From: Methanospirillum sp.
GTDB taxonomy: Archaea; Halobacteriota; Methanomicrobia; Methanomicrobiales; Methanospirillaceae
Length of the DNA stretch: 32,384 nt
NCBI GenBank assembly: GCA_012728895.1
Contig: JAAYEG010000047.1
Location: 1 to 32,384 of the forward strand
Direction of reading: 5' to 3'
Shown here: positions 1 through 32,384 of the stretch, in pieces
Position numbering within the stretch: position 1 is the first letter of the stretch
How the letters are laid out: each line of letters opens with the position of its first letter
Translations under genes and position numbers: made by a program
The notes under the pieces: generated by a model
The model's input: the letters and a program-made list of their open reading frames with translations, nothing else
Database searches by the model: none
Told to the model about the DNA's origin: nothing

Positions 1-105
1 AAACCTCATGCCAGTTTGGACTATAAGGTGCCCGAAACGGTCTTCGTTGAACGATTGCCGCCGGAACGGATCTTCGGGTACGCACAGAGGTGGTTGTGTG
101 AGTGA
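1..105 (+). CDS. C-terminal end of DDE integrase-core transposase (partial)
   Basis: Frame 1 is open from the window edge to TGA at 103-105 and gives 34 residues. It starts KPHASLDYKVPE and continues with ERLPPERIFGYAQ. This matches the usual end of IS3/IS481-like integrase-core transposases, where a (R/K)PHxSLxYKxPE block follows the catalytic Glu. The catalytic part lies outside the window, so integrity and exact IS family cannot be judged. I see no terminal repeat between the stop and position 336. The call rests on motif recognition over a short stretch. Confidence 0.65.
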   Translation, partial: KPHASLDYKVPETVFVERLPPERIFGYAQRWLCE

Positions 106-255
106 AATGATTCCGAGATCCTACAACGCGAGAACCGTTTCACAACGTTTATACGCTTCCTCCCTGATACTTTCTCAAGGTATCCGGATGGTGCGGGTCG
201 AGCTTCCTCAAAGGTCGGCAATCGCCGCAATCTCCGTCTTCTTCCTCTTTAGATA

Positions 256-277
256 GGGAGCCTGCCAACCGGCTCCC
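256..277. other. Perfect 7-bp inverted repeat (hairpin) upstream of the symporter operon
   Basis: GGGAGCC (256-262) and GGCTCCC (271-277) form a perfect stem around an 8-nt loop. It lies between the transposase tail and the small membrane protein at 337. No T-tract follows on the plus strand, so a simple terminator is not obvious. It could be a leader structure or the remains of an IS end. The remaining bases of 106-336 show no gene; a TATA-like GTTTATAC lies at 147-154. Confidence 0.35.
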
Positions 278-336
278 CCGTATCGTTCCTCTCCGACACC
301 TCCCGGTATCTTCAATCCACCTTCCGGTGATAGCTC

Positions 337-456
337 ATGTTCGGTATCAATGATCCACAGATCGTGCTCGGCTACGTCCTGTCCCTCGGCTTTACGTTAG
401 CGTGTATCGTGTACGGCCTCTACAACGGCTATCGGAGCGACGTCCATGGCAGTTGA
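337..456 (+). CDS. Symporter small accessory protein (39 aa, single membrane segment)
   Basis: ATG at 337 is preceded by GGTGAT (326-331) with 5 nt spacing, an exact complement of the archaeal 16S rRNA 3' end. The product starts MFGINDPQIVLGYVLSLGF, has one hydrophobic segment at about residues 9-29, and ends in a short polar tail (NGYRSDVHGS). Its stop lies inside the next gene: the symporter ATG at 446 overlaps by 11 nt. Short single-span proteins beginning MFGIxDPQI are known beside sodium:solute symporters in archaea and bacteria and are named symporter small accessory proteins. I infer that it binds and stabilises or regulates the transporter in the cytoplasmic membrane. The start is well supported by the Shine-Dalgarno sequence and by the translational overlap. 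Confidence 0.75.
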   Translation: MFGINDPQIVLGYVLSLGFTLACIVYGLYNGYRSDVHGS

Positions 457-2023
457 CATACCGACGCTCGTCGTCGCCACCGCGCTCTACCTCGCGGCAA
501 CGATCGCCCTCGGCTACTTCGCATACCGGCAGACAAAGACCAGCGAGGATTATCTGATCGCTGGCCGTAAGCGCCATCCGGCCGTCATCGCGCTCTCCTA
601 CGGTGCGACCTTCATCTCCACCTCCGCCATCGTCGGCTTCGGAGGCGTGGCGGCCAACCTCGGCATGGGGATGATCTGGCTGACCGTGCTGAACATCGGC
701 CTCGGCGTTCTGATAGCCTTCGCCGTCTTCGGTCGCCCGACGCGCAGACTCGGACAGCAGCTGGGCGCCGTCACGTTCCCCGATCTGATGGGCAAGCGCT
801 ACGGCTCCCCCTTCATGCAGTATGGAACGGGACTGGTCATCGTCGCCGCCATGCCCCTCTACACCGCGGCGATCCTTATCGGCGGCGCCCGCTTCATCGA
901 GACCACGCTCGGGATCTCGTACACCGTCTCACTTCTCGCCTTCGCCGTGATCGTCGCGCTTTACGTCGTTTACGGCGGACTGATCGCCGTGATGTACACC
1001 GACGCATTTCAGGGCCTGATCATGCTGGTCGGGATGTCTGCGCTCCTCGTCCTCACCTATATCTACCTGGGGGGCGTCGGGAGCGCCCACCGCGCTCTCG
1101 ACTCGATGACCGCCATGGTTCCGGCCAGTCTCGCGGCACAGGGCCACCTGGGATGGACATCCATGCCCGCGCTCGGATCCCCGATCTGGTTCACGCTCGT
1201 CACGACCCTCGTGCTCGGCGTCGGGATCGGCGTGCTCGCCCAACCGCAGCTCGTGGTACGGTTCATGTGCGCGAAAGACGACAGAACGCTCGATCGCGCT
1301 GTGACTGTCGGGGGTCCTTTCCTCCTGATGATGACCGGCGTGGCGTTCACGGCCGGCGCGCTCACCAACGTCTGGTTCCAGCAGACATCCGGAACGATAG
1401 CGGTGACCGCCGCTGGCGGCAACATCGACGCGATCATCCCGCTCTTCATCAACCAGGCGATGCCCGACCTGTTCATCGTGATCTTCATGCTCACCCTACT
1501 CTCCGCGGCGATGTCGACCCTCGCCTCGCTCTTCCACGCGATGGGCTCTGCACTCGTCTGCGACGTCTGGAGCCGCGGTCGTTCCTGCGGGCGTTCGGTG
1601 AGGGCCAACCAGATCGGTTGCCTCGCCATGATGGTCGTCTCCATCGGGATCGCGTTCCTGATGCCCGGATCGATCATCGCCCGGGCGACGGCGATGTTCA
1701 TGGGGTTGTGTGCCTCGGCATTTCTGCCGGTCTACGCGATGGCGGTCCTCTCGAAGCGGCCGGAGTTGCTCGCCGCCAAGGCGAGTTTCATCGCCGGTGC
1801 CGGTGCCTGGCTCCTCTGGACCGTATTCGTCCATGCGGCGGAGGCGGTCCCGATCGGCATCTCCCAGGCGCTCCTCGGCGTCCCGACCCTGCTCGGCGCC
1901 CCCTGGAACGTCGTCGATCCCCTGGTGGTGTCGCTCCCGCTCTCGACCTTCGTGATCGTCGCGGTGCAGGCGCTCTGCCAACCGCTCGGCACGCCGGTTT
2001 CCGGATCCGAACCGGAATCCTGA
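446..2023 (+). CDS. Sodium:solute symporter family (SSS) transporter
   Basis: A 525-residue polytopic membrane protein with about 13 hydrophobic segments, the size and pattern of the SSS family (PutP/ActP/PanF type). DYLIAGR at residues 35-41, just after the first membrane segment, is the family signature. FISTSAIVGFGG follows in the second segment, typical of the sodium/substrate region. GGAG at 434-437 lies 8 nt before the ATG and within the preceding 39-aa gene, so the two are probably co-translated. The substrate cannot be read from the sequence; organic and amino acids are usual for the family. The cytoplasmic C-terminus is short. Transport is expected to be coupled to the sodium gradient maintained by methanogenesis, which is inference from the family. 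Confidence 0.9.
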   Translation: MAVDIPTLVVATALYLAATIALGYFAYRQTKTSEDYLIAGRKRHPAVIALSYGATFISTSAIVGFGGVAANLGMGMIWLTVLNIGLGVLIAFAVFGRPTRRLGQQLGAVTFPDLMGKRYGSPFMQYGTGLVIVAAMPLYTAAILIGGARFIETTLGISYTVSLLAFAVIVALYVVYGGLIAVMYTDAFQGLIMLVGMSALLVLTYIYLGGVGSAHRALDSMTAMVPASLAAQGHLGWTSMPALGSPIWFTLVTTLVLGVGIGVLAQPQLVVRFMCAKDDRTLDRAVTVGGPFLLMMTGVAFTAGALTNVWFQQTSGTIAVTAAGGNIDAIIPLFINQAMPDLFIVIFMLTLLSAAMSTLASLFHAMGSALVCDVWSRGRSCGRSVRANQIGCLAMMVVSIGIAFLMPGSIIARATAMFMGLCASAFLPVYAMAVLSKRPELLAAKASFIAGAGAWLLWTVFVHAAEAVPIGISQALLGVPTLLGAPWNVVDPLVVSLPLSTFVIVAVQALCQPLGTPVSGSEPES

Positions 2024-2030
2024 CCCCTTT

Positions 2031-2444
2031 TTACCGCAGACGATAGCGCCTGAGGATCTCGGTCCGCAGCGCATCGATGGGGTACGCGCCGGTGATCCTT
2101 CCGACGAGAACCCCCGAATCGAAGAGAAGGAGGGTGGGAATGGCCGAAATGGCGAATCGGCTGGCCGCCTCCAGGTTCTCATCCGTGTTCAGCTTCGCGA
2201 ATGCGATCCTTCCGGCGAACTCCCGGGCGAGAGATTCGATAACCGGCCCGACGCGCCTGCATGGGCCGCACCAGGGAGCCCAGCAGTCGATCACGAGGTA
2301 CGGATGATTCTGTAACAGCCCGTCCAGGTTCATCCCTGTCGCGATCATCACGCCCGCGACGGGTTCAACGGGGGCCTGTGCGGCCCGGGAAGCGAGCAGT
2401 TCCCTCATTCGCCGCTCCCGGAGGCGGGCGATCTCCTCGTCCAT
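2031..2444 (-). CDS. Thioredoxin-family disulfide reductase
   Basis: A 137-aa protein with the classical thioredoxin fold. The redox motif WCGPC is at residues 58-62 in the context CWAPWCGPCRRVGP, and the cis-proline loop SAIPT is near residue 103. It differs from minimal thioredoxins (about 105 aa) by a charged N-terminal extension of about 35 residues (MDEEIARLRERRMRELLASR), predicted helical. A similar charged lead-in occurs in several methanogen thioredoxins. It should act in the cytoplasm as a general dithiol reductant; its electron donor is not encoded nearby. It converges with the symporter with 7 bp between stops. A TATA box sits 22-30 bp upstream of the ATG, so the mRNA is probably leaderless or nearly so. 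Confidence 0.93.
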   Translation of the reverse strand: MDEEIARLRERRMRELLASRAAQAPVEPVAGVMIATGMNLDGLLQNHPYLVIDCWAPWCGPCRRVGPVIESLAREFAGRIAFAKLNTDENLEAASRFAISAIPTLLLFDSGVLVGRITGAYPIDALRTEILRRYRLR

Positions 2445-2465
2445 GAAGAGAGGGTGCGGTCGGGC

Positions 2466-2474
2466 TATATATGG
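2466..2474 (-). promoter_or_regulatory. TATA box of the thioredoxin gene
   Basis: On the minus strand this reads CCATATATAGC in a GC-rich surround. Its centre is about 26 bp upstream of the thioredoxin ATG at 2444. Archaeal transcription starts about 25 bp downstream of the TATA box, so the start would fall on or next to the ATG. Confidence 0.6.
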
Positions 2475-3448
2475 ATACTGGGGTGGAGGGAAAGTGGGGG
2501 ATGAAGGGTCTCGTGATCCCGCTACATCCGGCTAAACGGACGCAAACAGGCGCCGGCGGTTGAAGATCCAGGGGACACACCGTCCGCTATCACCGGGGGA
2601 GACGAGCCTGCCCCGGGAGCACGCCGCAGGATCGTCCGAGAGCGCTCCTGCCGGCTTCCCAGGGTCGGCAGGGACTCTACGATCCTGCAGCCTCCTGGCC
2701 GACGACCAGGACCGCCGCCGGGGGACGCATCGGTCCGGCCACGCGGCGGGTCTTTCCGTCCCGTCCCCGAACCCTCAATCGGCGCATCGCCACCGGACCG
2801 TGCACGTCGTTCGGGTGCTGTATCGCACCCTGCCTGCACGGGGGGCCGGAACAGCGAATTGACGCCGGGGAGCCATGACCGGGGGACCTTGGGTCGATCG
2901 GGAACACGCTATGGCACCCTGGCTGGGCGATCGGAGACGGGAGATCTCCACCGTGCCGTCCCGGGATCGACCGACTGCCGCGACAGTTTCCAGCAGTTCG
3001 TGACCTGCTGGACCCTCCCGTCAGCTCCGATCCCACAGACCATCACGATGCTCTTTACCGGGTTAGGGGGGGTACGGAGTCCCAGAAGCGACCCCGGAGG
3101 CTCAGAGTCGGTCCCCCGCAAACCCGCAGTCCGGTACCCTGCACCGCGTTCTGAAACGGTTCCCCTAGCACAGTCAGGCCCACGGAGCGCTACCGGACAG
3201 CACGGTCCCCGGACCAGCGGGACGGCCTCCCGCGCGCCCGGAATTATGGACCGTGCGATCTCTCCCGGCATCACCATGGACGACGCCGGCTCCCGGCAGA
3301 ACCGGAGATCGCCCCGTGTCGTGCAGGACGTTCGGAGCCCCGGGCGGTCTTCGTTCGACGGTTGTCACCGGCAGGTATGCTCTGGTCCGGACCGGTAAAG
3401 CGGGCGATCGAATCGAACCCGGATCTCTCCATGGAAGGGAGAGATGGA
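2475..3448. other. ~1 kb GC-rich block without a convincing gene; many short inverted repeats
   Basis: No reading frame here looks like protein. The longest frames (for example 2859-3398 plus) are rich in Arg, Ser, Gly and Pro, have no recognisable motif and lack a ribosome-binding site. The DNA contains several perfect or near-perfect stems: GGGTGC/GCACCC at 2814-2831, CTGCCG/CGGCAG near 2648-2671, palindromes GGTCCCCGGACC near 3204 and GGTCCGGACC near 3384, and CCGCCGC/GCGGCGG near 2712-2750. I looked for RNase P RNA and SRP RNA signatures (such as GAGGAAAGUC and the helix-8 GGAAGG...AGCA motif) and did not find them. It could be a structured non-coding RNA, a decayed gene or plain GC-rich spacer; the sequence alone does not decide. 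Confidence 0.4.
3423..3445. other. Perfect 8-bp hairpin just upstream of the tRNA promoter
   Basis: ATCTCTCC (3423-3430) pairs with GGAGAGAT (3438-3445) around a 7-nt loop. It lies immediately before the TATA box of the initiator tRNA and at the end of the gene-free block. It could terminate a transcript coming from upstream or be a protein-binding site. No T-tract follows directly. Confidence 0.4.
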
Positions 3449-3458
3449 TAGATATTTA
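3449..3458 (+). promoter_or_regulatory. TATA box of initiator tRNA-Met
   Basis: TAGATATTTA is a short AT-rich island in GC-rich DNA. It is centred about 33 bp upstream of the mature tRNA 5' end at 3487, as expected for an archaeal tRNA promoter with a short 5' leader removed by RNase P. Confidence 0.5.
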
Positions 3459-3486
3459 CCACGGAAGCGCCCACGTTAGTCCCCGA

Positions 3487-3561
3487 AGCGAGGTAGGGTA
3501 GTCAGGAGATCCCGACGGGCTCATAACCCGTAGATCGATGGTTCAAATCCATCCCTCGCTA
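3487..3561 (+). tRNA. Initiator tRNA-Met (CAU anticodon)
   Basis: A complete cloverleaf is visible. The acceptor stem AGCGAGG (3487-3493) pairs with CCTCGCT (3554-3560), with discriminator A at 3561. The anticodon arm is ACGGG-CTCATAA-CCCGT with anticodon CAT, and the T arm is GATGG-TTCAAAT-CCATC. The A1:U72 first pair and three consecutive G:C pairs at the base of the anticodon loop are hallmarks of archaeal and eukaryotic initiator tRNA, so I call initiator rather than elongator Met. No intron is present and CCA is not encoded. An upstream TATA box and a downstream T7 run frame it as its own transcription unit. Confidence 0.95.
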
Positions 3562-3574
3562 TCGTATCTCTCTG

Positions 3575-3581
3575 TTTTTTT
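3575..3581 (+). terminator. T-tract terminator after tRNA-Met
   Basis: Seven consecutive T residues lie 14 nt beyond the tRNA 3' end. Archaeal RNA polymerase commonly terminates at such U-rich runs. The converging flippase gene ends at 3594. Confidence 0.55.
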
Positions 3582-3593
3582 CGAGGAGAACCA

Positions 3594-5108
3594 TCAGCGC
3601 ATCCCGGGCAGTCCGATGCCGCTGAAGACCTCGCGCAACTCCGGGTCTTTCCTGAGCAGGAACAGGTAGTACAGCCCGCATGCTCCGATACCCACCACCA
3701 GCGGGAGGATCATCGGGGCCCCCGCATACTTGAGGGCGCCGAGGAGCGCAGCCACCGGGAGAAACGGCAGCAAGGCTTTACCGACGATCTGCGCGGTGCG
3801 CCGGGCGGGTATCCCCGAAAACATCAGCAGACGGACGCAGAGAAAACCGTAGACCACGATCCCCGCGACCCCGAAGAGCAGGATCGAGAGGCGGGCCGAT
3901 CCGGTCAGGCCCCCCGCGACGATCGCAGCGAAACGGGTGATGAAGTTGGCGATATTCATCGTGAGGCCGAACCCCTGCTTCTCCTGGACCATGTAGATGG
4001 TCGAGAGAGGCGATGAAATAAACCAGACGAGGGCCCAGACGGCCAAGAGCTGCGTGTACAGCCCAGCCTCGGCCCATGCCGTTCCGAAGACGACGCTGAA
4101 GAGCTCCCTGCCTATCAGCGCCAGGGTCAGCATGGGGAAGAGTCCGATCCGCAGCAGGATCCTGAAGACGGGTTCGGTGAGATCCCCGAGCCGTCCGTCG
4201 CGCTCCGCGTTCGAGGCGCGCTGGAAGAAGACCTGCTGGATCGCGCTGCCGATCAGGTCCATCGGGAGCACGATCAACCTGAAGGCCAGCGAGTAGTACC
4301 CGACCTGGACAGGCGAGAAGAAGACCGGCAGGAGCAGGGACGGAAGCTGCCACGACGAGACGTTCAGGAGACCCGACCAGGACTCGAAGAGCGGGAACTT
4401 TCTGTACCGAACGAGCATCGAACGGATGCCCGTCAAGGAGACGTGCCTGGAAAACCGGCGCCGGTCATCCCGGTAGATCTGGGCGCCGAGCACGCCCGTC
4501 GCGACGCCCTGGCCGAAGGCACTCGCCCCTATCAGTGCGCCCCCGGTCGCGGATCCCCCGAACCCGGCGGCCAGCTGCCCGCCCGTGATCGCGACGGAAG
4601 AGACGACCCGCGCGACCGAAAGCCTCCCGTACCTGCGGGTTCTGGAGTTCCAGTAGTTGAGCGCAGCGAAGAGCCCCGTGACAAAGACGAACGGCGCGAC
4701 GAGCCAGAGGTTTCCGGCAAGACCCGGCGCGTTCAGGAACGTGACGATGGCGGACTCGAAGAACAGCATCACCGGGAGGGTCAGCAACGAGATTCCCGTT
4801 ACGATCGCGCAGCAGAGCGCCAGGAGGTTGACCGCGTCCCGCTCTTCTTCGGGAAGCATAATGGCGAACTCATACCGGAGGCACGAGACGACCCCGAGCA
4901 CCTTGGTGATCGAGGTGAAGATAGCGAGCAGGCCGAAGGCCTCGGGCGAGAAGAGACGGGCGAGGATCGGCGAGGCGATGATCACGAGCGCCTGGGAGAC
5001 GGTCGTACCTGAGACGAGTTTCAGGACGTCTCGAGAGAACCCCTTCCTCCCTTCCGTGCCCTGCTCCTCGTCCTGTCCGGACTCCACCGGCACCGTTTCA
5101 GCGCTCAC
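3594..5108 (-). CDS. Polysaccharide / oligosaccharide flippase (MATE-superfamily, Wzx-like)
   Basis: A membrane protein of 504 residues with about 12-14 hydrophobic helices in the pattern of the polysaccharide biosynthesis protein family. The first conserved block is SGTTVSQALVIIASPILARL after a charged N-terminal tail, followed by RLFSPEAFGLLAIFTS, a hallmark of Wzx/RfbX-type flippases. Its expected role is to move lipid-linked glycan precursors across the cytoplasmic membrane for surface glycans or N-glycans. I place the start at GTG 5108, which has GGAG 7 nt upstream and overlaps the acetyltransferase stop by 11 nt. An upstream ATG at 5171 would overlap that gene by 74 nt and has no supporting signal. 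It is the second gene of a two-gene operon with the acetyltransferase. Confidence 0.87.
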   Translation of the reverse strand: MSAETVPVESGQDEEQGTEGRKGFSRDVLKLVSGTTVSQALVIIASPILARLFSPEAFGLLAIFTSITKVLGVVSCLRYEFAIMLPEEERDAVNLLALCCAIVTGISLLTLPVMLFFESAIVTFLNAPGLAGNLWLVAPFVFVTGLFAALNYWNSRTRRYGRLSVARVVSSVAITGGQLAAGFGGSATGGALIGASAFGQGVATGVLGAQIYRDDRRRFSRHVSLTGIRSMLVRYRKFPLFESWSGLLNVSSWQLPSLLLPVFFSPVQVGYYSLAFRLIVLPMDLIGSAIQQVFFQRASNAERDGRLGDLTEPVFRILLRIGLFPMLTLALIGRELFSVVFGTAWAEAGLYTQLLAVWALVWFISSPLSTIYMVQEKQGFGLTMNIANFITRFAAIVAGGLTGSARLSILLFGVAGIVVYGFLCVRLLMFSGIPARRTAQIVGKALLPFLPVAALLGALKYAGAPMILPLVVGIGACGLYYLFLLRKDPELREVFSGIGLPGMR

Positions 5109-5697
5109 GCAGGTGCTCCGCCACATCGGTGCCGAGCACGTAGAGCCCCCGACTTCCGCGGTCCCCGACACGTCGCGCGGGAACGCCCGCGATCGTAATC
5201 CCGGGCTCCTCGAACGATCGGTTCACGACCGAGTTCGCGCCGATCGCGATCTCGTCCGCAATCCGGATCGGACCGTAAAGCATCGCTCCCGGCCCGATGT
5301 AGACATTGTCGCCTATCGTCGGGGCCGCGTCATCCGTCCCTGCCTGCGTCCCGATGCTGACGCAGACATGGATCCGGCAGTTTGCTCCGATCCGGACATT
5401 GCCGTTCACGACGATCGTCCCCCGGTGGGCAATCGAGAGGCCCGGCCCAAAGACGTTCGGTGGGATCGAGAAACCGAGGAGCAGGGAGAGGCGGTGGAAC
5501 CGGAGCCAGAGAGAGGTCAGGTACAGCCTTCGGACCGGGGAGACGGGTTGGGACCCGTGATACTCGATCTTCCGGAGCATCCGCTCGAAGCGCCAGATCT
5601 CGTCGCCGAAGAGCCGGGGGCGGCGCCCGGTCTTGCCGAGCGCGGCTTTGTCTGCCTCCAGATAGAATTCGTACTCTTCTCTCGTCTTGATAGGCAC
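5098..5697 (-). CDS. Hexapeptide-repeat acyltransferase, serine O-acetyltransferase-like
   Basis: A protein of 199 aa. The C-terminal half is a left-handed beta-helix made of hexapeptide repeats: GPGLSIAHRGTIVVNGNVRI, then IGANCRIHVCVSIG, then IGDNVYIGPGAMLYGPIRI, then IGANSVVNRSF. It ends in GITIAGVPARRVG, as in CysE and sugar O-acetyltransferases. The His in IAHRG fits the catalytic His of the family. The N-terminal part (VPIKTREEYEFYLEADKAAL) resembles acetyltransferases found in glycan clusters more than true CysE. GTG 5697 is chosen because GGGAGGG at 5706-5712 precedes it by 8 nt and TATA-like boxes lie just upstream; an ATG at 5790 would precede the promoter. Next to a flippase, its likely substrate is a sugar or lipid-linked glycan rather than free serine; this is inference. 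Confidence 0.87.
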   Translation of the reverse strand: MPIKTREEYEFYLEADKAALGKTGRRPRLFGDEIWRFERMLRKIEYHGSQPVSPVRRLYLTSLWLRFHRLSLLLGFSIPPNVFGPGLSIAHRGTIVVNGNVRIGANCRIHVCVSIGTQAGTDDAAPTIGDNVYIGPGAMLYGPIRIADEIAIGANSVVNRSFEEPGITIAGVPARRVGDRGSRGLYVLGTDVAEHLRER

Positions 5698-5730
5698 CAG
5701 ATAGGCCCTCCCTCTGCCTGCCGTTTCCCA

Positions 5731-5756
5731 AAATATACGCCAGAATAGTAATAAAC
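5731..5756 (-). promoter_or_regulatory. AT-rich promoter of the acetyltransferase-flippase operon
   Basis: The minus strand carries GTTTATTAC (5748-5756) and GCGTATATTTT (about 5730-5740), both plausible TATA boxes. Either places the transcription start downstream of the alternative ATG at 5790 and upstream of GTG 5697, which supports the shorter protein. Confidence 0.45.
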
Positions 5757-5889
5757 TCACCCGCTCCCGTCGCGTCCCCACGGGCAGCACAACGACGATA
5801 CCCCTTTATCGCGCTACCGACCATCCTTCTTGAACGACGTTGCCGGCGGCGGATCCGTCGCCGGGGAGACGACGAGGGGGAGATCTGGC

Positions 5890-6501
5890 TTGAAAGTGCT
5901 TGCATTCGGCGCGCACCCCGACGACCTGGAGATCGGGATGGGCGGGACCATCGGCCGGTATACGGCGAAGGGCCACGAGGTTCTGATGGTGGTCGCGACC
6001 GTCCCGAACCAGAAGGCTGAAAGGATTGGGGAGGCAGAAAAAGCAGCCGCTCTGCTCGGGGCGGAGCTGGTCGTGATGGACGTGGTTCCCGACCAGCTGG
6101 TCTTCTCGCGCCAGCTCGTGCGGCGGTTCGACCAGGTCTTCGGCGGGTTCGCGCCCGATGTCGTCTACACCCATTCGAACAACGACTCCCACCAGGACCA
6201 TGCGGCCGTTACGAACGCAGTGATCGCTACCACGCGAAAAAACGACTGTTCGGTTTACATGTACGAACAAACGATTCCCGGAGGAATCGCGCCAAATCCG
6301 TTCCGCGCACAATACTACGTCGATATCTCCGACACGATCGGATCCAAGCTCGACGCGATCATGACCCACCACACCCAGCTCGATACCTACGGTCCGTGGT
6401 GGCTCGAGGGGGTCAAGGGGCGTGCGATGTACCACGGTTTCAAGATCAACGTGAAATATGCCGAGGTTTTCGAGGTCATCAAGCACATCGCGACGTGGTA
6501 G
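5890..6501 (+). CDS. PIG-L family N-acetylglucosaminyl deacetylase (LmbE-like)
   Basis: A 203-aa zinc hydrolase when started at TTG 5890. The signature AHPDDLEIG is at residues 8-16 (His9, Asp11 and Asp12 being the metal/catalytic set) and the second metal motif HQDH at 101-104. The fold matches GlcNAc-PI, GlcNAc-malate and mycothiol-type de-N-acetylases. Expected activity is removal of an N-acetyl group from an amino-sugar conjugate in the cytoplasm. TTG 5890 is favoured over TTG 5830 because GGGGGAG lies 7 nt upstream, the family normally begins a few residues before AHPDD, and a TATA-like CCTTTATC at 5803-5810 would place transcription start near 5833. It diverges from the flippase operon, consistent with a shared glycan function. 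The true substrate is unknown. Confidence 0.9.
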   Translation: MKVLAFGAHPDDLEIGMGGTIGRYTAKGHEVLMVVATVPNQKAERIGEAEKAAALLGAELVVMDVVPDQLVFSRQLVRRFDQVFGGFAPDVVYTHSNNDSHQDHAAVTNAVIATTRKNDCSVYMYEQTIPGGIAPNPFRAQYYVDISDTIGSKLDAIMTHHTQLDTYGPWWLEGVKGRAMYHGFKINVKYAEVFEVIKHIATW

Positions 6502-6522
6502 AGCCAGATAGTTACATTTATT

Positions 6523-6552
6523 TTATTGAAGTTTCATAAATAACTTCGATAA
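6523..6552. promoter_or_regulatory. Inverted-repeat operator overlapping the promoter of the winged-helix regulator
   Basis: TTATTGAAGTT (6523-6533) and AACTTCGATAA (6542-6552) are inverted half-sites matching at 10 of 11 positions with an 8-nt spacer. They sit in the AT-rich promoter of the regulator starting at 6570, adjoining TATA-like sequences (CATTTATTTT near 6515 and GATAATATATC near 6548). The position fits autoregulation by a dimeric winged-helix protein. Binding is inferred, not shown. Confidence 0.5.
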
Positions 6553-6569
6553 TATATCGGAGAAGAACG

Positions 6570-6971
6570 ATGCGGCCCGAAAAGATCATGGTTTTTACTC
6601 AGAAGGAGGAGGAGTTCGCAGGGCTCCTCATGAGCCTGGGTATAAAGCGCAACATCGCGAAAGTGCTTGTCTACCTGGCATCCATACCCGAGGCGACATC
6701 ACGTGAGATCGAGCGGGGTACCGACCTGAGGCAACCCGAGGTCTCGATCGCCATGCATCGGTTGATCGATGAGAGATGGGTCGAGAGCCGGGAGTCGAAG
6801 GCCGAATCGAAGGGGCGCCCGGTCAAGATCTACCGGCTCTCCTGCCCGATCGGTGAGATCGTCGATGCGATCGAGGAAGAGAAGCGGGCGGCGTCAGAGA
6901 AGCAGCGAGACATCCTGCAACGCCTGCGGGTCATCACCACGCAGACCGGGGAGGCGTCGAGCCGGGTCTGA
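6570..6971 (+). CDS. Small winged helix-turn-helix transcriptional regulator (TrmB/ArsR-like)
   Basis: A 133-aa protein. Residues about 15-90 read as a winged helix: MSLGIKRNIAKVLVYLAS, then the recognition region ATSREIERGTDLRQPEVSIA, then the wing with ESRESKAESKGRPVKIYRL. The C-terminal 35 residues are a charged helix likely to form a dimer coiled coil. There is no ligand domain and no metal-binding Cys/His cluster, unlike metal-sensing ArsR proteins. ATG 6570 has GGAGAAG a few bases upstream; an in-frame ATG at 6588 is possible. Its promoter carries a strong inverted repeat, suggesting autoregulation. Its last 38 bp overlap the tail of rpiA on the other strand. The regulon is unknown; such small regulators are common in Methanomicrobiales. 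Confidence 0.85.
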   Translation: MRPEKIMVFTQKEEEFAGLLMSLGIKRNIAKVLVYLASIPEATSREIERGTDLRQPEVSIAMHRLIDERWVESRESKAESKGRPVKIYRLSCPIGEIVDAIEEEKRAASEKQRDILQRLRVITTQTGEASSRV

Positions 6972-7647
6972 CCACCCGACAGCCAGACCCGTTTCCGACG
7001 ATAACCACCATCTTTTCCGAAAAGCCGGCGAAAAGGCCCGAGGCCACGACCCCTGGGATCGCCTCGACGGCAGACTCGAGCCCCGATGGGTCGGCGATCG
7101 GCCCGAACGACCAGTCGAGCACGAACCCGCCGCTGTCGGTCACGACAGGCCCGTCCTTGCGGGCCCCCTCGCGGACAGTTCCGGTCCCGCCGAGCGCCGC
7201 GAGCCTCCTTTCGACAAACGCACAGGCGTATGGAAGCACCTCGACTGGGACAGGGGATGAGAGGCAACCGACGAGCTTGGGCTCGTCGACCACGATCACG
7301 AGCCGGTCTGATGCTGCCGCGACGATTTTCTCGCGCGTCAGGGCCGCTCCGCGCCCCTTGATCAGGCGGAGAGCAGGGTCGACCTGGTCCGCTCCGTCGA
7401 TCGTGAGTGCGAGCCTCGGGGCGTCGTTCAGGGAAGCAAGCGGAATGCCCAGCCTCCGGGCGCGCATGGCGGTCTGGTGCGACGTGGGAATTCCGACGAA
7501 GGAGAGCCCATCGGCCACCCGTTCGGCAAGGCGCTCGATCGCGAAGCGCACGGTCGATCCGGTTCCAAGCCCTATCGCCGCCCCGTCCTCGACCATATCG
7601 GCGGCCATACGCCCGGCGGCCCGTTTCGACGCCTCGTCTGCCATCAC
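6934..7647 (-). CDS. rpiA: Ribose-5-phosphate isomerase A
   Basis: 237 aa, a normal length for RpiA, which interconverts ribose 5-phosphate and ribulose 5-phosphate. GLGTGST at residues 26-32 is the phosphate-binding loop, DGADQVD at 84-90 is the conserved acidic motif, and KGRGAALTREK at 97-107 contains the catalytic Glu (Glu106). In methanogens it supplies ribose 5-phosphate for nucleotides and cofactors, often from the ribulose monophosphate route. It starts 39 bp downstream of the surE stop, so the two form an operon. The C-terminal tail (GSTPPRSAW) overlaps the 3' end of the converging regulator gene, which is unusual for two conserved genes. A second Met at position 2 is an equivalent start. 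Confidence 0.95.
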   Translation of the reverse strand: MMADEASKRAAGRMAADMVEDGAAIGLGTGSTVRFAIERLAERVADGLSFVGIPTSHQTAMRARRLGIPLASLNDAPRLALTIDGADQVDPALRLIKGRGAALTREKIVAAASDRLVIVVDEPKLVGCLSSPVPVEVLPYACAFVERRLAALGGTGTVREGARKDGPVVTDSGGFVLDWSFGPIADPSGLESAVEAIPGVVASGLFAGFSEKMVVIVGNGSGCRVVRPGSTPPRSAW

Positions 7648-7686
7648 CCAAGGGTTAGCCCGAGCAGGGGATAAGCCTCTCCAGGC

Positions 7687-8469
7687 TCATCCCTCCAGGA
7701 GACGGCCGAGGGCCGGGCAGGCGACGGGCGCGGTGCAGTCGAGGGTCAGGGGTGTGACCGAGACGCGACCCTCTTTTATGGCGTGAACATCGGTTCCCGG
7801 CTCGGCGTCCTCGATGAGCGGGCCGTCGATCCAGTAGTAGGGGCGACCGCGCGGATCAAGCCGGCGTTCAACCCCGGTCGAGAAGAGTTTCTTCGCCAGC
7901 CGGGTGCACTCATAACCGCCGACCGGGTGCGCCGGGATGTTGATGTTCAGGACGTCGGCCCCGGTCGGGAACCCGAGCTGGAAAATGCGTTCGCAGCAGT
8001 CGCGGACGACGGCGGCAGCGGCGGTGAACGACTGGGCGGACTGCCGCGGATCGCCGAACTTATCGCCCTGGTCCTCGACCTGGAGCGAGACCGCAAGGCC
8101 GGGTACCCCCTGGTTCGCACCCTCGAGCGCGGCCCCGACCGTCCCCGAGGTCATGATCGATTCGAAGGAGAGGTTCTCGCCGATATTGATACCCGAGACG
8201 ATCAGGTCGGGTGCGAGTTCCAGAGCGAAGAGCCCGATGATCACGGCGTCCGTCGGTTTCCCCGCGACCGAGTAGGCGGAGATCCCGTTGTGGCTGATCT
8301 CGTCGACCCTGAGCGGTTCGAAGATCGAGATGGAGCGCCCTACCGCGGACTGCTGGGTTGCCGGGGCGACCACGGTGACATCGGCGATGGAGGCGAGCGC
8401 GTCGTAGGCCGCCCAGAGCCCGACCGAGTTCACCCCGTCGTCGTTGGTCAGGAGCACGCTTGGACTCAT
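7687..8469 (-). CDS. surE: 5'/3'-nucleotidase SurE
   Basis: 260 aa. The N-terminal LLTNDDGVNS places the metal-binding pair Asp10-Asp11 as in all SurE proteins. APATQQSAVGRSIS carries the conserved Ser, and VSGINIGENL is the Asn-containing metal/phosphate motif. SurE dephosphorylates nucleoside 5'- and 3'-monophosphates in the cytoplasm with a divalent metal. It is upstream of rpiA in the same orientation with a 39-bp gap, so nucleotide salvage and ribose phosphate supply may be co-expressed. The ATG is about 28 bp from a TATA-like element, implying a very short leader. Confidence 0.95.
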   Translation of the reverse strand: MSPSVLLTNDDGVNSVGLWAAYDALASIADVTVVAPATQQSAVGRSISIFEPLRVDEISHNGISAYSVAGKPTDAVIIGLFALELAPDLIVSGINIGENLSFESIMTSGTVGAALEGANQGVPGLAVSLQVEDQGDKFGDPRQSAQSFTAAAAVVRDCCERIFQLGFPTGADVLNINIPAHPVGGYECTRLAKKLFSTGVERRLDPRGRPYYWIDGPLIEDAEPGTDVHAIKEGRVSVTPLTLDCTAPVACPALGRLLEG

Positions 8470-8492
8470 CGCACTAGTGGTGGCCCGGTGAC

Positions 8493-8500
8493 AGGATAAA
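8493..8500 (-). promoter_or_regulatory. TATA-like box of the surE-rpiA operon
   Basis: The minus strand reads CCCTTTATCCTG, centred about 28 bp upstream of the surE ATG at 8469, so transcription should start at or within a few bases of the start codon. The short interval to mfnD (8572) must also hold that gene's promoter, which I cannot identify. Confidence 0.45.
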
Positions 8501-8571
8501 GGGTACCGGCTGCCCGGGAAAAGCAGGTCGCGCCATCGGGTTCATCTGTGATGACCGTACATCTCTGCAGG

Positions 8572-9462
8572 ATGAAGGCGTTCCTCGCAGAATACGCGTC
8601 AGCTGCCGGCGACCTGAAGGTCGCTGCGGAGGGGGCCGCGATGCGCGACGTGCTGACGAAGAGCTTCGAATCGATCGGCTACGAGGTCCTGATGCCGGAA
8701 TCGTCGGCCTTTGACGACGAGATACGGCAGAGAGCGCCGGGATGCGACGTGGGGCTCGTCATCGCCCCTGACCACCTGCTCTACGGATTCACCCGGACCC
8801 TCGAGTCGGTCTGCCACAACATCGGCTGCGGGGCGATGAACGTCGCCGTCGCCGCCAACAAGCAGCGGTCATCCGCGATCCTCGCGCAGAACGGCGTGCC
8901 TGTCCCCGCAGAAAAGACGGAGGGGCGGCGCGTCATCAAGCCCTTCCGCGGGTGCGGCGCCGCGGGCGTGCGCCTCTCGGACGGGCCGGCAGACGAGGGC
9001 GAGTTCGGCCAGGAGTTCATCGAGGGCGAACACCTCTCCGTCTCGCTCGTGGGTTCCCGCGTCGTCGGTAACGTCTGCGAATACTGGTCGGGAGATCCTC
9101 CGCTCGCCATCGCCCTGAACCGTCAGGAGATCGAGATCGACCCGGAAGGCCGGTTTCATTACCGCGGAGGAGAGACCCCGATCGAGCACCCGCGCCGGGA
9201 CGAGTGCTGCGCCGTGGCCATTCGTGCGGTCCAGGTGCTCGGGTGCCAGGGATACGCAGGCGTCGATATCGTCCTCGCCGACAGGCCGTACGTGGTCGAC
9301 GTCAACCCCCGGATCACGACCTCCATCGTCGGGATCGCCGCCGTCATGCGGGAGGAGATCGCCGATGTTCTCGTCCGCGCCTCGAGAGGCGAGGGCTATT
9401 CCGAGGTCCATCTCGATGGCCGGGCCAGGTACGGGCCCGACGGCTCGGTGAGCCGCCTGTGA
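8572..9462 (+). CDS. mfnD: Tyramine-L-glutamate ligase (methanofuran biosynthesis, ATP-grasp)
   Basis: About 296 aa with an ATP-grasp architecture. The ATP-binding lysine region is RRVIKPFRGCGAAGVRL and the metal-binding C-terminal motif is VVDVNPRITTS at about residue 243. Cysteines and the NKQRS block in the middle match the MfnD group. MfnD uses ATP to join tyramine to the gamma-carboxyl of glutamate, giving gamma-glutamyltyramine, the first linker unit of methanofuran. It overlaps mfnF by 4 bp (GTGA), which acts later on this product, and that pairing strengthens the call. I place the start at ATG 8572 (MKAFLAEYAS); GTG 8548 and ATG 8551 are alternatives and none has a clear Shine-Dalgarno. 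Confidence 0.9.
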   Translation: MKAFLAEYASAAGDLKVAAEGAAMRDVLTKSFESIGYEVLMPESSAFDDEIRQRAPGCDVGLVIAPDHLLYGFTRTLESVCHNIGCGAMNVAVAANKQRSSAILAQNGVPVPAEKTEGRRVIKPFRGCGAAGVRLSDGPADEGEFGQEFIEGEHLSVSLVGSRVVGNVCEYWSGDPPLAIALNRQEIEIDPEGRFHYRGGETPIEHPRRDECCAVAIRAVQVLGCQGYAGVDIVLADRPYVVDVNPRITTSIVGIAAVMREEIADVLVRASRGEGYSEVHLDGRARYGPDGSVSRL

Positions 9463-10376
9463 TCGGCGTCGACGTCGGCGGCGCGAACCTCAAGGTCATC
9501 GACAACGGGGGCGCGGCGACAGTCCACTACTGCCCGCTCTGGAGAGGAGCGCCTATCGTCGACCTCCTTTCGAGCTACGCGGGCCAGGAGGCGGCAGTCG
9601 TGATGTCCGGCGAACTGGCTGACTGCTTCTCGTCGAAGGGCGAGGGGATCGTGTTCATCGTCGAACAGATCCGGGCGGTCCTCCCGGGAGCCCGGTTTTA
9701 CGGGACCGACGGACGCTTCCATGACGGCCCGGATCCGTCCCTCGCGGCGGCCAACTGGCTCGCCTCAGCGGACTGGCTCCGTGAGACACACCCGGACGCC
9801 GTGCTCCTCGACGTCGGTTCGACCACGGCGGACATCGTCCCGCTCGGGGACTTCGGGGCCCTCCTGGGCCTCACCGACCTCCTTCGGCTCCAGCGGGGCT
9901 ACCTGCGCTACACGGGCCTCCTCAGGACCACTATCCCGGCGATCGTGAGGGAGGTCGAGATCGAAGGGGTTTCGACCCCGGTCTCGTCCGAGTTCTTCGC
10001 CCAGACCGCTGACGTGCACCTGGTCCTCGGGCACATCGGGCCCGACGAGTACCTCTGCGATGCGCCCGATCGCGGCCCACGAACCAGGGAGGGGGGCCTC
10101 AGGAGGCTTGCGCGCACTGTCTGCGCGGACCTCGGCGAGATAGGCGAGAAGGAGGTAATCGGGATCGCGAGGCAGGTCTGGGAGGCGCAGCGCGACGAGG
10201 TCGCGAACGCAGTCCGTGCCGCAGTCGAGGGCTCGGGAGCCCGAGAAGTGGTGGCGGCGGGGATCGGAGCCCGGTTGTTCGCACCCGTGGTCGGGGGGCG
10301 CGAGCTGCCCGACCTGGCAGACGCACTCCCGGCTCACGCGGTGCGGGCGCTGGCCTGCAGGAACGGAGAGACCTGA
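9459..10376 (+). CDS. mfnF: Methanofuran condensation enzyme MfnF (hydantoinase/oxoprolinase-like, H4MPT-linked C1 pathway)
   Basis: GTG 9459 overlaps the mfnD stop by 4 bp and gives 305 aa. The protein has actin/sugar-kinase fold motifs: GVDVGGANLK at residues 3-12 (phosphate-1 loop) and LDVGSTTADIVP near residue 117 (phosphate-2 loop). It ends with VVAAGIGARLF, the adenosine-side motif. This is the family first named H4MPT-linked C1 transfer pathway protein and later shown to be MfnF, which couples the aminomethylfuran diphosphate to gamma-glutamyltyramine. Context with mfnD agrees. Longer upstream frames that overlap mfnD heavily are not credible starts. Confidence 0.87.
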   Translation: MIGVDVGGANLKVIDNGGAATVHYCPLWRGAPIVDLLSSYAGQEAAVVMSGELADCFSSKGEGIVFIVEQIRAVLPGARFYGTDGRFHDGPDPSLAAANWLASADWLRETHPDAVLLDVGSTTADIVPLGDFGALLGLTDLLRLQRGYLRYTGLLRTTIPAIVREVEIEGVSTPVSSEFFAQTADVHLVLGHIGPDEYLCDAPDRGPRTREGGLRRLARTVCADLGEIGEKEVIGIARQVWEAQRDEVANAVRAAVEGSGAREVVAAGIGARLFAPVVGGRELPDLADALPAHAVRALACRNGET

Positions 10377-10504
10377 ACCACAGGGCGCTGGCTCGTCCGC
10401 CGTCCGCGTTCACGGGGAGGAGCTCGCTGATCAACACCCCCGGCGCAACCATCGTCTTCCGGGCCTGTCCGCTCCCCGTTCCCCTTCCTGCATGCAACGG
10501 GCTC

Positions 10505-11023
10505 TCAATACCGCCCGTCGGGGGTAAGGGGGTGCCCTGACCTGAGGACTACGGACGAAGAGAGGCGGAGGATCGAGACGGGTATCTGCATCCCGAAGAG
10601 CTGGGTGGTCGTGATCGGCGGAAGGGGCAACCGCGCATACGCCCGCACCGTCGCACGGTCGAGCACGATGCCGAGCCGATCAAGCGTGCGGACCACCTGG
10701 CCCGGGGGCATCCGCTCCGCGAGAACAGCGGCCAGTTCGACAATTGGGGAACCGTGACGGGTGCGCGGGTAGAAGGGCGAGTCCGCGTAGCAGAGCCGGC
10801 CGCAGCGGTTGCACCGGAACCGCTTCACACGGACACGGACATCGGTCGACTCGGAGCCGTCGGTGAGCAGCGCAAACCGCTTGGCGCGGTAGTCGTGAGG
10901 ACGCACCTGTCCCCCGCAGTACGGACAGGAATCGAGGCGATCGAAGACCTTCCCGTCCACGGCAGCGATCCCGGAACGGACCATGTTGGCCATCATGGGG
11001 GCTATCGGGATGGGGCGGGTCAT
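10505..11023 (-). CDS. Uncharacterised zinc-ribbon / helix-turn-helix protein
   Basis: A 172-aa protein from ATG 11023. It has one zinc ribbon: CPYC at residues 33-36 and CNRC at 71-74, about 35 residues apart, with basic stretches (YRAKRF, VRVKRFRC) between them. A predicted helical HTH-like segment (GSPIVELAAVLAERMPPGQV ... DRATVRAYARLP) covers about residues 92-130, followed by a hydrophobic tail. The arrangement resembles the N-terminal zinc ribbon plus HTH of some transposases, but no DDE domain follows. It may be a domesticated or truncated DNA-binding module. It is transcribed away from fdhA, so a regulatory link to formate dehydrogenase is possible but unproven. An upstream in-frame start at 11110 would lie upstream of the likely TATA (near 11052-11066) and is rejected. 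I do not recognise a named family. Confidence 0.6.
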   Translation of the reverse strand: MTRPIPIAPMMANMVRSGIAAVDGKVFDRLDSCPYCGGQVRPHDYRAKRFALLTDGSESTDVRVRVKRFRCNRCGRLCYADSPFYPRTRHGSPIVELAAVLAERMPPGQVVRTLDRLGIVLDRATVRAYARLPLPPITTTQLFGMQIPVSILRLSSSVVLRSGHPLTPDGRY

Positions 11024-11110
11024 AGACGCACTGCGTTCTTGGACGCTGTATCGGATAAGGATATACGTGATGATCCATGGAAAGGGGGTTCGTTCGGCCC
11101 CGCCATCCAC

Positions 11111-11122
11111 CGATAATTATCG
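11111..11122. promoter_or_regulatory. 12-bp perfect palindrome upstream of the fdhA promoter
   Basis: CGATAATTATCG is a perfect palindrome about 20 bp upstream of the fdhA TATA box. This is where archaeal activators often bind. It could equally serve the divergent zinc-ribbon gene. No binding protein can be named. Confidence 0.35.
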
Positions 11123-11140
11123 TTTTTCGAGGTCAAACCA

Positions 11141-11153
11141 GTATAATTAAATA
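11141..11153 (+). promoter_or_regulatory. TATA box of the fdhAB operon
   Basis: GTATAATTAAATA lies in an AT-rich island 40-52 bp before the fdhA ATG at 11193. With the start of transcription about 25 bp downstream, the leader is roughly 15-20 nt and includes GAGG (11182-11185), a Shine-Dalgarno with 7 nt spacing. Confidence 0.65.
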
Positions 11154-11192
11154 GGTTAACAGGATAGATGATACTCTGTTCGAGGACTCTCT

Positions 11193-13253
11193 ATGGAGAT
11201 GAAATACGTACCCACAACATGCCCGTACTGCGGCACGGGATGCGGGTTCAACCTTGTCGTCAAGGACGCCAAGGTCGTCGGTGTCGCACCATGGCACCGG
11301 AACCCGGTGAACGAGGGCAAGGTCTGCCCGAAGGGCAACTATGCCTGGGAGTTCATCAACGCCGAGGACCGGCTGACGACTCCACTAATCAAGAAGGACG
11401 GCACGTTCGTCGAGGCTAGCTGGGACGAGGCGCTCGATCTCGTTGCTTCGAAGCTGAAGCAGTACCAGGGCGAGCAGAGCGCGGCGCTCTCGTCGGCCCG
11501 TGTCTCGAACGAAGAGAATTACCTGATGCAGAAGTTCGCGCGGGTGGCCATGAAGACCCCGAACATCGACCACTGCGCCCGCCTCTGCCACGCCTCGACC
11601 GTCGTCGGCCTCGCCGGCGCCTTCGGCTCGGGCGCGATGACCCAGTCCATCAAGGACATCGCCGACGCGGACGTTCTCTTCATCATCGGGACCAACACAC
11701 TCGAGCAGCACCCCCTGATCGGCCGGCGGATCATGCAGGCCAAGAAGCGCGGCGCGAAGATCATCGCGGCCGACCCGCGGTACACGCCGACGGCGAAGCT
11801 CGCCGACATCTACATGCCCTTCTACTCGGGCACGGACGTCGCGCTCTTCAACTCCTTCATGCAGTACATCATCGCGAATGACCTTCAGGACAAGGAGTTC
11901 GTCGAGAAGCGGACCAAGGACTACGACAAGCTGAAAGAGGTCGTGATGAAGCCCGAGTACTCCTTCGAGAACGTCTCGAAGATCACGGGCGTCCCGGCCG
12001 AGACGATCAAGGCGGCGGCGGAACTCTACGCGAACGCGAAGGCCGCGAACGTCCTCTACTCGATGGGCATCACCCAGCACACCGTCGGTGTCGACAACGT
12101 CAAGTCGGTCGCGAACCTCCAGATGTTGACCGGCAACCTGGGACGGCCCGGAACGGGCGTCTGCGCGCTCCGCGGCCAGAACAACGTGCAGGGCGCCTGC
12201 GACATGGGCGCGCTCGCGAACGTCTACTCCGGCTACCAGTCGGTCATCGTCCCCGAGATGCGCAAGAAGATGCAGGACATGTGGGGGATCGAGGACATCG
12301 CCGAGGGCAAGGTCGGCCTCCCGGTCACCCGGCTGATCAATGTGCTCGCGGACGAGCCCGGCAAGGTTAAGGCGGCCTACATCATGGGCGAGAACCCGAT
12401 GGTCTCCGACCCCGACCTCCACCACGTGGAGAAGGGCCTCAGGAATCTTGAGTTCCTGGTCGTCCAGGACATCTTCTTGAACGAGACGGCGGCGCTCGCC
12501 GACGTCGTGCTTCCGGCCGCCTGCTACGCAGAGAAGGACGGGACGCAGACCAGCACCGAGCGGCGCGTCCAGCTCTGGCGCAAGGCGCAGGAGCCGCCGG
12601 GCCAGGCCAAGGCTGACTGGGAGATCATCACCGCCCTCGCCCAGAAGATGGGTTACGAGAAGCAGTTCCCGTACACGTCGGCCGAGGAGGTCTTCAAGGA
12701 GGTCGCCAAGGTCACCCCGTCGTACGGCGGCATGTCGTACGAGCGCCTCGGGATCGAGGGACTCTGCTGGCCCTGCCCGACGCCCGAGCACCCCGGCACG
12801 CCGATCCTGCACAAGGAGAAGTTCGCCCACCCCGACGGTCTCGGGATCTTCACGCCGATCGAGTGGAAGCCGCCTGCAGAGGTCCCCGATGAGGAGTACC
12901 CGCTGATCCTGACCACCGGCCGCTGCATCTGGCAGTGGCACACGGGCACGATGACCCGCCGTTCCCAGTCGCTCGAACGCGAGGAGCCGACGGGCTGGAT
13001 CGAGATCAACCCCGAGGACGCGAAGGCGCTCGGCATCAAGGACAAGGAGATGGTCCTGGCCAAGACCCGCCGCGGCGAGGTCCAGGTGGGGGCCCGTGTG
13101 ACCGACGAGATCAAGAAGGGCGTGGTCTTCATGCCGTTCCACTACATCGAGTGCGCGGCCAACTTCCTGACAAACAACGCCCTCGACCCGGTGGCCAGCA
13201 TCCCCGAGTTCAAGGCGTGTGCTGTCAGGATTGAGAAGATCGCGGAGGCCTGA
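11193..13253 (+). CDS. fdhA: F420-dependent formate dehydrogenase, alpha (catalytic) subunit
   Basis: 686 aa, the typical size of methanogen FdhA. Cys10, Cys13, Cys17 (CPYCGTGC) and Cys45 bind the N-terminal [4Fe-4S] cluster. Residue 132 in HCARLCHAS is the Mo/W ligand and is Cys (TGC at 11586-11588), not selenocysteine. The molybdopterin oxidoreductase body follows, and the C-terminal dinucleotide-binding domain contains LTTGRCIWQWHTGTMTRR. The enzyme oxidises formate to CO2 and passes electrons through FdhB to coenzyme F420, or to heterodisulfide reductase complexes. FdhA is followed after 2 bp by fdhB. The start is supported by GAGG at 7 nt. Codon usage is strongly biased to GC-ending codons, as expected for a highly expressed catabolic enzyme. 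Confidence 0.96.
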   Translation: MEMKYVPTTCPYCGTGCGFNLVVKDAKVVGVAPWHRNPVNEGKVCPKGNYAWEFINAEDRLTTPLIKKDGTFVEASWDEALDLVASKLKQYQGEQSAALSSARVSNEENYLMQKFARVAMKTPNIDHCARLCHASTVVGLAGAFGSGAMTQSIKDIADADVLFIIGTNTLEQHPLIGRRIMQAKKRGAKIIAADPRYTPTAKLADIYMPFYSGTDVALFNSFMQYIIANDLQDKEFVEKRTKDYDKLKEVVMKPEYSFENVSKITGVPAETIKAAAELYANAKAANVLYSMGITQHTVGVDNVKSVANLQMLTGNLGRPGTGVCALRGQNNVQGACDMGALANVYSGYQSVIVPEMRKKMQDMWGIEDIAEGKVGLPVTRLINVLADEPGKVKAAYIMGENPMVSDPDLHHVEKGLRNLEFLVVQDIFLNETAALADVVLPAACYAEKDGTQTSTERRVQLWRKAQEPPGQAKADWEIITALAQKMGYEKQFPYTSAEEVFKEVAKVTPSYGGMSYERLGIEGLCWPCPTPEHPGTPILHKEKFAHPDGLGIFTPIEWKPPAEVPDEEYPLILTTGRCIWQWHTGTMTRRSQSLEREEPTGWIEINPEDAKALGIKDKEMVLAKTRRGEVQVGARVTDEIKKGVVFMPFHYIECAANFLTNNALDPVASIPEFKACAVRIEKIAEA

Positions 13254-13255
13254 AG

Positions 13256-14509
13256 ATGGCAGCGAAGGGAGACATGGTCTACGCCTGGACGACGGACGCG
13301 GACCTCCAGAGCAAGGCCGAGTGCGGCGGGGCAGTGACGGCCCTCCTCAAGTATGCGCTCGAGAGCAAGGCCGTCGATGCCGTCTTCGCGGTGCAGAAGG
13401 GCCTGGACATCTACGACGCCCAGCCGACCCTGATCACCGACCCGAAGGACCTCGAGAAGACCGCCGGGTCGCTCCACTGCGGGACCCTCCTTCTGCCCAA
13501 GATAATCAAGAAGTACCTCGATGGCGCGAAGGACAAGAAGATCGCCGTGACGGTCAAGGGCTGCGACATGATGGCCATGTACGAGCTGGCCAAGCGTGGC
13601 CAGATCAACCTCGACAATATCCTCATGATCGGGGTCAACTGCGGCGGCACGGTCAGTCCCGTGATGGCGCGGAAGATGATCGCCGAGAAGTTCGAGCTCG
13701 ACCCCGACGAGGTCGTGAAGGAGGAGATCGACAAGGGCCAGTTCATCGTCGTGATGAAGGACGGGACCCACAAGGGGATCTCCATCGACGAGCTCGAGGA
13801 TGAGGGCTACGGACGGCGCTCGAACTGCCGCCGGTGCCTGCTCAAGGTCCCGCGCCAGGCCGACATCGCGGCCGGCAACTGGGGCGTCATCGGCGACAAG
13901 GCCGGCAAGGCCACCTTCGTCGAGGTCTGCAGCCAGAAAGGCGCCGACCTCCTGACGAAGGCGGCCGCCGCAGGCGTTGTCGCGACCGAGCCCGCGAACC
14001 CGAAGGGGATCGAGATCCGCGGCAAGGTTGAGAACGCGATGCTCAAGCTCGGGAACAAGTGGCGCGACAAGGACTTCACCGCGCTCGGTGAGGGCGACGA
14101 GCGCCTGAAGAAGATCCTCGAGGAGACGAGCCGCTGCATCAAGTGCTACTCGTGCATCGAGGCCTGCCCGATCTGCTACTGCGTGGACTGCTCGACCAAG
14201 AACCCGGCACTGGTCAAGCCCGGCCAGATCCCGCCGGGTTTCATGTTCCACCTGATCCGGTTCAGTCACATCGCGGACTCGTGCGTCAACTGCGGACAGT
14301 GCGAGGAGCTCTGCGCGGCAGAGATCCCGAACGCGCTCTTCATGCACGCGCAGCAGGTGGAGCTCGAGAAGCTCTTCGGCCACAAACCTGGAGTCGACAT
14401 GTCGCTGCCGGTGCTCGCCCTGGTCGAGGAGGCCACCGAGCGCAAGCGACTCGCGGCCACGGGTTCCGACCAGATCTACACCAACGTCTTCAACCCGCCG
14501 CCCCAGTAA
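13256..14509 (+). CDS. fdhB: F420-dependent formate dehydrogenase, beta subunit
   Basis: 417 aa, a member of the FrhB/FdhB family that holds FAD, reduces coenzyme F420 and relays electrons from FdhA. The N-terminal GGAVTALLKYAL and the middle CRRC (191-194) belong to the FrhB core. The C-terminal ferredoxin-like part has two Cys clusters: CIKCYSCIEAC at 294-304 followed by CYCVDC (307-312), and CVNCGQCEELC at 343-353. It begins 2 bp after the fdhA stop, so translation is coupled. A six-T run follows the stop at 14529-14534. The fdhC formate transporter often found with fdhAB is not in this window. Confidence 0.96.
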   Translation: MAAKGDMVYAWTTDADLQSKAECGGAVTALLKYALESKAVDAVFAVQKGLDIYDAQPTLITDPKDLEKTAGSLHCGTLLLPKIIKKYLDGAKDKKIAVTVKGCDMMAMYELAKRGQINLDNILMIGVNCGGTVSPVMARKMIAEKFELDPDEVVKEEIDKGQFIVVMKDGTHKGISIDELEDEGYGRRSNCRRCLLKVPRQADIAAGNWGVIGDKAGKATFVEVCSQKGADLLTKAAAAGVVATEPANPKGIEIRGKVENAMLKLGNKWRDKDFTALGEGDERLKKILEETSRCIKCYSCIEACPICYCVDCSTKNPALVKPGQIPPGFMFHLIRFSHIADSCVNCGQCEELCAAEIPNALFMHAQQVELEKLFGHKPGVDMSLPVLALVEEATERKRLAATGSDQIYTNVFNPPPQ

Positions 14510-14525
14510 GGGCGATAAATTTCCC

Positions 14526-15578
14526 CTATTTTTTCTCGGAGACGAGACGACCTGCCGGGAAGCGAAGCTCCAATCGAAGAGGATCCCGCGTGAATTCGAG
14601 CCCGATCCCATCGAGCAACAGGATCTCGCGGAGAAGGGCGAGGCGGCGCCAGGGGTTCCTGACGGAGCACGGTCTCCGGCCCACCGATTCTCCGGACAGG
14701 GCTTTCTCTTCCTCGTAAACGACGGAATCGCCTGCTTCCCGGACCGAGACGCGCATCCCCGACGGACGGGGGGCTACCGATGCCGAGAGGCAGAAGAGAA
14801 CCTCGAAGAGCGACTCCAAGATGACGAAGACCGCGGGATCGGCGCCGAGGGTTCCCCGGAGATGGTCGAGATCGAGATCGATCCCACGAAGCTCCACCGA
14901 TGCGGCGGCATCGCGTACCAGGAGAGAGAGGTCACGGAGCTCGGGAAGGCGCCCTCCGAGTTCCTGGAGGGCCCGGGAGTACTCGACGAGTGTCTCGATC
15001 TCGCCGGCGGCCGAAAGGGCCCTCCCGAGGCCGGCTGAGATCGAGGGGTCGTTGACCGAATCACGGGCAATCTCGATGTACCCCTGCACGATCATCAGCT
15101 CGTTCCTGATGTCGTGCCTGACGGTGCCGAGGACGCGCGGGAGCGCCGCGCCGGCGGACGGTATGTCGGACCCGCGAACGGGTTCCTCGGTGAGGACCTC
15201 GACCGCGCCGATGACGGTGCTCCCCCGGGTCATCGGTTTCGCCCGGACACCGAACGTCCGCCCGGCCCCCAGCGCGTCTGCCTCGAGAACGGCGGAGAGG
15301 CCGGCGCCGTCCTGCTGAACCCCCGAGAGATGGCGAGGCACAACGCCCTCGCGGCGGGAGAGCACGAGGTCTGCGAGCATCGGCCCATCCCGACCGATGA
15401 AAGGGAGGGCATGAGCCCCGTTCCCCCGGCCCACCACGTTCTCCGCGGCGGTGCCGGTCAGGCGGGCGATCGGAGGATTCCAGGCAAGGACCGTGCCGTT
15501 GAGGGCGAGCAGGTAGGCGGGAACGGGCAGCTGATCGATCGCTCCCACGACGCCTGGCTCCTCCATCCCGAGTGCCAT
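14526..15578 (-). CDS. PAS-domain histidine-kinase-like protein with degenerate ATPase domain
   Basis: 350 aa, soluble with no membrane segment. Residues about 11-130 form a PAS domain (DQLPVPAYLLALNGTVLAWN, then RLTGTAAENVVGRG). GTVRHDIRNELMIVQGYIEI at 152-171 is a dimerisation/phosphoacceptor helix with His155. The HATPase region is eroded: the usual N-box with its Asn is replaced by VILESLFEVLFCLSAS and no DxGxG loop is visible. It may therefore lack kinase activity or act as a sensor or scaffold. No response regulator is adjacent. It converges with fdhB, leaving 16 bp between stop codons. Such single-PAS kinase-like proteins are common in Methanomicrobiales. An association with formate metabolism is only positional. 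Confidence 0.75.
   Translation of the reverse strand: MALGMEEPGVVGAIDQLPVPAYLLALNGTVLAWNPPIARLTGTAAENVVGRGNGAHALPFIGRDGPMLADLVLSRREGVVPRHLSGVQQDGAGLSAVLEADALGAGRTFGVRAKPMTRGSTVIGAVEVLTEEPVRGSDIPSAGAALPRVLGTVRHDIRNELMIVQGYIEIARDSVNDPSISAGLGRALSAAGEIETLVEYSRALQELGGRLPELRDLSLLVRDAAASVELRGIDLDLDHLRGTLGADPAVFVILESLFEVLFCLSASVAPRPSGMRVSVREAGDSVVYEEEKALSGESVGRRPCSVRNPWRRLALLREILLLDGIGLEFTRDPLRLELRFPAGRLVSEKK
14529..14534 (+). terminator. T-tract terminator after fdhAB
   Basis: Six consecutive T residues follow fdhB by about 20 nt, preceded by another pyrimidine-rich stretch. They lie within the last codons of the converging kinase-like gene, so the two transcripts overlap slightly. Confidence 0.45.
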
Positions 15579-15705
15579 ACAGCGGTTAGAACGCGCTCGT
15601 CCATGACAAGCTTTTCGCAGGGATGCACGAAGATCGACCCCGTGATCTCCAGCGCACGGGGGCGTTCAGAACGAAGGAAAAAGGAGACTGTATTTCCCGA
15701 CCGGC

Positions 15706-15713
15706 ACTTAATT
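15706..15713 (+). promoter_or_regulatory. TATA-like box of the endA-trpS-pheST cluster
   Basis: CACTTAATT lies about 31 bp upstream of GTG 15741. The spacing predicts a transcript beginning within a few bases of the start codon, in line with the missing Shine-Dalgarno sequence. Confidence 0.4.
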
Positions 15714-15740
15714 GACGATGGACCCCCCACATAATATGGC

Positions 15741-16745
15741 GTGAAGGGAAGACGGCAAGCAGGAGCGGTACGCCTCGGGCGCGACGGCGTTCAGCTCTAC
15801 GAACAGAGCGGATATGGCCGTCCCCGGGGCGATGGCCTCGAACTCTCGCCTGTGGAAGCGCTCTACCTCGTCCACCGGGGGCGGCTCGAGCTTCCGGGAG
15901 AGACCTTCGAGAGCATGCTCGCGGACTTCACGAAGGACCCCGGTTTTCTCAGGAGGTACCTGGTCTACCGCGACCTGCGGGAGCGTGGGTACGTCGTCCA
16001 GATGGGACCCCACGATTTCCGGGTATTCCGCCGGGGGCAGCGTCCCGGATCCGGGCAGTCCCAGTACATGGTCCGGGTTCTCTCCGAGCGGGATCCCGTC
16101 TCGTTCGGCCGGCTCATCACCGAGGCAACGTCGACCGCTCATATGCGGAAGTCGCACCTTCTCGCGGTGGTCGACGACGAGGACGAGCTGACGTATTATC
16201 AGATCAAGCTCCCTGTCCTGTCATCACTCGGAAAAGTCGTGCCTGAGAGACCGGTGCCGGTGCACCGATACGGTTGGATCGTCATCGCGGACGGCGAGAA
16301 CGGTCTCGTCCTGGAAGCGGCCGGATACGGGACGCGGCTCGACATCCAGCGGCTCAAGCTTGCGCCCGTCGAGGCTGTCCACCTGTTCGCATCCGGTTTC
16401 CTCGTCCCCGAAAACGGGGAAGATGGTGCCACGAGCATGGACGTATCGGAGGTCTCCCGGATCGACGCGGAGGCGGACGAGAAAGCGGCGGTCTATTCAT
16501 ACCTCAGGGACCGGGGATACGTCCCGCGGACCGGGTACAAGTTCGGTCACCACTACCGGGTCTATGCCGCGGGCAAGATACACTCGGAGATGCTCGTCCA
16601 TGCCCTTTCCGACGGTGCGAGCCTCCCGATGTCGGTCATCTCCCGTTCGGTCCGGCTCGCCCACTCGGTAAAAAAGAAGATGCTATTCGGCTGCAAATGT
16701 AGTGAAGGCATCTTCTTTGTCGAATTTGCACGCATCAAGTTATGA
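15741..16745 (+). CDS. endA: tRNA-splicing endonuclease EndA (tRNA-intron lyase)
   Basis: 334 aa, the length of the duplicated (alpha-prime dimer) archaeal EndA. The N-terminal copy is a degenerate repeat (GPHDFRVFRRG near residue 92). The C-terminal copy is catalytic: GYKFGHHYRVY at 265-275 supplies Tyr275, IHSEMLV supplies His281, and the SVRLAHSVKKKMLF block supplies the active-site Lys (one of 311-313). It cleaves bulge-helix-bulge motifs in intron-containing tRNAs and rRNA precursors. The start is GTG 15741. It is followed by trpS after 8 bp; archaeal trpS is often beside endA because tRNA-Trp commonly contains an intron. No tRNA-Trp gene is in the window. Confidence 0.93.
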   Translation: MKGRRQAGAVRLGRDGVQLYEQSGYGRPRGDGLELSPVEALYLVHRGRLELPGETFESMLADFTKDPGFLRRYLVYRDLRERGYVVQMGPHDFRVFRRGQRPGSGQSQYMVRVLSERDPVSFGRLITEATSTAHMRKSHLLAVVDDEDELTYYQIKLPVLSSLGKVVPERPVPVHRYGWIVIADGENGLVLEAAGYGTRLDIQRLKLAPVEAVHLFASGFLVPENGEDGATSMDVSEVSRIDAEADEKAAVYSYLRDRGYVPRTGYKFGHHYRVYAAGKIHSEMLVHALSDGASLPMSVISRSVRLAHSVKKKMLFGCKCSEGIFFVEFARIKL

Positions 16746-16753
16746 GATGATCC

Positions 16754-18010
16754 ATGCCAGAAGCTCTCGACCCCTGGGCGAACAGCCAAGCGATTGACAC
16801 GAGACGACTCTTCGAGGAGTTCGGGATCGAGCCTATCGAGCCGCTTATCGACCTGCTGCCGGAGGTCCCCCCCTTCGTGCGCCGGGGCATCGTCGTCGGC
16901 CAGCGTGACTACGAGCCGATCGCCACGGCGATCCGCGACCACAGGCCGTTCCACGTCCTGACAGGATTCATGCCCTCTGGCCGCCCCCACCTTGGTCACC
17001 TCCTCGTGATGCGCGAGGTGGTCTGGCACGTCCGGCAGGGCGGTCACGGGATGATCGCGATCGCGGACCGTGAGGCGCACGCGGTGCGGGGAACCACCTG
17101 GGACGACTGCGAACGGTACGGCCGCGACTACCTGGCTGCGCTCTACGCTCTCGGTTTCACGGGCGAGGTGTACTTCCAGTCGCGCAACAACGCCCTGAAA
17201 GACCTCGCCTTCGAGGCAGCGACGCGGGTCAACTTCTCTGCGCTCACCGCGATCTACGGGTTCGCGCCCGAGACGACGCTCGCCCATGCGATGAGCGTGA
17301 TCACCCAGGTCGCAGACATTCTCTATCCCCAGGTTTCGGGCGAACCTGCTCCCACGGTCGTACCCGTGGGGCTCGATCAGGACCCCCACATCCGTCTCAC
17401 GCGGGACGTCGCGAACGCGCTCCGCTTCTTCAGGGTCGAGAACCGGGGAGACCACGTCTCGGTTCGCACCAGGAACGCCCCCGACGGGGCGCTCCAGGCG
17501 GTCGCCCATGCCCTGCCGGGGTCGAAAGCGTACCAGGGGCACGTCGACATCCGGGGGGTTCCGCACCCGGTCGTCGAGGAGGTGGTCCGCGGGATCGAGC
17601 GGGAACTCGGCGGGTTCGGCTTCTTCCTCCCGTCGGCCACCTACCACACCTTCATGCCGGGGCTCTCAGGCGGCAAGATGTCCTCGTCGATCCCCGACTC
17701 CTCGTTCGGCTTCCGCGAGCCCCCGGCAGCGGTCCGCAAGAAGGTCATGAGGGCGCTGACAGGCGGCAGGACCACCCTCGAGGAGCAGCGGCTCCTCGGC
17801 GGTGAGCCTGACCCGTGCACCGTATACGAGCTCAACCGGTTTCATCTCTGCGAGGACGACGGGGAACTTGCGAAGATCCGGGCACGATGCATCGCGGGAG
17901 AGATCACATGCGGGGCATGTAAGAAAGAGACCGCCGACCGCGTGGAGACGTTCCTCGCGGACCTGCGCGAGCGGATGGACGCGGTCGAACACATCGCCAA
18001 CGAGGCCTGA
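16754..18010 (+). CDS. trpS: Tryptophanyl-tRNA synthetase
   Basis: 418 aa class I synthetase. The HIGH-type motif is PHLGH at residues 78-82, preceded by GFMPSGR. The KMSKS-type motif is KMSSS at 308-312, preceded by FMPGLSGG. Both are the archaeal/eukaryotic TrpRS forms. About 60 residues between QDPHIRLTRD (209-218) and TYHTFMPGL form a longer linker than in shorter archaeal TrpRS enzymes such as that of Methanocaldococcus. The C-terminal region has CGACKKE (residues about 383-389), probably part of the anticodon-side domain. The start ATG 16754 lies 8 bp after endA and 4 bp separate it from pheS, so the genes are likely cotranscribed. Confidence 0.95.
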   Translation: MPEALDPWANSQAIDTRRLFEEFGIEPIEPLIDLLPEVPPFVRRGIVVGQRDYEPIATAIRDHRPFHVLTGFMPSGRPHLGHLLVMREVVWHVRQGGHGMIAIADREAHAVRGTTWDDCERYGRDYLAALYALGFTGEVYFQSRNNALKDLAFEAATRVNFSALTAIYGFAPETTLAHAMSVITQVADILYPQVSGEPAPTVVPVGLDQDPHIRLTRDVANALRFFRVENRGDHVSVRTRNAPDGALQAVAHALPGSKAYQGHVDIRGVPHPVVEEVVRGIERELGGFGFFLPSATYHTFMPGLSGGKMSSSIPDSSFGFREPPAAVRKKVMRALTGGRTTLEEQRLLGGEPDPCTVYELNRFHLCEDDGELAKIRARCIAGEITCGACKKETADRVETFLADLRERMDAVEHIANEA

Positions 18011-18014
18011 TTCC

Positions 18015-19466
18015 GTGAAGACGAACACCCTATCCCTCAACGAACGGCGGCTGCTGGCCGTTCTCGCGCCGCTGGGAACAGCTGATGCAGCTTCGCTCGG
18101 AAACGCCCTGGGGGCGTCCCCCGACGCGGTGGTCCAGTACGCAGGCCTCCTCGCCGAGAACGGCGGTCTCGCCCGTGTCGAACGGGTCGTGGATACGACA
18201 TATGCCCTGACCGACGAGGGACGGAGGTATGCGCTCGACGGGCTGCCCGAGCGGCAGCTCCTCGAACTGATCGGGGAACGGCTTCTGATGGCCGACCTGA
18301 AAGCCCATCCGCTCGCCTCGATCGGCATCGGCTGGCTCAGGCGGAAAGGGTGGGTCGCCATCCGCGACGGGACGGTGGAACGGGTCGGGAACGCCCCCGA
18401 GGGGGACGACGAACGCGCGCTCAGCCGGCAACCGCTGACTGACGGTCCTGGACTTCGCGGGCTCATCAGGCGGGGCCTCGTCACCGAGCAGGAGACCGTC
18501 GGTTACCGGATCGCGATCACACCCGCGGGCCGAGCGCGTGTCGAGGATGGGCTCGATCTCCGGGAGGAGATCGGCACGATCTCGCACGAGATGCTCCTCA
18601 CCGGGGAATGGCGCGGTGCGCCGCTCAGGAGGTACCGCGCGGACCGGCTCCCCAGGCGCGTCGTGCCGGGCAAGATCCACCCGTACCAGCGCCTGCTCGA
18701 CGAGATGCGCCGGATCCTGGTCGAGATGGGGTTCGTCGAGATGGGGGGCGACCTTATCCAGCCGGGTTTCTGGAACTTCGACGCGCTCTTCCAGCCCCAG
18801 GACCACCCGGCGCGCGAGATGCAGGACACCTTCTATATCGGCGGGGAGGCAGGTCTGCCGGAAGGCTGGGAGAGGATCCGGGCGATGCACGAGCACGGCG
18901 GCGAGACGACATCGATCGGCTGGGGAGGGACGTGGGAGCAGGGTAAGGCGCGGCAGCAGGTCCTCCGAACCCACCTGACCCCGCTCTCGGTCAGGCACCT
19001 TGCCGCGCACACGGCGCCGCCGGTCAAGGCGTTCGCGATCGGGCGGGTCTTCCGTCGCGAGGCGATCGATCCCACTCACCTGCCCGAGTTCGAACAGGTC
19101 GAGGGGATCGTGATGGACGAGGGTGTCACGTTCTCCCACCTGCTCGGCTTTCTCCGCGAGTTCTACCACCGTCTCGGTTTTACCCGGGTCCGGTTCCGCC
19201 CGGGATACTTCCCCTACACCGAGCCCTCGGTCGAACCCGAGGTCTTCGTCGAGGAACTCGGTTGGGTCGAGCTCGGTGGGGCGGGGGTCTTCCGCGAGGA
19301 GGTGACCGCCCCCCTCGGGATCGGTTGCCCGGTTCTCGCCTGGGGCCTGGGGGCTTCGCGGCTGGCGATGCTCAGGCTGGGGCTCAAGGATCTGCGCCAG
19401 CTCTACCGCTCCGACATCGACTGGTGCCGTGAGAGCCCCATCTCGCAGATCGAGAGGAGGCGCTGA
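18015..19466 (+). CDS. pheS: Phenylalanyl-tRNA synthetase alpha subunit
   Basis: 483 aa from GTG 18015, 4 bp after trpS, with GAGG 9 nt upstream. A frame open further upstream would overlap trpS by over 200 bp and is not credible. The N-terminal 170 residues hold winged-helix-like modules typical of archaeal/eukaryotic PheS. The class II catalytic domain follows: motif 2 region FRREAIDPTHLPEFEQVEG near residue 346, and motif 3 GLGASRLAML near 443-452. PheS pairs with PheT in an alpha2beta2 enzyme that charges tRNA-Phe. Its partner begins 3 bp after its stop. Confidence 0.95.
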   Translation: MKTNTLSLNERRLLAVLAPLGTADAASLGNALGASPDAVVQYAGLLAENGGLARVERVVDTTYALTDEGRRYALDGLPERQLLELIGERLLMADLKAHPLASIGIGWLRRKGWVAIRDGTVERVGNAPEGDDERALSRQPLTDGPGLRGLIRRGLVTEQETVGYRIAITPAGRARVEDGLDLREEIGTISHEMLLTGEWRGAPLRRYRADRLPRRVVPGKIHPYQRLLDEMRRILVEMGFVEMGGDLIQPGFWNFDALFQPQDHPAREMQDTFYIGGEAGLPEGWERIRAMHEHGGETTSIGWGGTWEQGKARQQVLRTHLTPLSVRHLAAHTAPPVKAFAIGRVFRREAIDPTHLPEFEQVEGIVMDEGVTFSHLLGFLREFYHRLGFTRVRFRPGYFPYTEPSVEPEVFVEELGWVELGGAGVFREEVTAPLGIGCPVLAWGLGASRLAMLRLGLKDLRQLYRSDIDWCRESPISQIERRR

Positions 19467-19469
19467 CCG

Positions 19470-21083
19470 ATGCCGGTGATCACGCTGCCGTATCGCTACC
19501 TCGAACGTCTCGTCGGGCTTTCACGCCAGACGATCGTGGAGCGCCTGCCGATGTTCGGTTCGGACATCGAACGGCTGGAAGAGGACCACGTCGACGTGGA
19601 GTTCTTCGCGAACCGCCCGGATCTCTTCTCGACGGAGGGTGCGGCGAGGGAGCTGCGCGGCTTCTTGGGGATCGAGGAGGGGCTGGCCTGGTACGAGATC
19701 GTGCCCGGGCCCGTCTCGTTCTCCGTGGATCCGGGACTTGCAGGGATCCGGCCGTTCCTGGGCTCCGCCGTTGTGCGCGGCCTCTCGCTGGACGAGGAAT
19801 CGATCATCTCGTTGATGGGGCTGCAGGAGGCGCTCCACTGGGCAGTCGGACGGGGGCGCCGCAAGGTCGCGATCGGGCTCCACGACCTCGCGCGGGTGAC
19901 GCCCCCGTTCCGGTACCTGGCCTCCCCGCGTGATAGAAGGTTCGTGCCGCTCGACCTCGACGAGGAGATGACGATGGAGGAGATGCTCGAGCACCACCCG
20001 AAGGGGCGCTCCTTCGCACACCTCGTCGCCGAGGCGCCGCGTTTTCCCCTGATCGTCGACGCCGACGATCAGGTACTCTCCTTCCCGCCGATCATCAACG
20101 GCGAGCTGACCCGGGTCTCGGAGACGACCACCGACGTGCTGCTCGACTGTACGGGTACGGACCGGCGCGCGGTAGAGACCGCGACGAAGATCCTCAGTGC
20201 TGCGCTGGCCGAGGCCGGCGGGCGGCTCGAGACCGTCGAGATCGACGGGATCGTCACGCCCTCGCTCGCCCCGACCCTGCGCGAGGTCTCGGTCGGCGAG
20301 TGCAACCGGCTCCTGGGGCTCGACCTAGACGCGGGTACAATGGCGGATCTGCTCAGGAGGATGCGCTTCGGCGCCGAGAGGGTGGGCGATGACCTGGTCC
20401 GGGTCGAGGTTCCCTGCTACCGGGCGGATATCATGCACGACTGGGACGTCTTCGAGGACGTCGCGATCGCATACGGGTACGAACGGTTCGAGGCCGTCCC
20501 GTCGAAGACCGCGACGATCGCAGAGGAGCAGCCCGTGAGCCGGCTGAAGCGGGAGGTGCGGGAGGCCCTCTGCGGCCTCGGGTACCTCGAGACCATGCCG
20601 TTCGTGCTGACGAGCGAGGACGTGCTCTTCACCCGCACGCGACGCGCGCCGGCGCCGGACCTGCTACGGCTGCTCCACCCCATATCGGAAGAGCAGTCCG
20701 TGGCCCGGACGTCGCTCATGCCGCTCCTGATGGAGCTCCTCGAGTACAACCGGTTCCGGGAGCTTCCCCAGCGTCTCTTCGCGGTCGGTGAGATCGTGCA
20801 CGGCTACGGGACCGGTCTCGGCACGGCGGCCGTCTCCTGTCACGGCGCGGCAGACTTCTCGGAGGCATACGCCGTCGCGGACGCCCTCTGCCGCGAACTC
20901 GGGCTGGGTTATTCGGCGGTCGAATCCGACGATCCGGCGTTCATCGAGGGCCGGCGGGCCGAGCTCGTGATCGAGGGTGTGACGATCGGGGTTTTCGGGG
21001 AGATCCACCCCGAGGTGCTGGATGCGTTCGGACTCGACCACCCAGTGGCGGCGGTCGAGATCGATCTCTCGGGATTCGTCTGA
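19470..21083 (+). CDS. pheT: Phenylalanyl-tRNA synthetase beta subunit
   Basis: 537 aa, the length of the short archaeal/eukaryotic-type PheT that lacks the bacterial N-terminal tRNA-binding extension. Early [20 protein letters not shown] is the B1-domain signature. The B3/B4 editing region follows in the middle ([15 protein letters not shown]). [17 protein letters not shown] begins the catalytic-like B6/B7 part, and the C-terminus has [20 protein letters not shown]. It is translated 3 bp after pheS. It is the last gene of the endA-trpS-pheS-pheT cluster; after it the sequence becomes accessory. Confidence 0.95.
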
Positions 21084-21460
21084 GACGGGGCGGCGACGGC
21101 ACCCGGCGGAAGGGGCGTAACCCTACGAGGCATCGCCGGGTGGACGGAGTTCACACGCACGGAGAAAGAGCTCAAATGAGGCGAGATAGAGCACCTTGAC
21201 CGGGTTGGAGAGCGCCCCCCTCCGGCTCGCATCGAGCATTTCCCGGATTACACCCCCGTCGAAACATCCGGTTGTCACGCTGTCACTGAAGATATGGAGA
21301 TCCCGCTGGAACTGATCATGCGCGGGGTCATCACTGAGCATCGGCCCTGTGTCGATCGGTTTTCGAACGCCGCGCGAAAAAGAACTGATACCCTGCGAGG
21401 CGGTGTAAACCTGATTGCGTCTCAGGAATGCTGTAGATGATAGTTCGGAATACTCAGATT
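21084..21460. other. Intergenic 377 bp with one weak minus-strand frame
   Basis: The only notable frame is on the minus strand, 21123-21464, 113 codons from a GTG that overlaps the stop of the IS5-type transposase. It has no Shine-Dalgarno and no motif I recognise. Its second half (VIREMLDASRRGALSNPVKV) looks more protein-like than the first. It may be a fragment of the gene into which the IS inserted, or chance. The IS5 end should lie in or near this stretch, but I could not find terminal repeats. Confidence 0.3.
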
Positions 21461-22505
21461 TCACCGCTTTGAATGAAATCTCTTGAGCTTCGGTCCTCCA
21501 GTCCTTGTGGAACCCCCCCCCAGCCTTTCCGCACTATCGGCTCGCAAAAGCTTCCGCTCAGCGCGTTCTTTTCCCTGGATAGTCCGGAGCTGAAGGAGGT
21601 TGCTATTGAAGCATGCAATCACGTTTGCGAGATGGCCCCGTGTCACCGTTGTGACCAGCACGAGGCCGGCGTTGAAGTGCCGTTTGATCACCGCGCAGGG
21701 TCGCTCTCCAAGGGCTCGTGTACGGCCGATCGCCCGGTTTCGTCGTTTCTCCCTGATGGAGAGCGGATGACACCGGAGAGCCCGATGTATGGTCTTGTCC
21801 ATCGAGGCCGCCGGTTTCACGCCGAAATACCCCTTGTCCCGGTAGACCGTCTCTCCCGGTTTCGAGAGGTTGATACGACTGTCACGCAGTGACGCAGTTG
21901 TTGTTGTCACTCGGCGGATCGAATGCCACTCCTTGTCGATGAGGGTGTGAAGTGTATCCCCGAACTGACTCTTTTTCCCTTTCTTCCGCCCAGGTGCCGT
22001 CCCGGCTTCGCCGGGTCCGTGCCTGATTGCCGCGTGTCGTATCAGCGGTCGCATGACCGGGATCGGCGTAAATGAACGTGGCATCCTGGATCACACCCCG
22101 GTGAATTTTCAGGCCGCGGGCATCGAGCTGCTGCTGGAGGCCGGTCCAGAGGTCATCGATCATGCCGGTGTCCACCAGGCGGTTCTTGAACTCCCAGATG
22201 GTTGACCGATCAGGGATCATGGCAGGATACTCAATAAAACGGGGGAACGAAATTCGGTCCCCAGCCTACCGTTCGAGCGCGTGGTCGGAAAGACCATGCC
22301 ACTGCTGCAGCACGAGCAGTTTCATGAGCACGATCACATCGGTGTGAGGATCGCCGCTCTGGTCGGTGTCACTCTGGTTGAGCGTGGACAGCCGGGGACG
22401 AAACCGCTCCCAGTCAATCAGACTCTCGATCTCATTGAGAGGGTTACCACGGGCCGCAATAGCCGCATATTCCTGGTGGAGAAAGAAGTGCCCGAACGTG
22501 CTCAC
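21461..22505 (-). pseudogene. IS5-family DDE transposase, disrupted by an amber codon and a +1 frameshift
   Basis: Three pieces on the minus strand read as one transposase. Codons 22505-22269 give MSTFGHFFLHQEYAAIAARG ... LIDWERFRPRL, the N-terminal domain. TAG at 22266-22268 then interrupts HALER-stop-AGDRISFPRF, where a Gln would be expected. The same frame resumes (IPDRSTIWEFKNRL, then the Asp-rich DATFIYADPG). A single extra base near 21986-21987 shifts the frame inside GTWA(K)KGKKSQFG. The second frame carries DSRINLSKPGETVYRDKGYF and the C-terminal domain ending at 21461. Two point changes would restore a full protein of about 347 codons, so decay is recent. A G9 tract on the coding strand (21511-21519) lies near the C-terminus. 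IS boundaries and target duplications were not found. Confidence 0.85.
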
Positions 22506-22980
22506 CCAGAAAGATCGATAGAAGAGTGGATAGAGGTGAGCTGGGGGTTGTCGCTATTCTCGACGATTTCTCACCACACCCATCTCGTTCGGAAGGCACC
22601 CCTTTTTTGGCAGAGCAATTGTAATACATCTACTGGATTGGGAACTGAGAGCATGAATGAGGTCTCGTGATGTCTAATAAACTCGGTTGTAACCGCTATT
22701 CTGATGCATCGATTGAGTCATCTTGGACCACCAGACCTTCACATCAACCTCGAAGATTTTCTCGAGCATCGAGAGTAGGGATAACGGTCTTCGACAAAGA
22801 GAGGGAGTTATGCGAGAGGCAGCCCCGGTGGAGAAGGCGGTCACCGGTCTACGCTACCATGCTGAATCTCAATACAGATTCGCCCTGCTTTCCCCCCCCT
22901 CTCGACATATCAGAATCGCGAGATACTGTCATGCCAGTCACCGATAACCATCTGTTGGAAATGACTACCGGTGATATCGG
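22506..22980. other. Intergenic 475 bp between the IS5 remnant and the UDP-GlcNAc epimerase
   Basis: No gene is supported. Short frames exist on both strands but lack motifs and ribosome-binding sites. The stretch is visibly less GC-rich than the core genome and includes a C8 run near 22893-22900 and a T6 run near 22605. It should contain the outer end of the IS5 element and the promoter of the epimerase at 22981, but I cannot assign either with confidence. Confidence 0.35.
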
Positions 22981-24048
22981 ATGATCGCGATCGTTCTCGG
23001 CACCCGGCCTGAGATCATCAAGATGTCCCCAATCGTGCGCGAATGCGAGAGAAGAGGGGTCCCCCACTGTATCATCCATACAGGGCAGCATTATTCGTAC
23101 GAGATGGACCGTGCCTTTTTCCAAATCCTCGGGCTGCCCGAGGCCCGGCATAATCTTGCCGTTGGATCCGGCCCCCATTCTGCCCAAACGGGAAGGATCA
23201 TGACGCGAATCGAGGAGGTTTTTATTGCTGATCGGCCCGAGATTGCGCTTGTTCAGGGGGATACCAACACCGTTCTCGGTGGAGTCCTCGCCGCGTCGAA
23301 GATCGGGATCCTGGTGGGACACGTGGAAGCTGGGCTCCGGTCTTTCGACCGTACCATGCCCGAAGAGATAAACCGGGTTGTAGCAGACCACCTCGCCGAC
23401 CATCTCTATGCACCAACGGAACGCGAACGGCGATATTTACTCGACGAGGGGATAGACGATGCGAAGATCTGGGTTACAGGAAACACCATAGTCGATGCTG
23501 TTCACCAGAACCTGGCGATTGCGAGGCGGGAGTCGACGATCTTAACATCCCTGTGTGTAACCCCGCATGACTACGTCCTCGTTACAGTCCACCGTGCTGA
23601 GAATGTGGACTCCCGCTCGAAGCTGGGCTCCATCCTCGCGGCATTGCAGCTGGTCGAAAAGGAGTTCGATAGGGAGATCGTCTTCCCGGTGCATCCCCGG
23701 ACCCGAAAAATGATCGCGGGGTTCGGGCTTGAAACAGACGGGATCCGGATGGTGCCGCCCCTGGGGTACCTCGATTTCCTCAAACTCGAAGAGCAGGCAT
23801 CCCTCATCCTGACTGACTCGGGGGGCCTGCAGGAGGAGGCATGCATCCTGCACGTTCCCTGCGTGACACTTCGGGAGAACACGGAGCGGCCCTCGACACT
23901 TGACGTGGGTGCAAACCTCCTTGCGGGCACTGAGACGGATCGAATCATCGAGGCATCCAGAACGATGATGACACGGGCCCGTTCATGGAAAAACCCCTAC
24001 GGCGATGGAACGAGCGCTGAAAGGATCATCGGACTCCTTGCTGGATAA
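22981..24048 (+). CDS. wecB: UDP-N-acetylglucosamine 2-epimerase (non-hydrolysing)
   Basis: 355 aa with the family landmarks in order: GTRPEIIKMSP near residue 7, HTGQHYSYEMD, QGDTNTVLGG, GHVEAGLRS, MPEEINR and TDSGGLQEEA. These carry the Asp, Glu and Glu of the active site, plus the His of PVHPRT. The enzyme converts UDP-GlcNAc to UDP-ManNAc, the precursor of ManNAc or ManNAcA in surface glycans. GGTGAT at 22970-22975 is an ideal Shine-Dalgarno, 5 nt before the ATG. It opens a three-gene sugar-nucleotide module, although a 227-bp gap with its own promoter separates it from the next gene. Base composition is lower in GC than the core genes, suggesting transfer. No UDP-ManNAc dehydrogenase is in the window. 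Confidence 0.93.
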   Translation: MIAIVLGTRPEIIKMSPIVRECERRGVPHCIIHTGQHYSYEMDRAFFQILGLPEARHNLAVGSGPHSAQTGRIMTRIEEVFIADRPEIALVQGDTNTVLGGVLAASKIGILVGHVEAGLRSFDRTMPEEINRVVADHLADHLYAPTERERRYLLDEGIDDAKIWVTGNTIVDAVHQNLAIARRESTILTSLCVTPHDYVLVTVHRAENVDSRSKLGSILAALQLVEKEFDREIVFPVHPRTRKMIAGFGLETDGIRMVPPLGYLDFLKLEEQASLILTDSGGLQEEACILHVPCVTLRENTERPSTLDVGANLLAGTETDRIIEASRTMMTRARSWKNPYGDGTSAERIIGLLAG

Positions 24049-24053
24049 CTCAA

Positions 24054-24069
24054 AGGGAGATCGCTCCCT
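24054..24069. other. Perfect 6-bp hairpin after the UDP-GlcNAc epimerase
   Basis: AGGGAG-ATCG-CTCCCT begins 5 nt after the wecB stop. A stem this close to the stop may stabilise the mRNA 3' end or aid termination, but no T-tract follows. Confidence 0.4.
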
Positions 24070-24147
24070 GGTGATATCAGCGAACCCGTACTTGTTGCAA
24101 TCATGTAACCTTGCCGCAATTCATATCCGAGAAGAGGACCATTACCA

Positions 24148-24158
24148 AAATATTTATT
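24148..24158 (+). promoter_or_regulatory. TATA box of the tandem epimerase genes
   Basis: AAATATTTATT in the context ATTACCAAAATATTTATTTG is a strong archaeal TATA candidate with a purine/AC-rich BRE side. The predicted start of transcription is near 24178-24182, leaving a leader of about 95 nt before the ATG at 24276, long for this window. Confidence 0.55.
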
Positions 24159-24186
24159 TGAGTAAGTGCATTCAGGATTGATTGAC

Positions 24187-24200
24187 TCCCTCTAGAGGGA
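24187..24200. promoter_or_regulatory. 14-bp perfect palindrome at the start of the epimerase leader
   Basis: TCCCTCTAGAGGGA is a perfect palindrome a few bases after the predicted transcription start. It could be an operator for a dimeric repressor blocking initiation, or a 5' hairpin in the mRNA. Confidence 0.4.
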
Positions 24201-24275
24201 TGGAGACCGGATGTCGCACGAAATATCCGGCGATACGACATGACAGGTGTACCGGGGAGACACCACAGAGATGAC

Positions 24276-25223
24276 ATGGTTATGAGTTCCAAGCGGGTTT
24301 TAGTCACGGGGGGTGCTGGATTCATCGGCACGAACCTCTGCAACGAGCTGCGCCGAAGGGGCCACGAGGTATTGGCAGTCGACCTCCTCAATAATGATCG
24401 GGACGGGTACGAGAGGTGCGACGTTCGGTTTTTCAGGCAGCTAGAAAGGGTTTTTGAACGGCACACTTTCGATTATGTTTACCACCTTGCCGCTGAGTAC
24501 GGACGATGGAACGGCGAGGACTATTACGAAAACCTCTGGCAGACGAATGTTGTCGGAACCAAGAACCTCCTCCGACTGCAGGAGCGGCTCGGGTTCAGGA
24601 TGATCTTCTTCTCGAGCGCGGAGGTTTACGGGGATTACACCGGCGTAATGTCCGAAGACGTTATGGTCAACAACCCGATTCAAGACACCTACCAGATGAA
24701 CGACTACGCGATTACGAAGTGGGCAGGCGAGCTGATGTGTATGAACTCGGCGACCATGTTCGGCACTGAAACGGTCCGTGTCCGTCCGGTCAACTGCTAC
24801 GGCCCCGGTGAACACTTCACCCCGTACCGAGGTTTTATCCCGAAATTCATCTACCACGCCCTTTTCGATCGTCCTTACACGGTATACCGCGGTCATAAAC
24901 GGATCATCGACTTCGTCGAGGATTCGTGCAGAACGTGGGCGAACATCGTTGATCGCTTCATTCCTGGAGAGGTGTACAACGTGGGGGGACGACCCGAATG
25001 GGAGCGCAGCATCCAGGAATATTCAGATCTGATTCTGGAAACCGTAGGACGGGACGACGCGATCGTCACGTACGAGGACGGCGAACCGTTCACGACACAG
25101 ATCAAGACGATGGATTTCTCAAAATCCGAAAGAGATCTTGGGCACAACCCAGCAGTGTCGCCTGAAGATGGGATCCGACGAACCGTTGATTGGATGAAGT
25201 GGTATTACCGGATCGAGGGATGA
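24276..25223 (+). CDS. NAD-dependent epimerase/dehydratase (extended SDR), sugar nucleotide
   Basis: 315 aa from ATG 24276. The Rossmann motif GGAGFIG is at residues 12-18. The catalytic set is Ser in FFSSAEVYG plus YAITK with Tyr144 and Lys148. RPVNCYGPGEHFTPYRGFIP is the typical nucleotide-sugar pocket. The closest general types are UDP-glucose 4-epimerase and dTDP-glucose 4,6-dehydratase; the true substrate is not readable. The YHLAAEYGRWNGEDYYENLW block differs from the standard GalE and RmlB versions. ATG 24276 and ATG 24282 are equivalent starts after AGAG; an ATG at 24240 is possible but less likely. It ends overlapping or touching the next SDR gene, so both act in one pathway. Confidence 0.9.
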   Translation: MVMSSKRVLVTGGAGFIGTNLCNELRRRGHEVLAVDLLNNDRDGYERCDVRFFRQLERVFERHTFDYVYHLAAEYGRWNGEDYYENLWQTNVVGTKNLLRLQERLGFRMIFFSSAEVYGDYTGVMSEDVMVNNPIQDTYQMNDYAITKWAGELMCMNSATMFGTETVRVRPVNCYGPGEHFTPYRGFIPKFIYHALFDRPYTVYRGHKRIIDFVEDSCRTWANIVDRFIPGEVYNVGGRPEWERSIQEYSDLILETVGRDDAIVTYEDGEPFTTQIKTMDFSKSERDLGHNPAVSPEDGIRRTVDWMKWYYRIEG

Positions 25224-25228
25224 GTAGC

Positions 25229-26242
25229 ATGGAGTCGTTCGGAAGCTTTTTCAAGAATAAGAAGATCCTGATCACAGGTGGGGCCGGTGCCATTGGCGGG
25301 CAGCTCGCGAGACGGCTGGTCGAGCTGGGCGCAGGGCGTATCGTAATCCTCGACAATCTGTCGTCATCCTACACATGGAACATCGCCCGGGGCGGAAACG
25401 TTCAATTCATCGAGGGCGACATTCTTGACGAAGAGAAACTTCGCTGGGCCTTCAAGTGCAGGCCCGAGATCGTCTACCACCTCGCTGCTCACTTCGCAAA
25501 CCAGAATTCGGTCGACAACCCCGAAACGGACCTGATGGTCAACGGTGTCGGCATTCTCAAGGTTCTTCAGTACGCTCAGTTGACCGGCGTCGAGCGTTTT
25601 GTGTACTCTTCGTCAGGCTGCGGGGTATATGGACTCGACTCGAAGATGCCATTTGAAGAGCACGACGTCTCGATCCGCCTCCACACTCCGTACCAGGTGA
25701 CAAAACTTCTCGGGGAGCTCTATACGAATTACTTTTACAGCATGCATGGTCTCCCGATCGTCAACGCCCGGTTTTTTAACTCGTATGGTCCGGGGGAGGT
25801 GCCGGGCCAGTACCGGAACGTCATACCGAACTTCATGTTCTGGGCAATGAAGGGCATCCCCCTGCCAATTACCGGTGATGGAACAGAGACACGCGACTGG
25901 ACGTTCGTTGGTGACATCGTCACGGGCCTCCTTTTAATGGGAGTGCGGGACGAGGCTGTCGGGGAGGCATTCAACCTCGGGAACGGGCATGAGCAGCACG
26001 TGATCGATATGGCGAGCAGGATCCTGGAGTTGACCGGAAGCGAAGCAGGGATTACCTTCACACAACGACGAGACTGGGACGTAAAGACAAGGCTCCTTTC
26101 CTGCATCGACAAGGCCCGGACGCGTCTCGGGTACGAGCCGAAGATCCCCTTCGAGCGAGGACTCGAGCGTACATACGAATGGTTCGTCGACAACTGGGAG
26201 AACATCAAGAGCTCCGCCGAGTTTGCTTCTCCTGCACCCTGA
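25229..26242 (+). CDS. NAD-dependent epimerase/dehydratase (second extended SDR)
   Basis: 337 aa from ATG 25229, which has GAGGG with 9 nt spacing. ATG 25220 is also possible and would overlap the previous stop by 4 bp (ATGA). The Rossmann motif is GGAGAIG at residues 17-23. The catalytic Tyr155 and Lys159 lie in YQVTK, with the Ser cluster YSSSGCGVYG before them. ARFFNSYGPGEVPGQYRNVI and the ETRDWTFVGD motif are typical of UDP-glucose/UDP-GlcNAc 4-epimerases and related dehydratases. It shares the fold but not close sequence with the SDR upstream, so the pair is not a recent tandem duplication. A T7 run (26279-26285) ends the unit. Substrate specificity is unknown. Confidence 0.9.
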   Translation: MESFGSFFKNKKILITGGAGAIGGQLARRLVELGAGRIVILDNLSSSYTWNIARGGNVQFIEGDILDEEKLRWAFKCRPEIVYHLAAHFANQNSVDNPETDLMVNGVGILKVLQYAQLTGVERFVYSSSGCGVYGLDSKMPFEEHDVSIRLHTPYQVTKLLGELYTNYFYSMHGLPIVNARFFNSYGPGEVPGQYRNVIPNFMFWAMKGIPLPITGDGTETRDWTFVGDIVTGLLLMGVRDEAVGEAFNLGNGHEQHVIDMASRILELTGSEAGITFTQRRDWDVKTRLLSCIDKARTRLGYEPKIPFERGLERTYEWFVDNWENIKSSAEFASPAP

Positions 26243-26278
26243 GCATGGAACCCCGGAACAACCGGACAGACGCTTCTG

Positions 26279-26285
26279 TTTTTTT
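26279..26285 (+). terminator. T-tract terminator after the sugar-nucleotide module
   Basis: Seven consecutive T residues start 36 nt after the stop of the second SDR gene and before the IS1595 element. Confidence 0.5.
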
Positions 26286-26358
26286 AACGGGAGTTGTTGC
26301 AGGTTCCCCGAGACAAGTTCTAGGTCTGGTTGAAAGAATGAAGGAGTATAGTGGCAAA

Positions 26359-27146
26359 CTAGTCACCAACCTCCTTCTCCAATAACGCAGGGATGCGCTT
26401 CAATTTCACTTTGTCGCTCTCCTTTCTGTGATTATATCACCAGACGTATTCACCCAAATACAAGTATAATTTATCTTGACGAATACCTCCATTTGCCGAG
26501 AGTTTTCTCTTCAGATATCCCCAGAATCCTTCCAATCCATCGATATGATTCCCCTTGCCATCACTATACTCTCGATCTCCACGATTTACCAGCCGAAGGA
26601 CAAATCCGCGCGATGCACGGCCCTTATACGCCCGCCACATGTCTGAGCAAACGATCGACCCCTTCCGCACCTCGCTCGAAATGAGCGGCTGGAGGGTTGC
26701 GGCATCGACTTTCTCGACAATCTCTGCCCAGACCAGTCCATTCCGGCAGAGAATTCCAAAGACCGGTTGTTTCTTCGTTCCTCTCCCTCGCTTCGTCTTC
26801 TGGTCTCGGATTGACGTCCGCTCGTTCTTCCAGTGACCGCCGACGTACGTTTCGTTCACCTCGACGGTTCCGGAAAAGAACTCCGGGACATCCTTGACGA
26901 GACCCCGCCGTATCCACGCGAGGGCTCGTAATACCCGTTTTCGGTCGATCCCGGTCCAATCCGGAATGGACTAGTTACTCTGTTCAAGGAGGAACCAGGT
27001 GATGATCCCATTCCATTGATCGCTGGTCAGGTACACGGAAGACGGTGTGGCGTGAAGTCGTAGCGACACAGAGAACACCGGCGTTTCCCAGTGCCCAGAC
27101 GATACACCTTCGCACAGTGACATCGCGGGCAGACGATCCGCGTCAT
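26359..27146 (-). pseudogene. IS1595-family transposase, multiply disrupted
   Basis: Starts at ATG 27146 with GGAGG just upstream. The zinc ribbon reads CPRCHCAKVYRLGTGKRRC and then CSLC. A one-base deletion near 27036 shifts the frame after FTPHRLP. VYLTSDQWNGIITWFLLEQS then runs to a TAG at 26971-26973, where Gln is expected. IPDWTGIDRKRVLRALAW follows in the same frame up to VEVNETYVGGHW. In this family that motif is VEVDETY, and its Asp is the first catalytic residue, so it has become Asn here. The ISXO2-like core continues to YLYLGEYVW, and a TGA at 26437-26439 stands where Arg (CGA) is expected before YNHRKES. The reading could run on to 26359. Four separate lesions mean it is certainly inactive. 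Confidence 0.85.
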
Positions 27147-27176
27147 GAACCCCCTCCTAAGAGATAGGGGTTGGTG
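26364..27176 (-). mobile_element. IS1595-family insertion sequence (decayed), about 813 bp
   Basis: Imperfect terminal inverted repeats bound the element: CACCAACCTCCTTCTC at 26364-26379, and the reverse complement of 27161-27176, CACCAACCCCTATCTC. They match at 12 of 16 positions, including the outer 8. Inside is an IS1595-type transposase on the minus strand. The outer 8 bp on each side (26356-26363 and 27177-27184) are not a direct duplication, so either the target repeat has decayed or one end has been rearranged. The right end lies 1 bp from the stop codon of the aldehyde dehydrogenase gene. Confidence 0.7.
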
Positions 27177-27177
27177 G

Positions 27178-28578
27178 TTACAATGACTCTATGCCCTTAT
27201 TAATAAGGATACTCTTCGACTCGCTCCATGCCTGGATGGCCTGGAGCCCGTTCTCGCGACCGAGCCCGCTCTGTTTAACGCCGCCGAAGGGTACCTCGGG
27301 TGGGACCTTCGTATGGTGGTTCACCCAGACGATCCCGGCCTGGAGCCGCTCAATCGCATCGCGTGCTGTCCTTGGATCGCTGGTCCAGACCGACGCCCCC
27401 AGGCCGTACGGACTGTCATTGGCTAGAGCGATCGCCTGGTCCATATCGGTGAACGAAGTGACGGGGAGAACCGGTCCGAAGACCTCTTCGCGGAGCAGCC
27501 GGGATCCGGGTACGACATCCATGATCAGGGTCGGCTCGTAGAAATTACCGGCGGCGAACTTGTTACTCCGGGGCACCTGTCCGCCGCAGAGCACTCGTCC
27601 CTCTTCCCGCTCGACTGCCTCGTCGACAAGACAGGCTACTCGTGTCCTACCAGAATGGCTGTTCATCGGCCCGATGCGTACTCCCGGGTCAGTGCCGCGC
27701 CCCATCTGGAGAGCTGTGACCGCGTTCTCGAGACGGGCCTCGAGAGCGGGCGCGATAGACTCGTGGACAAAAAGACGCTTGACCGAGGTGCAAACCTGGC
27801 CGCAGTTGTAGAACCTGTGTGCGACAGCCCCCGAGATCGCACGGTTAAAGTCCGCATCCGCGCAGATGATCATCGGGTCCGAGCCCCCGAGTTCGAGGGT
27901 GACTCGCTTGATCTCCTGCGCTGCGAGCGAGTAGATTCGTCTTCCAGTCTCCAGGGAGCCGGTGAACGATATCTTCCTTATGCGTGGCTCGAGCACCAGA
28001 GCTTCTCCCACTTCCTCGCCTGCACCCGTAACAAGGTTGAGGGCCCCCGCAGGCAAACCCGCCTCACCGAGAATCTGCGCGAGCGAGAGTGGTGTCAGTG
28101 GAGCTCCTGACGCGGGCTTGAGGACAAGCGTGTTTCCCGCCAGAAGGGCTGCGCCGACCTTCCAGCCGAAGATCAGGGCAGGCATGTTCCACGGGATGAT
28201 GGCCCCCGTGACCCCAATGGGTCTGCAAAGGACGAACGCATCGATGCCTCCCGACAGGCGATGGAACTCGTCGGCCGCGTTCGCCGAGATACCTGAATAA
28301 TACTCCAGGACGTTTGCGGTTCCGCGGATCTCGTCGGTTGCCTCACGGAGGGGTTTGCCCTGCTCGGCAGTGAGCTGCCTGGCAAGCTGGCCGACACGTG
28401 CTCGAACCAGGGCGGCAGCTCTCTCCAGGACCCTTCCCCTCTCCCTCATGGTCCGCGCAGACCATTCCGGGAGCGCCGCCTCAGCCGCTTCGACAGCGGT
28501 TCCGATGTCCTCCCTGGTGCCCAGGGGTAACCGCGCGAGCACCTCGCCGCTCGCCGGGTCGCGGACCTCGAATGTCAT
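27178..28578 (-). CDS. NAD(P)-dependent aldehyde dehydrogenase (lactaldehyde/succinate-semialdehyde type)
   Basis: 466 aa, full length for the short ALDH group. The oxyanion Asn is Asn131 in IIPWNMP, the general base is Glu229 in TLELGGSDP, and the catalytic nucleophile is Cys263 in NCGQVCTS. The NAD-site motif is SFTGSLETGRRI, and the C-terminal PFGGVKQSGLGREN is intact. It oxidises an aldehyde to the acid. In methanogens a protein of this size (CofA) makes lactate for coenzyme F420 from lactaldehyde, a reasonable but unproven role here. GGAGGAG 7-8 nt before the ATG is a strong Shine-Dalgarno. It lies 47 bp downstream of the homocysteine hydrolase, probably in one operon. The TAA stop is directly beside the IS1595 end, but the C-terminus looks complete. 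Confidence 0.92.
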   Translation of the reverse strand: MTFEVRDPASGEVLARLPLGTREDIGTAVEAAEAALPEWSARTMRERGRVLERAAALVRARVGQLARQLTAEQGKPLREATDEIRGTANVLEYYSGISANAADEFHRLSGGIDAFVLCRPIGVTGAIIPWNMPALIFGWKVGAALLAGNTLVLKPASGAPLTPLSLAQILGEAGLPAGALNLVTGAGEEVGEALVLEPRIRKISFTGSLETGRRIYSLAAQEIKRVTLELGGSDPMIICADADFNRAISGAVAHRFYNCGQVCTSVKRLFVHESIAPALEARLENAVTALQMGRGTDPGVRIGPMNSHSGRTRVACLVDEAVEREEGRVLCGGQVPRSNKFAAGNFYEPTLIMDVVPGSRLLREEVFGPVLPVTSFTDMDQAIALANDSPYGLGASVWTSDPRTARDAIERLQAGIVWVNHHTKVPPEVPFGGVKQSGLGRENGLQAIQAWSESKSILINKGIESL

Positions 28579-28625
28579 CTCAGTCTCCTCCCCATCTCCT
28601 TTTCCGCCGATTCACACGGAATGCC

Positions 28626-29852
28626 TCAGGTGCCTGCATCCCAGGCGGAGAGATACCGAGCCTGTTCGTCGGTCAGGCAGTCTATCGCGATACCGAGAGC
28701 CCCCAGCTTTTCTCTGGCGACGGCCTCGTCGATCGATGCGGGAACCTCGTGGACCCCGGGGGCCAGTCTCTTGCCGTGCTTTGCCACGTATTCAGCAGAG
28801 AGGGCCTGCAACGCGAAGGAGAGGTCCATCACCTCGATCGGATGCCCCATCCCCTTGGGAGTGGCGAGGTTCACGAGCCGACCCTCGGCGAGGACGTGGA
28901 TGCGCCGGCCCGCGAGCGTGAACGTCTCGATGCCCTCGTGCTGTTCTATCTCGTCGGCAAGTGAACGGAGCCCGTCGAGGTCGATCTCGACGTTGAAATG
29001 GCCGGCATTGGCCAGTATCACGCCGTCATTCATGCTCGCGAAGTGCCGTTTCCCTATCACGTCGATATCCCCCGTCGTGGTGACGAAGATATCGCCGTAC
29101 TCAGCAGCTGCCTCCATGGGCATCACTTCGAATCCGTCCATGTGGGCCTCAAGCGCTCGCCTCGGGTCGACCTCGGTCACGATAACGCGAGCTCCCATCC
29201 CCCTCGCCTTCCTTGCGAGACCACGACCGCAATAGCCGTACCCTGCGACGACGAGCCGCTTCCCAGCGATGAGCACGTTCGTTGTGATCATCAGCGATAC
29301 CAGGGCGGACTCGCCCGTACCGTGGACGTTGTCGAACGATCGCTTCATCGGGGTGTCGTTCACGGCGATGACAGGGAACTCGAGCTTCCCCTCAGCTGCC
29401 ATTGCCCTGAGCCGGTGGATACCCGTCGTCGTCTCCTCGCACCCGCCGATCACACCGTCAAGGAGCTCGCGTCTGGTGGTGTGCAACCGGTGGATAAGGT
29501 CCATGCCGTCGTCGATGGTCACCGTCGGCCGGGTGTCGAGCACGCGGTCGATCGCGGCGTAGTACTCGTCGACCGGGCAGGCGTGGCGCGCAATGCACGA
29601 GATTCCCTCGAAAGACCCGAGCGCTGCCGCGACGTCGTCCTGGGTCGAGAGGGGATTGCAGCCCGTGATCGCCACATCGGCCCCGCCGGCAGCGAGCGCC
29701 ATGACGAGGTTCGCAGTTTTTGCCTCGACGTGGAGTGCCATCGCGATCTGCTGCCCCTCGAGCGGCCGCTCTACTGAAAAACGCTCTCTGATCGCACCCA
29801 GTACCGGCATGTACTGGGCGGCCCAGGCGATCTTCCGCGAACCCGAGTCCAT
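28626..29852 (-). CDS. ahcY: S-adenosylhomocysteine / S-inosylhomocysteine hydrolase
   Basis: 408 aa from ATG 29852, near the size of archaeal homologues. Substrate motifs: [39 protein letters not shown] and [18 protein letters not shown] (conserved Lys and Asp). The NAD-binding loop is GYGYCGRG at about residues 204-211. [10 protein letters not shown] lies later. The enzyme recycles homocysteine after methyl transfer; methanogen members can prefer S-inosylhomocysteine after deamination. The start is uncertain: ATG 29888 and TTG 29897 are in frame. The only AT-rich promoter-like element (29874-29892) lies between them and 29852, which favours 29852 with a short leader. It diverges from hisF. 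Confidence 0.93.
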
Positions 29853-29925
29853 GTCCGTAGAGGTGGGCGGCGGGCTACTTGAATCCATAACCCTCAAGAG
29901 CGTCGACGCCGATCAGATGGGTACA

Positions 29926-30732
29926 ATGGTGCTGACCAAGCGGATCATCCCGTGCCTTGACATCAAGGAAGGGCGGGTCGTGAAGGGCACGAACTTCATC
30001 GGTCTGCGGGACGCTGGCGACCCGGTCGAACTCGCTGCGAGGTACAACGAACAGGGTGCCGACGAGGTGGTCTTTCTCGATATCACCGCCTCCAGTGAGG
30101 GGCGCGGCACGATCGTCGAGGTGATTGAGCGCGCGGCCGACCAGCTCTTCCTACCGCTCACGGTCGGCGGCGGGATCCGGAGCACCGACGACATCCGCCT
30201 GATCCTCCGAGCCGGTGCCGACAAGGTGAGCGTGAACACGAGCGCCGTAGAGCGGCCATCTCTCATCAGGGAGGCGGCGGAAGCCTTTGGCACGCAGTGC
30301 ATCGTCGTTGCTATCGACGTCCGGCGTAACATGGAGCCGAATCCCATCGCCACGCCCGTCACTCAGGCCGACGGCCGGTCATGCTGGTACGAAGTGGTGA
30401 CATACGGAGGCAACCGCCCGACCGGGATCGACGCCATCGCGTGGGCCCGGGAAGTGGAGGCCCTCGGGGCGGGGGAGGTGCTTCTCACGAGCATGGAGAC
30501 CGACGGTACGAAGGACGGCTTTGACCTGCCGATCACGGCCAAAGTCTCGGAAGCGGTTGGCATCCCGGTGGTCGCGAGTGGCGGGGTTGGTAAGCTCGAA
30601 CACTTCTACGACGGGCTCGTCATCGGAAAGGCCGACGCCGTCCTCGCCGCCTCGGTCTTCCATTACGGAGAACTGACCGTTCGCGACGTGAAGCAGTATC
30701 TGGCAGGGCGGGGCGTCCCGGTCAGGCCCTGA
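29926..30732 (+). CDS. hisF: Imidazole glycerol phosphate synthase cyclase subunit
   Basis: 268 aa (beta/alpha)8 barrel. The start [21 protein letters not shown] matches the family, with catalytic Asp12 in CLDIKEG and the second acid in VVAIDVRR. Phosphate loops are TVGGGIRS and VASGGVGK. HisF uses ammonia from HisH to cyclise PRFAR into imidazole glycerol phosphate and AICAR. ATG 29926 fits the family start; an in-frame ATG at 29917 adds three residues, and longer frames through ahcY are not credible. No other his gene is nearby, as is common in methanogens where his genes are scattered. It shares a short divergent promoter region with ahcY. Confidence 0.95.
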
Positions 30733-30955
30733 CGACCTTCGACGGGCGTTTACCCCCTGCCAGGTTCCACGGACGCCTACACCCGGGCTCTCGGCATGCA
30801 TCGCAGCTCCTGGGTGATGAAAGTTGCTCGGGTCGATTCTACCGAACTCGATGCCTGATCGGACCGTATCGTCAGGTACTGTCTATCAAGGTAAGCATCC
30901 CCCATTTAGGGTCGGGTGTTTTCGTGCCAAGCACCGGGGATAGAGCACTTTCTAT

Positions 30956-30979
30956 GGTAGCGTAACGAAAGTGCTGTAA
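30956..30979. repeat. Left terminal inverted repeat of the IS256-type element
   Basis: Starts GGTAGCG and ends GTGCTGTAA, pairing with the repeat at 32184-32207 and resembling the end of the neighbouring copy at 32258-32281. The outer 8 and inner 6-7 bases are the best conserved. Confidence 0.7.
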
Positions 30980-30982
30980 AAA

Positions 30983-32152
30983 ATGAATGGCCCTGAATCC
31001 CACCTAGTATTGGGAAAAGGAGAAGACAGGGCCATGATCCCGTTATCGGTTCTCGAAGATTATCAACAGTCCGATGGTATGCGGAACCTCACTACGTGGT
31101 TCCTGAACCTCGTGATGCAGCTGGAAGCGCTTCACCAAGCCGGAGCCGATCGCCACGAACGTACGGCGACCAGGACCGCTCATCGGAACGGCACCCTCGA
31201 CCGCTCGCTTCGGACCCGGTACGGCGATTACACCCTCACGAAACCGCAATTCCGAGAACGTCCGTTCGAAACCAACGTCTTCGGTCGCTACGCCTGTGTC
31301 GAGAAGGCCATGGTGAACGCGATCGCCGGATCCTATCTCCAGAGCGTCTCGACCCGGCAGGTCGAGTCGATCATCGCCCATCTCGGAATCGATCAGCTCT
31401 CGCCGTCGTCGGTCTCCCGTATCGCCCAGAACCACGACCGGGAGGTGCAGGAGTTCCTGGCGCGGCCGATTGAGCATCCGATCCCGTATCTCTTCCACGA
31501 TGCCTCGTACTACACCATCCGTGACGGCCCCCTGTATGTCTCGAAAGCACTCCTCGTTTCCGCCGGCGTCCGTGAGGATGGGTATCGTGAGCTTCTCAGC
31601 CCCACGATCGCCGACTGCGAGAACGAGGCGTTCTGGTCCGGGTTCTTCGACGAGCTGAAAGAACGGGGCCTGACCGGCGTTCAGCTTGTCGTCTTGGAAG
31701 GCCATCGCGGTATCCAGGCAGCCGTGGCATCAGCGTTCAAAGGTGCCTCGTGGCAGATGTGTCAGGTCCACACGACCCGAGCGGTCCTGAGGAGCGTGCT
31801 AAAGAAGGATCAGCGCGAGATCACCGACCTGCTGCGGGAAGCCTGCGGCACCGAACGGCGACTCCAGGAGTGTGCCGATGACCTCGCTGGACGAGGATAC
31901 ACGAGAGCAGCAGCAACGATTGAACGGTTGCTACCCTGGCACCTGAATTACACGGCCTTTCTAAAGGAGCACTGGAACCGCATCCAGACGACCAACGGCA
32001 TAGAACGGATCAACAAGGAAATCAAGAGGAGAACCCGAGTCGTGGGAGCGTTTCCTTCGGAGCACGCGCTCCTGCGATTGGCGGGATAGATCCTCAGGGA
32101 CATCAATGACGAGTGGGTCACAGGAAAAAGGTATTTGTCGATGGAGGAGTGA
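30983..32152 (+). pseudogene. IS256-family (mutator type) transposase with late amber codon and altered catalytic Asp
   Basis: The frame runs from ATG 30983 (or ATG 31034, MIPLSVLEDY) to TAG at 32087-32089, then continues in the same frame as ILRDINDEWVTGKRYLSMEE to TGA at 32150-32152. The neighbouring copy has TCG (Ser) at the matching position, so TCG to TAG removed 20 residues. First catalytic Asp is in LFHDASYY. The second site, normally SDGHRGI, reads LEGHRGI, so Asp is replaced by Glu. The catalytic Glu region TTNGIERINKEIKRRTR is present, and SWQMCQVH is the family signature. Loss of the second Asp alone should abolish transposition; this is inference from the DDE mechanism. Confidence 0.8.
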
Positions 32153-32183
32153 TGCAGATCCACGAATTCCGGGATCGAGGAAA

Positions 32184-32207
32184 TTACAGCGATTCTGAAA
32201 CGCTACC
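32184..32207. repeat. Right terminal inverted repeat of the IS256-type element
   Basis: Reads TTACAGCGATTCTGAAACGC and then TACC. It also forms an inverted repeat with 32258-32281, matching at 21 of 24 positions across a 50-bp spacer, so the two IS ends could fold into a cruciform. Confidence 0.75.
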
Positions 32208-32257
32208 TGAAAATGACACTAAACCCATAAGATTATGCCATGATTCTCTTTTCTGCA

Positions 32258-32384
32258 GGTAGCGTCTCAGAAGTGCTGTAATTTCCCTCGGACCCTGTCT
32301 CCCCGGATCATCATCACTCTTCCATTAGCAAATATCTTTTGCCAGTAATCCACTCCTCGTTGATGTCCCTGAGGATCGATCCGG
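32258..32384 (-). mobile_element. Second IS256-type element, inverted, cut by the window edge
   Basis: The end repeat starts at 32258 (GGTAGCGTCTCAGAAGTGCT). On the minus strand a transposase C-terminus follows. It is similar but not identical to the copy at 30956-32207, so it is a related element rather than a fresh duplicate. Integrity of the remainder is unknown. Confidence 0.75.
32314..32384 (-). CDS. IS256-family transposase, C-terminal fragment (partial at window edge)
   Basis: Minus-strand frame into the window edge, ending AGSILRDINEEWITGKRYLL then MEE and TGA at 32314-32316. This is the standard IS256 C-terminus and matches the tail beyond the amber codon of the other copy, with Ser (TCG) where that copy has TAG. 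It gives the reference needed to recognise the neighbour's nonsense change. Confidence 0.75.
   Translation of the reverse strand, partial: GSILRDINEEWITGKRYLLMEE

Follow-up and report, generated by a model that had tools for sequence, protein, structure and literature searches.

How did three genes for nucleotide-sugar enzymes come to lie between two decayed insertion sequences in Methanospirillum sp., and what could they make there? The window, by which we mean the whole stretch of 32,384 nucleotides analysed (contig JAAYEG010000047.1 of assembly GCA_012728895.1), carries them in the order wecB, SDR1 and SDR2, with an IS5 remnant on one side and an IS1595 remnant on the other. Probably this trio was acquired horizontally and represents the displaced core of a familiar type of nucleotide-sugar cluster. 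The gene wecB (22981..24048, plus strand) is an intact frame, assigned by profile matches and by matches to relatives of solved structure. Judged by its full-length match to NCBIfam TIGR00236 (396.8 bits against a cut-off of 210.15, profile positions 3–360 of 366), its product is a non-hydrolysing UDP-GlcNAc 2-epimerase, an activity predicted from sequence; it scores 64.7 bits against NeuC_NnaA, under the cut-off of 235.9, and its best solved relative is the UDP-GlcNAc 2-epimerase of PDB 4NEQ/4NES (417 bits, residues 2–353). Both SDRs are extended SDRs (Pfam Epimerase) and share 30% identity, in line with an earlier note on this DNA, which had described an epimerase and two non-identical SDR enzymes. 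SDR1, a nucleotide-sugar SDR of the Mth373 type (UDP-xylose-synthase-like; 24282..25223, plus strand), has a reading frame that opens at 24240, with homology to relatives beginning at about the ATG at 24282. SDR2, of the Mth375 type (WbmF-like, a candidate 3,5-epimerase; 25220..26242, plus strand), likely starts at the ATG at 25220, which lies within the ATGA that carries the SDR1 stop and was preferred over an upstream TTG at 25190.

On the left, pheT (19470..21083, plus strand) was delimited by DNA comparison with congeners, and homology to congener DNA on this side ends by 21086 at the latest. The frameshifted IS5-family remnant follows (21431..22573, minus strand), with two transposase pieces in different frames that score 61.2 and 47.8 bits against an NCBIfam cut-off of 140, the larger barely passing Pfam DDE_Tnp_1 (23.3 versus 23 bits). 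The genome carries 12 further partial IS5 matches (67–90% identity), and alignment to five of these places the remnant from about 21431 to between 22561 and 22573, a span exceeding its two reading frames. In a search for inverted ends of the IS5 remnant, the 11-base end motif occurred in the window exactly once, on the right side. The IS1595-family transposase remnant (26437..26859, minus strand) scores 96.9 bits against a cut-off of 75 and covers only profile positions 68–210 of 215, the first 67 positions being absent from the open frame (N-terminal truncation). Decay at both borders is thus as the earlier note had described it. A composite transposon was considered and rejected, because the flanking elements belong to different families, IS5 on the left and IS1595 on the right, and are not two copies of one insertion sequence. 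The same note's view that the module is less GC-rich than the surrounding core also held: GC across it is 0.53–0.58 in 1-kb intervals, while the 51 intervals beyond 21001–27500 lie at 0.63–0.70 (40 intervals) or 0.575–0.625 (11 intervals). In codon use, the trio has a GC3 of 0.68–0.72, below nine of ten core genes (0.785–0.933) and in the same range as the tenth, the aldehyde dehydrogenase (ALDH) gene at 0.72.

Presence of the same trio at this locus throughout the genus, which the earlier note took as the outcome that would speak against acquisition, is not what the congeners display: SDR1 is found in none, and SDR2 in none, of the six other genomes of the genus examined (66–93% complete). 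In five of the six, pheT directly adjoins the 3′ end of hisF with no insert, the aligned ends being 10–22 bp apart; the sixth has no pheT match and its junction is unreadable. Next in line are ahcY and ALDH in four of the five readable congeners, and in congener G001 a PaaK-like gene takes the place of ahcY next to hisF, so the neighbourhood changes even without the module. Given the absence from congeners and their undisturbed pheT–hisF junction, the simplest reading is that the trio was gained or relocated here. The window also differs in a way that the note did not mention: the block of hisF (29917..30732, plus strand, start approximate), ahcY (28626..29897, minus strand) and ALDH (27178..28578, minus strand) is inverted relative to the congeners in assembly gene order. 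A transposase gene of the IS256 family close to the end of the contig (30983..32089, plus strand) is a possible partner in this inversion. The sole gathering-level Rfam match is a tRNA.

The trees bear on where the trio came from. The sister of SDR2 is a genome of the same family (SH-aLRT 99), and SDR1 falls among Methanomicrobiales, with support below 95; a distant donor is therefore unsupported. Horizontal acquisition, as proposed in the earlier note, is favoured by the low GC, the absence from congeners and the empty junction, but the trees to which that note looked do not back a distant source. They would also fit a trio ancestral in the family and lost from the other genomes of the genus, the insertion sequences having merely landed alongside, and the presence of the SDR pair in 10 other same-family genomes, of other genera, points the same way. 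We nevertheless hold this to be unlikely: the pair is missing from all six congeners examined, the pheT–hisF junction is tight in all five that can be read, the trio's GC3 is lower than that of most core genes, IS remnants flank both sides, and the pair is variably present and absent inside the genera g8, g12 and g5.

How widely the pair occurs was surveyed in 390 genomes of at least 90% completeness drawn evenly from the phylum, with the Methanospirillum genome itself counted. Both SDRs were found in 25, SDR1 only in six, SDR2 only in two and neither in 357. Where both occur they share one contig in 24 of the 25 genomes, and in 17 the match ends lie between 31 nt overlapping and 30 nt apart. 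A Fisher test on these counts takes no account of shared ancestry among the genomes, and its value is not read as a probability. The trio is a recurring methanogen cassette and not a unique module, which leaves the earlier description incomplete, and the linkage of SDR1 and SDR2 across methanogens is a useful new point. It bears on the suggestion, made for Methanothermobacter group 3 SDRs, that such enzymes produce the N-acetyl-L-talosaminuronic acid of pseudomurein, which is described from Methanobacteriales and Methanopyrales (PMC12820599). On stereochemical grounds, 3,5-epimerisation of UDP-GlcNAcA would yield exactly this sugar, and SDR2 has a match in 34 of the 42 genomes reached via 42 SDR1 loci chosen as Methanobacteriales (one titled only ‘archaeon’). 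That the pair, or SDR2 alone, serves this purpose is however very unlikely, since both enzymes also occur in records named Methanosarcina, Methanospirillum, Methanoculleus and Methanolinea, and Mth373 is deemed unlikely to act in this route (PMC12820599). Occurrence in methanogens without pseudomurein makes the pair not pseudomurein-specific.

Across 80 named SDR1 loci, many of which end at contig ends, a GT2 family is present in 60, SDR2 in 35 and wecB in 20; a scanned member of the GT2 family is AglJ-like, under the AglJ cut-off. Among the 35 loci with SDR2, GT4 families 5, 7 or 26 occur in 24, and these or the GT2 family in 31. A count of 71 of 80 loci with any glycosyltransferase family was discarded, because families 36 and 47 are DUF362 and methyltransferase in scanned members and others were unscanned. 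In the SDR2 sister genome, the cluster runs wecB–SDR1–SDR2–GT4–methyltransferase–DUF362–unscanned ORF–GT2–GT4. No such company is seen here, as the earlier note had observed: 885 ORF products from the 80 related loci gave no match in the flanks (21081–22985 and 26230–27200) at an E value of 1e-3. With the front end standing alone, the trio could be a truncated leftover, its glycosyltransferases deleted and its function gone. With a single query from a distant host, the GT2 that normally partners these genes has no close orthologue in the genome; the best matches reach 36% identity across 298 residues and 42% across 222. The window copies also changed at otherwise invariant positions, at one of 96 in SDR1, two of 110 in SDR2 and three of 81 in WecB (medians of other rows 0, 0 and 1), and their end branches exceed the medians (0.23 versus 0.068, 0.28 versus 0.097 and 0.51 versus 0.20). 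Such private changes and long branches make some relaxation of selection possible, but the maxima in other rows are 7, 8 and 6, and several of those rows have more private changes. The trio lacks clear decay, with three intact frames, the ATGA overlap and the catalytic motifs retained, and the genome holds other GT2-like proteins and, elsewhere, another wecB locus, which includes a LegB-like SDR. A functionless relic is on this evidence rather improbable.

The account that we favour, and consider likely, is that insertion sequences carried the trio, as the conserved leading part of a surface-glycan cluster of methanogens, to the pheT–hisF junction or left it stranded there, with the neighbouring block inverted and the glycosyltransferases encoded off-site. 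The usual cluster would run from wecB through an Mth373-type and an Mth375-type SDR to the glycosyltransferases, and insertion-sequence activity would have done the moving. WecB would convert UDP-GlcNAc to UDP-ManNAc; SDR1 may oxidise a UDP-hexuronate at C4 and then decarboxylate it, as proposed for Mth373; and SDR2 may epimerise a UDP-sugar, probably an acetamido-hexuronate, at C3 and C5, following the proposal for WbmF and the suggestion made for Mth375 (PMC12820599). Both SDRs would serve one glycan, with transfer by glycosyltransferases whose genes lie at other places in the genome.

The earlier note regarded the substrates of the SDRs as unpredictable, a view that no longer stands, as structures of close relatives of both enzymes are available and a functional proposal, though unproven, has been published. 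The unusual surface sugar that it suggested is possible, but no likelier here than in the other carriers of the pair. The genome (95% complete) has three nucleotide-sugar dehydrogenases, each under every equivalog cut-off; of the specific models, TviB (UDP-GlcNAc 6-dehydrogenase) gives the best score for two of them and the archaeal UDP-ManNAc dehydrogenase for the third. None is best with the UDP-glucose dehydrogenase model, which weakens UDP-GlcA as the SDR1 substrate. A PDB search with two of the three returned nothing at 1e-60. In a scan of loci L009–L100 and L156 onward (two omitted), a dehydrogenase lies next to the cassette in L024 alone, where an interrupted frame directly 3′ of SDR2 shares 57% identity with dehydrogenase C54 of this genome; one also lies near L171–L173, which are divergent SDR1 homologues (50–53%).

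If SDR2 3,5-epimerises UDP-GlcNAcA, the product would be UDP-N-acetyl-L-talosaminuronate, and a sugar regarded as a hallmark of pseudomurein would be present in methanogens that lack it as well; if it acts on WecB-derived UDP-ManNAcA, the product would be UDP-L-GalNAcA. A broader proposal, which we regard as speculative and quite unlikely, is that the two SDR types make up a single dedicated pathway, in many cases supplied by WecB, which provides an L-acetamido-hexuronate and a decarboxylated partner to a surface glycan of many methanogens. The locus itself is an ordinary nucleotide-sugar cassette, probably moved by IS elements. Its wider value lies in two SDRs of archaea whose crystal structures are recent and whose reactions are unproven, and which are genetically linked across methanogens, including lineages without pseudomurein. 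This linkage connects the roles of the two enzymes, speaks against a function restricted to pseudomurein and points to a handful of UDP-hexuronates as candidate substrates.

SDR1 is closest to Mth373 of Methanothermobacter thermautotrophicus (PDB 8W3U/9AR1; 590.8 bits over 319 residues), the next-best structure scoring only 100.6 bits. Mth373 is a proposed UDP-xylose synthase (EC 4.1.1.35) with crystal structures (Carbone et al., FEBS J 2025; PMC12820599), although that paper demonstrates no enzymatic activity for Mth373 or Mth375 and cannot tell if the UDP-xylose density in Mth373 is enzymatic in origin. Taking its Table 4 as reference, the motifs are the same (EYGRW, SAE, YAITK, PVNC and HKRII, with the last Lys of the TTxxK stretch retained), and the whole catalytic set is present, namely Ser-Tyr-Lys, the S-A-E Glu, Tyr73/Arg75 (in EYGRW) and Lys275. 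Among other SDR1 rows, preselected at ≥60% identity with the window copy excluded, EYGRW and S-(A/C)-E are each in 122 of 122 (89 distinct sequences). Unlike in the Mth373 setting, SDR1 in the window lies immediately before SDR2, with wecB upstream.

SDR2 matches Mth375 of M. thermautotrophicus (PDB 6PMH/6PNL, assigned to WbmF) with 522.7 bits over 331 residues and has its motifs HFANQ, SGC, YQVTK and ETRDW, the active-site Cys and Ser included; it differs slightly, with FFNS for FFNV, EVPGQYRNV for EVPGKYRNV and DVKTRL for DAKTRL. HFANQ, SSGC and YQ(V/I)TK are in all 88 other SDR2 rows (≥60% identity, window copy excluded; 57 distinct sequences), and the gatekeeper stretch is variable, its commonest form in 15 of the 88. 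Mth375 activity was called inconclusive, with a WbmF-like 3,5-epimerase as the candidate (PMC12820599); this motif set makes SDR2 a candidate for the predicted 3,5-epimerisation of a UDP-acetamido-hexuronate. Its next-best solved relative, WbmF of Bordetella bronchiseptica (PDB 2PZJ, 2Q1S), is far more distant at 199.3 bits. WbmF, whose substrate is a diacetamido-hexuronate, has a Cys at the matching place and an Ala where Mth375 has Ser (PMC12820599). The host of SDR2, unlike that of Mth375, belongs to an order outside the two said to have pseudomurein.

The three genes of the module lie on the + strand. The first, wecB (22981–24048), scores above the cut-off of its equivalog model and is followed by two genes for short-chain dehydrogenase/reductase (SDR)-type nucleotide-sugar enzymes. 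The SDR1 ORF runs from 24240 to 25223, with homology in the alignment with relatives beginning at about the ATG at 24282; the SDR2 start is very probably the ATG at 25220, where an ATGA overlap provides the SDR1 stop and the SDR2 start in one. An earlier note held that the SDR substrates could not be predicted, a view explained by the fact that neither enzyme reaches an NCBIfam cut-off among the matches listed. However, phmmer comparison with the PDB matched SDR1 best to 8W3U/9AR1 (590.8/589.0 bits; next structure 100.6 bits) and SDR2 to 6PMH/6PNL (522.7 bits; next structure 199.3 bits). These structures belong to the Methanothermobacter thermautotrophicus enzymes Mth373 and Mth375, for which Carbone et al. 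(PMC12820599) offer functional proposals. Mth373 is a proposed UDP-xylose synthase, on the grounds of its sequence and of UDP-xylose density whose origin was left open, and Mth375 a proposed WbmF-like oxidoreductase and/or 3,5-epimerase, with the substrate inconclusive (PMC12820599).

The same note placed the module between decayed insertion sequences, in DNA less GC-rich than the flanking core, and both points are borne out. To the left, an IS5-family transposase gene with broken frames extends from ~21431 to 22561–22573, limits judged from five of 12 other partial matches in the same genome (67–90% identity), and to the right an IS1595 transposase remnant lacks its first 67 profile positions. 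Module GC is 0.53–0.58 in 1-kb windows, against 0.63–0.70 in 40 of the 51 such windows outside 21001–27500. Its GC3 (0.68–0.72) is likewise below that of nine of ten core genes (0.785–0.933). The tenth, the ALDH gene (27178–28578), also has a low GC3 (0.72) and shares 57–63% identity with same-place congener copies, compared with 81–89% for ahcY and hisF, and is a possible case of gene displacement.

The trio is not found at this locus throughout the genus: SDR1 and SDR2 were detected in none of the six congeners at the search thresholds used, although absence from any single one is weak evidence, as those genomes are 66–93% complete. The pheT–hisF site is readable in five of them, G006 having no pheT match, and in all five the two genes face each other with aligned ends 10–22 bp apart. 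Four continue from hisF to ahcY and ALDH, although in one of them the contig ends within ALDH. The fifth, G001, yielded no ahcY, and its place after hisF is taken by a PaaK-like AMP-ligase gene that reaches none of the cut-offs (L133:2899–4377, on G001:C158); the neighbourhood may thus be prone to change. The window instead reads pheT, IS5, wecB, SDR1, SDR2, IS1595, reversed ALDH–ahcY–hisF, and an IS256 transposase gene (30983–32089) near the contig end. The block 27178–30732 is inverted relative to all five readable congener contigs for hisF, and to the four that have ahcY and ALDH there. The site, as assembled, hence reads as an insertion plus an inversion. The source genome is 95% complete in 80 contigs, the window spanning the 32,384-base contig C39 from end to end, and the assembly probably breaks at repeats near the IS256 gene. 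Horizontal acquisition was upheld in part. Gain at this site is favoured by the lack of the SDRs in congeners, by composition and by the IS remnants, but the trees lend no support to a distant donor: the SDR2 sister is a same-family genome (support 99) and SDR1 falls among Methanomicrobiales (support <95). The position of WecB in its tree is without resolution.

The trio reading frames are intact. On thinned rows (69 for SDR1, 48 for SDR2 and 27 for WecB), the window changes 1/96, 2/110 and 3/81 otherwise invariant positions, respectively; medians for such private changes are 0, 0 and 1, and the highest rows have 7, 8 and 6. The window end branches exceed the median length in the trees. We take the genes to be functional and to rely on glycosyltransferases encoded elsewhere. 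The genome encodes other GT2-like proteins, at best 36–42% identical to the usual cassette GT2 (one query, from a distant host). The window holds a second small surface-glycan group (3594–6501), with a polysaccharide flippase-like gene, a hexapeptide transferase and a PIG-L deacetylase, adjoining tRNA-Met (3487–3561). The genome's second wecB (in locus L134, G000:C63:5000–24000; 47% identical) adjoins a membrane protein, flippase-like by eye, and shares its contig with a LegB-like SDR, so the genome has a separate glycan locus.

A pattern scan of named genomes gave 166 SDR1 relatives. The titles of the best 80, retained for analysis (68–82% identity), are mostly methanogens or other archaea, with bacteria named in four (L033, L053, L072, L081). 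In an evenly drawn phylum sample of 390 genomes, own genome included, SDR1 was present in 31 and SDR2 in 27 (both in 25, SDR1 only in six, SDR2 only in two). Read from coordinates, the six comprise three with a divergent 50–53% homologue, two at contig edges and one short match. Both SDRs share a contig in 24 of the 25 double carriers, and in 17 the match ends range from a 31 nt overlap to a 30 nt gap. For 42 SDR1 loci selected as Methanobacteriales (one carries just the title 'archaeon'), an SDR2 match exists in 34 of the genomes behind them; the other eight genomes may be incomplete.

Neighbour counts are lower bounds, as many of the 80 loci are cut by contig ends, and GT families were assigned from one scanned member each. 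An AglJ-like GT2 family occurs in 60 of the 80, SDR2 in 35, and wecB in 20 by clustering or 22 by tblastn (one at 34% identity). GT4 families 5, 7 or 26 accompany 24 of the 35 SDR2-bearing loci, and these or GT2 31. The cluster of the SDR2 sister genome (G009) reads wecB–SDR1–SDR2–GT4–methyltransferase–DUF362–unscanned ORF–GT2–GT4. In Methanobrevibacter, a TIGR04083 peptide-modifying radical SAM gene (L089:13640–14776) often comes after the SDR1 locus, and its family is found in 15 of the 80 by clustering (one member identified). On a Ca. Argoarchaeum contig, SDR2 is closely followed by a TviB-like dehydrogenase whose frames are broken (L024:5199–5878), which hints at a hexuronate substrate.

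We infer every reaction step of the following pathway. WecB would supply UDP-ManNAc, and a dehydrogenase encoded elsewhere in the genome would form a UDP-hexuronate; among specific models, TviB is the best match for two of the three own-genome dehydrogenases and archaeal UDP-ManNAc dehydrogenase for the third, and every score falls short of the equivalog cut-offs. SDR1 would oxidise and decarboxylate one hexuronate and SDR2 epimerise one at C3/C5, and the sugars would pass onto a lipid carrier for assembly by glycosyltransferases from outside the module site. By Fischer projection, 3,5-epimerisation converts D-GlcNAcA to L-TalNAcA and D-ManNAcA to L-GalNAcA. L-TalNAcA is the pseudomurein sugar, and the SDR pair also occurs in records named Methanosarcina, Methanospirillum, Methanoculleus and Methanolinea; therefore either the substrate differs there or L-TalNAcA is more widespread than thought. 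The open-licence literature gave one paper recognised as dealing with these enzymes (PMC12820599) and no account of a linked wecB–Mth373–Mth375 module in methanogens that lack pseudomurein, a result too limited in scope to prove novelty. In PMC11915815, on pseudomurein pangenomics, searching the main text by term found no mention of Mth373, Mth375 or epimerases. Among relatives preselected at ≥60% identity, the SDR2 gatekeeper stretch is variable and the catalytic residues are kept across 122 SDR1 rows (89 distinct) and 88 SDR2 rows (57 distinct). The catalytic residues listed for Mth373 and Mth375 in PMC12820599 are also present in SDR1 and SDR2 of the window.
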